A DNA stretch of 56,412 bases, from NCBI GenBank assembly GCA_903919615.1, contig CAIXIX010000563.1, positions 1 to 56,412 on the forward strand, given 5' to 3'. The stretch is from an uncultured Chthonomonas sp. Its GTDB lineage: Bacteria; Armatimonadota; Chthonomonadetes; Chthonomonadales; Chthonomonadaceae. Of this stretch, positions 1-56,412 are shown piece after piece (within the stretch, counting starts at the first letter, position 1; each line of letters opens with the position of its first letter). A model generated the notes under the pieces. It worked only from the letters and a program-made list of their open reading frames with translations, was not told the DNA's origin and did no database searches. The position numbers and the translations under genes were made by a program.

Positions 1-179
1 AGGCTTCAATCTGTTCACAAATACAGATTCACCATCCGCCTACCAAATGACTCTGTGAAATCCAAAGATTTTTTTACAAATCAAAATTATCGACAGGAAC
101 CCGCTCGGATATTATCACGAGTAGATGCCTGAGTAGTAACAAAATTCGAGCTATAAAAGAACCAAACAATTCTCGCGAT
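1..179. other. Non-coding left edge
   Basis: AT-rich sequence before the first gene. I see no convincing ORF, hairpin terminator or promoter here. An ATG at 178 runs straight into TGA, and the adjoining GTG at 180 opens the ankyrin gene. Confidence 0.4.
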
Positions 180-1067
180 GTGACCACGCGTTGGCGAATT
201 ATGTTAGTTCCAATGATCCTCACCGTGTTATTCTACTTGTGTGCATTAGGTGCCGCTGTAGAAGCGTACGTTCACTTTCCGCAATGGTCTAGCGATTGGG
301 CCGTCTTTGCGCCTGAGGACGATAAACTCATCCACCTGCCATCTGCTTTGTTGTCGTATGTAAGTTTGCTGCTGCTCATTGTTGCCTCCACCAGTGCGTG
401 GTTGTTTTGCATCGCTTCGCAGGTACGCAGTAGGTTCAGAAACTCGAGCATCCTATTGGCGATTGCTGTTGCCATCTGTCTATCCTACTATGTTCGCTTT
501 GAGCGCGTCCGACTGCAGTATTTGCGCGCCGTTTTCCGCACAAGCGAGAGGACACGACAAGATTTCGTAGACGCTGTAACGCGCGATGATATCGTTACCG
601 TAACGAGGCTGCTAGATGCAGGCGCTGACCCAAATTGTTATGCGGTGGTGTGCACTAACCACTATGAGATGCCGCCAACGGCATTGATCGCTGCGCTAGG
701 GAAAAAGAATCACGCAATGGTTAGGCTGCTCCTATCTCGAGGCGCAAATCCGAACGTTGTTGGTGACCTTCATTTTCCGCTTGAAGAAGCCATCGACGGT
801 ACTGACAAGACCTCCGTGGAGTTGTTGCTCAAAGCAGGCGCCGACGTTAACAAGCAAGGAGACAGCGAGTGGAACCCACTTGAAGTTGCGGCCCAATTCG
901 GCGGTGAGAGCATTGTTACACTGCTGCTAAGGTATCATCCTGAACTCATTACGAAAGAAGTAAATGGAATGACGCCCGAACAGGCTGTAACCAAGTATGG
1001 GGACAAGCGCGCTGCTCATCTTCTCAGGAACGCAGAGGGGAAAATGCACCCACCGTCAATTCCCTGA
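180..1067 (+). CDS. Membrane protein with C-terminal ankyrin repeats
   Basis: A 295-aa protein. Three hydrophobic segments lie in the first 110 residues (about 8-30, 58-84 and 90-107). They are followed by ankyrin repeats from about residue 130, visible as repeated 'LLDAGADPN', 'LLLSRGANPN' and 'LLLKAGADVN' motifs. Ankyrin repeats bind protein partners; the membrane part suggests the repeats are displayed on one face of the membrane, but the target is unknown. The start is GTG at 180; an in-frame ATG at 201 is possible and neither has a strong ribosome site. The 3' end overlaps the convergent kinase gene by 12 bp. A related, differently built ankyrin protein lies at 37530-38480. Confidence 0.75.
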   Translation: MTTRWRIMLVPMILTVLFYLCALGAAVEAYVHFPQWSSDWAVFAPEDDKLIHLPSALLSYVSLLLLIVASTSAWLFCIASQVRSRFRNSSILLAIAVAICLSYYVRFERVRLQYLRAVFRTSERTRQDFVDAVTRDDIVTVTRLLDAGADPNCYAVVCTNHYEMPPTALIAALGKKNHAMVRLLLSRGANPNVVGDLHFPLEEAIDGTDKTSVELLLKAGADVNKQGDSEWNPLEVAAQFGGESIVTLLLRYHPELITKEVNGMTPEQAVTKYGDKRAAHLLRNAEGKMHPPSIP

Positions 1068-2975
1068 CCCATCACCACCACCACCATAGAGCCGTGCGCT
1101 TGCCTGATCCGATTCGACGGTGCCTGGCGCTTTGCTCACCGCCTGTGTCCACTTGTCGCGCGCGCCGGCGGTATCGCCGTTGGCGTTGAGCCTGTCGCCC
1201 TCGGCGATAAGTTCCCTTGCCGCCTGACGCTGACCATCGATAAACTGATTCGGATCCTGTGTTGTTGCTGGAGAGTAGGAGGAGGATGGAGGAGGCGACG
1301 ATATATTTAGCTCTTTTGGAGGCGCCTTCGATGTACCTACAGCAGGGTCGGATCCCGTTCCCTGCGCAGCATCCCGGTGCTGCTGAGCGCCATGCGTGTC
1401 TCCAGATTGTTGAAGCAGATTTGCAAGCTCTTGATGCGCCACCGGATAGTCGGGCATAGCGTTTAACGCCGCCTCATAGTCCTGCTTCGCTGCCGACACA
1501 TGCCCGGCGGAGGCCTCCACTCTCCCCTGCTTAACGTAGCTGTAGGCGAGGTTCGTGGAGATAATCGACCTCTGCTCGACGGATGGGCCTTCTTTTTGCG
1601 CCTTCTCAAAGGCCGCGATCGCGCCTTGATAGTCGCCAGCGGCATACGCCGAGGCACCCTGCTTCATTTCGCGCGCTATGTTCTCCGCCTTTACCGATTG
1701 CTGAAACTTGTCGTAACTGTTCTGTGTGGCGATTACTCCGAACGCGATGCACACTCCCAGTACAATGGCGACTGCTAGCGCGATAAGCGTGGTTCTGGCC
1801 GCAGGAGAGAGCGTAATCACAGGAGCCGGTGGACGGGTAGGCAGTGGGATCGCACTAGCAGCATAGGCTGGCGGCAGCCCCGCGCCGGGCGGCGAAGGTG
1901 CAGGCTGTGGATGATTGGGGATTCCGCTGCTTTGGAAACCGCCACCAGTTGGCTGGCCCGGTGTGTTCCAGGTCCACGGCAACTGACCTCCTGCGCCCTG
2001 CGATGGCGGCATGGATTGTTGTGAGAACGGAGGCGCCATGGGCTGCGAAACAGGATTGTACGATGGCTGTTGGGAAATCGGCGCGCTACTGCCGTGGTAC
2101 CCAAACGTAAGCCCGGTGCGCTGAGCTTGAGCGCCCATTCCCTGCTGTGGCAGGAACATGGCAGGCGTTTGTTCGGCTGCGATGAGGTCGGTCTTCATCT
2201 GCTCTGCCGAGATGTGGCGCATCTGCGCCTGCTTCGAGAGCGCGCGACGGATCACCTGCTCCACGCCGGCAGGTATGCCCGGTATAGCGGGAGGCTCGGC
2301 ATGCATGATTGCGTAGGTGATGCTGATGACGCTGTCGCCGGTGAAGGGCTTTCGCCCCGCAAGCATTTCGTAGAGGAGCACGCCGGTTGAGAAGAGATCG
2401 GTACGATAATCGAGGCTCTTTCCCTCAATCTGTTCCGGAGACATGTAGCTTGGGGTGCCGAAAACCTGACCGTCGCTTGTGAGCGCAGGCTCTTCGCCCA
2501 GCCGTGCGATGCCGAAATCGGTCAGCTTCGCGAGGCCGCCTGGCAAAATGTGGATGTTATCAGGCTTGATATCCCGATGCACAACCTTGTTGGCGTGTGC
2601 ATACGAGAGCGCATCGAGTACCTGGGAGATTATGGCGACGGCTTCACGAAGTGGGAAGTTGACGCGCATCTGCATCACATCGCGCAGAGACTGCCCTTCT
2701 AGAAACTCCATCGCAATGAAGTAGCGCCCGTTCTCCTCGCCGTAATCGAATACCGAGACGATGTTAGGGTGGCTTAACTTACCCGCGGCCCGGGCCTCAC
2801 GGTTGAACCGCTCAATTCGCTCTCGACGCGCCTGGCCCGTCAGGCCTGCTGCAAAGTTGAGCTCTTTGATGGCGATCTTGCGGCCAAAGGTCGTATCTAC
2901 AGCCTCGTAGACGATGTCGTTGCTTCGCGCGATCTCGCGAACAATATGGTATTTGCCTTTGATCGCTTCCGGCAC
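1056..2975 (-). CDS. Membrane Ser/Thr protein kinase with TPR repeats
   Basis: Numbering here is from the upstream TTG at 2996. Hanks-type kinase at about residues 15-275: catalytic Lys in AIKEL (44), HRDIKPDN (140-147), DFG (170-172) and SPEQ (186-189). A Pro/Gln/Ser-rich linker (280-395) leads to one membrane helix (403-424) and an outer part with TPR-like helices (440-545 and 586-625). The nucleotide-binding loop is odd: where GxGxxG is expected the sequence reads IARSNDIVYEA, with no glycine. Start choice: TTG 2996 has no clear ribosome site, whereas GTG 2975 is preceded by GGAGA at 10 nt and is used here. It is the last gene of a six-gene signalling run, 33 bp after the PP2C phosphatase, its natural antagonist. 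Confidence 0.9.
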   Translation of the reverse strand: MPEAIKGKYHIVREIARSNDIVYEAVDTTFGRKIAIKELNFAAGLTGQARRERIERFNREARAAGKLSHPNIVSVFDYGEENGRYFIAMEFLEGQSLRDVMQMRVNFPLREAVAIISQVLDALSYAHANKVVHRDIKPDNIHILPGGLAKLTDFGIARLGEEPALTSDGQVFGTPSYMSPEQIEGKSLDYRTDLFSTGVLLYEMLAGRKPFTGDSVISITYAIMHAEPPAIPGIPAGVEQVIRRALSKQAQMRHISAEQMKTDLIAAEQTPAMFLPQQGMGAQAQRTGLTFGYHGSSAPISQQPSYNPVSQPMAPPFSQQSMPPSQGAGGQLPWTWNTPGQPTGGGFQSSGIPNHPQPAPSPPGAGLPPAYAASAIPLPTRPPAPVITLSPAARTTLIALAVAIVLGVCIAFGVIATQNSYDKFQQSVKAENIAREMKQGASAYAAGDYQGAIAAFEKAQKEGPSVEQRSIISTNLAYSYVKQGRVEASAGHVSAAKQDYEAALNAMPDYPVAHQELANLLQQSGDTHGAQQHRDAAQGTGSDPAVGTSKAPPKELNISSPPPSSSYSPATTQDPNQFIDGQRQAARELIAEGDRLNANGDTAGARDKWTQAVSKAPGTVESDQASARLYGGGGDGSGN

Positions 2976-3008
2976 GCGGTGTGTTTCTCCATACAAGCAA
3001 GCGCAAAC

Positions 3009-3905
3009 TTACTGGCTGACGACATCTCGAACCGAGATTACAAACACCGTGATATTATCACGACCGCCTCTGGCGTTTGCGAGTTCAATAAACTGGCGTG
3101 TTGCTTCGCTTGGCGCATAGCTTCCCGCGACCTGCAGCAGTTCGTCGTCTGCGACATATCCTGTAAGGCCATCGGAACAGAGCACCCAGGTATCGCCAGG
3201 TTGAATAGATTCCTCAAAGAAGTCTGGCATAACCTCGGCAGCAGCGCCAACAGAACGCGTAATAACGTTCCGATACGGAGAACACTCGGCCTCTTGCTGT
3301 GTCATGAGCCCGGCCCGTACGTTCTCCTCAACCCAGGAGTGGTCGTAACTCACCTGCCGGATAGCGCCGTCTCTTATCAGGTAGGCGCGGCTATCTCCCA
3401 CCTGAATAACCACTGCCCTATCTTCGATAAGCACCAGCCCGGTCAGCGTCGTACCCATCCCATTTCGCTCCGGGATCATCTGCGCCAGATGATAAATTCT
3501 ATCATTTGCACGCGAAACCGCCTCAAGTAGCGCTCCGGTGACATCGGCCGCTACGCTATCATAGTAGCCAGCGATCAGCGCCTTCATCATCATCTCGCTG
3601 GCGATCTGCCCGGCCTGAGCCCCGCCGATTCCATCACCAACGGCATAAAGTGAACCTCGAGCGGCGTAGATCGCCGGGTCTTCCGCTTCGTAGAAGTCGA
3701 ACTTGTCCTCGTTGTTCTCCCTCACCTGCCCCATATCGGTGCGAGCAGAGAAGCGAAGCTGTGGCTTACACTTCGGGGTTCGCTGCTCATATTCGTGCCA
3801 GCCGCGCACCAGTTCATCGCGATCGAACTTGGCTGTCGGCTCCTCATCGCTGTATTCAGCGGTTACAACCAGCTCTTTCTCACTCAATGGAAGACGCCGT
3901 CCCAT
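3009..3905 (-). CDS. PP2C-type Ser/Thr protein phosphatase
   Basis: 298 aa, PPM/PP2C family. All metal-site motifs are visible: ENNED (63-67), GDGIGG (90-95), GMGTT (149-153), GDSRAY (170-175), SDGL (244-247) and GGRDN (280-284). These coordinate the two metal ions used to hydrolyse phospho-Ser/Thr. An N-terminal extension of about 50 residues precedes the catalytic domain. No signal peptide or membrane segment is visible, so it is probably cytosolic. The gene overlaps the upstream FHA gene by 26 bp and is followed at once by the kinase gene, so translational coupling and opposing action on the same substrates are likely. The partner relation is inferred from context. Confidence 0.93.
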   Translation of the reverse strand: MGRRLPLSEKELVVTAEYSDEEPTAKFDRDELVRGWHEYEQRTPKCKPQLRFSARTDMGQVRENNEDKFDFYEAEDPAIYAARGSLYAVGDGIGGAQAGQIASEMMMKALIAGYYDSVAADVTGALLEAVSRANDRIYHLAQMIPERNGMGTTLTGLVLIEDRAVVIQVGDSRAYLIRDGAIRQVSYDHSWVEENVRAGLMTQQEAECSPYRNVITRSVGAAAEVMPDFFEESIQPGDTWVLCSDGLTGYVADDELLQVAGSYAPSEATRQFIELANARGGRDNITVFVISVRDVVSQ

Positions 3906-4890
3906 CCTCTGCGAGAGGTCGCGGATCGGTCTCCGGCTCCGACAGATCTAGCGCGAACTGATACTTGGTCTGCCCAAGCTGAACCTCATCGAAGGCAATC
4001 AGTAGCTGTTTTGCGTTGGCGCTCAGACGCTGACCGTTCACGAACGTGCCATTTGTGCTTCCGAGATCGGTGAGATAGACGGACCCATCCTCGGTGCTGA
4101 TCTCCGCGTGCTTCCCGGAAAGGTAGGGGTCGACAATGACCAGTGTGTTTCCAGCACGCCTGCCGATCGATATCAGATCGTTAGTGATGACGATCTCATC
4201 GGCGAGCCCTTCTAGCTTCAAGAGGCGCGCGACAGGTGCGGCGGCGACAGCGGGAACGGTTTCAACCTCTTCCACAACAACATCCGCATCCAATGCGGCC
4301 ACAGCCTGCGTTGGCTCAACGACAGTACGGTCCGTCGCCAGAACAATCGTTGCCTCAGCGGGCGCTGCAGGAGTGGTTGGAGCGGCCGCCTCAAGCGTAA
4401 CCCTCCAGTTGCCGAAACGAAGGGGTGTGCCAGGTACGGCAGCAACGGTCTCATTCGCCTTGAGCCGCAAATCACCAACCTTGGTGCCATTGCTGCTGCC
4501 AAGATCCTCTACTTTGATCCCATCCGCACCTACAGTAATAACCGCATGGTTTCGCGATACGGTTCCCTCCGGGCTCAAAACATCGGTGCCCTGCCTGCCA
4601 ACGGTGTTCGGGCCTAGCTTTAATCGGAAACGTCTGCCCGTCTCGTCAATTAGCTCGGCAGCGGGAGCCTCTTCTGACGGAAGCTCAACGGGAGCGTCTG
4701 CAGCGATAGAGGTTAGTAGGAAGCCACAGTCCCCGCAATATGGGTCTAGCAGCGAAGCGCTGGATCTGCAGACCGGGCAGATGGTAACGCCGCCCATCTG
4801 TGTGCGTAACGGGTCGCCTTGTGTGGGAAGCTGCATGGTTGCGCCAGCTCCAACCGCGCCCATCACCCTTGTTGCATCGATATTGCTCAT
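3880..4890 (-). CDS. Zinc-ribbon protein with two FHA domains
   Basis: 336 aa. The N-terminus carries Thr motifs (TRVMGA at 7-12, TQMGG at 30-34), then a four-Cys zinc ribbon (C38, C41, C52, C55) and two FHA domains at about 88-167 and 238-313. FHA1 has GR (98-99), SRNH (112-115) and DLGSSNGT (129-136). FHA2 has GRR (243-245), SGKH (258-261) and GSTNGT (277-282). FHA domains bind phosphothreonine peptides, so this is a likely phospho-dependent adaptor for the neighbouring kinase. The linker between the FHA domains is Ala/Val-rich. The gene starts 9 bp after the VWA stop codon and its end overlaps the phosphatase gene. It has no membrane segment. Confidence 0.9.
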   Translation of the reverse strand: MSNIDATRVMGAVGAGATMQLPTQGDPLRTQMGGVTICPVCRSSASLLDPYCGDCGFLLTSIAADAPVELPSEEAPAAELIDETGRRFRLKLGPNTVGRQGTDVLSPEGTVSRNHAVITVGADGIKVEDLGSSNGTKVGDLRLKANETVAAVPGTPLRFGNWRVTLEAAAPTTPAAPAEATIVLATDRTVVEPTQAVAALDADVVVEEVETVPAVAAAPVARLLKLEGLADEIVITNDLISIGRRAGNTLVIVDPYLSGKHAEISTEDGSVYLTDLGSTNGTFVNGQRLSANAKQLLIAFDEVQLGQTKYQFALDLSEPETDPRPLAEDGTASSIE

Positions 4891-4899
4891 CTGCTTCTC

Positions 4900-6273
4900 C
4901 TACCGCTTGCCCTGGTCGAGGTTGAGAACAGCGCCCATCAGCGTCTTTTCTGCGTCTCCACCACCCTGGATCGCCTGGATTGCCGCTGTGACTTCCTGCG
5001 CTTTGCCGGTTTGCCCAGCCTGAATCAAAATGGTTCTTGTGCGCTGTAACTCTGTCATGGCGCCCATCGCCGTTAGCTGCTGAGTGCGCATCCCCATCAT
5101 CGTTCGCTGCAGATTCTGAGAGGCCATAGCAACGTCCAGCTCGTTGCGAACCGTCTGATTGATGCCGCCCGCCACCAATGAGCGGTCGGAAGTGAACTCG
5201 AACACGCAGTCCGTCGTTGCCTGCGCAGGCGCATTATTTACCACATCGTCGTAAACCACTTCCGCCTTCGCAATTCGGAAGGTACCGGCCGGATGCCTCT
5301 CCATCTCGAACTCCGCAAGCACCGTACGAACAGACCCACGCTCCACATCCGGCAGGGCCACTTCGATGGTTCTTCCCGCAACAGTTGGCTGATAGCCGTG
5401 CACCTGGCGGAACTGAACCCAGCGTGAAAGGTGAAATCGAACGCGAACGTTTTTGGCGACGATCGTCATGAGCGATTCCAGCTCGCGCCGAAATACTTCT
5501 GGAAGCAGGTCTGGCCGCTGAATGTAGTAGTAGTTGCCCCCACTACGCCGCGCGATTCCCGCCATCAGCTCTTCGTTGTATTCGCTGCCAAATCCGAGTG
5601 CGGTTATCGAGATTCCCTGAGACTTCTGCTGAGAGACCTGCTGAACAATGCTATTAAAATCCTTCAGCCCTGCCGTTGGCTCACCATCGGTAAGCAGCAG
5701 CACGCGAGTAACATACCCGGGCGCCTGCGCCATCACTGAGGCAGCCTGCATGCAGCCTGCCATGAGGCCATCGTACAAGTTGGTGGTGTTGCCCACATCG
5801 ATCCTGCGGATATGCTCCTTCACGAGCGCCTTATTCACTACCCGGCGCGCAGGCATCAATACGTCGACCTGCTCCTCAAAGGTTACGATGGAGAGGATGT
5901 CGTTGGGTTCGAGCATGTCTACCACATACTCACAGGCGCGCTTCACGTATTCGATCGGCTCACCTTGCATCGAGCCGGAACGGTCGATAACAAGGCACAC
6001 ATTTATCGGAGCGCGACGGCCTAACTGCTGGCCGCCGGAGCGAACAACCAGGAGTGCATGGTCTCGAGTAGACTCGCCGTTATAGGCGTATCTGTTTCCC
6101 GCAAGGCACTCAACCTCAAGCGTCTGTGTGGAGATCGCCATAGCGGTACGCGTCGGATCAAATCCGCCCGCTAACCCGCCCATCTGAGTGCGAGAACCTC
6201 CGACGATTGTCGGCTGGGCGCCGCCCATCAGCGTCGGCGCCGGTCCCCCGATCAGTTGTGTTCGATCTTCCAT
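4900..6273 (-). CDS. von Willebrand factor A (VWA) domain protein
   Basis: 457 aa from ATG 6273, which has AGAGG upstream; the TTG at 6297 only extends it through that site. The VWA domain spans about 90-265 with an intact metal-ion-dependent adhesion site: DRSGS (97-101), the GNTTN threonine (163/164) and LLTDG (D196). A beta-rich region and a helical tail follow. Short Thr motifs recur: TQLIGG (5), TLMGG (14), TIVGG (22), TQMGG (29), and near the C-terminus TMMG (391), TAMG (401) and TLMG (444). They resemble motifs in the adjacent FHA protein and may be phospho-acceptor sites. VWA domains bind proteins through the metal site; the function in this cluster is unknown. Confidence 0.88.
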   Translation of the reverse strand: MEDRTQLIGGPAPTLMGGAQPTIVGGSRTQMGGLAGGFDPTRTAMAISTQTLEVECLAGNRYAYNGESTRDHALLVVRSGGQQLGRRAPINVCLVIDRSGSMQGEPIEYVKRACEYVVDMLEPNDILSIVTFEEQVDVLMPARRVVNKALVKEHIRRIDVGNTTNLYDGLMAGCMQAASVMAQAPGYVTRVLLLTDGEPTAGLKDFNSIVQQVSQQKSQGISITALGFGSEYNEELMAGIARRSGGNYYYIQRPDLLPEVFRRELESLMTIVAKNVRVRFHLSRWVQFRQVHGYQPTVAGRTIEVALPDVERGSVRTVLAEFEMERHPAGTFRIAKAEVVYDDVVNNAPAQATTDCVFEFTSDRSLVAGGINQTVRNELDVAMASQNLQRTMMGMRTQQLTAMGAMTELQRTRTILIQAGQTGKAQEVTAAIQAIQGGGDAEKTLMGAVLNLDQGKR

Positions 6274-6326
6274 CAGTGCCTCTTTTCTGCAGGGCAAACG
6301 CGCCCCGATAAGACTCTATACTGGCC

Positions 6327-7790
6327 CTACTCCACACGAAAGCCGGATGCGCCAAATTGAACCACATCTCCCGGCACAACGGCCGCAGAGCCTGATATAC
6401 GCACGCCATTAACGAACGTTCCGTTTGACGAACCATTGTCGTATACGGTTAATCGACCGTTCTCAAGCACAATCCGCCCATGATTTCGGGAGACCGTCAC
6501 ATCCGCCTTGAGGACGATTGTGTTGCCATCGTCACGACCGACGCTGATGTTCTGCCCGCCAAGCGGGAATCCCTGCCCGGCATAGGGCCCGGAAACGCAG
6601 ACGATCTGAGCGGGAACTGCAGCCGGGAAGGACGCTGGAGCCGCAAATGGCGCCGAGTTGGACAGCGGCGACGCCGTCGCCGCCCCTCCTGCAATCGAGC
6701 AGCGGCACCCGCCCTGCGCATCTTTCACTGCGCCGCAATAGGGGCACAGGTGCGAAGGCATCGGCACGGCAGAGGCAGGGGATGCCGATTTAGGGGAATC
6801 CAGAACTGCTGCCGATCTTGATGCCGTCGCCTTCTCTCGAAACAGAATTCGGTGGTTCCCAATCTGTATCATGTCGCCATCGCGCAGCAGCTGCTCGCCT
6901 TTCGGCGCGACCGCCTGGCCATTGACGCTGCTTCCAATCTGTGTTCCTGCATCCACAAGCACATGCCGCCTGCCCTCGGCGCGAATCGCTGCGTGCTGAG
7001 CCGCGACCGTCATGTCGCCGTAGAGCGGCACATCGCACTTCTCATCGCGGCCAATTATGTTTATCGGGCGCGTTAGGATGTAGTCCTTGCCCTCATTGCG
7101 TCCGGCAAGCACCTTAACCCACGCCTCTTTCAACAGCTCTTGCACCAAACCGATGAAGAAGCCAGTGAATGCCCCGATGGAGATGAACCCTACTGCCCTG
7201 CTGGTAGCGCCAGCGTCGTGGCACCCGGTGTCTCCGGCAACGCCAGTGAGCGGTGCGATCGCGGAGGGCAATATATCGAAAAGAAATCCACCCAGCAAGC
7301 CCCCGAGCAGGCCACCGATGATTCCATTTCGAATGCGATCTTTGGCGAGCGAAGACACGGAAGAGCCAAAGCCGACGCCGATTCCCAGCAGAGTCATGCC
7401 TGCGGAGCGCGCCGCCATCTGCTGAAAGAAGGTAAACAGGTTCGCATGCTCCGGCTTAGACATCGTGCCGCCCATGGCGATATAGAGATGCCCGCCAAGG
7501 TTTAGCCCCAGTCCACCGGCAAAAAACCCGGCCAGCAGCCCGGTGATAATTCCCATTCGCAGCCGGTACGCGTTCGATTCCGCGATGCCATCCATCGCGC
7601 CAAGGAACATGCCAATAATTCCGCCAGTACAGATCGCAAGGATGGTGAACTGATGGCTATCCAGTGGCACTGCAGTGCAGACGCCATCAATCACCCTGGC
7701 TTGATACTGGATCAGATGCTCCTGCAGAAACCATCCAGCAAAGCCGCCTGCAGCGCCAAGCAGAAGTCCGATTAGTATTCGCGACCTCAA
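6327..7790 (-). CDS. Polytopic membrane protein with two FHA domains and a zinc knuckle
   Basis: 487 aa. The N-terminal half is Gly-rich with about six membrane segments (about 5-22, 48-68, 78-98, 128-150, 155-175, 198-218). Then come FHA1 (235-318), a short Cys cluster (C349, C352, C362, C364) and FHA2 (400-486) with GRD, SRNH and DNGSSNGT. FHA1 is degenerate: it has GRDEKC but AQH in place of SRxH and IGSSVNG in place of SSNGT. The start is TTG 7790 with a perfect AGGAGG at 7799-7804, 8 nt upstream, so the rare start is well supported. Likely role: a membrane anchor that recruits phosphorylated partners to the signalling cluster. Confidence 0.87.
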   Translation of the reverse strand: MRSRILIGLLLGAAGGFAGWFLQEHLIQYQARVIDGVCTAVPLDSHQFTILAICTGGIIGMFLGAMDGIAESNAYRLRMGIITGLLAGFFAGGLGLNLGGHLYIAMGGTMSKPEHANLFTFFQQMAARSAGMTLLGIGVGFGSSVSSLAKDRIRNGIIGGLLGGLLGGFLFDILPSAIAPLTGVAGDTGCHDAGATSRAVGFISIGAFTGFFIGLVQELLKEAWVKVLAGRNEGKDYILTRPINIIGRDEKCDVPLYGDMTVAAQHAAIRAEGRRHVLVDAGTQIGSSVNGQAVAPKGEQLLRDGDMIQIGNHRILFREKATASRSAAVLDSPKSASPASAVPMPSHLCPYCGAVKDAQGGCRCSIAGGAATASPLSNSAPFAAPASFPAAVPAQIVCVSGPYAGQGFPLGGQNISVGRDDGNTIVLKADVTVSRNHGRIVLENGRLTVYDNGSSNGTFVNGVRISGSAAVVPGDVVQFGASGFRVE

Positions 7791-7827
7791 ACCGTCTGCC
7801 TCCTGTAGCCTATGCGTCTATAGCGGC

Positions 7828-9210
7828 TCATGACACCTCGAAGCGGAAGCGCGTTCCGCCAATCTGAATCTCATCTCCTGCTCGAACCGGCTGCGCAGCG
7901 CCACTGGGAATTTTGACGCCATTCAGGAAAGTTCCATTTGAAGAACCGTTATCAGTTATGGTATAGGCTCCGCCTGCAATGGACAACGTTGCGTGGCGCC
8001 GAGAACAGTTCGTATCGTTGGGCAACGGGACGGCACAGGATGCGTCTCGCCCCACATCGGCGACGCCGGCTGAAATCGGAAAGATTGATCCCGAGTAACT
8101 CCCCGCAGAGCCGATCAACCGTGGACCCGCAGGCGCGGCCGAAGCGATGGGCGCTGCCGCGATAACTGCGCCGCCACCAAATGGATCGGCAGTGCCTTCC
8201 GTAATCGGCGTAAGAGGCTCCCGCGCAGGCTTGGCAAAGGGGTCTGGCTGTTGTTGAGTTCCTGAGCTTAACTCGGCTGTATTGATGCCGGCCCGATCCA
8301 GCAACGTTTTGATATGCCCCTTGTTGAATGCCCAAATAAATCCATAAACAATTGCCGCGATCACCGCAAGTGCAAATACCTCGTTTAGCAGTGAGCTGAA
8401 AAAGCCACCGCCATTCTCCTTCTTGCGATCCCCCGTCGAAGCAGCCTGTTTGTCATCCACCGCGCGATGATCGGTAGCGGCAGCCGGTGCAGCAGCAGGC
8501 GCCTGTGGCGCGATTGTAGGCACATCGGGCCAATCGACATTGATTGTCGGCCAGTGAAAGCCGTCCTTCGCTGCTCCGGCAAGGAGCGTTGTGGTCTGGC
8601 TGATGGAGGGATGGCCGGTGTAGTTGACCGCGACCGTGAGTGGCGCGCCGAGCGGTGCGTTGCTAAACTGGGCTACGCCGTTGTCGGTAGCCTTCAGTTG
8701 CCACGCCATGGAGTATTTATGTGAGCCATCTGCGATAGTAACGAAAGCATCAGTTACCGCTTTGCCTTCATGCTGCACAGATACATAAACTGTATGAGCA
8801 AGCTGGAAGCTGGTTTCTGTTAGCGGGATCTGTTGGCCGGCCGCAACTGGAATTTGCGCGACGGTGCCCCGCGCTTTGTCGACAATCTCAATCTTGGGAT
8901 GATGCGATGCGATCGCCGTGGGGATCGGGATGAACACGGCAGCATCCGGAGTTGGCCCGGCAGGCAGCGGGGTTGGCGCGGCCATCTGATCGTCATCGGA
9001 GATAAATCGATACGTAAAATCGCCTGCGATCTGCCGCTTGATCGAGATCGAGGGTCCACCCGAACCGACGGCAGCGGAGTTCTGCGGCGATTGTTGGATG
9101 CCAGCGGAACTGGGAGCGCCAGGAGCCTTCGTCTGTGCTTGCAGACAGGCAGCAATCAGCAGAGCGCCGCTCAGCGCCGCCAGATTAACAATGCAATGCC
9201 TCAAACGCAT
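7828..9210 (-). CDS. Probable lipoprotein with membrane segment and C-terminal FHA domain
   Basis: 460 aa. A signal peptide ends in a lipobox-like LIAAC (Cys22). The middle (about 55-225) looks beta-rich and resembles an extracytoplasmic domain. A second hydrophobic segment (about 278-295) is followed by a linker and a C-terminal FHA domain (372-458; GRDAS, SRRH, DNGSSNGT). If both hydrophobic segments are used, the FHA domain is cytosolic and the middle domain outside, as expected of a sensor. Start: ATG 9210 with GGAGG 6 nt upstream. It is the first of the six signalling genes, 37 bp before the next gene and 38 bp after nnr. The lipoprotein call is uncertain. Confidence 0.82.
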   Translation of the reverse strand: MRLRHCIVNLAALSGALLIAACLQAQTKAPGAPSSAGIQQSPQNSAAVGSGGPSISIKRQIAGDFTYRFISDDDQMAAPTPLPAGPTPDAAVFIPIPTAIASHHPKIEIVDKARGTVAQIPVAAGQQIPLTETSFQLAHTVYVSVQHEGKAVTDAFVTIADGSHKYSMAWQLKATDNGVAQFSNAPLGAPLTVAVNYTGHPSISQTTTLLAGAAKDGFHWPTINVDWPDVPTIAPQAPAAAPAAATDHRAVDDKQAASTGDRKKENGGGFFSSLLNEVFALAVIAAIVYGFIWAFNKGHIKTLLDRAGINTAELSSGTQQQPDPFAKPAREPLTPITEGTADPFGGGAVIAAAPIASAAPAGPRLIGSAGSYSGSIFPISAGVADVGRDASCAVPLPNDTNCSRRHATLSIAGGAYTITDNGSSNGTFLNGVKIPSGAAQPVRAGDEIQIGGTRFRFEVS

Positions 9211-9248
9211 ACCATTCCTCCACCACCAACGTTTTTCCCAGTTAGATC

Positions 9249-10841
9249 TTACGCGATAAGCCTTGCAGATGCCGCCGGCAATTGATCAATGACATCGCTT
9301 GCGGTGAGGCCGATCTCTCCGCCGATATGCTGTACTGCCATATCGCCAGCCAGCCCGTGAATATAGACTGCTGCACACGTTGTGAGCAGGGCATCTCTGC
9401 CAGAAAGTGATCCAGCACAGCCAGAACGAACATGCGCCGCCTGCTGCCGAGCCAGCAATGCGCCGAGTATACCTGTGAGCGTATCACCCATGCCGCCTGT
9501 GGCCATGCCAGGGTTGCCAGTCGGGTTGAAACGCACCGCAGGGTCTGTGCCTGCAATTACGGTATACCGGCCCTTTATAAGCGCCGCAGCAGAATATTTT
9601 AAGGCAAGAGTACGTACTGCCTCTACGCGATTGGACTCAACCTCCGTGATCGATGTTCCAAGCAGCCGGGCGGCCTCTCCGGGATGCGGTGTCAAAATTA
9701 ATGGCGCGACACAGTTCTTTGCGCGAAGGGTCGCAACCTCTGGCCGCATTGCCAGCGCGTTTAACCCATCTGCATCGAGCACGATCGGTAAATCAATCTC
9801 GGCCACAATTCGGGAAACCAGGTCCACGACGCCTGGCGCAGTGGTCAATCCTGGCCCGATGCAGAGCGCCGAGGCCCGTCTAGAGAACGCCAGAATCTGA
9901 TCGAAACCCGCTGCGGAGAGCGCGCCATTCACTTCGGGCAGAGGCACCGTCATCTGCTCGTCAAGTTTGATCGCGGTTATCTGCTGCACCGATTCGGTGG
10001 TCAGCGCTGTCACCAGACCGGCTCCAGCGCGCTGCGCCGCACGACTGGCAAGCGCCAGCGCCCCGACCATTCCACGAGAACCGGCAATGATACCGACGTG
10101 TCCGGCGTCGCCTTTGTTGGCATTCTGCGCTCTCTGCGCCAAAAATTTCCACCAACCCGGGTCGTTTAGTTCAGCCGAAGGCGCCAGATCGATCTTATCC
10201 CATGGGAACCCAATGTCGCTGACAACGATCTCGCCGATCCGTGCCGCGCCGGGAAACAGGTAGAAAGCGCGCTTTGGCGCTCCGAAAGTAACCGTGAGAT
10301 CCGCGTAAACAGCTTCTCCAGGCATCGCGCCTGTGTCCGCTTCTATCCCTGAGGGAATATCAACACTTACAATAGGGACGATCCCACGATTGCTGTTTAT
10401 CGCCCGAATCGCATCCGTGTAAAGCTCGTTCGGCGCCGAGTTCAGTCCTGTGCCGAGCAGTGCATCTACTACGATGTCTGGCTGCGTTCCTCCGATTTCC
10501 GCGTAAGGGACAACAGAAGTCAAACCAGTCTTGCGCAGCACGTCGAGATGAACTCGGGCATCGCCCTTGATCTTCTCATCGGGTGCAACGAGCGCTACCG
10601 TTGGTTTCGCGCCGAGCAGCGCCAGCCTTCGCGCTATCACGTAGCCATCGCCGCCATTATTCCCAGCGCCGCAATAGATCGTAAGTCCCTTGCCTGCAAC
10701 GGCGCCATATCGCCGGACAATCGCATCCACAACGGCTGCCCCTGCGCTTTCCATCAATACGGGGCCGGGGATGCCGAACTGATCGATAGCGATCCGATCC
10801 ATTTCGCGGATCTCACTGGCTGTTACAATTCTCACTGGCAT
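9249..10841 (-). CDS. nnr: Bifunctional NAD(P)H-hydrate repair enzyme
   Basis: 530 aa, the usual fused form. The N-terminal epimerase (about 1-215) has GAGNNGGDGYV and interconverts R and S forms of damaged NAD(P)H hydrate. The C-terminal ADP-dependent dehydratase (about 235-530) has the LDADGLNAL, TPHPGE and GNPGMATGGMGD motifs typical of the family and restores NAD(P)H. Start ATG 10841 with GAGGG 7 nt upstream. It lies 36 bp after the RibD-like gene and 38 bp before the FHA lipoprotein, all on one strand, so it may share a transcript with the signalling genes; I see no functional link. Confidence 0.95.
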   Translation of the reverse strand: MPVRIVTASEIREMDRIAIDQFGIPGPVLMESAGAAVVDAIVRRYGAVAGKGLTIYCGAGNNGGDGYVIARRLALLGAKPTVALVAPDEKIKGDARVHLDVLRKTGLTSVVPYAEIGGTQPDIVVDALLGTGLNSAPNELYTDAIRAINSNRGIVPIVSVDIPSGIEADTGAMPGEAVYADLTVTFGAPKRAFYLFPGAARIGEIVVSDIGFPWDKIDLAPSAELNDPGWWKFLAQRAQNANKGDAGHVGIIAGSRGMVGALALASRAAQRAGAGLVTALTTESVQQITAIKLDEQMTVPLPEVNGALSAAGFDQILAFSRRASALCIGPGLTTAPGVVDLVSRIVAEIDLPIVLDADGLNALAMRPEVATLRAKNCVAPLILTPHPGEAARLLGTSITEVESNRVEAVRTLALKYSAAALIKGRYTVIAGTDPAVRFNPTGNPGMATGGMGDTLTGILGALLARQQAAHVRSGCAGSLSGRDALLTTCAAVYIHGLAGDMAVQHIGGEIGLTASDVIDQLPAASARLIA

Positions 10842-10877
10842 AAAACTGCCCTCATCGATCGATGAACCTTAAGGCTC

Positions 10878-11606
10878 TCACACTCTATTATTCACCTGGT
10901 AACGCAGATAGAGCTCATCCGTATCACGATATACCGAGAGCAACTCCAAAGGTGCCGTTACGTAGGGTGGAAAGCCGGCGCCGGTGACAATCGACGCGTG
11001 CGCTCCGCCTTTGATCTTTGGAGCCATCGTGAGGAAGAGCTCATCAACTACGCCCAGTTGGAACAACTGAGAGTTTAAAGTTGGGCCACCCTCACAAAGG
11101 AGGGTCCGGATGCCTAATTCACATCGCATAAAGCTCAACGCTGCGGCTACATCCACCCTATCCTGACCCATCGGCACTAGTGTTGCACCGCCTGATATGG
11201 CAGCGATACGGTCCGCCGGCAGGCTCAATGGCGTGAACACATAGGCTAACTCGGGAGCATCACGAAAGAATCGATTATGAAGATCCAGGTCGCAACTGGT
11301 TGTTAATGTGAACCTGGGAATATCGGGCGGATAGATCACGTTTCCTGCCCGCAGTGTCGAACTGCCTGTGAGGGCTGCGTCGCATCGCTGCTGCAGGCGT
11401 CGAAAGAGAATCTGATCGGTGGGGCCGCCGACCCCTTTCGATGGCCCACCGTCCTCTCCGATCACGATCTTGCCATCCGCCGTTGAAGCCATGTTGATGT
11501 AGACATAGGGTCGATGCTCTGGCGGCTCCGGCCAGCCGATATCTGTGTAGAGCGCTTGCGGATCTCCGCATTCGCTCTTTGAATCGAACAGACGTTCGAT
11601 ATTCAA
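10878..11606 (-). CDS. RibD C-terminal (pyrimidine reductase-like) domain protein
   Basis: 242 aa, a stand-alone reductase domain of the RibD/dihydrofolate-reductase fold. Visible features include YINMASTADGKI near the N-terminus, TGSSTLRAGN and a CEGGPTLNSQL glycine-rich NADPH-binding motif. In riboflavin synthesis this domain reduces the ribosylamino-pyrimidine, but single-domain members often have other or unknown substrates, and no deaminase domain is attached here. The start is TTG 11606, whose TTGA overlaps the TGA stop of the upstream DUF2071 gene, pointing to translational coupling. Confidence 0.85.
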   Translation of the reverse strand: MNIERLFDSKSECGDPQALYTDIGWPEPPEHRPYVYINMASTADGKIVIGEDGGPSKGVGGPTDQILFRRLQQRCDAALTGSSTLRAGNVIYPPDIPRFTLTTSCDLDLHNRFFRDAPELAYVFTPLSLPADRIAAISGGATLVPMGQDRVDVAAALSFMRCELGIRTLLCEGGPTLNSQLFQLGVVDELFLTMAPKIKGGAHASIVTGAGFPPYVTAPLELLSVYRDTDELYLRYQVNNRV

Positions 11607-12388
11607 CTATGGTTTTCCCCGTTTCGTTCCGCGGCAAGGCTTAGCCTGTGCAATTGATAAATCAAAACATCCACTTCGGAGGCGTAGTGAACAAGCGGCT
11701 CATTATCATGATGCAGCTTAAATACGCCGGCAGCAGCGAGCATCGTCTCTTCAAGTTTGTGCACCTTGGCGCTCTGCAGGGGATAGGGCACATGGTGAAC
11801 CTGCCCCCGATAGAAAGAACCGTTACGCCTGGCATAGAGGAGATAGCGTTCCGCGAGAAAATGTTCCAGAGTGCCGGGAGTTGCAGGCGATGGAGCGCCG
11901 CAGGGTGTGTAGTTAACTTGAACCCGAGCCTCTTTCGGCTCTGGCCAGAGCCTCTGAGAGTCGTACTGAACCGTGTCGTTGGCGCCCGCAGGGTACGGTC
12001 TCATTGTCATCTGTGCCCTGAAGTAGGGCAGATGCCAGACGGTCCGCGCTATGCGTACGGCCAGCGAGGAGGCAGCGTCGAGACTGAAGAACCAGACTCC
12101 CGGCGCCTCGCCTTTCAGATGGACATAGGTGCGGACGTTCGTTTCGTGAAAATCTGAGATGGGTTTTATGGGAGGCGACCAGACGGGCCGTACTCCGGTC
12201 ATGGTAAAGGGCACAAGCCCGACATAGGCTTGGCCTTCGAACAGATCGAGGTCGAGTTCGGCAGGCACAAGCGCTCGCAAAGCATCGGGATCGACCTGCC
12301 AGTGGAGAAACAGCAGGTTCTTCCATTTCTGCCGCATTACGACCCGATCTTGCGGCCGTTGAGTTGGAGTAATGCGATCAATTTCCAT
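11603..12388 (-). CDS. DUF2071 (YqjF-like) family protein
   Basis: 261 aa. It matches the DUF2071 pattern from the start: 'WKNLLFLHW', 'LRALVPAELDLDLFEGQAYVG' shortened in places, a VRTYV segment and later FSLDAAS and YFRAQM. The family is widespread and its biochemical function is not established. No signal peptide or membrane segment is visible. The stop codon overlaps the TTG start of the reductase gene. Upstream, 108 bp containing a strong hairpin (12424-12455) separates it from the aldolase gene. Confidence 0.82.
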   Translation of the reverse strand: MEIDRITPTQRPQDRVVMRQKWKNLLFLHWQVDPDALRALVPAELDLDLFEGQAYVGLVPFTMTGVRPVWSPPIKPISDFHETNVRTYVHLKGEAPGVWFFSLDAASSLAVRIARTVWHLPYFRAQMTMRPYPAGANDTVQYDSQRLWPEPKEARVQVNYTPCGAPSPATPGTLEHFLAERYLLYARRNGSFYRGQVHHVPYPLQSAKVHKLEETMLAAAGVFKLHHDNEPLVHYASEVDVLIYQLHRLSLAAERNGENHS

Positions 12389-12423
12389 GGTTATCGACCC
12401 AATGTACTGCCGGAAACTGGCAA

Positions 12424-12455
12424 GGGAGGGACCGTAAAACTCACGGTACCCTCCC
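12424..12455 (-). terminator. Intercistronic hairpin between aldolase and DUF2071
   Basis: GGGAGGG (12424-12430) plus ACCGT pairs with ACGGT (12443-12447) and CCCTCCC (12449-12455) around a 7-nt loop, with a single bulged A. It lies just after the aldolase stop codon. There is no clear U-tract on the minus strand, so it may stabilise or partly terminate the transcript rather than act as a full intrinsic terminator. Confidence 0.5.
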
Positions 12456-12496
12456 CTGTCACATTCGAACTATCCGTTGGGGCAGCTAGCTGCCGA

Positions 12497-13456
12497 CTAC
12501 TTGCTTGCCAGGGCGTGGGCCTTGGAGCCCTCAAGCTGGCCAGCCGAGCCAAGGTAGACGTTGCGGCTCGCGATAAATTTCGCGTACTCCGCCATAAAGA
12601 TCTTCCCTGGAGGTCGCAGATCGAAGTCGGAAGGATTGTCGCGGAAATGCTCGCGGTGAACGCGGCACCACACGAGACGGCCGTCGGTATCGATGTTGAT
12701 TTTGCAAACGCCAAGCTTTGCGGCTGGCAAGTACTGCTCTGGATCGACGCCTTTGGCGCCTTCTTTCAGCTCACCGCCGGCGGCATTAATTCGCTGAACC
12801 TCATCCTGTGGGACAGAGGAGGAGCCGTGCATGACGAGCGGGAAGCCCGGGAGAAGATTCTGGATAGCCGTAACGCGATCAAAGTGAATGCCCTGGCCGC
12901 CACTAAATTTGTAGGCGCCGTGGCTGGTGCCGATAGCGCATGCCAGCGAGTCGCAGCCGCTCTGCTTTACAAACTCAAGAGCCTCTTCCGGATCGGTAAG
13001 ACAGACGTTCTTCTCGTCAACGGAGATGTCCTCTTCCACACCACCAAGCATACCAAGCTCGGCCTCTACCGTGATGTTCTTCGCATGGGCGGCATCGACG
13101 ATGCGCTTGGTAATCGCGACATTCTCGGCAAACGCGTGGTGGGAGGCATCGATCATAACAGAGGAGTAGAATCCGCTGTTGATACAATCCATCGCCGCGG
13201 CCTCGTCGCCATGATCCAGGTGCACCGCGAAGAGAGCTTCGGGGAAGATCTGATCGGCGGCGCGGATGATCGCTTCGAGCATGCTCTTATCGGTGTAGGA
13301 TCGTGCGCCTTTAGAAATCTGAATAATAAATGGGGCTTGAGATTCGATGCAGCCGCGGAAGAGGCCCATCGCCTGCTCGAGGTTGTTGATGTTATACGCG
13401 CCGAGCGCATACTTGCCGTACGCATGCTCAAAAAGCGTCCTTGCCGGAACTATCAT
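12497..13456 (-). CDS. fba: Class II fructose-bisphosphate aldolase
   Basis: 319 aa from ATG 13456, which has AAGGAG 6 nt upstream; the TTG at 13471 would place that ribosome site inside the gene. This zinc-dependent enzyme cleaves or makes fructose 1,6-bisphosphate in glycolysis and gluconeogenesis. Zinc and substrate motifs are visible: HLDHG, EAELG, GTSHGAYK and MHGSSS, followed by NIDTDGR. The C-terminus 'NVYLGSAGQ' is family-typical. A TATAAT on the minus strand at 13471-13476 could be its -10, giving a very short leader. A tagatose-bisphosphate aldolase is the alternative but less likely. Confidence 0.94.
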   Translation of the reverse strand: MIVPARTLFEHAYGKYALGAYNINNLEQAMGLFRGCIESQAPFIIQISKGARSYTDKSMLEAIIRAADQIFPEALFAVHLDHGDEAAAMDCINSGFYSSVMIDASHHAFAENVAITKRIVDAAHAKNITVEAELGMLGGVEEDISVDEKNVCLTDPEEALEFVKQSGCDSLACAIGTSHGAYKFSGGQGIHFDRVTAIQNLLPGFPLVMHGSSSVPQDEVQRINAAGGELKEGAKGVDPEQYLPAAKLGVCKINIDTDGRLVWCRVHREHFRDNPSDFDLRPPGKIFMAEYAKFIASRNVYLGSAGQLEGSKAHALASK

Positions 13457-14175
13457 AACGGTCTCCTTCAATTATACGGTGATCCACCGTCTGCAACAGT
13501 GCAGTTAAGGCCACGGATGACCACTCGCCTATAAAATCCTGTATAAGTAGACTGCTGCGGTGAGAGTACGCAAAGCCAGCCAGCAACGGGATCGTCCTCA
13601 ATCGCATATATTATGGCACAAGAGATCATGCAGACCGGGCGATTGGAGGCGTAATAAAGCCCCCCAATCGGCGTATTCACAGGGCGTCATAGCCGCAACC
13701 AAGAAGACAGACGCTCACGGAACGGCGCGAGAACATGCAGATTTTGGCCGCAAAAAGACGCCGAAGGCACAATATTTGGGACTGGCGCCTGGCGGATGTG
13801 AGAGGCGAACGAATCGCCTCCAGAGCGAGATGAACACATCGGGAAGCGCGCAGGGTGTCCCTGTCTACGTGCAACTTAGCCTGTAAGTGGGTAGTACATT
13901 GCGCACCTTTTTCCGCTTGACTCCGCTTCCCGGCGCGGGTGAACACGGAGAGGGTAGGGTGAGATGCCAGAACTCGGATTGATTGCACATGTCCGTCTAC
14001 ACCCTACCGGCCCAAGCCACCAGGAAAACTCTTACGAGAGATTACTACCAGCACAGCCACCGTAACTGGCCGGGCAGCTACTCCCGGCGGCAACAGGAAC
14101 CCAGCTAACCACCGCCGCAGCATCTACGGATATAATGAAACGGTCATTAGGTAGATTTTACAGCGCGGTTTTGAG
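13457..14175. other. 720-bp divergent intergenic region with hairpins
   Basis: No convincing gene in either direction. It contains an inverted repeat cgattgg/ccaatcg (13640-13646 and 13664-13670) with an inner GGC/GCC pairing. A palindromic element at 13903-13957 is related to one at 35682-35740. A perfect 9-bp inverted repeat ggtagggtg/caccctacc lies at 13953-13961 and 14000-14008. A TATAAT at 14131-14136 may be the -10 for the HEAT gene. Confidence 0.5.
13903..14008. repeat. Intergenic palindromic element (copy 1)
   Basis: The stretch cacctttttccgcttg, followed by ctcc and ending gaacacggag, matches the element at 35682-35740 in its flanks and differs in the middle. It is followed by a 9-bp inverted repeat (13953-13961/14000-14008). 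It looks like a dispersed non-coding repeat, and no ORF crosses it. Confidence 0.5.
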
Positions 14176-15435
14176 TTGGTGTTTAACAATTACAGGTTTT
14201 ATCACACGCTCAGTTACGGGGGCAATAGCTTGGACGAGATTGCGGAGCTTCTCAATCACCTACAGGACGCAGATATCGGCAACGCCCGCGAGATGCAGGC
14301 ACATGCGGAGCGGTGCGTTCTGCTCGGGCGAAGTGATGATGCAATCCGAATTGCCCAGTGGATAAAAGACAATCCCCATGAAACCTACCGTCCAGCCGCA
14401 GAAGCGCTCCTCCAACGACCGGGCTTCTCTCGATTAAGATGGCGCGCAAATGCCGATGCCAGCGCAAAGATAGCAGCAGTTCAAGCCCTTCGGGCCATCG
14501 GTGGAGAGAGTGTTACTCACGCATTGGCAGCAGCGCTAATGTATGAAAAGCGTCGTGTGCAGATCGAGGCGTCGGAGGCGCTTATCAGCGTAGGTCACGT
14601 GGCTGCTCCCGCGGTGGAATACTGTGTTCGGAATACAATGATATGGCCGGCTGATGGCATGAGGATGAGCGTAGAAACACTCGGGAGCCTTGGTGATCAA
14701 ACTGTTTGGCGGACGCTCGTCGAAGTTATGAAGGGTGAGCTCCCGACAGGCCTATCTCGACGTCACTGGCGGCTTGCGACTCTTATATGGGTCGCGATAG
14801 CGCCAACGATACTGTTCTGGTTGCCGGCATTGATCCCCGCCTATGGAGTGCTGATAGGTATCACAATCCTCAGCGCCGGTTGGCGAAACGATATGGAGCG
14901 TCAGCCGATCGTTGCAGCCGCGAGCGCCGCTCTATGCCGACTGAAAACCGTGTCTTCGATCCCTTACCTAATTAATGCAGCAACAGTAAATAGACTCGAT
15001 GCAGGCACGGTTGGCGCTGCCAAAGCCCTGCTTGCCATCCTTCCTTACGTTGGGCCGAACCAATATGGAATGCTGGATGAACGCACCGAGAAGTACGTCG
15101 AAAGGCTGCTGTCCAGCAGTGGCATACCCCTCGTGCTTGCACTGATCAGGGCGCTAGAGCATATCGGGACCGGTAAATCTGTGGCACCGCTTGAACGGCT
15201 TGCGGAGCTCTCTGACGGCTACGACCGTGCCCCAGAAATACGTGCTGAAGCGCGGCGCGTGCTGCCAGTGCTTCAGGAGAGGAAGAGGCAGGCTGAGGCA
15301 CACATGCATCTTCTTCGGCCAGCTCAATCGGGGAACACTGGATCTGAAACTTTGCTGAGAGCAACATCTACACAGGCTGAAAACGACGAGAGCGCCCGGC
15401 AGCTATTGCGGCCAGGCGCTCAAGATGAGAACTAG
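14176..15435 (+). CDS. HEAT-repeat membrane protein of unknown function
   Basis: 419 aa. Helical repeats with HEAT-like signatures (for example 'ASAKIAAVQALRAIGGES' and 'VQIEASEALISVGHVAAPAV') occupy about 90-190 and 260-370. Two adjacent hydrophobic segments lie between them (about 203-238). HEAT repeats bind proteins, and the membrane hairpin suggests a bilayer-tethered scaffold. The start is TTG 14176 or GTG 14179, both weakly supported; a -10-like TATAAT lies 40 bp upstream. The convergent moeB gene ends 8 bp away, with no clear terminator between them. Confidence 0.7.
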   Translation: MVFNNYRFYHTLSYGGNSLDEIAELLNHLQDADIGNAREMQAHAERCVLLGRSDDAIRIAQWIKDNPHETYRPAAEALLQRPGFSRLRWRANADASAKIAAVQALRAIGGESVTHALAAALMYEKRRVQIEASEALISVGHVAAPAVEYCVRNTMIWPADGMRMSVETLGSLGDQTVWRTLVEVMKGELPTGLSRRHWRLATLIWVAIAPTILFWLPALIPAYGVLIGITILSAGWRNDMERQPIVAAASAALCRLKTVSSIPYLINAATVNRLDAGTVGAAKALLAILPYVGPNQYGMLDERTEKYVERLLSSSGIPLVLALIRALEHIGTGKSVAPLERLAELSDGYDRAPEIRAEARRVLPVLQERKRQAEAHMHLLRPAQSGNTGSETLLRATSTQAENDESARQLLRPGAQDEN

Positions 15436-15443
15436 AGGATTGC

Positions 15444-16919
15444 TCAGTATTTCGGAACGTCTGAATCTATCTGCTCGCTCCAGGCAGTGATGCCGCCCAC
15501 AACGTTCTTCAGATGCTTGAATCCTTTCGCCTTTAGCTGATTTAATGCATCGGCGCTGCGCTTGCCGGAACGGCAGTGCAGGATGATCTCCGAGTTTGGA
15601 TCGAGCTCGCCCGATCTCTCGATGATCTGTCCGAGCGGAATCAGCTTCGTGCCGGGCATCTTCGCGATCGCGTACTCGTAAGGCTCGCGGACATCGATGA
15701 TCGTCAGCTTCTCGCCACTATCAATTCGCGCCTTGAGCTCGACAACCGTGATCTCGTCCGAATCCGCTACCGCCTGAGGCGCCGATTCTTCTCCACGAAT
15801 GCCACAGAACTGCTCGTAATCGATCAGCTCCGTAATGGTCGGGTTCTCGCCACAGATCGGACAGGAGGGATCCTTCATCAATCTGAGCTCACGGAACTGC
15901 ATCTTCAGCGCATTGAACAGCATCAGTCTGCCGATGAGCGGACTGCCGACGCCAAGGATCAGCTTGATCGCCTCGTTCGCCTGAATACAGCCAATAATGC
16001 CTGGAAGCACACCGATAACGCCGCCTTCTGCACAGCTTGGCACAAGGCCGGGCGGTGGGGGCTCGGGATAGAGACAGCGATAGCACGGACCCTTGTCGGC
16101 CCAGAACACGGTCGCTTGCCCTTCGAACCGGAAGATGGAGCCATAGACGTTCGGCTTGCCCAACAGTACGCAGACGTCATTAGTAAGGTAGCGCGTTGGG
16201 AAGTTATCGGTGCCATCGATCACAATATCGTAATCCTGAACGATTCGCACTGCATTCTCAGAGGTGAACTGCTCCTCATAACCGATCACTTCGACGTTCG
16301 GATTGATGTCTGCGATGGTCTCTTTCGCTGACTGCATCTTGGTTCGACCGACGTCCTTAGTACCATGAATAATCTGGCGCTGCAGGTTGGTATAGTCCAC
16401 CACATCAAAATCGACAATCCCGATGGTACCAATGCCTGCCGCCGCGAGGTACATCGCGAGTGGTGAGCCGAGGCCGCCGGCGCCGATACAAAGCACCTTG
16501 GCCGCCTTGAGCTTCTTTTGCCCTTCGAGATTGACTTCAGGTAGGATGAGGTGCCGGCTGTAGCGCAGAATCTCGTCGTTAGACAGAACCGCAGCCTCGC
16601 CGCGTTCTGGCGATATCACGCATTCGGGCCCAGAGAGCGGTGGCCCAGCGGCGCCAGCGACGCAGGGCACAAGACTAATCTCGTCATTAGCCGAGAGTTT
16701 TGTTGCTAATCCATCCAGCATGGCGACATCGGTATTACCCACAAAAAAGCGGAAATCGCCGCGCATGAGTCCGTTTGAATTTCGGATCAAGGCGTTCAGG
16801 CCAGGGAACCTGGCAGAAATCTTTTCAATTGCCTCGCCAACGGTGGCGCAGGTCACCGGCAGGACACTGGCTCCGCCAGTGCAGCGCGAAAGCGCAGCCG
16901 GAACGACTACAACGGACAT
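15444..16919 (-). CDS. moeB: MoaD-like/MoeB/rhodanese fusion: sulfur-carrier activating enzyme
   Basis: 491 aa from ATG 16919, with AGGAG 11 nt upstream. Residues 1-95 form a ubiquitin-like MoaD/ThiS domain. An E1-like adenylyltransferase spans about 115-370 with GAGGLG (146-151), GTDNF and a zinc site CYRC (279-282)/CPIC (353-356). A rhodanese domain (390-490) carries the active Cys449 in HCRSGK. Such enzymes adenylate a carrier's C-terminal Gly-Gly and the rhodanese supplies sulfur. The fused carrier domain ends VAGAAG rather than in a free Gly-Gly, so it probably cannot be charged in cis. The JAMM peptidase gene lies just upstream, suggesting thiocarboxylate chemistry for molybdopterin, cysteine or tRNA. 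Confidence 0.9.
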   Translation of the reverse strand: MSVVVVPAALSRCTGGASVLPVTCATVGEAIEKISARFPGLNALIRNSNGLMRGDFRFFVGNTDVAMLDGLATKLSANDEISLVPCVAGAAGPPLSGPECVISPERGEAAVLSNDEILRYSRHLILPEVNLEGQKKLKAAKVLCIGAGGLGSPLAMYLAAAGIGTIGIVDFDVVDYTNLQRQIIHGTKDVGRTKMQSAKETIADINPNVEVIGYEEQFTSENAVRIVQDYDIVIDGTDNFPTRYLTNDVCVLLGKPNVYGSIFRFEGQATVFWADKGPCYRCLYPEPPPPGLVPSCAEGGVIGVLPGIIGCIQANEAIKLILGVGSPLIGRLMLFNALKMQFRELRLMKDPSCPICGENPTITELIDYEQFCGIRGEESAPQAVADSDEITVVELKARIDSGEKLTIIDVREPYEYAIAKMPGTKLIPLGQIIERSGELDPNSEIILHCRSGKRSADALNQLKAKGFKHLKNVVGGITAWSEQIDSDVPKY

Positions 16920-16992
16920 CTTAATCAACTCTCCTGACGCGCTGGCAACGCGTAATCTACGCGGCCAAACGACGCGCTCTGCCCCGGGCCGA

Positions 16993-17412
16993 TTACTTTA
17001 CCTCGATGGTCTCAGCCAGAAAGCGTTCTCGATCGTCGCTTAACAGCCAGGCGAGCGGCGCTTGCGCCTCACCCTGCTGTACCGAAACGATAATGTAGGT
17101 ATAGAACGGAAATGCCCATTCACGATCGCACTCGCTGGGAATAGCGGCGCAATCTGGATGCGAATGGTAAAAACCGAGTATCAATCGCCCTGTCGTGCGC
17201 TCTTGACGCATCAACTCGAGCATCAGCTCGGGAGAGACCAGGTACCGACGTTCCGTGTCGCCATTGTGCACATTAGTTGCAGGTCGAAGTTCACGAATGT
17301 GACGCACATCTCCAACCAGATCGCCAAGCAGCACACCGCAACACTCGTTAGGGTAATCGCGCTCCGCATGCGCACAGAGCGCAGCAATATCCGCGGCTGT
17401 CATTGCGATCAA
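16993..17412 (-). CDS. JAMM/MPN+ metallopeptidase (Mec-type)
   Basis: About 140 aa. JAB1/MPN fold with the zinc motif: Glu in NECCG, then HSHP and the downstream Ser and Asp (HSHPDCAAIPSECD). Family members remove C-terminal additions from ubiquitin-like sulfur carriers, as Mec does for CysO-cysteine. The adjacent MoaD/MoeB/rhodanese gene on the same strand, 73 bp downstream, supports this role. Start: TTG 17412 has GGGAG (17420-17424) 7 nt upstream and sits behind an extended -10 at 17435-17443; ATG 17403 is the alternative, and TTG 17433 lies too close to the promoter. Confidence 0.87.
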   Translation of the reverse strand: MIAMTAADIAALCAHAERDYPNECCGVLLGDLVGDVRHIRELRPATNVHNGDTERRYLVSPELMLELMRQERTTGRLILGFYHSHPDCAAIPSECDREWAFPFYTYIIVSVQQGEAQAPLAWLLSDDRERFLAETIEVK

Positions 17413-17434
17413 GGCCTGTCTCCCACGGACCAAT

Positions 17435-17443
17435 AGTATAGCA
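17435..17443 (-). promoter_or_regulatory. Extended -10 promoter for the JAMM/moeB pair
   Basis: On the minus strand the sequence reads TGCTATACT, a TGn extension plus TATACT. It lies about 20 nt before the chosen TTG start. No good -35 is visible, which is tolerated when the extension is present. Confidence 0.45.
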
Positions 17444-17468
17444 TTAGCTGCAGGACTATCGCTCCGCT

Positions 17469-18242
17469 CTACTGCGTGTCGCGAATCGTTCCGTCGGCCT
17501 CCTGGATGGCGCAGTAACGAAACATCCGCTGCAGTTGGCGATCAAAACTCTCCCAGACATCGCGCGGAATCTTTATACGAGTGGCCTGATCTTCAAAGCG
17601 GAACCAGCCTCTCGAGTAGACCAGGGCGAGGTTTGGCCGCGACCGCACACCACGGTTGGGTGTGCCGCGATGCCATACTCGTGGGTCTCTGAGCAGGACG
17701 TCTCCGACCTTTACAAGCGGCTTCAAAGAGGGCATCTCTGCAGACATCTTTTCGAGATTGCGAGGCTGCGCAATCATATGCGTTCCACCGGGCCAGAGCT
17801 CCAGCGGTCCATTCTCCTCGGTAAAATCCACGAGGGGCGTGTTCAGCACGACGCTGTATACAGGAGCGCCAAATGGTGATTCGGGAAACGGCAATCTGCA
17901 GTCCACATGAACCGGCTGATGCTCTGAGCCTGGAAACGGAGTGTCGGAAGCAAAGTAGCTGCATATTACGTCGCTCCCGAGAAGCTCCTTGAGTATCGCA
18001 AAAACGGTAGGATTCGCATAGAGCTCTGGAACAGCGAAAGGGAGATCAAATGGCAGATCCATCTGAAATCGATTCGCACCGCGATTCTGCGGCTCTCTGC
18101 CTCGTTTCGCTTCCAGTAAAGCATCGAAATGTGAAAGCATCGAGCCTGTGAGTTCCTTCGGCAAGAGGCCCTCAAGAATTACGAAGCCATTCATGCGGAT
18201 CTCATCGGCCAGAGCAGGAATATCGTATCTCTCCACTGTCAC
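17469..18242 (-). CDS. Phytanoyl-CoA dioxygenase (PhyH) family protein
   Basis: 257 aa, Fe(II)/2-oxoglutarate-dependent oxygenase fold. The iron site is visible as HVD (after QPV) and the distal His in WHRGTPN, with the 2-oxoglutarate-binding Arg shortly after in RPNL. PhyH-family enzymes hydroxylate small molecules; in environmental bacteria they are numerous and mostly unassigned. There is no signal peptide. The GTG start at 18242 overlaps the stop of the DUF6807 gene (GTGA), so the two are translationally coupled and probably act in one pathway. The substrate cannot be told from the sequence. Confidence 0.87.
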   Translation of the reverse strand: MTVERYDIPALADEIRMNGFVILEGLLPKELTGSMLSHFDALLEAKRGREPQNRGANRFQMDLPFDLPFAVPELYANPTVFAILKELLGSDVICSYFASDTPFPGSEHQPVHVDCRLPFPESPFGAPVYSVVLNTPLVDFTEENGPLELWPGGTHMIAQPRNLEKMSAEMPSLKPLVKVGDVLLRDPRVWHRGTPNRGVRSRPNLALVYSRGWFRFEDQATRIKIPRDVWESFDRQLQRMFRYCAIQEADGTIRDTQ

Positions 18243-19258
18243 TTCTTGGCGGCCCTTCCAGAGGCGAACTCCGCGTAATGGCCTGCAACATCGGCAGCAG
18301 ACGCATCACCACGATGAAAGTAGACCCGATAGCGCGCGTGGAGCTTGCCGTCTGCGGGAACGGTGAGGTCGCCTGCGCCCTTGTCGCCAAGGTTAAAGTC
18401 GTGAAGGCCAAATGGATTGACCGTAAACAGCGCGTAATCGCGTGCATGCCAGGTCTGTGGATGCCTGAAGTTCGATGGGCTATCAAACATCGCCACTCCC
18501 CACGTCTTGGCGTCGACCGGACCCCAGTAGTCGACCCAGTCTGCATGCTTGCCCCACGCATCGCCATCCTTCAGACCGGTAGAATTGAGGATATGGCCGG
18601 TCCCTGCAACTTTAGGCTTAACCGCAGGGTTCACGGCGAGCGAGTCGGGTAGACGCAGACCGAAGACGCCGTCTTTGTTGTCTCCAAAAAGAAGGGGACC
18701 ATCCGTTGGCGTTATCGTGATGTCAAAGTCAAGGGTCCGACCGCCATCAGGCAGCGCCTGAATAGCTACGACTCGCCGATCTTTTGCGATCAACTTGCCG
18801 TCAGGAAGTCTCCATTCCGTCTCAGCGGTAAATCCGCCACGATTCGTTCCGCTCCGAACGCCGGAAACTTTCGTCGTGATCGTCTTGCCAACGGGTCCCT
18901 CTTCGCTCCAGAAATCGACGCCATTCACTTTGCTGTGTGTAAACCACAAACCGCGATGGTGCACATGGTCGCGGCTCTCGCCAGGCGCCGCGTCCGGCTC
19001 GACCGGCCACCGCCGAGTGAGATGATTGCCCTCTTCGTTCAGGATGGGGTAGAAAACCGGTTTGTTCGGCGCGCACTTCATTGTATACCGAGTAAATAGC
19101 TTGCCATCGATCTGAACTTCGACCTCTTCGCCGTTTACCGAGAGCTTAACGTCGCTCGCCGCAGCCGATAAGGAAAATGCTGAAGTGGCCACCAACCCTA
19201 GTGTGAGTCCGGTTAGAATGGTTACGCTTTGTGAATGACGATGTTGTAAGAATTTCAT
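18239..19258 (-). CDS. Exported DUF6807/PmoA-like protein
   Basis: 339 aa from ATG 19258. A Sec-type signal peptide (about 1-30, ending SAAAS) is followed by the family's beta-rich body, including the conserved DHVHHRGLWF segment, WRLPDGK and a C-terminal part with YRVYFHRGD. Members are often annotated 'methane oxygenase PmoA' by name only; they are unrelated to particulate methane monooxygenase and are commonly found in polysaccharide-degradation loci of planctomycete-like bacteria. The open frame extends upstream to 19528, but that part has no signal-like start and overlaps the divergent ferredoxin gene. The 3' end overlaps PhyH by 4 bp. Confidence 0.85.
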   Translation of the reverse strand: MKFLQHRHSQSVTILTGLTLGLVATSAFSLSAAASDVKLSVNGEEVEVQIDGKLFTRYTMKCAPNKPVFYPILNEEGNHLTRRWPVEPDAAPGESRDHVHHRGLWFTHSKVNGVDFWSEEGPVGKTITTKVSGVRSGTNRGGFTAETEWRLPDGKLIAKDRRVVAIQALPDGGRTLDFDITITPTDGPLLFGDNKDGVFGLRLPDSLAVNPAVKPKVAGTGHILNSTGLKDGDAWGKHADWVDYWGPVDAKTWGVAMFDSPSNFRHPQTWHARDYALFTVNPFGLHDFNLGDKGAGDLTVPADGKLHARYRVYFHRGDASAADVAGHYAEFASGRAAKK

Positions 19259-19403
19259 GGTGAACGGATCCCTCAAGAGCGCGTCTGTAATTCTGCATAT
19301 GCAGGCCAGCGGCAGGATTTGCACACTGCTTCGCCGAAAGCCATTCCGGTATACGCGCAAACCGCGCGGAACCCTGAACTTACCAATACAGGAGAATATC
19401 TGG

Positions 19404-19724
19404 ATGCCCCGGATTACAGTTGAAGGCGAAGAGCCAATTGAAGTTGAAGCTGGAAAAAAGCTTGTTAATGCCCTCGAAGATGGCGGTATCGATATTCTGC
19501 ATCGATGCGGCGGACTCGCCAGATGCACAACGTGCAGGATCGAGGTTCTTGCCGGCGACGTACCTCCGCAATCTGACGAAGAGCGCGAAGCACTGGAAGA
19601 CCCCGATTGGATTGCTAAATTCCGACTATCATGTCAGATTCGGGTTGAAAACGACCTCGATATCCGGATCATTAAACGCTCCTCCGTAGAGGGCATCGCT
19701 CCCGGGCCACGCCCCGAGGACTGA
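19404..19724 (+). CDS. 2Fe-2S ferredoxin
   Basis: 106 aa from ATG 19404, preceded by AGGAG at 9 nt. Plant-type 2Fe-2S fold: cluster ligands in RCGGLARCTTC (C-x5-C-x2-C) with the fourth Cys in LSCQ. It is a small soluble electron carrier. It is divergent from the DUF6807 gene and convergent with the zinc-ribbon gene, so no operon partner indicates its redox partner. Given korAB and the NADH-module-free complex I elsewhere in the window, a ferredoxin pool is expected, but those systems normally use 4Fe-4S ferredoxins. The frame stays open back to 19257, without family similarity. Confidence 0.88.
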   Translation: MPRITVEGEEPIEVEAGKKLVNALEDGGIDILHRCGGLARCTTCRIEVLAGDVPPQSDEEREALEDPDWIAKFRLSCQIRVENDLDIRIIKRSSVEGIAPGPRPED

Positions 19725-19745
19725 TTTCAGACTAACAATGCGACA

Positions 19746-19772
19746 GGTTGGCGGCGGCCCCAGCCGCCGACC
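19746..19772. terminator. Bidirectional hairpin between ferredoxin and zinc-ribbon genes
   Basis: ggttggcggc (19746-19755) pairs with gccgccgacc (19763-19772) around a 7-nt loop with one mismatch. It sits between two convergent stop codons. It lacks a U-tract on either strand, so termination strength is uncertain. Confidence 0.5.
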
Positions 19773-19801
19773 ACTCCTCTCGGAGCTCCAGATCTAACTG
19801 C

Positions 19802-20524
19802 TTATGTTGTTGGCTCTAATCCCTCAGCAAGCATCCTACCGCAATTCTGACATAACTGAATACCTTCACCAGCGCGTATCAGCGTTACAAGCCCGCTAGG
19901 TAGCGCCATTTTGCAGCCACCACAGGAGTTGCCGTCCTCAATCCCAACGATCGCGACACCGGCTTTGGTTGGTCGCATCGCCTCGTATCGCTTCAGCAGC
20001 ATTGGGGGCACTTCCGCAGCCAGCTTGCCGCGGCCCGCGACGATGGCCTGTGCCTCATCTCGTATTGCCTGAGCATCTACCTGATACCTGCTAACCTTGT
20101 CGGCAAGCGAAGCTCGCGAAGCCTTCAGAGCTGAAAGGGTCACTTTGTTCTCGGCCTTGCACTTGTCGACCGCCTCAATGAGCTCGAGAATTCGATCGTC
20201 CTGTTTGACTTTCAGGCGACCAAGCATCTCAACCTCATCCTGCATCGACTGCAGCTCCTTGGGATTGGTCACTTTGCCGCTGTAAAGCTTCTTTTCAAAA
20301 TCGGACTGCTTGGTTTCAGTCTGCTTCTGTTCCAGCTCTGCATCCTTCAATTCTCCGGAAGCGCGGTGCAGCGCCTCGAGGCCCTTTTTGTGTGTCGCCT
20401 CGGCCGCATCGTAGGCAACCTTGTCCTCTTTACCAGAATCCAGCAAAGAAAATCGCCGCTTAAGAGCATCTATCTTGCTGTCCTGCTGCTGCACCAGGAA
20501 CAGAGCTGCTAACTGCTGCTTCAT
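19802..20524 (-). CDS. Coiled-coil protein with C4 zinc ribbon (CdsZ/zf-RING_7 type)
   Basis: 240 aa from ATG 20524 (AGGA 8 nt upstream); the longer frame to 20593 lacks a better site. Residues about 10-165 are heptad-rich coiled coil with the family's diagnostic 'KVTNPKEL' segment, followed by a C-terminal zinc ribbon with ligands in CGGC and CQNC. Members are widespread in bacteria; some are proposed to bind nucleic acid or act as chaperones, but the role is unsettled. It is a single gene, convergent with the ferredoxin. Confidence 0.85.
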   Translation of the reverse strand: MKQQLAALFLVQQQDSKIDALKRRFSLLDSGKEDKVAYDAAEATHKKGLEALHRASGELKDAELEQKQTETKQSDFEKKLYSGKVTNPKELQSMQDEVEMLGRLKVKQDDRILELIEAVDKCKAENKVTLSALKASRASLADKVSRYQVDAQAIRDEAQAIVAGRGKLAAEVPPMLLKRYEAMRPTKAGVAIVGIEDGNSCGGCKMALPSGLVTLIRAGEGIQLCQNCGRMLAEGLEPTT

Positions 20525-20776
20525 TGAGTTCTTCCTCATAACTGTCAATTTAACTAATGCTACATTCGCCATCATTATGCCAAAGCCCTGCAAGAAACGC
20601 CAGCCCCAATCTTAAGGGAACTTTAAACGAGGGCTCGAAGATACAAATCGGACTTGTAAAAGCTTCCGCAACAAGGAGGATTGTGTAACAAATAGTAGTA
20701 ATTCTTACGTTATAGAAGTGCGATGCTCGCTTGTGGACTTATTTTCCACGTGCGCTTGTTTTTCTGGTAAAGGCTT
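20525..20776. other. Divergent intergenic region
   Basis: 252 bp between the leftward zinc-ribbon gene and the rightward propeller gene. It must hold both promoters. I see AT-rich stretches but no hexamer pair strong enough to call. Confidence 0.4.
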
Positions 20777-23275
20777 ATGCTCCGTTTCCTCAGGTTGGAT
20801 CCCGGTAAACTTCACATGATGCGTCGATTTTGTTTCGTGACAACAATAGCGTCCGTTCTTGTCACCGCTGGTGCCTCCCACATAACATCGAACATGAAGA
20901 TGGGCAAACAGCCGGATGGCAGCTACATCGTGAGCACCGAGCAGCGAGTCGAGCCGGGCGCGATCCCCTTTCCGGGGCGCGCTGTCGACATGGCGTTGAG
21001 CCAGGACGAAAGCACGCTTGCTGTGCTATGCCACCGGCGCATTCTGTTTATCACGGGCCGGCAAACAAGCTCGTTCCCCTTAGAGGGGGCCGCAGGTTTT
21101 CGGGGAATCCTCTGGGCGAGCGATGGCAATCACCTGTTTGCAAGCACCTCTGCAGGCTATGTGCAGGAGCTTGTAAGAGAGCATGGAACCTGGAGGAGCG
21201 GACGACGCCTGACCGTAACCCCGCCAGGTGCGGGTGGAAACCCAAGGCCCGGCGGAATGGTGATGGATGAGGCGGGCACGCGGCTGTTTGTTGCCGCTCT
21301 GGAGCGCAATTCGATCGCTGAGATAGACCTCAGCTCTGGGCGCTGGGTGCGCGAATTCCATGTTCAGAATCTGCCCTTTGAAGTGAAACTAAGTCCGGAT
21401 GAATCGGAGTTAATTGTTTCGAACTGGGGCGGCCGCGAGGTTAAGGATGGCGACGACACGGGCAAAACGGGCAGCGCAGTTGTTGTTGTAGACCCGCGCG
21501 GCGCGACTTCCACCGGCGTTGTTACCTTTGTTAACCGCAGAACCGGCAGCCAGGCTCAGGTACCGGTCGGGCTGCACCCTACGGCGATAGAGCTCGAAGG
21601 CGATAGGGTCTACGTTGCAAATGCTGCGAGCGATACCCTCTCTGAAATTAGTATTCCGCGTCACAGCCTCCTGCGCACCATACCCCTTCAGTGGGGGAAC
21701 AATCGGCTGCTCGGCAGCATGCCATGCGATATGTGGATACGAGACCACATCGCTTACATCTGCAACGGTGGCGACAACGCCATATGTGTGATGGATTTGA
21801 AGCGAGGCAAGGTGCTCGGCTTTCGGCCCGCGGGCTACTATCCAATCGCCATAGCGATGAACAGCCTCGGCACGAAGGCATTCGTATTGAATACAAAGGG
21901 CAACGGGTCGGTGCTCCGCACGGCGCGAGGTCTGCCCGGCAACGTCCACGATTTCCAGGGGACCGTATCTGTCATCGATATCAATTCCGATCTGGCGGTC
22001 GCTACAGCGCGCGTTGCGGCGGATGCCGGTTGGATTCGTGACCGAGAGTCGCTCAAACCACCAATAGATGTCTATCACGGCAAAATTCGCCACGTGCTAT
22101 ATGTCATTAAAGAAAACCGAACCTATGACGAGATCCTGGGTGATATGCCGGAAGGTGATGGCGATGCGAAGCTGTGTGACCTTGGCGAAACGGTGACGCC
22201 GAATCACCATACACTCGCGCGGCAGTTTGCCCTTATGGATAACGCCTATGTAACCGGTACGAACAGTGCAGACGGCCATCAGTGGTGCACTCAGGCACTG
22301 GCTAACGACTATCTGGAGCACTTCTATACGGGCTATCGCACCTACCCCTACAGCGGCGACTGCGCGATGGCGGTCTCCACTTCGGGTTGCCTGTGGGATG
22401 CTGCAAAGAAGAAAGGCGTCTCAGTTAGAGACTATGGCGAGTTTTGTGATGGCGCCCTGGCGCGATTTTCTCCGCCGGCTTCGAGTTGGAAGGAGCTGTG
22501 GAACGATAGGATAAGTGGCCGAAACCGATTTATTAGCCACGCTGTAACCCGCCTGGATAGCCTGCGCCCCTATGTAAACCCCAATCTGTGCTCGTGGCCG
22601 CTGATCATGAGCGATCAGAAACGCGCCGATATCTTTATAGAGGAGTACAATCGTTTCAGCCGACACAAGAGCGTCCCCGGATTGATGATACTGACCCTGC
22701 CGTGCGATCACACCGAGGGGCGCAACCCGGGATTTCCAAAGCCGAAGTCGATGGTTGCGGATAACGATCTGGCTTTAGGCCGCGTGATTGAAGCGGTTTC
22801 TAACAGCCCGGAATGGAAATCTACCTGTGTCTTTGTGATAGAGGACGACGCGCAGTTTGGCCCGGATCACGTTGATGGCCATCGAACGGTCTGCTATGCG
22901 ATCAGCCCTTACACGCGCCGCCACTTTGTCGACCATGAACTGTGCACCACACTTTCGGTGCTGCATTCGATTGAGCTAATGTTGGGCATCGATCCAATGA
23001 CGCGCTTTGATGCGTTGACGCCGCCGCTTGCGCAGTGCTTCACCAACACACCAGACCTAACTCCTTATCACGCTGTGCCAAATCGCGTCGCCCTCGACGA
23101 CATGAACTCTCCCGTTGATAGGCTTACTGGTCGAGAGCGAAGACTCACGGAGAGATCGATCGCGCTGGACTGGAGTGGCCCGGACAAAGCAGATTCCCGC
23201 GCCCTGAATGAGATTCTCTGGAGCAGTCTTCACGGCCCCGATACAGCATATCCGCAGTACAGTTCACTGCACTGA
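20777..23275 (+). CDS. YncE-type beta-propeller fused to alkaline-phosphatase-fold phosphoesterase
   Basis: 832 aa. A signal peptide lies within the first 35 residues (start ATG 20777 with AAAGG upstream, or ATG 20816/20819 after a charged stretch). Repeated beta-propeller blades run from about 60 to 430 ('LSPDESELIVSNWGG', 'VGLHPTAIELEGD'). The phosphoesterase domain (435-760) begins HVLYVIKENRTYDEILG, with later DNAYV, DHTEGRN and EDDAQFGPDHVDGH metal-site motifs as in acid phosphatase/phospholipase C relatives. It is probably exported and acts on a phospho-ester outside the cell; the substrate is unknown. Its 3' end overlaps the convergent sulfatase-like gene by 12 bp. Confidence 0.87.
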   Translation: MLRFLRLDPGKLHMMRRFCFVTTIASVLVTAGASHITSNMKMGKQPDGSYIVSTEQRVEPGAIPFPGRAVDMALSQDESTLAVLCHRRILFITGRQTSSFPLEGAAGFRGILWASDGNHLFASTSAGYVQELVREHGTWRSGRRLTVTPPGAGGNPRPGGMVMDEAGTRLFVAALERNSIAEIDLSSGRWVREFHVQNLPFEVKLSPDESELIVSNWGGREVKDGDDTGKTGSAVVVVDPRGATSTGVVTFVNRRTGSQAQVPVGLHPTAIELEGDRVYVANAASDTLSEISIPRHSLLRTIPLQWGNNRLLGSMPCDMWIRDHIAYICNGGDNAICVMDLKRGKVLGFRPAGYYPIAIAMNSLGTKAFVLNTKGNGSVLRTARGLPGNVHDFQGTVSVIDINSDLAVATARVAADAGWIRDRESLKPPIDVYHGKIRHVLYVIKENRTYDEILGDMPEGDGDAKLCDLGETVTPNHHTLARQFALMDNAYVTGTNSADGHQWCTQALANDYLEHFYTGYRTYPYSGDCAMAVSTSGCLWDAAKKKGVSVRDYGEFCDGALARFSPPASSWKELWNDRISGRNRFISHAVTRLDSLRPYVNPNLCSWPLIMSDQKRADIFIEEYNRFSRHKSVPGLMILTLPCDHTEGRNPGFPKPKSMVADNDLALGRVIEAVSNSPEWKSTCVFVIEDDAQFGPDHVDGHRTVCYAISPYTRRHFVDHELCTTLSVLHSIELMLGIDPMTRFDALTPPLAQCFTNTPDLTPYHAVPNRVALDDMNSPVDRLTGRERRLTERSIALDWSGPDKADSRALNEILWSSLHGPDTAYPQYSSLH

Positions 23276-24904
23276 AGTCGGCATCTGAGCTCTGGTCGGA
23301 CCACTTTTGGTCGGCAGCTTCGGCGGGACACTGTCATCCGGGATCAGGTGCGTTACCTCTGTGAATTTGTACGGTTCGTTGGATGTTGAGTAGAAGCTGC
23401 GGTCTTGAAGTTTGTTTAGATGAGCGCTCAACAGGTCGGAAAGCACCAGTCTGAAAGAGTTGACCGGCGTTATGGTTGGGTAAAGCTTCGATTTTGCCTT
23501 GGCAGGCACGAGGTATGCGTTTAAAATCGAGAAGGGTTCACGCAGATCGGTGTTCTGAACGCTATCCCAATCCAGCGTCATGCGTGAGCCGTGATCGCCC
23601 TGAATGATGATGATCGGCTGCACTTTGGATCTGGCAAGAATCGCATCGATCGTCTCCAGCACGCGCCTGTCGGCAAATTGAAGCTGACCGATATAACCAG
23701 CACGATATTGATCGGTCGTGATTTGACTAAGCAGCCACGAACCATCCGCAAGTGTGATCGCTCCTGCAGGATAAAGAAACTCGCCGTTAGGTCCGAGCAC
23801 AAAGGGTGGGTGCGGGCAGAGAGCATGCGCGAATACGAACTTGGGTGAGGGCATTTCTGAGGCAGAGAGTAGTCCCGAAAAAACACCAAGTATTCGTGCC
23901 CTATGGTTGTCGTAGCGCTGAAGCCTCACTTTGCTATGCGCGCCAACAGCCGTAAGATTCAATGCTTGATCTTCAAATGCAGACAAGTCCTTCTGATCGT
24001 TGAAGACTCGCTCTGCAGTGTCTACGCGCGACTCTTCCAACCCCGACCAGACGTTGATGTAGTGATAACCGTGGTCCTGAAGAGCATCAGCAACGGCGCT
24101 ATCATCAACCATTTTCCTCAGTCCCTCGTGGGATAGCTCCTGTTTGGCTGCATCCAAATACTCCATGTTGAGCGCACTGGCCAGGCACAGCGGAGTTTGG
24201 TTATAGTTGGCGCCGCTGCTGCGCGCGACGTAAAAGCCACGTTTTTCCAGTTCGTGTATAAAGCCCGATTCGTCGTACTGATAAAACTGCTTAAGTCGAT
24301 CTGCGCGAGCATGTGCATCGAGCACGATATAGTAGACATCGGGGGCGCCAGGTAATGATGGGCCGAGTTTGCGATGCGTTACAACGGTCGCAGGCTTCTG
24401 ATTGCCGTTCTGCGCTTGCCTCGCATGAGCAGATGCAGTAAATATCTGCCAGCCAGGCGATACAACGAGAACGATGCCAACAAGATTTAACACGGCCGTA
24501 GTATCGTACAGTGGCCGCCGCGTACGCCATACGCTGGCCACGACCGCTAGAACTGCGATTATGCAAGCGGGAAGCACGAGGGGACCAGCGGGCGCAGGCG
24601 CCGCGTTCTCAATCTGACCGTAGGAGAAGAGAACCAGCACCACGGTTGATGCCACAATCGCGGACTTCCTGACGCTGCGCGATAGCAGCAGACAAATTGC
24701 CCAAACTAGAAGCATCACTCCAATCGAAACCGCAAACGGTCGAATCGTATCCCGCAACGGTGTCTGACTGAAGTTGTGCGCGAGCAGCGCAAGCACTGGA
24801 TAGACGGCAAACATCAGCGGATGCAGCGCCGGCGTGCGGCGCCTCTGATCAGAGCCGGCTTCTGGATCGGTTGTCGAACTGTTATCGGCCTCCGCATCAG
24901 GCAT
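23264..24904 (-). CDS. Membrane-anchored sulfatase/LTA-synthase-like protein
   Basis: 546 aa. About five membrane helices lie in residues 28-180, then an alkaline-phosphatase-fold domain (about 185-500): YYIVLDAHARAD at the first metal site, NYNQTPLCLAS, FAHALCPHPPF and IIQGDHGSR near the second metal site. The layout matches lipoteichoic-acid-synthase-like and phosphoethanolamine-transferase-like enzymes, but the substrate is not evident. It overlaps the upstream methyltransferase gene by 8 bp and is the last gene of a three-gene operon with a small membrane protein, pointing to cell-envelope glycan or lipid modification. Confidence 0.83.
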   Translation of the reverse strand: MPDAEADNSSTTDPEAGSDQRRRTPALHPLMFAVYPVLALLAHNFSQTPLRDTIRPFAVSIGVMLLVWAICLLLSRSVRKSAIVASTVVLVLFSYGQIENAAPAPAGPLVLPACIIAVLAVVASVWRTRRPLYDTTAVLNLVGIVLVVSPGWQIFTASAHARQAQNGNQKPATVVTHRKLGPSLPGAPDVYYIVLDAHARADRLKQFYQYDESGFIHELEKRGFYVARSSGANYNQTPLCLASALNMEYLDAAKQELSHEGLRKMVDDSAVADALQDHGYHYINVWSGLEESRVDTAERVFNDQKDLSAFEDQALNLTAVGAHSKVRLQRYDNHRARILGVFSGLLSASEMPSPKFVFAHALCPHPPFVLGPNGEFLYPAGAITLADGSWLLSQITTDQYRAGYIGQLQFADRRVLETIDAILARSKVQPIIIIQGDHGSRMTLDWDSVQNTDLREPFSILNAYLVPAKAKSKLYPTITPVNSFRLVLSDLLSAHLNKLQDRSFYSTSNEPYKFTEVTHLIPDDSVPPKLPTKSGPTRAQMPTSVQ

Positions 24905-26285
24905 GAGTAGCCCTCATAAGATAGATAGTCCGCTCGCTTTCCGGCACGGGCCGTTGAGCGACAATTTCAAAGTACTGCGAAAATGCTTTCTCAAATCCTG
25001 CCTGGGTATAGTCGGGGAAGATATCGGGCCGGCTCGTAAGCAGTCGCTGTACCTGCGAGTCGCTCTTTGGCACAAACTCAATAATCAGATTTCGCCCTAC
25101 TCTTGCCAATACCGATGCAACATCCGGTAATGGTACGTTGTTCCCGATTGCCAGATGATGGATCAAGGCGAGCGCCATTGCCGCGTCAACTGGCCCACGA
25201 TCGAAGAGAGACTTCCGCTCATTAAGACCCCAGCCAATGGCAGGGCTCGAGTTAGCGATATCGACTAGCAGCGGCAGAATACGCTTTTCTCCGCTATCTC
25301 GTGCATCAATATAGTTCTTCTCCACAGCAGCAGGATCGATATCCCAGCTAACCGTGTAAGACTTCGAGGCCGCGATTCGACTGAAGACGCCTGTGTTTGC
25401 GCCAAGATCCCAAACCATCCGGGGCGCTGGATCGATCTCTTCCAGCATTTGTCTCACGATTTCGTGTTTGGCATCCATTGCGGCGCTGGAGTAGTTTGTA
25501 TTGCCGTAATACTCTCCCCACTCCGTGCCAACCGGGCGCCAGGAGAGCGACTTCACGGTACCCATCAAGCTGTCGATGAGCCCGAGCAGCGCATTACGAC
25601 TGACTCCATATGCGGTGCTCTCATGGTGGACCTGTCTGTCTGCATATTTAGTCTGTGCCGAGCCGTGAAGATGGATATGCGACAGAAGCCCCGGTTTCAG
25701 CAGGGTCTTTCGTGGGAGCAGATGCGCGGCAAGATCGAGCGGTACACCATCTAAATGGATGCGAAGAAGCTGACTGAGCCGAATGTCTACGAGGCTCATC
25801 AGCGCAAGCGGTGCAAGAAAGTGACGACAGAACTGACCGTAGGCAATCCAGGGGTGGCCCTCTTCGTACTTTTCGAACGAAAGGGTGTCAATCAGAATCG
25901 GCTGCGCGCCACTAAACTGGATGTTGTACGCAGAGGCATCCTTGAGGGACATACCAGCTTCAATCGCATGTTGCTGGATGGTAAGCGTTGCAAGAGCCGC
26001 ATCCCTCAGTTGGCTAAAGCTCCACTCGTAAGGATACGAGATAAACTTAATAGGTTCAGGGATAACAACCTTGTAGGCGCCTTCGGTTAGCGCCAACTCT
26101 GCCGACTGCTCTGTGTGTGGTACGAGTAAGCGCTCGGCCACTAGCTTATTGTAAAGCCCAGAGCTGTTTAGTAGCTCGTAGTTCTCAGAATAAGACGGCT
26201 GGATCTGGCGATAAATAACGCCATCGCGACGGTAGACCCAGCCGTTCGGATCTCGAAAAGACCCGGATTCTCGCTGCGTTCCCAT
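24897..26285 (-). CDS. Class I SAM-dependent methyltransferase, large form
   Basis: 462 aa. The C-terminal half has the Rossmann-type SAM-binding motif VWDLGANTGVFSRIA (about 300-315), an acidic SDID-like residue in SWDIDP and later LALIHHL. The N-terminal 250 residues are a separate domain rich in kinase-like phrases ('LKDASAYNIQFSGAQPILID') seen in NoeA-like methyltransferases; its function is unknown. Start ATG 26285 shares its A with the TAA stop of the small membrane protein gene (TAATG), giving tight coupling. It is probably cytosolic and acts on a glycan or lipid intermediate with the downstream sulfatase-like enzyme; this is inferred from the operon. Confidence 0.86.
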   Translation of the reverse strand: MGTQRESGSFRDPNGWVYRRDGVIYRQIQPSYSENYELLNSSGLYNKLVAERLLVPHTEQSAELALTEGAYKVVIPEPIKFISYPYEWSFSQLRDAALATLTIQQHAIEAGMSLKDASAYNIQFSGAQPILIDTLSFEKYEEGHPWIAYGQFCRHFLAPLALMSLVDIRLSQLLRIHLDGVPLDLAAHLLPRKTLLKPGLLSHIHLHGSAQTKYADRQVHHESTAYGVSRNALLGLIDSLMGTVKSLSWRPVGTEWGEYYGNTNYSSAAMDAKHEIVRQMLEEIDPAPRMVWDLGANTGVFSRIAASKSYTVSWDIDPAAVEKNYIDARDSGEKRILPLLVDIANSSPAIGWGLNERKSLFDRGPVDAAMALALIHHLAIGNNVPLPDVASVLARVGRNLIIEFVPKSDSQVQRLLTSRPDIFPDYTQAGFEKAFSQYFEIVAQRPVPESERTIYLMRATHA

Positions 26286-26479
26286 TAGTGCCGATGCGCA
26301 GTGTGAAATTTGTTGACACCATTGCGAATTCGACGCCAGGCGAGTTTAAGCGAAAACGTCAAACCAAGCACACCAGCCATCACCATCTGAATAATGTAGC
26401 TGCCGCTTCCTCCGTCAATATGGGCATGAGCCGGCATGGTCACGAGAAGAAGTAAAGCAACGATCGCTATGTATTTCAT
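26285..26479 (-). CDS. Small membrane protein with IDGGSGSY motif
   Basis: 64 aa. A signal peptide (about 1-19, ending AHA), a short IDGGSGSYI motif at the mature N-terminus, one membrane helix (about 29-49) and a basic tail ending in His. AAAGG lies 10 nt before ATG 26479. It is the first gene of the operon with the methyltransferase and sulfatase-like enzyme (TAATG junction). Small proteins of this plan are known next to such gene pairs, but no function is established. The near-invariant small motif after the signal peptide suggests a binding role rather than a simple anchor. Confidence 0.75.
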   Translation of the reverse strand: MKYIAIVALLLLVTMPAHAHIDGGSGSYIIQMVMAGVLGLTFSLKLAWRRIRNGVNKFHTAHRH

Positions 26480-26764
26480 AACAAAGCACCTTTCTAAATG
26501 TCTTTCAATAATGATGACGAGGCTAAGCGAGCAGTGTTCTGCCTTTTTTATCGACTGTGAACTATTTAATATTTTTAATATTTAAGATTAGGGTCCTACA
26601 GAACCACGAAGACAAGAGGTGAATAGCTCAGTGTGTGCACTATGCGCAGCTGCAGCTTACAGAAAGCCTGAATTGGTAGTTGCTTTGCTTGCTGCGCAGT
26701 GTCCGGTTTCCACACAAGCGCGCCGCCGGAAGGGATGAGGTCCCTCCCGGCGGCACCGGACTAA
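26480..26764. other. Intergenic region with katG downstream hairpin
   Basis: 285 bp separating the katG stop codon from the small membrane protein gene. The left half is AT-rich and probably holds the promoter of the envelope operon. The right half holds the hairpin annotated separately. No ORF is supported. Confidence 0.45.
26722..26754 (-). terminator. Strong hairpin downstream of katG
   Basis: gccgccggaaggg (26722-26734) pairs with ccctcccggcggc (26742-26754), 13 bp with one G-T pair, around a 7-nt loop. An outer 6-bp pairing tccggt/accgga (26702-26707/26755-26760) extends it. It lies 10 bp beyond the katG stop. There is no U-tract, so it may act mainly as a 3'-end stabiliser. Confidence 0.55.
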
Positions 26765-29149
<2,385 letters not shown>

Positions 29150-29593
29150 TTAATTATTTGGTGAGAGTTCTAGCTGACACTGCGGACATATTCCCCAGTA
29201 GATGACCTCCGCCTTTTCGACCAGGAAGCCTGGATTATTGGAAGGTTCAAGACAGGGAGCGCTGCCAACAGCGCAGTCGACATCGGCAGTAACACCGCAT
29301 CGACGGCATACAATGTGATGATGGTTGTCTCCAACCCGCGCCTCATATCGTGCAGGCTGACCTGAGAGTTGAATTCTGTGTACAAGACCAGACTCTACGA
29401 GCACATCAAGGTTGTCGTAAACCGACTGAACCGAGAGGGCTCCCAGGCGTTTACGGGCGATCTCCACGATCTCAAGCACATCTCGATGGTGCCCAACGCC
29501 CTGGACGGCAGCGAGAACAGCAAGGCGCGGCGACGTTACACGGAGCCCTGCAGACCGCAGCTGCTCCGCCATTGTATTTTCATCGGATTCCAT
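29150..29593 (-). CDS. furA: Fur-family peroxide/metal-responsive regulator
   Basis: 147 aa. An N-terminal winged helix (about 10-85; RVTSPRLAVLAAV, SVQSVYDNLDVL) and a C-terminal metal-binding part with DNHHHIVCRRCG and a second CxxC (CPQC) that form regulatory and structural metal sites. Start ATG 29593; ATG 29572 is an internal alternative. The gene directly precedes katG, which suggests a PerR/FurA-like repressor that releases katG upon peroxide. Tandem palindromes in its own promoter (29646-29675) are the probable autoregulatory operator. Confidence 0.92.
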   Translation of the reverse strand: MESDENTMAEQLRSAGLRVTSPRLAVLAAVQGVGHHRDVLEIVEIARKRLGALSVQSVYDNLDVLVESGLVHRIQLSGQPARYEARVGDNHHHIVCRRCGVTADVDCAVGSAPCLEPSNNPGFLVEKAEVIYWGICPQCQLELSPNN

Positions 29594-29629
29594 CGTAAAC
29601 CTCGTCTGAGTACATCACGTGTCACTTCT

Positions 29630-29658
29630 AGTATATGTCATTGTTTTGAATTAATCAA
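29630..29658 (-). promoter_or_regulatory. furA-katG promoter
   Basis: On the minus strand, TTGATT (29653-29658) lies 17 bp before TATACT (29630-29635), a near-consensus housekeeping promoter. The predicted start is near 29623. The -35 hexamer is inside one of the two operator palindromes, so a bound repressor would block polymerase directly. Confidence 0.7.
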
Positions 29659-29675
29659 GGTTTTGAATATATCAA
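29646..29675. promoter_or_regulatory. Tandem palindromic operator upstream of furA-katG
   Basis: Two perfect TTGA-N5-TCAA palindromes, ttgaattaatcaa (29646-29658) and ttgaatatatcaa (29663-29675), are spaced 17 bp centre to centre inside an AT-rich region. Each 13-bp unit is symmetric, as expected for a dimeric Fur-family repressor. A looser match at 29713-29725 (ttgattatatctt) faces the divergent peptidase gene. Confidence 0.7.
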
Positions 29676-29733
29676 TAAACAGAATTATTCGATACTTTCA
29701 CTGTTGTCAATCTTGATTATATCTTAAGAGACG

Positions 29734-32499
29734 ATGCGAACGATTCACGACGTACGGAACACTTGTCGGGTACAATTATGCATGGACAAACTGCGGCCCC
29801 TCCCCGGCTCGCGGCGCTCCGTGATAGCTAAACGACGTGTTTTTTTGCTGAGTGTTGCAGGTTGGACATGGCTCCTGGCTGCCTCCTTTGCGTTGCTGGT
29901 AATGCAGCCAATTGCTTCAGAGGCTCAAAAGAGCGGTGACGATGTTGATGCTCCTTCGCACGTCACAGCTACGGATGAGCAGCGTACAGCCGATCTATTC
30001 ATTATGATAGACTCTGCGCATGGCGCTGAGCTGCAGCTTCACATGCCAGACCCCCCAGCGCAAATTTCGATTCCTGCTTGTAAAGAGATTCTTGTGCGCG
30101 GGATCCAGAATTCGTTGCGACTCAAGCTGCAGTCTGTAGAGTTCTCTAAGTCGAGTGATGGCCCATGGGTTCTCACCGCTGCGCTTCCTCCCCGAACTAC
30201 ATCGTCCCCATTCGAGTACTCTGTTTGGCTCGTGATGCATAAACTACTGGTGGAGCTCGACCGGCTAAATATCGAGATATTAACGATCAATATAACTGCT
30301 CCCAGGTTTGTTAGCGTTGATGTATTGCCACCGCCCGTAATTACGTACGAACCAGGGGGACTGAAACGATTCTATTGGAGCTGCGAGGTAAGCGAAACAA
30401 GCCGCAATATTGACTCTATTGCGTTCTCCGCCGGACTAACTGATATTGAGGTCGAAACTCGAATCGCAGCCTTGTCTCTGTTTTTCGCCTTAACACTTGC
30501 TCTGCTTTTAGTTAGGCGTCGCATGGCTATGCGCTACCTAGAATCTTCAAGTAAGCTGTCTGCCTTCCGATATGCGCTCTTCTCCAATCGCATTGTTCCG
30601 ATCTTTACAGTTCTCTGGATAACCATCCTGTTGGCCGCCTTTCCATTGCCTGCAGTTCGCCTCTTCTTCGAGGCGCGTGGAGACGTCGGGGCAGCGTGGT
30701 TTTATGTAGAGATCGTGCTCACCGCGGTATTCATCGTTCAGGTCTCGTCTGCGTGGTTGGCCTACCCGGTCATCGTGCTTCACAGGCTTTTCGATGGATC
30801 ACGCATTCGTTTTCTGGGCGTCAGGATTGTACAGTTATTGACCCTCTACCTGCCAGTTGGCCTATTAATTGTTGGCGTGGCCGCATCATCGGGCGATAGG
30901 GCTAGAAGCTTCGTCGCGCCAATTCTCGCGGCGTTCATCAGCGCGAGTGTTGGCCGGCTCCTCACCCTTGTTGCCAACCCGATGATCACCGATGAGCTGC
31001 ACACCGGAGATTTGACCTCCCGAGCTAGCCAGATTGCATCTATATGGAAAATCAGCAGTCCTAAGCTGTTCCAGGTGGATGCTGGAGCGATGCGATTGCT
31101 GTTCGCATACGCTGCGAAACGTGGGCAAATCTATTTTGCCAACGCACTGCTAAATGATCTAACGTGTGCTGAATTTGATGGGTTGATCGCTCATGAAGCA
31201 GCGCACTTGAGGCACACGCATGCCGAACGCTATTCGGCTCTTGCAAGCGTCGGCTTCCTGGTTCTACCCTCTACCCTGTTGTTCATGCTGGCTTCCAGCG
31301 CACCAGCGTACTGTTTCTTTGCGCCGCTCTGCCTTGGGCCGATCGCGCTGTTTTTCCTTGCGTTTGTCAGACATAACGAATTCGTGTGCGACCGCGACGC
31401 AGCGATGGCGCTTGGAACCGCAGAGCCATTTATTTCGGCGCTCAAGAAACTGCACACCGCGAACGGCGTGCCGGAGGGCTCGACGAGGCTACAGACGTTA
31501 GTCAGCACCCATCCGTCGCTCAACAGCCGAATTGAAGCGCTCAGGCGCCTTAACTTGCCGCAAGCAGGCAGCCTGGAGTGCGAGCAGCCTTTATTAGGAG
31601 AACCCGTCAACGCCGATGCCGAGTTGCACTATTCAGCTCCTCCCGTTGCGATCTATAACACGTCCAGAAAGACCCTCCATAACGCGATAGAGCGCCTTCT
31701 GACTATCCTGACTCTCTGCGCCGTCCCAGTAACATTCGCAACAGTGTCACATCGCGCTAGTCTCTCCGGCGGTTACCGCGCCGCCCTCTATCTTGTGGGC
31801 ATCGCCGCGACGATCGAATTGGCGATGCTGATTGAAGACCGGCTTCCGGCAAAACTACTGCGCAACACCTACATAAAATTAAAAGTAAAACTCTCAATGC
31901 AGAACCACAGAGCAGGGCTCTTTGTCGGATGGTCGTCCGGAGCGCTAGGTGCGAAATCCCAGTCACAGCAAATTGCGGATATCGGGTTTGTGGAGCTCAC
32001 GACACACGCGATGCAACTGTTCGGGGACAGGTGGGACTTTAGGATTACGCGGCCAGCTATCACGGAAATTGCTAATGGCCCGAGCGATTCGGGTGCAATT
32101 CGATCCGCCAGCATTCGTATTAGATATAAGATAGACGATGAGACCAAGCACGAGATCCTGCTGCGGGCTATGCCGGTAACCAGCAAGAGAGCTGCAAGAG
32201 CAGAAACGAGCAGATGGAAAACCGAACTGCTGGCGTGGTGTGAACAGCCCACCGATGCTTCTGCGGAGCAAGGTCAGGCGAGCCTGCCACCCCCCAGTCT
32301 TAGTGGCGCCGCACAAAGACAGAGGAGTATCCTCACCTGGATTCTCAACGTTGTCACTTTCACGGCATGGGTAGTACTTGCCAGTGTCCTTACCGGCCTA
32401 TATCACGATGCTTCCAGACCAGCAGATGCTGTTTATGCCATTTTGTGCGCCGCATTAGGCGCAACCTATCTGGCATGGTGTGCTCGTTCTGCGCACTAA
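29734..32499 (+). CDS. Very large M48-family membrane metallopeptidase
   Basis: 921 aa, or 905 from ATG 29782. A first membrane helix (about 37-57) leads into an extracytoplasmic domain of about 190 residues, then several helices (about 253-420). The M48 zinc site follows: HEAAH near residue 487 and the third ligand Glu in NEFVCDRD near 549. More helices and a cytosolic-looking C-terminal domain (about 690-870) end in two final helices. HtpX-type relatives are about 300 aa, so this protein is a multidomain elaboration and could be a signal-responsive or quality-control protease. It diverges from furA and shares the operator region. No regulator-type partner is adjacent. Confidence 0.8.
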   Translation: MRTIHDVRNTCRVQLCMDKLRPLPGSRRSVIAKRRVFLLSVAGWTWLLAASFALLVMQPIASEAQKSGDDVDAPSHVTATDEQRTADLFIMIDSAHGAELQLHMPDPPAQISIPACKEILVRGIQNSLRLKLQSVEFSKSSDGPWVLTAALPPRTTSSPFEYSVWLVMHKLLVELDRLNIEILTINITAPRFVSVDVLPPPVITYEPGGLKRFYWSCEVSETSRNIDSIAFSAGLTDIEVETRIAALSLFFALTLALLLVRRRMAMRYLESSSKLSAFRYALFSNRIVPIFTVLWITILLAAFPLPAVRLFFEARGDVGAAWFYVEIVLTAVFIVQVSSAWLAYPVIVLHRLFDGSRIRFLGVRIVQLLTLYLPVGLLIVGVAASSGDRARSFVAPILAAFISASVGRLLTLVANPMITDELHTGDLTSRASQIASIWKISSPKLFQVDAGAMRLLFAYAAKRGQIYFANALLNDLTCAEFDGLIAHEAAHLRHTHAERYSALASVGFLVLPSTLLFMLASSAPAYCFFAPLCLGPIALFFLAFVRHNEFVCDRDAAMALGTAEPFISALKKLHTANGVPEGSTRLQTLVSTHPSLNSRIEALRRLNLPQAGSLECEQPLLGEPVNADAELHYSAPPVAIYNTSRKTLHNAIERLLTILTLCAVPVTFATVSHRASLSGGYRAALYLVGIAATIELAMLIEDRLPAKLLRNTYIKLKVKLSMQNHRAGLFVGWSSGALGAKSQSQQIADIGFVELTTHAMQLFGDRWDFRITRPAITEIANGPSDSGAIRSASIRIRYKIDDETKHEILLRAMPVTSKRAARAETSRWKTELLAWCEQPTDASAEQGQASLPPPSLSGAAQRQRSILTWILNVVTFTAWVVLASVLTGLYHDASRPADAVYAILCAALGATYLAWCARSAH

Positions 32500-32539
32500 T
32501 GGCCATGTGCTCCGCTCGGTTAGTGCATGCTTGACGCAC

Positions 32540-32586
32540 ATTCCCCCGTTTTGCGGATGGCCAGAAGGCTCCAAAGCCGGTATACT
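32540..32586 (+). promoter_or_regulatory. korA promoter with conserved box
   Basis: The box ttcccccgttttgcggatgg (32541-32560, preceded by a matching A) is followed by 20 bp and then TATACT (32581-32586). The same box, spacer length and TATAAT occur before the nuo operon at 38755-38801. No TTGACA-like -35 is present 16-18 bp before the -10. The box is centred near -43 of the predicted start, a position used by class II activators. Confidence 0.65.
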
Positions 32587-32598
32587 TTGTTATCTATT

Positions 32599-32641
32599 AG
32601 CCCTGCGCCGAAACGAAGCCCCGTTGTTGACAGGGCTTTTT
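32599..32641 (+). terminator. Intrinsic terminator inside the korA leader
   Basis: agccctg (32599-32605) pairs with cagggct (32631-32637), followed by ttttt (32637-32641). The loop is 25 nt. It lies between the predicted korA start point and the korA ATG, only 32 nt from the latter, so transcripts reaching korA must pass it. It may also end the peptidase transcript. Confidence 0.65.
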
Positions 32642-32672
32642 CGCTGTGCGGGATGATCCGAAAGGGTTTGAT

Positions 32673-34469
32673 ATGGCTTTACAGACATCGGAATTGACGA
32701 CAGACGTAACGATACGACTGGTAGGTGAGTCTGGAGAGGGAACGATTAGCCTTGGCGAGTTGGCAGCAAAGATGCTCACCAAGCTTGGTCTTGAGATATG
32801 TACATTTCAAACTTTCCCGGCAGAGATCAAGGGTGGAACCGTTATGTTCCAGATCCGGGCTCGCGCAGGGGAAGTGCTTACCGAAGGCGACGCCGCGAAT
32901 ATACTTGTGGCGCTCACTGAAGATGGCTTTGTCTCGATGGGTGGAAATGTTGCTGGCGACGGGATTATTCTGTACGATTCCGATGTTTTCACGCCTCCAA
33001 CGGTGGAGGGTCGATGGCTGCTTGGCATGCCGATCTCTACCATGGGTAAGGTACTTAAGGATTCTCTGCGATCTGAGCTCGAAGGCGATCAGGTTGCACG
33101 CCTTCCAGCGCCAAAAAACATGATCGGTCTTGGCGCGCTGCTTACCCTCATTGATGCCCCACTGACCCCCGCGGAAGAGTACATTAAAGAGCTATTCGGC
33201 CGCAAAGGCGATGCAATCGTTCGCATGAATCAGCGCGCACTTAATGCTGGCGCCGATAAGGTGAAAGAGCAGCTTGAGGGTCGGACGATCCCGCACATCA
33301 CTGCTCAGGAGAGAACGGCCCCCATCGTTACGGTCAGCGGCAACCAGATGATTGCCATGGGCGCGCTTGCTGCGGGCCTCGGCTTCTTCGGCGGCTACCC
33401 AATTACGCCTGCCACAGAAATCATGGAGTTCCTTGCGAAGGAGCTTCCACGGTTTGGTGGAGACCTTATTCAGGCGGAAGATGAAATCGCCGCGCTTGCC
33501 ATGTGTATTGGCGCAAGCTACGCCGGCAAGAAAACGATGACGTCCAGCTCCGGCCCCGGCATCAGCCTGATGGTTGAACTTATTAACCTGGCTGGCCAGG
33601 CAGAGGTACCGGTTGTTATCGTAGATGTTCAGCGCGGCGGCGCCTCAACAGGCATGCCAACCAAGACTAGCCAGGGAGACCTGAATCTTGCCGTCTACGG
33701 CGTTCACAACGAATCCCCGCACATCGTATTTGCGGCCGCAAGCGTAGAAGACTGCTTCTGGGCAACCATCGAGGCGTTCAACCTGGCCGAGCAGTGCCAG
33801 TGCGCGGTTCTGCTGCTCTCCGAGCAGTCGCTCGCAACAAAGAAGGTTACAATCCCGCCACCGAATACGGCTGAGATTCGTATCGTGAATAGAAAGACCC
33901 CGACGGAAGATCAGTTGGGCGAAAGATATCATCGGTACGCCGATACTCTAACGGGCGTATCGCCGATGTCGTCACCAGGGCTGCCGGGCGGCGCGTATGT
34001 AGCTACCGGTATCGAGCACGATGAGCTAGGCAATCCGGGCTACACTCCCGAACTTGCACGCCAGATGAAGGACAAGCGCTTCCGCAAGCTCGACACGCTG
34101 GTTCGAGAGCAGGGCTCCCAGTATGCGCACCAGTTCGGCCCAGCAGAAGGCCCGCTGGACGTGGGCATCATCGCATTCGGCTCGACCGAGGGTGTTATTC
34201 GTGAGGCAACTGCGGCGGCAGCGGCAACCGGCCTAAAAGTCGGCCACTTGCACCTCCGCCTGTTAAACCCACTACCCATCGAGCAGGTCGAAGAGTTCGC
34301 TTCCCGATGCAAACAGATCCTTGTGCCGGAGCTCAACTATACCGGACAGCTGGCAGGCTGGCTGAGAAGCCAGGTTGGCCTCAAACTTCACACCTACCAC
34401 AAGGATGAAGGCGTCCCATTCGTCGCCAAGGAACTGATTGAAGAGATCAAATCCGTCGCCGCAAGGTGA
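32673..34469 (+). CDS. korA: 2-oxoacid:ferredoxin oxidoreductase, fused gamma-alpha subunit
   Basis: 598 aa from ATG 32673 (AAAGGG upstream; GTG 32646 would include it). An N-terminal gamma domain (about 10-185; VGESGEGTISLGELAAKML) is fused to the alpha, pyrimidine-binding domain (about 215-595; GGYPITPATEIMEFLAKE, SSSGPGISLM). With the beta subunit it oxidatively decarboxylates a 2-oxoacid, most likely 2-oxoglutarate, to the acyl-CoA and reduces ferredoxin. The fused gamma-alpha layout is that of bacterial KorA. Pyruvate or branched-chain oxoacids cannot be excluded by sequence alone. It is paired with korB 79 bp downstream. Confidence 0.93.
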   Translation: MALQTSELTTDVTIRLVGESGEGTISLGELAAKMLTKLGLEICTFQTFPAEIKGGTVMFQIRARAGEVLTEGDAANILVALTEDGFVSMGGNVAGDGIILYDSDVFTPPTVEGRWLLGMPISTMGKVLKDSLRSELEGDQVARLPAPKNMIGLGALLTLIDAPLTPAEEYIKELFGRKGDAIVRMNQRALNAGADKVKEQLEGRTIPHITAQERTAPIVTVSGNQMIAMGALAAGLGFFGGYPITPATEIMEFLAKELPRFGGDLIQAEDEIAALAMCIGASYAGKKTMTSSSGPGISLMVELINLAGQAEVPVVIVDVQRGGASTGMPTKTSQGDLNLAVYGVHNESPHIVFAAASVEDCFWATIEAFNLAEQCQCAVLLLSEQSLATKKVTIPPPNTAEIRIVNRKTPTEDQLGERYHRYADTLTGVSPMSSPGLPGGAYVATGIEHDELGNPGYTPELARQMKDKRFRKLDTLVREQGSQYAHQFGPAEGPLDVGIIAFGSTEGVIREATAAAAATGLKVGHLHLRLLNPLPIEQVEEFASRCKQILVPELNYTGQLAGWLRSQVGLKLHTYHKDEGVPFVAKELIEEIKSVAAR

Positions 34470-34548
34470 CCGATTGGTAAATGACGGACGCTGAACGACC
34501 GGCCTACTAATGACATTGGGGGCCCTAATACCTGAGGATGAAGACCTG

Positions 34549-35442
34549 ATGACGACTGCAACATTAACATACACACCAAAATCATATAAGAGTGACTTGA
34601 AGCCAATATGGTGCCCAGGCTGCGGCGACTTTGGCGTACTGAGCGCACTGTACAAAGCCATGGCGCAGTGCCAGCTAGATCCCAACAACACCGTTGTGGT
34701 CTCCGGCATTGGATGCTCATCCCGGCTTCCGGGCTTTGTATCCACGTATGGATTTCACAGCGTTCATGGCCGAGCCCTTCCGGTAGCGACCGGCATCAAA
34801 GCCTCGCGACCAGAGCTCAACGTAATCGTGGTTGGTGGAGACGGAGATGGCTACTCGATCGGTGGCGGGCACCTGCCGCATGCCGCTCGCCGAAACCTGA
34901 ACATGACCTACCTGATCATGAACAACAACACCTATGGTCTCACCAAGGGGCAGGTTTCACCAACATCTATGATTCCGCGAGCATCCTCGAACCCGAAGAT
35001 CGACCCTAAGCGCTGGCGTACAACTCCCTACGGGATGGTTGAAGATCATCTCGATCCTCTCGCCCTCGCCGTTGCAGCAGACTGCTCGTTTGTAGCGCGC
35101 GGCTTCTCGTACAAGCCGAACGTTCTTGCCGACATTCTGGTTCAGGCAATCTCGCACAAGGGATTCTCCTTGATCGATGCGTTTTCGCCCTGCCCGACAA
35201 TGAATCAGGATCAGACGGACGACTACTACAAAAACATGACCTTCGACATTCCTGCCGATCACGATCCAAGCAACAAGACCGCTGCATTCGCGCTGGCGAC
35301 ACATCCAACCGGCTACCCGATCGGCGTGATCTACAAGCATGTGAACAAGCCAAGCATGCAGGACGAAGAAGCCTCCATTCGTGGCCGCTTCACAAACGAC
35401 CTTACTGCAACAATCGACAGCCTGTTCAGACGCTACCTGTAG
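34549..35442 (+). CDS. korB: 2-oxoacid:ferredoxin oxidoreductase, beta subunit
   Basis: 297 aa from ATG 34549 (GAGGA 10 nt upstream); ATG 34510 lacks a site. It binds thiamine diphosphate (GGDGDGYSIGGGH ... NNNTYGLTKGQ) and one 4Fe-4S cluster through WCPGC, a Cys in GIGCSSR and a later Cys in SPCPT. It forms the active site with KorA and passes electrons to ferredoxin. A perfect intrinsic terminator follows 12 bp after the stop, so korAB form a closed two-gene unit. Confidence 0.94.
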   Translation: MTTATLTYTPKSYKSDLKPIWCPGCGDFGVLSALYKAMAQCQLDPNNTVVVSGIGCSSRLPGFVSTYGFHSVHGRALPVATGIKASRPELNVIVVGGDGDGYSIGGGHLPHAARRNLNMTYLIMNNNTYGLTKGQVSPTSMIPRASSNPKIDPKRWRTTPYGMVEDHLDPLALAVAADCSFVARGFSYKPNVLADILVQAISHKGFSLIDAFSPCPTMNQDQTDDYYKNMTFDIPADHDPSNKTAAFALATHPTGYPIGVIYKHVNKPSMQDEEASIRGRFTNDLTATIDSLFRRYL

Positions 35443-35453
35443 AGCTGAATTCG

Positions 35454-35504
35454 AAGCCCTGCCTCGCTGCGGTCTAAAAAAGACAGAGCGAGGCAGGGCT
35501 TTTT
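35454..35504 (+). terminator. Intrinsic terminator after korB
   Basis: aagccctgcctcgct (35454-35468) pairs perfectly with agcgaggcagggctt (35487-35501) over 15 bp, with an 18-nt loop and a ttttt tail (35500-35504). This is a textbook Rho-independent terminator for korAB. Confidence 0.93.
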
Positions 35505-35599
35505 GTATGTGGGAGCATCGGAGGCGTGGAGCGTGGCTACGCATGACTCATATCTGTGGAGACCACTTGCAGGCACAAAGCGATGCGGAATTGATCTTA

Positions 35600-35740
35600 T
35601 CCCCCTCCCCGACCTAGCTCTACCGCTCGGACCCTCATTCTTCGGGCGCTCCAGAGAACACCCCACATTTGCTCGCTAGAGCTCACCTCTTTCCGCTTGC
35701 CTCCCTCGCACGCTCGGGCGCGGCAGAGAACACGGAGGGG
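35600..35740. repeat. Palindromic intergenic element (copy 2)
   Basis: It begins with a cccctccccg stretch and ends in a part (35682-35740: cacctctttccgcttg, ctcc, then gaacacggagggg) that matches the element near 13903. The inner cgcacgctcgggcg fragment is palindromic. It is a member of the window's dispersed non-coding repeats. Confidence 0.5.
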
Positions 35741-35852
35741 ACTAAATGCGCGCCTCCGGACCGAAGGTCGGCCTAGCCAAAGATATGATACATGTGTAGG
35801 GAGCCTGGTAGGGGCACTGCGATAGATTCTGTGCTGGTTGGGACGGGCCAGC

Positions 35853-35911
35853 CTGAGCCGCAGGCCCTTCGAGTTCGCACGCCTTTCCTGTCTCCTGTTC
35901 CGTCCTCGGCA
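35853..35911. repeat. 59-bp direct repeat, left copy
   Basis: It starts ctgagccgcaggcccttcg and ends gttccgtcctcggca. It matches 36017-36075 at 57 of 59 positions by eye. Confidence 0.85.
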
Positions 35912-36016
35912 GAGCGGCTCTTACCTGCAAGGGGGACGCAGCTTGACGCTTACTAGACTGGAAGGCGTAACTAATCTAACGCGGCGCCCCTACAGATGCG
36001 CTTCATTGACCACGGT

Positions 36017-36075
36017 CTGAGCCGCTGGCCCTTCGAGTTCGCACGCCCTTCCTGTCTCCTGTTCCGTCCTCGGCA
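36017..36075. repeat. 59-bp direct repeat, right copy
   Basis: It starts ctgagccgctggcccttcg. It differs from the left copy at two positions. The two copies are 164 bp apart start to start. Confidence 0.85.
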
Positions 36076-36200
36076 ACCCAACCGCCCCTGCAGGACTTAG
36101 CTGAGGAGATGTTGCCATGAATTAGTGTCACCAGACCCAATCGCTCACGCATGCCGAATTTGTCTCGGCCGTATGAGATAATTTATGTAGGAGGCATAGA

Positions 36201-36518
36201 GTGAAATTACACGGGATCAATCTTGAACCATACGTGCTAGTGGAGTTCTGCCACAGATGGAGTATCAGCGATCTGCGCGTCTTCGGCTCTATACTGCGAG
36301 ACGATTTTGACGCGGAAAGCGATGTCGACTTTCTTGCTGATTTTGATGATACGATAGAGCGAGACGCTTTTGACCACATGGAGATGGAAGACGAACTCGC
36401 TTCAATCGTCGGGCGTAAAGTGGACCTAGTCAGCCGGTCAGCGATCGAAGCCAGCGGAAACCGCTTCTATTTGAAAGAAATATTCGCGACAGCGGAGCCG
36501 GTCCTTGCGCAGCGATGA
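36201..36518 (+). CDS. mntA: MntA-type nucleotidyltransferase antitoxin
   Basis: 105 aa. Minimal nucleotidyltransferase fold with the motif VFGSILRDDFDAESDVDFLADF in shortened form: GS-x-R-x-DF ... SDVDF, the two Asp residues binding metal. In MntA/HepT pairs this protein transfers AMP groups to a Tyr on the HEPN toxin and silences it. The GTG start at 36201 is preceded by AGGAGG. The gene overlaps hepT by 14 bp. It sits in the accessory region between korAB and the nuo operon. Confidence 0.9.
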   Translation: MKLHGINLEPYVLVEFCHRWSISDLRVFGSILRDDFDAESDVDFLADFDDTIERDAFDHMEMEDELASIVGRKVDLVSRSAIEASGNRFYLKEIFATAEPVLAQR

Positions 36519-36849
36519 CGCTTACGTCGAGGATATCAGACTTGCTACTGTGCGAATCGCCCAATACATTGAAGGGATGAGCCGCACAGAATTCGTTGTC
36601 GACGAGAAGACTCGCGCGGCGGTTGAGCGTGAAATGACGATCATCGGCGAAGCCTCAGGTAAGGTATCAGCGGCGTTCAAGTCTGAACATGCCAATTTTC
36701 CGTGGCAGCAACTCGTGAGGCTGCGTAACTTTTATGTACATGCGTATGAACGCCTGAGCCCGACAGAAGTTTGGGGGACCGCCTTTAAGCTGGCCCCGCG
36801 AGTCGGGCGGCTGGTAGCGGCGCTAACTGACGAAGACACCACCGAATAG
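36505..36849 (+). CDS. hepT: HepT-type HEPN ribonuclease toxin
   Basis: 114 aa, DUF86/HEPN family. The RNase motif R-x4-H-x-Y is visible as RNFYVHAY, where the Arg and His are catalytic and the Tyr is the usual AMP acceptor. The start is TTG 36505 within the mntA end, matching the family's N-terminus (SDDAYVEDIRLA). As the toxin it would cleave RNA when not modified by MntA. The overlap means the two are made together. Confidence 0.9.
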   Translation: MRSDDAYVEDIRLATVRIAQYIEGMSRTEFVVDEKTRAAVEREMTIIGEASGKVSAAFKSEHANFPWQQLVRLRNFYVHAYERLSPTEVWGTAFKLAPRVGRLVAALTDEDTTE

Positions 36850-36904
36850 GTGAGCGCCCCAGGATGACATCAAGTATCGCCTTTGTTGGCGTTCATTGGG
36901 TGCG

Positions 36905-37150
36905 ATGACGTCGTCCCGAGAACTGTTAGAGAGCGCGTCGCGAAAGGCCAGAGACCGAAGCACTGCTTTGCCCTTTGACTCGAACCCCGATAGCCCGGAG
37001 TCTGCGGAGAACGGTCTGATTCAGGCTCGCCTGCTGGCGACGCGACACGATCTCGATGGCGCTCGCGCACTCCTGCTCGTGCTGCGGGATCAATCCCCGG
37101 ACTCGACAGATATTGAAAATGAGCTCTGCAGGATCGATGCGCTGCTTTAG
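36905..37150 (+). CDS. Small hypothetical protein
   Basis: 81 aa from ATG 36905. Soluble, helical, with a TPR-like second half ('LIQARLLATRHDLDGARALL'). No ribosome site is convincing and I do not recognise a family. It could be a fragment of a longer TPR protein. It lies between hepT and the next small membrane ORF, 40 bp apart. Confidence 0.35.
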   Translation: MTSSRELLESASRKARDRSTALPFDSNPDSPESAENGLIQARLLATRHDLDGARALLLVLRDQSPDSTDIENELCRIDALL

Positions 37151-37189
37151 GACCGGCGAGAGCAGATTTCCTTTGGGAAGCGGCTTGCG

Positions 37190-37447
37190 ATGTGCCTGCC
37201 GGAAGCGCACCGTCTTGTCTATTTCGGGATCGGGGCGCTGGGTATCGGCCTGTTCGAACTATGCGGTATCTGGTCCGATTTCATTAACCATGGCATAGAT
37301 GGCACTACGATCATGCACGATAAAACCGGCGCGGGGTACACGGTACTTCTCAAGCCATACTTTGAATTCTATGTTGTCTTGATCGCCGCAGGAGCTGTGT
37401 CGCTGATTGCATCGTTCTTTGCCAATAGAGACGAGGTAATGGACTAA
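37190..37447 (+). CDS. Small two-helix membrane protein, hypothetical
   Basis: 85 aa. Two hydrophobic segments (about 10-30 and 57-77) flank a short loop. GGAAG lies 11 nt before ATG 37190. No family is recognised. Position and strand suggest it may be transcribed with the preceding small ORF. Confidence 0.45.
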   Translation: MCLPEAHRLVYFGIGALGIGLFELCGIWSDFINHGIDGTTIMHDKTGAGYTVLLKPYFEFYVVLIAAGAVSLIASFFANRDEVMD

Positions 37448-37529
37448 AGCGCTGCCGCTCTACTAATTCACAAAGTGGAACGGGATGCTGTCTATTGGCC
37501 TATGAGAAGCCCAGGTAGAATGATCTGTT

Positions 37530-38480
37530 ATGAACGCGCAACGTAAACGCAACATTACAGCTGTCGGAGTTACCCTCCTGCTGGTGGCTATGCCATGCGT
37601 CTTCGTCGCACGACAGTATCACCAGATGAAGTTGGATCGGGCTTTGATTGCCGCTATTAGACGAGAAGATGCCGATGGTGTGGACCTGCTTCTGGCAAGC
37701 GGCGCAAATGCAAACGCGAGAGATACGCCTCCGAGATCCGTAATCCAAAACATCAGAATTATGATGCGTGCAAAGCCAGACCCGTGGCCAACTGCATTGG
37801 TCGTCGCCGTTGACCCACCAAGAGTTCCCCGAATCGTCAAGGATCTTATTGCCGCCGGCGCCGACGTTAATGCGAAAGATGTGCAAGGTAATACTGCTCT
37901 AGATCGTGCCGCTTACTATGATATTGGCGAATGCATTCAAATCCTGATAGCCGCAGGGGCGAATGTAAACGCAACAAGTGACACTGAAACGCCCCTCTAT
38001 AACGCTTCCGACAGTGGGAATGCACAAGTCGTCGGCATTCTGCTAAACTCAGGCGCAAATGTTAATGCGCGATTGAAATATGGTTCTACAGCCCTAATGG
38101 CGGCAAGCAGTGCGAATCATCCTAAAATCTTGAATGCGCTATTAGTCGCAGGAGCAGACGTTAATTTGTCAGATACTCAGGGGTACACAGCGTTACGTCT
38201 TACACTAAGTCAAAACCAGTCCGAGTGCTGCAGAGCTCTCGTCTCTGCGGGTGCTGACGTAAACGCAAAGACTTTTAATGACTTCACACCCCTGCATTTC
38301 GCTGCTGTTGAGGGCAATCCCGATACTATCAGAGTCTTAATCCAAGCGGGAGCCAAATTGAATGCCCGTGATAAGTGGGGCAGAACTCCACTGGACATGG
38401 CTATATCGCCAACTGTTCGTAAGCGGGGCAACACGGCAAGGGTCATCAGAGTGCTCAAAGCCGCACGAGCGAAGATGTAG
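37530..38480 (+). CDS. Membrane-anchored ankyrin-repeat protein
   Basis: 316 aa. One N-terminal signal anchor (about 10-28) and then about eight ankyrin repeats from residue 35 to the end, each with a 'GA(D/N)VNA' turn. A longer insert replaces part of the second repeat (about 66-100). The anchor is short and the C-terminal side is entirely repeats, so the repeats probably face the periplasm. Ankyrin arrays bind proteins; no partner is adjacent. It is similar in plan to the protein at 180-1067 but has one membrane segment instead of three. Confidence 0.8.
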   Translation: MNAQRKRNITAVGVTLLLVAMPCVFVARQYHQMKLDRALIAAIRREDADGVDLLLASGANANARDTPPRSVIQNIRIMMRAKPDPWPTALVVAVDPPRVPRIVKDLIAAGADVNAKDVQGNTALDRAAYYDIGECIQILIAAGANVNATSDTETPLYNASDSGNAQVVGILLNSGANVNARLKYGSTALMAASSANHPKILNALLVAGADVNLSDTQGYTALRLTLSQNQSECCRALVSAGADVNAKTFNDFTPLHFAAVEGNPDTIRVLIQAGAKLNARDKWGRTPLDMAISPTVRKRGNTARVIRVLKAARAKM

Positions 38481-38754
38481 GTGTCTGAAGCTCGGCACGA
38501 GCGCATCCGGACAGGGACAAGCCACTGTCCCTACATTGATCGTCGCATACCGGATGGCACAGGATGTGATTACCCACGCTTTAAATCCTCCGTCTCCCTC
38601 CTGTCACCATAAGCTCACCTTCAATCCGACAGCCACCCAATTACCGTATTACCGCTTTACCCGTTTGCCCCATTACCTTTCCCCCAAGGAGGTAATGCGA
38701 CACATGCCCTTGTATATGTGCAATGATGTAACAAAGACGCATCATCACTTCTTA
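38481..38754. other. Intergenic region with two hairpins
   Basis: It contains agggaca/tgtccct (38513-38519/38526-38532), a possible 3' hairpin of the ankyrin gene without U-tract, and attacct/aggtaat (38672-38678/38690-38696). No gene is supported. The conserved nuo promoter box begins at its right end. Confidence 0.5.
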
Positions 38755-38801
38755 ATTCCCCCATTTTGCGGATGGAGGAGGCGGATGCCTCTGGCTATAA
38801 T
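38755..38801 (+). promoter_or_regulatory. nuo operon promoter with conserved box
   Basis: The box ttcccccattttgcggatgg (38756-38775, preceded by A) is followed by exactly 20 bp and then TATAAT (38796-38801). It differs from the korA copy at one of 21 positions. The predicted start near 38808 leaves a 21-nt leader before ATG 38829. Confidence 0.7.
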
Positions 38802-38828
38802 AACGGCGTTGTGCGGCTTAGAGGAAAC

Positions 38829-39854
38829 ATGGACCTTCGAACAGATTATCTTGGGCTGGATCTGAAGAACCCCATCGTTGCAGCAGCATCTCCACTCTCC
38901 TACTCCCTTGATGGAATCAAGAGGCTGGAAGATGCTGGTGCAGCTGCAATCGTGCTGTTTTCCGTCTTCGAAGAGCAGATATCGAATGGCGAAGGGCAGG
39001 TTAACCTCTACCTCGATCTGCAGGGCAATGCTGCTAGCGACAACCGGCTTGCATATCCCAAGGCTTCCGAGTATCGCGTAACCCCCGAAGGTTATCTAGA
39101 ACACATAGCGAAGGCCAGACAGGCCGCAGGCATCCCAATTATCGCCAGCATCAACGGTGTATCTGCCGGTGAGTGGCTTAATTTTGCCAAATCAATTGAG
39201 CAGGCTGGAGCCGCCGCGATCGAACTCAACCTTTACTATGTGCCAACCGATATTGAACTGACCAGCCTAACAACCGAGTGGATGTATCTGGATGCGGTCG
39301 CAGAAGTTGCCGCGATGGTGAACATCCCGCTTGCAGTAAAGGTCAGCCCATTCTTTAGCGCGATGCCCTGGATGTTGAACAAACTTGCCGGCGCAGGCGC
39401 GAACGGCCTTGTTCTCTTTAACCGGTTCTATCAGCCGGAGCTCGACATTGAGGCGCTAGAGGCAAAGCCTGGCATACAACTTAGCCGGTCCGAGGACCTA
39501 GCGCTTCCAATTAGATGGGTTTCTCTACTACACGGCCGCATCCCGGCCGATTTTGCCGTTACAGGGGGTGTTCACACCTACCGCGACGTCATTAAATCGG
39601 TTATGGCGGGCGCCAATGTGGTAATGATGGCTGCAGAGCTGCTGCAGAACGGTGTTGAGCGCATTGGAGAGATACTCAGCGAAATCGCTCCGTGGATGGA
39701 AGCGCACGAGTTCGGCTCTATCGATTCGATGCGAGGCTTCATGAGTGAGCGTTTCGCCATTGCGCCAGAGATTTTCGAACGTGGCAGCTACGCGAGAGCG
39801 CTGGTTTCCTACGCAGACGCACAGCGACGTGCGGCATTGAATATCACAGACTAG
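38829..39854 (+). CDS. Dihydroorotate dehydrogenase-like flavoprotein
   Basis: 341 aa from ATG 38829 (GAGG upstream, just after the promoter). A TIM-barrel FMN enzyme related to PyrD: LKNPIVAAASPLS at the start, IIASINGVSAGEW, LAVKVSPFF and a C-terminal phosphate-binding TGGVHTYRDV ... MAGANVVMM. This subfamily is often found beside ferredoxin-dependent oxidoreductases and need not act on dihydroorotate. It is 17 bp upstream of nuoA in the same direction, so it heads the complex I operon. A role in pyrimidine synthesis or as a flavin electron entry point are both possible; context favours neither firmly. Confidence 0.87.
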   Translation: MDLRTDYLGLDLKNPIVAAASPLSYSLDGIKRLEDAGAAAIVLFSVFEEQISNGEGQVNLYLDLQGNAASDNRLAYPKASEYRVTPEGYLEHIAKARQAAGIPIIASINGVSAGEWLNFAKSIEQAGAAAIELNLYYVPTDIELTSLTTEWMYLDAVAEVAAMVNIPLAVKVSPFFSAMPWMLNKLAGAGANGLVLFNRFYQPELDIEALEAKPGIQLSRSEDLALPIRWVSLLHGRIPADFAVTGGVHTYRDVIKSVMAGANVVMMAAELLQNGVERIGEILSEIAPWMEAHEFGSIDSMRGFMSERFAIAPEIFERGSYARALVSYADAQRRAALNITD

Positions 39855-39871
39855 AAAGCGAGAGAGCGCCG

Positions 39872-40246
39872 TTGCACAACTTGGCTCCATCAGGAACGCA
39901 ATACCTTGCCGTCGTGGTTTTCACACTGGTTGGCATCGCGTTTGTAGCGGGAACCCTGATCTTTTCAAGACTGATCCAGCCCCATGCGCCGAACGCAGCG
40001 AAAACGTCCACCTATGAGTGCGGCGTTCTTCCGGTCGGCCGCGCATGGCAACAGTTTAATCCGCACTACTATCTCTTCGCTCTGCTTTTCGTGGTTTTCG
40101 ATGTTGAAGCCGCCTTTCTCTTCCCCTGGGCGCTCGCTTACAAGGCTGTCGGCGCCTATGCTGTGGCTGAAATGATCATCTTTGTTGCGCTGCTCGGCGT
40201 CGGGCTGGCGTATGCATGGCGCCGAGGGGCGCTGGAATGGGAATAA
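39872..40246 (+). CDS. nuoA: NADH-quinone oxidoreductase subunit A-like
   Basis: 124 aa with three membrane helices (about 10-33, 65-88, 93-115). The family signature [15 protein letters not shown] ... [21 protein letters not shown] is intact. It forms part of the quinone-channel end of complex I. The start is TTG 39872 (GAGAG upstream). Its end overlaps nuoB by 10 bp. Confidence 0.92.
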
Positions 40247-40836
40247 CGTTGGACAAGCCGCTTACTCAAAAAGAGGTCGATACCTGGCGCGTGCCTATTC
40301 CTGGTGGCGCAGTCCTTCTTGCTCCTGCGGATCGGCTCGCACAATGGGCCCGTAAAAACTCGCTCTGGTCGCTAACCTTCGGGTTGAGCTGCTGTGCTAT
40401 CGAGATGATGGCAGCCGGTGCGGCGCGAAACGACCTGGATCGCTTCGGAATGTTCTTCAGAGCGACCCCGAGGCAAGCGGACGTAATGATCGTTGCAGGA
40501 TGGGTATCCGTAAAGATGGCGCCCTTCATCAAAACCCTCTACGATCAGATGCCAGAGCCAAAATATGTGATCGCCATGGGCGGGTGCGCCTCTGCAGGCG
40601 GCCCGTACCGCGACAGCATTACGGTGGTAAAAGGCGCGGACCAGTTCATACCGGTGGATGTTTATGTGTATGGCTGTCCTCCTCGTCCAGAGAATCTCAT
40701 TAACGGCATCATAAAGCTGCAGGAGGTTGTGATGTCTGAACATGCGATGACAAGACGCGGACAACCGCTGCCAAAGCGAACACCAATCGTCATCACAGAC
40801 TTCGGAGATGCATCGTCTGTGGGCGAGCAGTCCTGA
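40237..40836 (+). CDS. nuoB: Complex I subunit B (N2 cluster)
   Basis: 199 aa from ATG 40237 (GAGGGG about 7 nt upstream). It carries the last 4Fe-4S cluster N2: tandem Cys in LSCCAIE, then GGCASAGG and YGCPPRP. This cluster passes electrons to quinone. It overlaps the nuoA stop codon. Confidence 0.95.
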
Positions 40837-40850
40837 CACAGGTTAAAAGA

Positions 40851-41336
40851 ATGACCCCTGACGAGATCAAAGCAAAGTTCGAGGGCAGCGTCCTCAGTGT
40901 GGAAGAGGTGAAGGGTGACCTTCATCTTACTGCCGCTGCCGAGGGATTCGACGAACTCTGCACCTTTCTGCGGGACGATCCCGAATGCCTGTTCGATTAC
41001 CCTGGCGATCTCACCGGCCGCGACACCGGCAAAGAGATCCTGCTCTGGTATCGGCTCTATTCGATGAAGCGCAACCAGACAGCACTAATTATCGTTTCAC
41101 TTCCGCTCGAGTCGCCAGAAATCCAGTCGGTGACCGCCATCTGGCCGGGCCTTAACTGGTTTGAACGTGAATGCTACGACATGTACGGAGTGCATTTCAC
41201 GGGTCACCCGGACCAGGGATCGCCCGAAACGATGCGTATTCTTCTGCCGGAAGACTGGGAGGGCCATCCCTTCCGCAAAGATTACAAGCCTGTATTCAGC
41301 GGTAATCCGCTGCATGGCCCACAAGAGACCAACTGA
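40851..41336 (+). CDS. nuoC: Complex I subunit C
   Basis: 161 aa, a peripheral-arm subunit that contacts NuoD. Family signature: WFERECYDMYGVHFTGHPD followed by RILLPEDWEGHPFRKDY. It is separate from nuoD, as in most bacteria outside Enterobacteria. Starts 15 bp after nuoB. Confidence 0.95.
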   Translation: MTPDEIKAKFEGSVLSVEEVKGDLHLTAAAEGFDELCTFLRDDPECLFDYPGDLTGRDTGKEILLWYRLYSMKRNQTALIIVSLPLESPEIQSVTAIWPGLNWFERECYDMYGVHFTGHPDQGSPETMRILLPEDWEGHPFRKDYKPVFSGNPLHGPQETN

Positions 41337-41404
41337 GCCGTGTCCAGTTCGGGCGAAACAGAGAAGATCGCCCGGCGGTTGCGTAGAGAAACGGAACCCA
41401 TTCC

Positions 41405-42514
41405 ATGGTGAGTACAGCAGCAGAGCCTACGACAGTTACGGTGAACCTTGGACCGCAGCACCCATCAACTCACGGTGTGTTGCGAATCCTGGTTGAACTG
41501 GATGGTGAGATTGTCGTTAGCTGTCGCCCTGTCATTGGCTACCTGCATCGAGGCCTCGAGAAGATGCTCGAGTCGCGCAGCTACAAACAGACCGTTCCAT
41601 TCACCGATCGAATGGACTACTGCGCTGCGCTCAATGGCAATCTCGCGATCTCGCAGGCGATTGAGCGCGTTGGCGGCCTCGAGCCGCCGGAGCGAGCCCA
41701 GTACCTCCGCGTCCTGCTATGCGAGCTAAACCGGATCGCCAGCCATCTCCTCTTCGTTGGCACGTTTGCGATGGATATCGGCGCAACCACAGCCTTCCTT
41801 TACGCCTTTAGAGAGAGAGAGAAAGCTCTCGACCTCTTTGAAACAATGACTGGCGCAAGGCTCACGTACAACTACATTCGCCCGGGCGGCATTCCTGCAG
41901 ACATGCCCGATGGCTTCTCTGGCGCGCTGCTGCAATTTCTCGATGAGCTGCAGATTGCCCTGGATGAGAACGATCGCCTCGTTACAAACAACAGGATCTT
42001 TGTGGATAGGCTTGTCGGTGTCGGAGTGCTGACGCCGGAGATGGCGATCGCATACGGCGCATCTGGCCCTGTGGCCCGCGGCTCGGGGCTGAACTTCGAT
42101 ATTCGCCGCTGCGCTCCCTACGAGGTCTACGACCGCCTGGATTTTGACGTGGCAGTGTTTGATGGCTGCGACTGCTATGCGCGGTACTTAGTGAGGATCG
42201 AGGAGATGCGTCAGAGCGCAAAGATCATCAAACAGTGCCTGCGCGATATGCCTGAGGGCGAAATCATGACGAAGATGCCCAAGATTTTTAAACCCGCAGC
42301 CGGCTCGGCCTATTCCCGCACAGAGTCGCCGAGAGGTGAGCTCTCTTTCTATGTGGTGAGCGACGGAACACCGAACCCGGCGCGCATGCATGGCAGAACG
42401 CCCTCGTTCGTACATCTTAGCCTTCTGCCTGCCATGCTGCCCGGAACAAAGATTGCCGATGTTATCGCCATTCTCGGCAGTCTCGACACAGTCCTTGGAG
42501 AGGTGGATCGATGA
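41405..42514 (+). CDS. nuoD: Complex I subunit D (quinone-binding)
   Basis: 369 aa, a 49-kDa-type subunit that lines the quinone pocket. Visible are NLGPQHPSTHGVLRI, GYLHRGLEKM with the quinone-contacting His, and GCDCYARYLVRIEEM; its hydrogenase ancestry is seen in layout but the NiFe Cys ligands are absent, as usual for NuoD. The gap to nuoC is 68 bp without a visible terminator. Confidence 0.95.
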   Translation: MVSTAAEPTTVTVNLGPQHPSTHGVLRILVELDGEIVVSCRPVIGYLHRGLEKMLESRSYKQTVPFTDRMDYCAALNGNLAISQAIERVGGLEPPERAQYLRVLLCELNRIASHLLFVGTFAMDIGATTAFLYAFREREKALDLFETMTGARLTYNYIRPGGIPADMPDGFSGALLQFLDELQIALDENDRLVTNNRIFVDRLVGVGVLTPEMAIAYGASGPVARGSGLNFDIRRCAPYEVYDRLDFDVAVFDGCDCYARYLVRIEEMRQSAKIIKQCLRDMPEGEIMTKMPKIFKPAAGSAYSRTESPRGELSFYVVSDGTPNPARMHGRTPSFVHLSLLPAMLPGTKIADVIAILGSLDTVLGEVDR

Positions 42515-43623
42515 CCGCCAACACGCTGAGACAGACAAAAACGATCCAGGCTGGCCAGATCGTATCCGGCACCGTGATAACCTTCGTGATCATTGGCGCC
42601 ATCACTCTGCTGGCACACCTGCCCTGGGGCTGGACCAAGCCTGTCACCAGTTTCATTGCAAACTATCCACTGCTCAATGCCTTCGTAAGCGCATTCATTG
42701 TCGCAAACGTGGTAGCGCTGCAGTGCCTTGTGCTGATCTGGATAGAGCGAAAATTCGCTGGCTGGATGCAGGCCCGCGTTGGACCAATGCACGTTGGGTG
42801 GAAGGGCACATTACAAACAGTGGCCGATGCGGTTAAGCTTCTGCTGAAAGAGGACATTGTTCCTGCGGATGCAGATGTACCCATGTTTGCGCTGGCGCCC
42901 TATCTTGTATTCATACCGTCGCTGCTTACCTTCATGGTTTTGCCATTCACCTCCGCGTGGGTCGGGTTCGATTACAGCCTCGGCGCGCTCTTTGTTCTCA
43001 GCATCTCGGCGCTCTCAATCCTCGGAGTGTTTGCAGCAGGATGGGGCAGCAACAATAAGTATTCGCTTCTTGGTGGTATGCGAGCCGTCGCGCAGTTGCT
43101 CTCCTACGACATCCCACTTATCCTCAGTGTACTGTCTGTGGTGATGCTGTCCGGAACGCTCTCACTGACAAAGATTGTGGAGCAGCAATCGAGCGGCTGG
43201 AATATCGTACGGCACCCGTTTCTGATGATCCCGGCGTTTGTCATGTTTATTATATGCACGCTCGCCGAAGTCAATCGAACACCCTTCGACCTTCCAGAAG
43301 CGGAGTCGGAGCTTGTTAGCGGTTTCCATACCGAATACTCGGGCATGCGGTTCGCCTTCTTCTTCCTTGCCGAATTCGCAAACAACTTCTTCTCGGGCGG
43401 GCTCGCAGCAACGCTCTTCTTTGGCGGCTGGCTTGGCGCCGGGCTTCCTGCAGCGCTCTGGTTTACGCTGAAGACGCTGCTGGTTATCTGCCTGATGATG
43501 TGGATACGATGGACACTGCCACGGCTTCGCGTAGACCAGATGATGAGCTTCTGCTGGAAGATACTGGTGCCGGCCGGAATGGCGCTGATCTGCGCCACAG
43601 CGCTGGCTACGGTAGGGCATTGA
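42511..43623 (+). CDS. nuoH: Complex I subunit H
   Basis: 370 aa with eight or more membrane helices. Conserved acidic-arginine region: WIERKFAGWMQARVGPMHVG and EVNRTPFDLPEAESELVSGFHTEY (shortened), which connects the quinone site to the proton channels. Its ATGA overlaps nuoD. The usual genes E, F and G are absent between D and H. Confidence 0.95.
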   Translation: MTANTLRQTKTIQAGQIVSGTVITFVIIGAITLLAHLPWGWTKPVTSFIANYPLLNAFVSAFIVANVVALQCLVLIWIERKFAGWMQARVGPMHVGWKGTLQTVADAVKLLLKEDIVPADADVPMFALAPYLVFIPSLLTFMVLPFTSAWVGFDYSLGALFVLSISALSILGVFAAGWGSNNKYSLLGGMRAVAQLLSYDIPLILSVLSVVMLSGTLSLTKIVEQQSSGWNIVRHPFLMIPAFVMFIICTLAEVNRTPFDLPEAESELVSGFHTEYSGMRFAFFFLAEFANNFFSGGLAATLFFGGWLGAGLPAALWFTLKTLLVICLMMWIRWTLPRLRVDQMMSFCWKILVPAGMALICATALATVGH

Positions 43624-43790
43624 TGACAGTAATATCTGATCGACGAAATCGAGTGCAAATAGCACCTAACCTGCACTCAGAACGAACGCATTTCCTCTCT
43701 CTCCCCGCTTGCGTGGGAGAGGGTCGGGGTGAGGGGCAAGTCTAGCTTGAAACTCAGATCCAAGATAAACATACAGGAGCCGATGCCGCT
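43624..43790. repeat. Palindromic element inside the nuo operon
   Basis: The stretch cctctctctccccgcttgcg, then tgggagagggtcggggtgagg (about 43694-43738), is an imperfect palindrome of the dispersed GC-rich type. It sits in the 167-bp gap between nuoH and nuoI and could attenuate or stabilise the operon mRNA. Confidence 0.6.
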
Positions 43791-44372
43791 ATGAACTCGC
43801 TCCGCGATGGGATATCGGGCTTCACCAGCTTTCTTAAGGGAATGTCAGTTACCCTTAGCAACCTGGTTCGCCGCGAAAAGATCACCGTACTCTATCCGTA
43901 TGAGAAGGTTGACGTCGCTCCGCGCTATCGCGGGCTCTTTGTTCTTCCGTTTAACGAGGAGAACCACCGGCTGAACTGTACCGGATGCACTCTCTGCATT
44001 CAGGCCTGCCCTACTGGCGTCATCACGCTAACGAAACATGGCGCTGGCAAGCACGGCGGCATCTCAGACTTTCAAATGGATCTGGGACGCTGCATGTTCT
44101 GCAACCTCTGCATCGAGGCATGCCCGTTCGAAGCGATTGAAATGACGACCGCCTTTGAACTCGCTGGCACCGATAGAAACACATGCGTTTTTCCGCTAAC
44201 GGCGCTGGCACAGGGCGGTGCGGCTTCCGTGCAGACGAATATGGAGACGATTACCAACGCGCTCGCCGCCGAAGCTGCTGCCAAAGAGGCTGCAGCAAAG
44301 GCGAAAGGCGAGGCAGCGGCACTGGCTGCTCACGCGCCAAAGCCCGCGCCACCAGGGGGAACTGCAGAATGA
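43791..44372 (+). CDS. nuoI: Complex I subunit I (two 4Fe-4S clusters)
   Basis: 193 aa. Two CxxCxxCxxxCP motifs (CTGCTLCIQACP and CMFCNLCIEACP) bind clusters N6a and N6b. The C-terminal 45 residues are an Ala/Lys/Pro-rich tail not needed for cluster binding and longer than in most NuoI. In enzymes lacking NuoEFG this subunit is the likely docking site for ferredoxin; that is inferred. Its stop overlaps nuoJ (ATGA). Confidence 0.95.
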   Translation: MNSLRDGISGFTSFLKGMSVTLSNLVRREKITVLYPYEKVDVAPRYRGLFVLPFNEENHRLNCTGCTLCIQACPTGVITLTKHGAGKHGGISDFQMDLGRCMFCNLCIEACPFEAIEMTTAFELAGTDRNTCVFPLTALAQGGAASVQTNMETITNALAAEAAAKEAAAKAKGEAAALAAHAPKPAPPGGTAE

Positions 44373-44932
44373 ACCAGGCTGCAAGTATGATTGCGTTCTA
44401 TAGCCTTGCCGCACTAACGCTCATTCCCGCGCTCTTCGTGGTGAATTCGCGCAGCATCGTGCACGCAGGCTTCTGGCTGCTTCCCTGTTTTCTTGGAGTC
44501 GCAGGTCTATATGCCGCGCTCGAGGCGCACTTCTTCTTCGTGACGCAGCTTATGATCTATGCGGGCGCAATTATGGTGCTTATCCTCTTTGCGCTGATGC
44601 TCACCAGAAATGCAATGGATCCTTCCGCTCCACAGCATAACAAATTTAGACCGGTGGCTGGACTGATCTGCGGAGCATTCGGACTGCTGGCATCCTGGGC
44701 GCTTACCCAGCATGCCTGGCAGATTACCGACCAGAGCCCACAGAGCGCAGTTGAGCAGACTACCGCTCTCGGCAATGCTCTAATCGGCATGTACGCCGTG
44801 CCTTTTGAGGTCGCTTCCCTTCTGCTACTGGCCGCCCTTATTGGCGCCATCGTGCTTGCTAAGGTAGAACGGGGTCCTGCTCCGGAAACGGCGCCACTCG
44901 CCGACCTTGAAGCAATTCACACGCTCGAATAG
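44369..44932 (+). CDS. nuoJ: Complex I subunit J
   Basis: 187 aa from ATG 44369; the longer open frame back to 44183 lies in another frame of nuoI and is spurious. Five membrane helices, with the family's QLMIYAGAIMVLILFALML stretch in helix 3. Overlaps nuoI by 4 bp. Confidence 0.93.
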   Translation: MNQAASMIAFYSLAALTLIPALFVVNSRSIVHAGFWLLPCFLGVAGLYAALEAHFFFVTQLMIYAGAIMVLILFALMLTRNAMDPSAPQHNKFRPVAGLICGAFGLLASWALTQHAWQITDQSPQSAVEQTTALGNALIGMYAVPFEVASLLLLAALIGAIVLAKVERGPAPETAPLADLEAIHTLE

Positions 44933-44954
44933 AAAGTGTTGAGAAGAAGTCGTT

Positions 44955-45260
44955 ATGGGGCTTACAAACTATCTAATCGTTAGCGCGCTGCTATTCGCAA
45001 TTGGAACTTACGGCGTCATCACACGGCGCAATGCGATTGCCGTGCTGATGGGCATTGAGTTGATGTTGAATGCCGCAAATATTAACTTTCTGGCCTTCTG
45101 GCGTTTCCTGCATCCCGCTTCCATGGAGCCGCAAGTCTTCGTACTGGTTGGCCTCACCGTAGCGGCAGCAGATGCAGCGATTGGCCTCGCTGTCGTGCTG
45201 AACCTGTATCGCGAATTTGGCGCCGTTGAAGTCGATCGCGCCGACACATTGAAAGGATAG
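44955..45260 (+). CDS. nuoK: Complex I subunit K
   Basis: 101 aa, three membrane helices with the conserved glutamate in MGIELMLNAANINF and a second Glu-free VGLTVAAADAAIGLAVV helix. It is part of the proton pathway. It lies 22 bp after nuoJ. Confidence 0.94.
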   Translation: MGLTNYLIVSALLFAIGTYGVITRRNAIAVLMGIELMLNAANINFLAFWRFLHPASMEPQVFVLVGLTVAAADAAIGLAVVLNLYREFGAVEVDRADTLKG

Positions 45261-45265
45261 GGCCC

Positions 45266-47191
45266 GTGGCAGCATTTTCCGCTTTACCGCTCTGGCTCCT
45301 ACCACTGGCGCCGTTTATTGCAGCCGCCCTGTGCGCGGTGATCGCTCTCTCGGGCAACAAGAGCGCCGCGAAGGCCGCGCCTGCGCTGACACTTGTCGCG
45401 ACCATTGTCTCAGCGCTGATTGCGCTTGCTCATGTACCTGGTGAAGGGCACATTGCAAGCCAGAGTTACGAATGGCTTACCATCGGAACCGGGCTTAAGA
45501 TTACTCTGAGCGTTCATCTCGACGCGCTCGCCTGGACCATGGTTGCGGTTGTTTGCCTGGTTAGCACTCTCGTGCAGATCTACTCAACCGCTTATATGAA
45601 GGGTGAGGCCGGGTTCGCACGCTACTACGCCTGCCTCGCGATGTTCACCTGCTCGATGCTCGCACTGGTGCTTGCAGATAACCTCTTTCAGCTCTACATC
45701 TCCTGGGAACTGGTCGGGATCTGTTCCTATCTGCTGATCGGCTTCTGGTGGACGAAGAAATCAGCCGGAGACGCGTCAAAGAAAGCATTTATCGTCACAC
45801 GATTTGGCGATGTCGGCTTTTTTCTTGGCGTGCTCTTAATGGTCTCCGCTGCAGGATCGTTCCAGTTCACGGAAGTGGCGCATGCGGTCACCCAGATATC
45901 CAGCGGGCAGCTAACTTCGCTGCCGCTGTTGGGCCCGCAACTTTTCCTTATAATTGCACCTCTACTCCTTTTCTGCGGCGCCGTTGGCAAATCCGCCCAA
46001 TTCCCGCTCCATATCTGGCTGCCAGATGCGATGGAGGGTCCCACCCCGGTATCGGCGCTTATCCATGCTGCGACGATGGTTGCCGCCGGCGTCTACATGG
46101 TGGCGCGCCTACTTCCCGTATTTGCCGCGAGCCAGGTTGTGATGAACATTATCATCATTACCGGATCGATCACCGCGCTAATAGCAGCAACAATCGCTCT
46201 GGTACAGACCGACATTAAGAAAGTAATGGCCTACTCCACGATCAGCCAGTTAGGCTATATGTTCATCGGTCTCGGTGTTGGCAGCCGCGATGCGGGCATG
46301 TTCCACCTCGTAACGCACGCGATGTTTAAAGCGCTCCTCTTCCTGACAGCCGGCTCCGTTATTCATGCGCTGCACCACTCCGCAACGCCGAATGATATGC
46401 GGCTTATGGGTGGCCTTTCAAAGAAGATGCGCGTCACTTCGATCACCTGTGGCATCGGAGTTCTGGCACTTGCCGGTTTGCCGGGTCTTAGCGGGTTCTG
46501 GAGCAAAGAGGCGATCCTCGGCGCCGCACTAGAGAACCACAGTCCGGTCGCGATGCTCGGATTGGCCGTTGCGCTGCTTGTTGCCGCCATGACCGCTTTC
46601 TACAGCACACGAATGTGGTTGATGACCTTCTACGGCACATCGAGATCGCATGAAGCGGAGCACGCACATGAGGGCCCGGCAAGCATGACGGTGCCGCTGA
46701 TGATCCTGGCAGCCCTATCCGTTGGATTAGGGTTCTGGCTTAAGTCCGGCGGCAGGTTGTCAGCCTTCCTCGGCGGTGGAGTGGAATCCGCCCCTGAGCA
46801 CATGACACTCTGGCTCACCGCTGTTGCGAGCCTCTGCGCACTGGGAGGCATCGGAGTAGCGTGGAGCATCTACGGAAAGCAGTCGCTGGCTGCGGACCCT
46901 ATCGAGAAAATTCCTGGCTACAAACTCTTCGTAAACCTGTGGTACATCGACGACTTCTGGAGCAAAGGGGCAGCCGCGGGAGCCCTCGCATTTGGCCGCT
47001 TCGTCGCATGGTTCGACCGAACGGTTATTGATGGCCTTATAAACGTAATCGGGGGCGCCTGCCAGCTCGTAGGCAATCGCCTGCGGAAATCGGCTACGGG
47101 CCAGACGCAGCTCTATACCACGGTAGTAATGGCTGGACTTGTAATCGCAGTTCTTGCGATCTCTTATTTGCAGCAGGTCGGAGGACGGTAA
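45266..47191 (+). CDS. nuoL: Complex I proton-pumping subunit L
   Basis: 641 aa, about 16 helices, GTG start 5 bp after nuoK. The antiporter-like core shows SWELVGICSYLLIGFWW, LPDAMEGPTPVSALIHAATMV and KKVMAYSTISQLGYM; the C-terminal part supplies the lateral helix. Confidence 0.95.
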   Translation: MAAFSALPLWLLPLAPFIAAALCAVIALSGNKSAAKAAPALTLVATIVSALIALAHVPGEGHIASQSYEWLTIGTGLKITLSVHLDALAWTMVAVVCLVSTLVQIYSTAYMKGEAGFARYYACLAMFTCSMLALVLADNLFQLYISWELVGICSYLLIGFWWTKKSAGDASKKAFIVTRFGDVGFFLGVLLMVSAAGSFQFTEVAHAVTQISSGQLTSLPLLGPQLFLIIAPLLLFCGAVGKSAQFPLHIWLPDAMEGPTPVSALIHAATMVAAGVYMVARLLPVFAASQVVMNIIIITGSITALIAATIALVQTDIKKVMAYSTISQLGYMFIGLGVGSRDAGMFHLVTHAMFKALLFLTAGSVIHALHHSATPNDMRLMGGLSKKMRVTSITCGIGVLALAGLPGLSGFWSKEAILGAALENHSPVAMLGLAVALLVAAMTAFYSTRMWLMTFYGTSRSHEAEHAHEGPASMTVPLMILAALSVGLGFWLKSGGRLSAFLGGGVESAPEHMTLWLTAVASLCALGGIGVAWSIYGKQSLAADPIEKIPGYKLFVNLWYIDDFWSKGAAAGALAFGRFVAWFDRTVIDGLINVIGGACQLVGNRLRKSATGQTQLYTTVVMAGLVIAVLAISYLQQVGGR

Positions 47192-47197
47192 CACAAG

Positions 47198-48745
47198 ATG
47201 GATGGATGGCTGCTCTCAATTACAATCCTGGCGCCGATGATCGCTGGCGTGCTCCTGCTGACGCTTCCGGCCACAAAAGGCCTGCTGATTCGCTTCGTAG
47301 CACTCATTGGCGCGGTTATCACGCTGCCGGTAGCGATCTACCTATGCATCAACTACAACCGATCCACTGGCGGTTACCAGTTTGTTCAGGACATCCCCTG
47401 GGTCCCATCCCTGGGTATACACTACCATCTCGCAGCCGATGGCATCAGCGTCGTACTGATTCTGCTGACAGCACTGCTTATAACTGGCGGTGTGTTCGCA
47501 TCATGGACGCGTAAGGACCGAACCAAAGAGTTTCTTGCGCTGCTGCTGCTGCTTGTAAGCGGAGTGTTCGGTGTGTTCGCTTGCCGCGATCTCTTCTTCC
47601 TGTTCCTGTTCTACGAGATTGCAGTGCTTCCGATGTATCTGCTTATTGGAGTGTGGGGAACGAGCACAAAGGCGCGCACCAAAGAGTACAGCGCCATGAA
47701 GCTCACGCTGATGCTGATGGGCGGCAGCGCGTTTATCCTTGTCGCTATTCTGGCCATGTATACACAGAGCGGGCAGCGAACGTTCGATATGGATACACTC
47801 TCCCGAGTGGGCTTCGATCCTGCCATGCAGCGCTGGGTGTTTATCGCCGTCTATGTCGGATTTGGCATCCTCGCAGGTATCTGGCCGCTGCACACCTGGT
47901 CTCCTGATGGTCACGCATCAGCTCCCACTGCAGTCTCGATGCTTCATGCAGGCGTGCTGATGAAGCTGGGAGCCTACGGCGTCCTTCGCCTTGGCCTACA
48001 GATGCTGCCGCAGGGCGCACAGGACTGGTCGTTTCTGATGGCGGTCATCGCCACGATCAACATCCTGTACGGCGCATGCAGCGCCATGGGCCAGACAGAC
48101 CTGAAGTACATCATCGCCTACTCGAGTGTGAGCCACATGGGTATGGTGATGCTTGGACTGGCATCATTGAATGCGGTTGGCATTAACGGTTCTGTGATGC
48201 AGATGGTCTCTCATGGGATTATGACCGGCCTCTTCTTCGCCGTTGTCGGCCTAATCTATGAGAAGTCGCACACCCGCATCATCGCGAATATGGGCGGTTT
48301 TGCGAAGCGAATGCCCGGCGTTGCCGTGTGTATGACAATTGGCGGTCTCGCCTCATTCGGGCTTCCCGCCACAAGCGGTTTTATCGCTGAGTTTCTCTGC
48401 TTCTACGGAATGTGGCTGCGCTATCCAATACTCGCGCTACTTGCCGTTCTTGGCATCGTTGTCACGGCGGTCTATGTGCTCCGGATGATCCAGAAGATTT
48501 TTCTTGGGGAGTACAACGAGAAGGAGTACCACGACCTTCCCGATGCTCGAACGACAGAGTGGGTGGCGATTACTGCGCTTTCGGCCGCACTCCTGCTTCT
48601 CGGAATGTATCCTAAGCCCATCGTGAACCTCATCGAAGTGGGATGGCGCACTACCCGGGCGGATGCCGTAGAATCGGCGTCAGTCCACCCCAATCATAAC
48701 AACACGGCGAGAGTTCTGCCCGCCGGCATGAGGCTTCTTCCATGA
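47198..48745 (+). CDS. nuoM: Complex I proton-pumping subunit M
   Basis: 515 aa, about 14 helices. FYEIAVLPMYLLIGVWG and HTWSPDGHASAPTAVSMLHAG and KYIIAYSSVSHMGMV are all present, including the key Glu and Lys residues. It starts 6 bp after nuoL and its end overlaps nuoN by 4 bp. Confidence 0.95.
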   Translation: MDGWLLSITILAPMIAGVLLLTLPATKGLLIRFVALIGAVITLPVAIYLCINYNRSTGGYQFVQDIPWVPSLGIHYHLAADGISVVLILLTALLITGGVFASWTRKDRTKEFLALLLLLVSGVFGVFACRDLFFLFLFYEIAVLPMYLLIGVWGTSTKARTKEYSAMKLTLMLMGGSAFILVAILAMYTQSGQRTFDMDTLSRVGFDPAMQRWVFIAVYVGFGILAGIWPLHTWSPDGHASAPTAVSMLHAGVLMKLGAYGVLRLGLQMLPQGAQDWSFLMAVIATINILYGACSAMGQTDLKYIIAYSSVSHMGMVMLGLASLNAVGINGSVMQMVSHGIMTGLFFAVVGLIYEKSHTRIIANMGGFAKRMPGVAVCMTIGGLASFGLPATSGFIAEFLCFYGMWLRYPILALLAVLGIVVTAVYVLRMIQKIFLGEYNEKEYHDLPDARTTEWVAITALSAALLLLGMYPKPIVNLIEVGWRTTRADAVESASVHPNHNNTARVLPAGMRLLP

Positions 48746-50208
48746 TGGACTATACGCCGATCTATCCCTACATCCTGCTTGTGGCTGCCTCGCTGTCCAT
48801 TGCTCTGCTCGGCACGGTTCCTTCCGTTCGCAGCGGAAGATGGCTTGGCTGGCTGACGGCCGCGTCGGCGCTAGCGGCTCTGGCGCTGAGCAGCCATACC
48901 GGCAACTCATCGCCGTGGGGCGGGACTTTACGCTTCGATGGATACGCTCGCGCATTTAACGGCATCTTTCTGTTGATTTTAGCGGTCATCGCGATCGGCT
49001 CGGTTGCAGAAGAAAAAAAGACCGCATTTGCGGGCGAATACTATGCTCTGATGCTGTTGAGCACGATGGGTCTAATGATCATGGGTAGCTCCGGCAGCCT
49101 GCTGATACTCTATGTGGGGCTGGAGCTCTCGACGATCTCACTCATCGCGCTGGCCGCGTTCTCGAAGTTCGAGAAGCGCTCCGCGGAGGCATCCGTTAAG
49201 CTGCTGGTTCTGGGCTCGGTCGCTTCGGCAATCGTGCTGTATGGATCGAGCATTCTCTACGGCGTGCTCGGAACCACTACTTTTACCGGAATGTCTCAAG
49301 CGCTTGCGACGGGAACGCTGGCTGCGCCTGCAGCAGCCCTGTGGCTCGGAATTATCTTCGTGATTGGCGGCCTTGCCTTTAAAGTAGCAGCCGTCCCCTT
49401 TCACCTCTGGGCGCCGGATGTGTATGAAGGCGCGCCCGCTCTCGTAACTGCGTTCCTCTCGACGGCATCAAAGGCGGGCGGATTTGCGGCGCTGCTCCGC
49501 TTCCTGATCTCCATTCAGGCTGGAGAGAACCATGCGATTACCTCATTAATCGTTGCGATATCCGGGTTATCCATGCTGATCGGCAACCTGTGCGCTCTGT
49601 CTCAAACGAATCTGAAGCGGTTGCTGGGATATTCGGGTATCGCGCAATCCGGATACATCCTCGTCGCTGTTGCAGGTGGCGTTGGGCCAGACCATGGAGC
49701 CATCGTCGGTTCTACGCTGATGTACCTGTTGCTCTATGCCTTCACAAATGTAGGAGCCTTCCTGCTGGTGCAAGCGGTGTACGATGCCACTGGCTCGGAC
49801 AAGGTGAGCGCTCTGAGCGGGCTGCACAAACGCTGTCCAACGCTGGCCTTCAGCGCAGTTGTTGTTATGTTCTCGCTGGGAGGCATTCCACCACTCGCAG
49901 GTTTTGTTGGAAAGCTGTACCTGTTCGCGGCGGCGTGGGAGGGTGGTCAGCAGGGGCTGGTTATGCTCGGCGCAATCGCCAGCGTCATCGCCCTCTACTA
50001 CTATCTGATGGTTGTGAAGCAGATCTACATCCACGATCCGGCCGACGATCGACGGATCGCGGTTGCCAGACCACTTGGCATCGCGATGACGATCTGCACC
50101 ATCGCGATACTCGCAATCGGAATCTATCCCCGGCCAGTTATTGAAATCGGAGAAAGGGCCACAGCATCCATGACAGCAGTATCGGGTACGATCACCGCAC
50201 GGCGGTAA
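48742..50208 (+). CDS. nuoN: Complex I proton-pumping subunit N
   Basis: 488 aa, about 14 helices with LYVGLELSTISLIALAAF, HLWAPDVYEGAPALVTAFL and KRLLGYSGIAQSGY. It is the last gene of the operon; no U-tract terminator follows directly. The operon therefore encodes A, B, C, D, H, I, J, K, L, M and N only. Confidence 0.95.
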   Translation: MMDYTPIYPYILLVAASLSIALLGTVPSVRSGRWLGWLTAASALAALALSSHTGNSSPWGGTLRFDGYARAFNGIFLLILAVIAIGSVAEEKKTAFAGEYYALMLLSTMGLMIMGSSGSLLILYVGLELSTISLIALAAFSKFEKRSAEASVKLLVLGSVASAIVLYGSSILYGVLGTTTFTGMSQALATGTLAAPAAALWLGIIFVIGGLAFKVAAVPFHLWAPDVYEGAPALVTAFLSTASKAGGFAALLRFLISIQAGENHAITSLIVAISGLSMLIGNLCALSQTNLKRLLGYSGIAQSGYILVAVAGGVGPDHGAIVGSTLMYLLLYAFTNVGAFLLVQAVYDATGSDKVSALSGLHKRCPTLAFSAVVVMFSLGGIPPLAGFVGKLYLFAAAWEGGQQGLVMLGAIASVIALYYYLMVVKQIYIHDPADDRRIAVARPLGIAMTICTIAILAIGIYPRPVIEIGERATASMTAVSGTITARR

Positions 50209-50555
50209 GTGGTTGCGCTTCCCTCCCCTGCGAGGCTAATCGTGTTTCATTACTCGCAGCAAGGTTTCGCCCACGTCCGAAGGCGCGCAACTACTCGCTC
50301 TCCTCGGAGCTTGCGAGGGAATCGGGGGAGGGCAAGGGTTGGAGGCGAAGCTCTGAAAGCAGGTAGCGGCCCTATCCTATCGTTTTGCTCACTTGCTACT
50401 CCGTGCATCGCGCCACCAATTTACAGGCAAAGTCGCGCATAGAGAGGGGCTTCCATCGTCTGCCGGTCCAACGGCTGTACTCGGCACCAATTCATGCGCA
50501 GCGAGCAGCGCAACTACCAATGCGGGTGGTTGTTGGCCTTCGGTCGAGAAGCCGC
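50209..50555. repeat. Intergenic region with palindromic elements
   Basis: 347 bp between convergent nuoN and the metallophosphoesterase gene. It contains ccctcccctgcgagg (about 50221) and later ctcctcggagcttgcgaggg followed by atcgggggagggcaagg (about 50308-50337), members of the dispersed GC-rich repeat. ORFs here are not credible. Confidence 0.55.
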
Positions 50556-51473
50556 CTACCCAACCTTCGCCTTCCAGCCATACGTCACATAACGCGAAGC
50601 CAGGTTCTCGCCTCTCACCGAGTAGGACATAAATCCTTCCGGTATCAACCCCAACCGCGGACCCTTCCACCACTCACCGCATACAGCGCCACCTGTGATG
50701 TAACGCACACCAAGATACTCAACCTCTTCGACGATATGCGTATGGCCTTGCAGCACCGCCTTGACGTTGTGCTTCTGGATCATCTCCCGAAACTGACGGC
50801 AGTTTTTCACGACGAGGCTGGAACCGGGCTTTTCATCCACACCATTGATATAGAGCGAGCAGGCGGTAAAAATGGGATAGTGAGTTAGAAACACGAGCGG
50901 CATGGTTCGCGGCGTAGCTCGCAGCAGATCATCGAGCCATCGGATCTGGTCCTCATGGAGTTCACCCTCCCAGGTGAGATCGGGTGTAACGCCGGCTGAG
51001 TCGAGCGTTACAAATCTCCAGCCCTGGTGATCGAAGTGTGAATAGGTCTGTGCGAGGCCCAGCCTCTGTTTCCAGAGTGCTTTGAACTGATCGATATTGG
51101 CAGTCGCCTTCGTGGCCATCTTGAGGCCAAAAAGATCGTGGTTGCCTATGGAATAGTGCAGCGGTATCTTGAGACCTTCTGCGGATTCACTCCACATCCC
51201 GAAGAGTCGGTCTGCCGTATCCCGGGGCACCAGTGACGCGTCCATTACAAGATCTCCGCCTATCAGCGCGAAACTGGGCTTCGACTTCAGGTCCATCGCC
51301 GCCTTGAGCGCTTTATGAACGCCTTTATCTGCATCAAGTTCGTGCTGAATATGAAGATCCGTAATGTGAACGAAATCAAACGAAGTCTCGGCCGCACCGA
51401 AAGCCGGATTCGCTATGATGGTTCCGCAGGCGGCAGCGCTGGCGAAGAGAAGCTCACGTCTTGTGGCTGGCAT
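50556..51473 (-). CDS. Tat-exported calcineurin-like metallophosphoesterase
   Basis: 305 aa. A twin-arginine signal (ATRRELLFASAAA, then a hydrophobic run to about residue 27) precedes a two-metal phosphoesterase: ITDLHI, GGDLV, GNHD, THYP and GHTH, the full set of metal ligands. It hydrolyses an unknown phospho-ester in the periplasm. GGGAG lies 6 nt before ATG 51473. It is 81 bp downstream of apbE on the same strand. Confidence 0.92.
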   Translation of the reverse strand: MPATRRELLFASAAACGTIIANPAFGAAETSFDFVHITDLHIQHELDADKGVHKALKAAMDLKSKPSFALIGGDLVMDASLVPRDTADRLFGMWSESAEGLKIPLHYSIGNHDLFGLKMATKATANIDQFKALWKQRLGLAQTYSHFDHQGWRFVTLDSAGVTPDLTWEGELHEDQIRWLDDLLRATPRTMPLVFLTHYPIFTACSLYINGVDEKPGSSLVVKNCRQFREMIQKHNVKAVLQGHTHIVEEVEYLGVRYITGGAVCGEWWKGPRLGLIPEGFMSYSVRGENLASRYVTYGWKAKVG

Positions 51474-51554
51474 AGATATCTCCCGTTGGTTTGTTATAGA
51501 GTGCCCGAGCCGAACACCATTGCGATTTGCGCTTTTGTATTCAAACCTGGAAAT

Positions 51555-52658
51555 TCAAGGGGCGCGAAGATCCCCACGCGGTGTGGGCTTTTCATCTCCG
51601 GTATCATGCCCCACCCACATTCGCGCGCCCGGATACCGGGCAACGAGCGCTCGAGTGCGCTCCTCACCGAGAATGCAGACTGGCTTGGTGAGCCCATCCG
51701 AAGTAAGGCCATCTTTGGCGATCACCATTACGGCAATTCTGTTGGTAAGCGCCTCGCCCGTTCGCGGGTCTACGATATGAGAATATCGCTTACCGCCGAT
51801 ATCCACAAACTGCTCGGTATCCCCGGATGTCGAAACAGCACAGTTCGACAGAACCATTACGCCGGGGTGCGCAGGATCTTCGTTAGGAAGGTGATCCGTG
51901 TGGATCTGACACTGAATTCGCCAGCCCTTCTCCCCGGGTGGAGGGTCCGACACAACGATATCTCCGCCCGATTCAACTAACGCAGATCGAATGCCATACC
52001 GCTTTAACTCCGCTTGGGCAAAGTCGTTTGCATAGCCCTTACCGATGCCGCCAAGATCCAGCTTCATTCCCTGCACAGCGAGAGCCGCAGTTCTGTTGGT
52101 AGGGTTTAGCGCGATCTTCCTCCAACCAACTAACTTCATTGCAGCGCTCAGTTCGGTTTCGGTGGGCAGGACATGCGTCTTCCGCGCAGTTCGCCAGAGC
52201 CTCACTACCGGGCTGCAGGTAATATCGAATGCGCCTTCGCTTCTCGCGGCAAGTTCCTGCGCTCTTGCAAGCACACGAAACAGCTCAGGAGAGACCTTTA
52301 CCGGACCGCTGCCGGCTTTTGCACAAAGCTGACTTAACTCACTGTTGTCACGATAGTCGCTCATCACCGTATCTAGCTGTGCAAAACGCTCGAATGCGGC
52401 ACCACAAGCTGTCTCCGCTGATGCCTTGTTTTGCGCGTAAACGACAAAACGAACATCCACTCCCATGTGGTATTCGGTATACTCATATCTGGTGAGGGTG
52501 TGCTGTTCTCGATCTCGCGGCCGCAAATGGCGGACTGGCGATCGCGGCAAACAAGCGGCATTGGCTGCTGACCGTCCGAACCGGGCTTTACCGGGCAGCG
52601 CGCAGACGGTGCACACAAAAAACAAGCAGGAGAGACGAATTACTGTGAACTTGTTCAT
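51555..52658 (-). CDS. apbE: FAD:protein FMN transferase
   Basis: 367 aa from ATG 52658. A signal peptide (about 1-25) and an unusual 45-residue linker precede the ApbE domain, which begins near YHMGVDVRF and contains DLGGIGKGYAND, ESGGDI and HIVDPRTGE (metal and FAD site). ApbE attaches FMN to Thr/Ser of exported flavoproteins such as Nqr and Rnf subunits. No obvious acceptor protein is encoded nearby. Its 5' end overlaps the divergent SUMF1-like gene by 14 bp, so their start regions are interlocked. Confidence 0.9.
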   Translation of the reverse strand: MNKFTVIRLSCLFFVCTVCALPGKARFGRSAANAACLPRSPVRHLRPRDREQHTLTRYEYTEYHMGVDVRFVVYAQNKASAETACGAAFERFAQLDTVMSDYRDNSELSQLCAKAGSGPVKVSPELFRVLARAQELAARSEGAFDITCSPVVRLWRTARKTHVLPTETELSAAMKLVGWRKIALNPTNRTAALAVQGMKLDLGGIGKGYANDFAQAELKRYGIRSALVESGGDIVVSDPPPGEKGWRIQCQIHTDHLPNEDPAHPGVMVLSNCAVSTSGDTEQFVDIGGKRYSHIVDPRTGEALTNRIAVMVIAKDGLTSDGLTKPVCILGEERTRALVARYPGARMWVGHDTGDEKPTPRGDLRAP

Positions 52659-53496
52659 TAATGGAGTTCGCGGCGGCAACGCCCGGATATCAAGACGCTC
52701 TGGTATTCTTGCTGGAAGCGCCTGTTTTCTTGGCCTGATTTTACCTGTTCTGGCATCAAACTCCGCCAGAGCCCAGGCGACGCCGACGAGCTATACAGAG
52801 ACGATGCCAGGATCTGTTGTTAAGGCCAACATGGTTGCCATCCCTGCCGGCAAGATCGTTATTGGCAAAACGACAGTACCCGTAAAACCATTCTGGATCG
52901 CAGATACAGAGACCCCCTGGGAGATGTACGACACGTTCATCCAGAGCGGACCGCCCTCCGTCGCCTACGATCAAACGAAATTCGCGCCAGATGCCATCGC
53001 GCGTCCGAGCAAATCCTACATCCTTCCGGATCTCGGATGGGGACATCATGGCTATCCCGCCATTAATATCAGCTTCTTGAGCGCCACCATGTTCTGCCGC
53101 TGGCTGTCTGCCAAAACCGGCCACAAGTACCGCCTCCCAACAGAAGCTGAGTGGGAGTATGCATGCCGCGCAGGCAGCAAAACGAACCCCACGAAGGCGG
53201 AGCTAACTAAACAGGCATGGCTGGCCGATACACGCACGCATCCGGTTGGTAAGAAGCAGCCAAATGCCTGGAAGCTTTACGACATGTATGGAAATACTGG
53301 CGAATGGGCCACAGACCTTACTGGCAAGCCTGTACTTTGCGGCTCGACGATTAAAGACAAGCCGGAAGCCGCGACACCGACGGTCCGCGCATATCAGATT
53401 CCTGCCTGGCAGGAGACAGACCCCCAGTTGCCAAAGAGCCGATGGTGGCTTTCCGATGGCTTCTTCATTGGTTTCCGCGTAGTTCGCGAGCAGTAG
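52645..53496 (+). CDS. Exported SUMF1/FGE-like protein lacking the catalytic Cys pair
   Basis: 283 aa from GTG 52645 (AGGAG about 12 nt upstream); a Tat-like signal (ISRRSGILAG and a hydrophobic stretch) ends near ASNSARA. The SUMF1/FGE fold is recognised from RLPTEAEWEYACRAG, YDMYGNTGEWATD and terminal GFRVVRE. In true formylglycine-generating enzymes a RGGS segment and two catalytic Cys lie before GFR; here that stretch is replaced and only a lone Cys (VLCGS) is left. It is probably a non-catalytic sugar- or protein-binding relative. The open frame upstream of 52645 runs through the apbE gene and is not used here. Confidence 0.82.
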   Translation: MNLFINGVRGGNARISRRSGILAGSACFLGLILPVLASNSARAQATPTSYTETMPGSVVKANMVAIPAGKIVIGKTTVPVKPFWIADTETPWEMYDTFIQSGPPSVAYDQTKFAPDAIARPSKSYILPDLGWGHHGYPAINISFLSATMFCRWLSAKTGHKYRLPTEAEWEYACRAGSKTNPTKAELTKQAWLADTRTHPVGKKQPNAWKLYDMYGNTGEWATDLTGKPVLCGSTIKDKPEAATPTVRAYQIPAWQETDPQLPKSRWWLSDGFFIGFRVVREQ

Positions 53497-53642
53497 TCTG
53501 TCCGATTTCTCAGGCGAGAAGAAGATCCTAGACTTGCTAAACATCACCCGGATTATTGACGCGCGTTAAACCGCGTGGCGCATTAGCGGCACCACGACCA
53601 ACCAATGGTAGCGCGCGATAGTTAATTGACACAGGAGAGACA
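53497..53642. other. Short intergenic region before the oxidoreductase gene
   Basis: 146 bp. GGAGA lies just before ATG 53643 and gives a good ribosome site. A ttgaca near 53627 is too close to the start codon to be its -35, so I call no promoter. Confidence 0.4.
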
Positions 53643-54956
53643 ATGAGCGATCACGACGAGATAGATCCGTCCGGCAAAATGGCAACACGCCGCGATTTCC
53701 TTAAGGCATCTGCGGCGGCAACCGGCACGGCAGCGCTACTTGCCACCGGCAACTATGCTCATGCGCAGGGTTCAGATCAGATCCGCATCGGACTCATCGG
53801 CTGCGGCGGGCGAGGCACGGGCGCAGCGGCGCAGGCATTGAATGCCGATCCAGGCGTTGTGCTTACCGCGATGGGAGATGTCTTCAAGCAGCAGATCGAT
53901 GCTCACATCAATGCGCTTAAGGACGTACCTGAGATCGCCAAGCGCGTATCGGTAGCTGCCGAAAAGCAGTTTGTTGGGCTCGACGCCTACAAGCGCGTGC
54001 TTGAGACGAACGTGGATGTCGTTCTCCTCACCACACCTCCCGGCTTCCGACCACGGCATATCAAGGCTGCCGTCGAAGCAGGGAAGCATATCTTTGCCGA
54101 GAAACCGATGGCGACCGATGCCGCGGGCGTTAAGATTGGTCTAGCAGCAGTGCGGCTCGCGAAGGAGAAGAAGCTAAACTTTGCAAACGGCTTCTGCTTT
54201 CGTAAGAACCTTACGCATCGAGAATTCTTCAAGAAGCTGCACGAAGGCGCAATCGGGCAGGTACGCCACGTACAGGCAACTTACCTAACCGGACCCGTTA
54301 AGTCCATGCCGCCCGCCGCGAGCAGACCGGCCGGTATGAGCGACGTTGAGTGGCAGATAAAGAACTGGTACAACTTCGTATGGAGCTGCGGCGATGGACT
54401 CATCGAACAGGCATGCCACAGTATCGATAAGATGATGTGGGCCTATAACGACGTTCCACCGATTAAGGCGGTCGGCACGGGCGCCAGAGCCTTGCCGAAC
54501 AACGAGGGGAATATCTTCGACCATATCGATGTGTTCTACGAGTGGGCCGACGGTTCTCGAGGCACAATGGCCCAGCGCCAGATTCCGTCCCCATACAACG
54601 ACAACTCAGACTACATCGCAGGCACGCGTGGTTTCGCAACCATTCGTGGTTGGGAACCCGAGATCCATGGCGACCAGAGCTGGAAGTACACCGGCCGACG
54701 CAAAGACATGTACCAGGTTGAGCACGACGAATTCTTTGCCAGCATTCGGCGTGGTGCCGTGATGAACGATGGTGAGCAGATGGCGCAGAGCACCCTCGTC
54801 GGCCTAATGGGAAGAATGGCCGCCTACACGGGCCAGGAGATCACATGGGAGATGATGCAGAAGTCTGAGGAGAATCTGTTCCCCGAAAACCTCACATGGG
54901 ATGGCAAACTCGCGATTGCCCCGATGGCTGTCCCGGGCAAATACCCGTTCTCGTAA
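53643..54956 (+). CDS. Tat-exported Gfo/Idh/MocA oxidoreductase
   Basis: 437 aa. Twin-arginine signal TRRDFLKASAAATG (about 15-40). The NAD(P)-binding Rossmann fold starts IRIGLIGCGGRGTG and carries the EKPMA motif with the conserved Lys; the C-terminal half is the usual alpha/beta domain. Family members oxidise or interconvert sugars and polyols; export suggests bound cofactor. It is the paralogue type abundant in planctomycete- and Armatimonadota-like genomes. AGGAGA precedes ATG 53643. Confidence 0.92.
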   Translation: MSDHDEIDPSGKMATRRDFLKASAAATGTAALLATGNYAHAQGSDQIRIGLIGCGGRGTGAAAQALNADPGVVLTAMGDVFKQQIDAHINALKDVPEIAKRVSVAAEKQFVGLDAYKRVLETNVDVVLLTTPPGFRPRHIKAAVEAGKHIFAEKPMATDAAGVKIGLAAVRLAKEKKLNFANGFCFRKNLTHREFFKKLHEGAIGQVRHVQATYLTGPVKSMPPAASRPAGMSDVEWQIKNWYNFVWSCGDGLIEQACHSIDKMMWAYNDVPPIKAVGTGARALPNNEGNIFDHIDVFYEWADGSRGTMAQRQIPSPYNDNSDYIAGTRGFATIRGWEPEIHGDQSWKYTGRRKDMYQVEHDEFFASIRRGAVMNDGEQMAQSTLVGLMGRMAAYTGQEITWEMMQKSEENLFPENLTWDGKLAIAPMAVPGKYPFS

Positions 54957-55060
54957 TCAAATCGATTCCCCCTCCTTCGGCGCCTAAATTGTCCCCTCCC
55001 CGCGAGCTTGCGAGCAAATATGGGAGGGGTTCGCGGAGGGGGAGATCGTGCCGACGCCGG
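54957..55060. repeat. Nested palindromic element
   Basis: tccccctcc (54967-54975) pairs perfectly with ggaggggga (55035-55043), and inside it cccctccc (54993-55000) pairs with gggagggg (55022-55029) around a gcgagcttgcgag core. It sits between two convergent genes and could end transcription from both sides. It is the best-formed member of the dispersed repeat family. Confidence 0.7.
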
Positions 55061-56035
55061 CTATCCCTTGAGCGACTTATGCCTAACGATCCCCTCGGCA
55101 GCGCACACGGTAAATGCGTCAGCTTTCATAAACCCACCGCCCCATTTCGCATCGAGATCGGCGAGCGGCTTCGCACTTGATATCTGTTCCGGCTTGTGAC
55201 CGACCTCAATCAGTTTCTCCAGCCTGGTTTGAACCGTATGCAGCATATCTCGGAATGCAACGAGGTCTGCTCGTGATGCGATTGGTCCGTGCCCTGGGAT
55301 AATTCTTGTATCCGCGTTGGCGATTTTCAATATTCGATCTGCGGCAGCTACCATTCCGCCAATCCAGCCGTACGTTGAATAATCGATAAACGGGAAGAAG
55401 CCGTTAAACATCAGGTCGCCTGCGTGAATTACATTCTCCTTTTTGAAATGTACAAAAATATCCGTATCCGTGTGGGCAGGCTGCACGTGGGTAAGGGCAA
55501 TTTCGTGCCCACCGGTATAGATACTGAAGCTATCCGTAAACGTGGCGATTGGAAGCGCCACTTCGGGCGAAGCCGGACATTTCATCTTGAGGAACTCAAC
55601 CATCTGATCTGAGGACAATCGACTTCGACAGGCAGAATGCGCAATGATCGTCGCATGAGTCTTGCCTATTGCCTCGTTGCCGCCGGTATGATCGAAATGC
55701 CAGTGTGTATTTACGAGCATCCCGGCTGGCGCGCCGGCCACCTCGGTCACCGCTTTGGCAATGTCAACGGATCTGTTAGCCAACCCGCTATCGATCTGCA
55801 GCGGACCACCCTCATTTAGCTTCAAGACAGCGATGTTGCCTCCGGCTCCCATGATTACCGAGAGGTCAGCAGTAAGGTGCGAAATCTGGAGAGCATCCTG
55901 TAGCTCGTTCGCACCTGTATCTAGAAGCGCATCGGCGCTCTTGCGTCTGGAGGCTGCCGCTGCGGTTAGGGAATTACCGAGCGCTGCCACACTGCCAAGG
56001 GCGATACTGTTCAACAGAAACTGCCTTCGATCCAT
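55061..56035 (-). CDS. Exported metallo-beta-lactamase-fold hydrolase
   Basis: 324 aa. The start MDRRQFLLNSIALG is a Tat-type signal; cleavage is near AAAA at about 28. The fold's zinc motif HWHFDH, later AHTDTD, HAGDLMF and PGHGP supply the two-metal site. It is a class B3/glyoxalase-like hydrolase of unknown substrate. GAGGAG lies 9 nt before ATG 56035. Confidence 0.88.
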   Translation of the reverse strand: MDRRQFLLNSIALGSVAALGNSLTAAAASRRKSADALLDTGANELQDALQISHLTADLSVIMGAGGNIAVLKLNEGGPLQIDSGLANRSVDIAKAVTEVAGAPAGMLVNTHWHFDHTGGNEAIGKTHATIIAHSACRSRLSSDQMVEFLKMKCPASPEVALPIATFTDSFSIYTGGHEIALTHVQPAHTDTDIFVHFKKENVIHAGDLMFNGFFPFIDYSTYGWIGGMVAAADRILKIANADTRIIPGHGPIASRADLVAFRDMLHTVQTRLEKLIEVGHKPEQISSAKPLADLDAKWGGGFMKADAFTVCAAEGIVRHKSLKG

Positions 56036-56334
56036 TCAGGTGTTCTCCTCTACTCAACTGTTCAAAGTTATTACCAACGGTTATAGCCGAGAGTTCCCGA
56101 TGTCGGCAGAACCGGCGCAACGCAACGTATACTTTGAGAAATGCCATATAGGCTGCGACCCATAGTTGCCTCAAGAGACAGATTCGGCCATTCGGTGGAT
56201 GCATCTTTTTCGCTCGCGTTCCATAGTATTTATGCTTAGGAAGTCGTAATTTAAGTCTATCAGCAAATATTGACATCAGGAGCAATCTTTGGTGTTTACT
56301 ACGATAAAATAGGATGATGATCAAGGGGGAACGG
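56036..56334. other. Divergent intergenic region
   Basis: About 300 bp between the leftward hydrolase and the rightward CoA-transferase-like gene. A TTGACA at 56270-56275 is visible, but no -10 lies at a good distance, so I call no promoter with confidence. Confidence 0.4.
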
Positions 56335-56412
56335 ATGCCCCCAAAAGACAGGAACAACTGTATGAGCTGGCAGGAACATTACAAGAGCCGCGTCATGAGC
56401 GCGGCAGAGGCG
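56335..56412 (+). CDS. Partial 4-hydroxybutyrate/acetyl-CoA CoA-transferase-like protein
   Basis: The gene is cut by the window end. ATG 56335 has AAGGGGGA upstream; ATG 56362 is in frame and begins MSWQEHYKSRVMSAAEA, which matches the family's usual N-terminus. Such enzymes move CoA between carboxylic acids. Too short to assign the substrate. Confidence 0.6.
   Translation, partial: MPPKDRNNCMSWQEHYKSRVMSAAEA

Follow-up and report, generated by a model that had tools for sequence, protein, structure and literature searches.

Two promoters in the window, as we call the whole 56,412-nucleotide stretch of DNA that was analysed, carried nearly identical operator boxes in place of a -35 element. 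One promoter precedes the genes for a 2-oxoacid:ferredoxin oxidoreductase (KOR) and the other precedes an operon for a complex I without NuoEFG. The boxes are probably operators for a DosR-type regulator with a haem-GAF sensor, which would induce both enzymes. The first-pass annotation, made from the sequence of the window, had reported the two boxes with an exact 20-bp spacing to TATACT and TATAAT, and this description was confirmed. It had also attributed them to an undescribed regulator, for which a response regulator recognisably of the DosR/NarL type, paired with a sensor like DosS/DosT, now appears the more likely candidate.

Table 1. Coordinates of the operator boxes, -10 elements and genes discussed in the text (window positions unless a contig of the same genome, G000, is given)
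Feature	Position	Strand	Remarks
Operator box 1, TTCCCCCGTTTTGCGGATGG	32541..32560	+	kor promoter; in place of -35 element; sequence read directly
-10 element TATACT	32581..32586	+	exactly 20 bp past box 1 (spacer 32561-32580)
korA, 2-oxoacid:ferredoxin oxidoreductase alpha subunit	32673..34469	+	TIGR03710 above cut-off
korB, 2-oxoacid:ferredoxin oxidoreductase beta subunit	34510..35442	+	TIGR02177 above cut-off
Operator box 2, TTCCCCCATTTTGCGGATGG	38756..38775	+	DHOD/nuo promoter; sequence read directly
-10 element TATAAT	38796..38801	+	exactly 20 bp past box 2 (spacer 38776-38795)
Dihydroorotate-dehydrogenase-like gene (DHOD, PRK07565)	38829..39854	+	heads nuo transcription unit; ATG 28 bp past -10
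nuoA	39872..40246	+	
nuoB	40216..40836	+	
nuoC	40851..41336	+	
nuoD	41405..42514	+	
nuoH	42511..43623	+	
nuoI	43791..44372	+	two 4Fe-4S
nuoJ	44183..44932	+	ORF as listed; real start probably more 3'
nuoK	44955..45260	+	
nuoL	45266..47191	+	
nuoM	47198..48745	+	Proton_antipo_M; cluster order
nuoN	48742..50208	+	
Response regulator, DosR-like, NarL/FixJ family	G000:C36, about 24354-25031	minus	directly after sensor kinase gene
Sensor kinase	G000:C36, about 25084-26730		PAS, GAF, HisKA_3 and ATPase domains

The two boxes, with the A that precedes each, were identical at 20 of 21 positions, and the spacers that follow them had only 2 of 20 bases in common, as unrelated as had been claimed. Both boxes were centred near -43, which supports the earlier proposal of a shared activator site at the position of the -35 element. 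A search of the window that allowed up to three mismatches gave two matches compared to 0.02 expected, and no shuffle reached two. Rather than being scattered at random, the box had no other match at this tolerance in the whole 7.42-Mb genome. When the window was scored with a matrix from whose training the kor and nuo sites had been left out, box 2 ranked first and box 1 second with the -10 element included (scores of 29.3 and 25.8), and the best of 200 shuffles (21.5) fell below both. The boxes still ranked first and second when the -10 element was omitted, with scores of 19.2 and 17.9; the best shuffle (21.5) then outscored both, which makes the box by itself less decisive evidence. The motif is short, and a likeness by chance might be considered on that account; it is barely conceivable, given that the only two matches in the genome both lie at a fixed distance before a -10 element of functionally linked operons, that the box is conserved in a relative of the same genus, and that no shuffle equalled the scores obtained with the -10 element.

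Three further observations concern the window itself. The third-best site, ATTCGGCCATTCGGTGGATG at 56180-56203, was a weak operator-like sequence with no good -10 element. In the korA leader, a strong hairpin with a U run after it (32612-32645; fold z, -2.9) resembles a terminator and is possibly an attenuator; no such hairpin and U run was seen when the korA leader of the same-genus genome was inspected by eye. An Rfam search for an RNA element gave no match.

Conservation within the genus was apparent in a second genome (G001, L007; contig CAIONQ010000028.1), in which AATCCCCCATTCTGCGGATGA-N20-TATAAT was found upstream of korA. The box, the 20-bp spacing and the -10 element were all kept compared to the korA promoter of the window, whereas the spacer was unrelated, as expected of a protein-binding site. 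In this relative korAB adjoins the DHOD-nuo genes, and both the second box and a 3.3-kb insert that separates korB from DHOD/nuo in the window are absent. That insert holds a pair of genes with Nucleotidyltransferase (PF01909) and HepT-like (PF01934) domains (36201-36849), likely a toxin-antitoxin module. The arrangement in the relative, with one box only, might suggest that the window boxes are recent duplicates of a single promoter that share no control, as might the unusual left arm TTCCCCC common to the two copies 6.2 kb apart. Such an origin is very improbable, since matching flanks would be expected of a recent duplicate and the two spacers do not match despite their exact spacing, and since the same-genus korA promoter retains box, spacing and -10 element around yet another spacer. 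No box was found in the korA upstream regions that were scanned in other genera, for some of which the gene starts are approximate; a box at korA was found in this genus only.

The first-pass annotation had described the box at the kor and nuo operons; that its regulator serves these two operons alone was not supported. Boxes 1 and 2 are variants, with the weakened left arm TTCCCCC instead of AATCCGCC, of the palindrome AATCCGCC-AWTT-N-GCGGATG, which in related Armatimonadota families recurs at a distance of 19-20 bp from a downstream TAYAAT. With one mismatch allowed, the relaxed pattern TCCGCC-N5-GCGGATG-N21-TANNNT had 27 matches in 31 genomes of the order compared to 4 for the reversed pattern. 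The exact pattern had 15 matches in 291 genomes of the phylum, 14 of them in families f1 and f3, compared to 2 for the reversed control. In the aligned sites the left arm was preceded by AA (20 of 22 sites at each position) and the centre was AT-rich. Neither feature was part of the search pattern, and their recurrence therefore indicates that the operator is the full palindrome. Recognition by an alternative sigma factor was considered and rejected, because the left arm would lie too far upstream for contact with sigma and the -10 element appears to be of the housekeeping type.

The genes downstream of these sites encode Usp and BON proteins, P-type ATPases, cytochrome b/c, zinc alcohol dehydrogenase and HypD. 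Additional targets include Hsp20, nitroreductase, hemerythrin with XFP phosphoketolase, cytochrome bd, HypC, a phosphoribosyltransferase and a beta-CASP hydrolase. Compared by content, this set much resembles the DosR regulon of mycobacteria and the OsdR regulon of Streptomyces. A weak box-like site was also noted about 100 bp before an NAD-linked nickel-hydrogenase cluster (G000:C595; L275, near 2989). The half-site spacing and position of the operator are also those of a 5-N6-5 palindrome bound at a class II position, like the TGTGA-N6-TCACA sites of the CRP/FNR family. It is hardly credible that a regulator of that family is responsible, because no HTH_Crp_2 match (E ≤ 1e-5) was found in the genome of the window despite its approximately 20 matches to the operator profile, and a genome with 17 profile matches (G011) had only two weak partial HTH_Crp_2 matches in long ORFs.

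A candidate regulator lies within one group of the targets. On contig C36 of the same genome, an island with four boxes contains genes for a sensor, a response regulator, a beta-CASP protein, two Usp proteins and a BON protein. The NarL-type response regulator of this island is likely the protein that acts at the operator. It consists of REC and GerE (NarL helix-turn-helix) domains and aligned to DevR (3c3w) with an E value of 7e-32, and NarL and VraR scored higher. The GAF domain of the adjacent sensor had DosT (2vzw) as its best match (E, 5.9e-36), and DosS was also among the closest. At the sequence level, the equivalents of the DosS haem ligand H149 and pocket tyrosine Y171 were both conserved. 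The proximal histidine of DosT is H147. In DosS, His149 is the proximal haem ligand (PMC4082495). The kinase has one PAS and one GAF domain in place of the tandem GAF pair of DosS. Of the 291 Armatimonadota genomes, 30 had an orthologue of the regulator (E ≤ 1e-60); they belong to families f1, f3, f7, f15 and f24. The genome of the window also has a paralogue with 61% identity (G000:C209:56402-57025; L242), which adjoins prepilin-like genes and is followed by a box-like palindrome, AAAATCTGCCAATTGGCAGACGAA.

Co-occurrence makes the predicted pairing of regulator and operator a strong one. A box with a -10 element was found within 350 bp past the regulator stop codon at 7 of 15 loci in the order compared to 5 of 107 other genes (P = 5.5e-5). 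Outside the order the corresponding figures were 8 of 15 loci and 1 of 94 control genes (P = 1.4e-7); the box matrix was trained within the order only, and these loci were never in training. Among the 31 genomes of the order, sites at E < 1e-3 were present in 9 of the 15 with the regulator, leaving 6 with no site at this threshold, and in 1 of the 16 without it (P = 0.002), a comparison in which the training sites of the profile came partly from genomes that were later counted, which makes the loci outside the order the cleaner test. It is unlikely, but not far-fetched, that the operator is real and shared and that some other dimeric regulator binds it, the DosR-like pair being merely one of its targets. 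The adjacency of box and regulator may reflect control of neighbouring island genes instead of a cognate pair, other response regulators are numerous in these genomes, and the paralogue on C209 could bind the operator instead. Against this, the adjacency recurs in several families, including those outside the training order, the presence of sites tracks the presence of the regulator, and the targets match known DosR/OsdR regulons.

The assignment of the operons was upheld on the korA side, where korA and korB matched the OAFO and PorB_KorB models, both above cut-off; the promoter on the other side was found to serve a unit that starts with the DHOD-like gene rather than with nuoA. The complex I of the window comprises 11 subunits, nuoABCDHIJKLMN, and a scan of the ORFs between 38766 and 50208 gave no match to nuoE, nuoF or nuoG. 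Contig C438 of the same genome (L278) bears another, separate nuo cluster, in which NuoA, D, E, F and G are present, and no operator box was present in the region upstream of that cluster. Because the box precedes KOR and the NuoEFG-less complex and is missing before the C438 cluster, the operator marks KOR and the complex without the NADH module. The ferredoxin link proposed in the first-pass annotation was thus borne out as far as the shared box is concerned, and the role of ferredoxin as electron donor to the window complex may be suggested from the gene content.

These results suggest the following sequence of events. As oxygen falls, or when NO or CO binds, the sensor would most likely autophosphorylate and then phosphorylate the regulator. 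A dimer of the regulator would bind the palindrome centred near -43 and could contact RNA polymerase where a promoter lacks a -35 element but has a good -10 element (TAYAAT) 19-20 bp farther on. In this genus KOR and the complex I without NADH-oxidising subunits would be induced, with ferredoxin possibly carrying the electrons between them when oxygen is scarce. With little more than even confidence, we lean towards the broader view that several Armatimonadota families possess a DosR-like regulon for oxygen sensing that has an operator code of its own, and that in one genus this regulon has captured KOR and a second complex I devoid of the NADH module; a haem sensor would thereby switch the respiratory chain to ferredoxin instead of NADH when oxygen is low. 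A search of the literature, outside which most subscription journals lay, gave no description of such a system in Armatimonadota. A little-studied and largely uncultured phylum thereby gains a defined regulon, with an operator, a likely regulator, a likely sensor and a list of targets. The findings also suggest that dormancy control of the DosR type extends far outside Actinobacteria, where it uses another DNA code, and that the choice between complex I with and without the NADH module is tied to an oxygen-type sensor.

As judged from its predicted components, the DosR-like control described here is a new branch of a known regulator type and not an unknown kind. It shares with DosR/DevR-DosS/DosT of Mycobacterium tuberculosis a NarL-type response regulator, a haem-type GAF domain with the His149 and Tyr171 equivalents, a partner kinase that by its sequence is of the HisKA_3 type, and a regulon with Usp, Hsp20, nitroreductase and metabolic hypoxia genes. 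In both systems a palindromic operator overlaps the -35 region; the box of Armatimonadota ends 19-20 bp before the -10 element, and DevR sites likewise overlap -35 (PMC3029386). Besides the weakened left arm of the window boxes and the restriction of the korA box to this genus, a point against a DosR-type regulator is that the operator is unlike the DosR/OsdR consensus sites, with AATCCGCC-N5-GCGGATG in Armatimonadota and a palindrome of the GGGAC/GGGCC type for DosR. The kinases also differ, with one PAS and one GAF domain in the kinase of this genome compared to two GAF domains in DosS, and the targets in this other phylum include KOR, the 11-subunit complex I, cytochrome bd and phosphoketolase. 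OsdKR of Streptomyces coelicolor (PMC5069765) is similar in that a DosR-like pair lies among its own targets, in an island that has numerous operators, and in that Usp, zinc alcohol dehydrogenase and nitroreductase are among those targets; it differs in the 16-nt OsdR consensus, AGGGCCGATCGGCCCT, and in phylum. The complex I-like enzyme of Desulfitobacterium hafniense (PMC11238625) has the same 11 subunits, nuoABCDHIJKLMN without nuoEFG, and ferredoxin is likewise a candidate donor. Unlike that enzyme, the complex of the window is preceded by a DHOD-like gene, has a predicted DosR-like operator, and belongs to a genome in which another nuo cluster, with NuoEFG, lies at a separate site.
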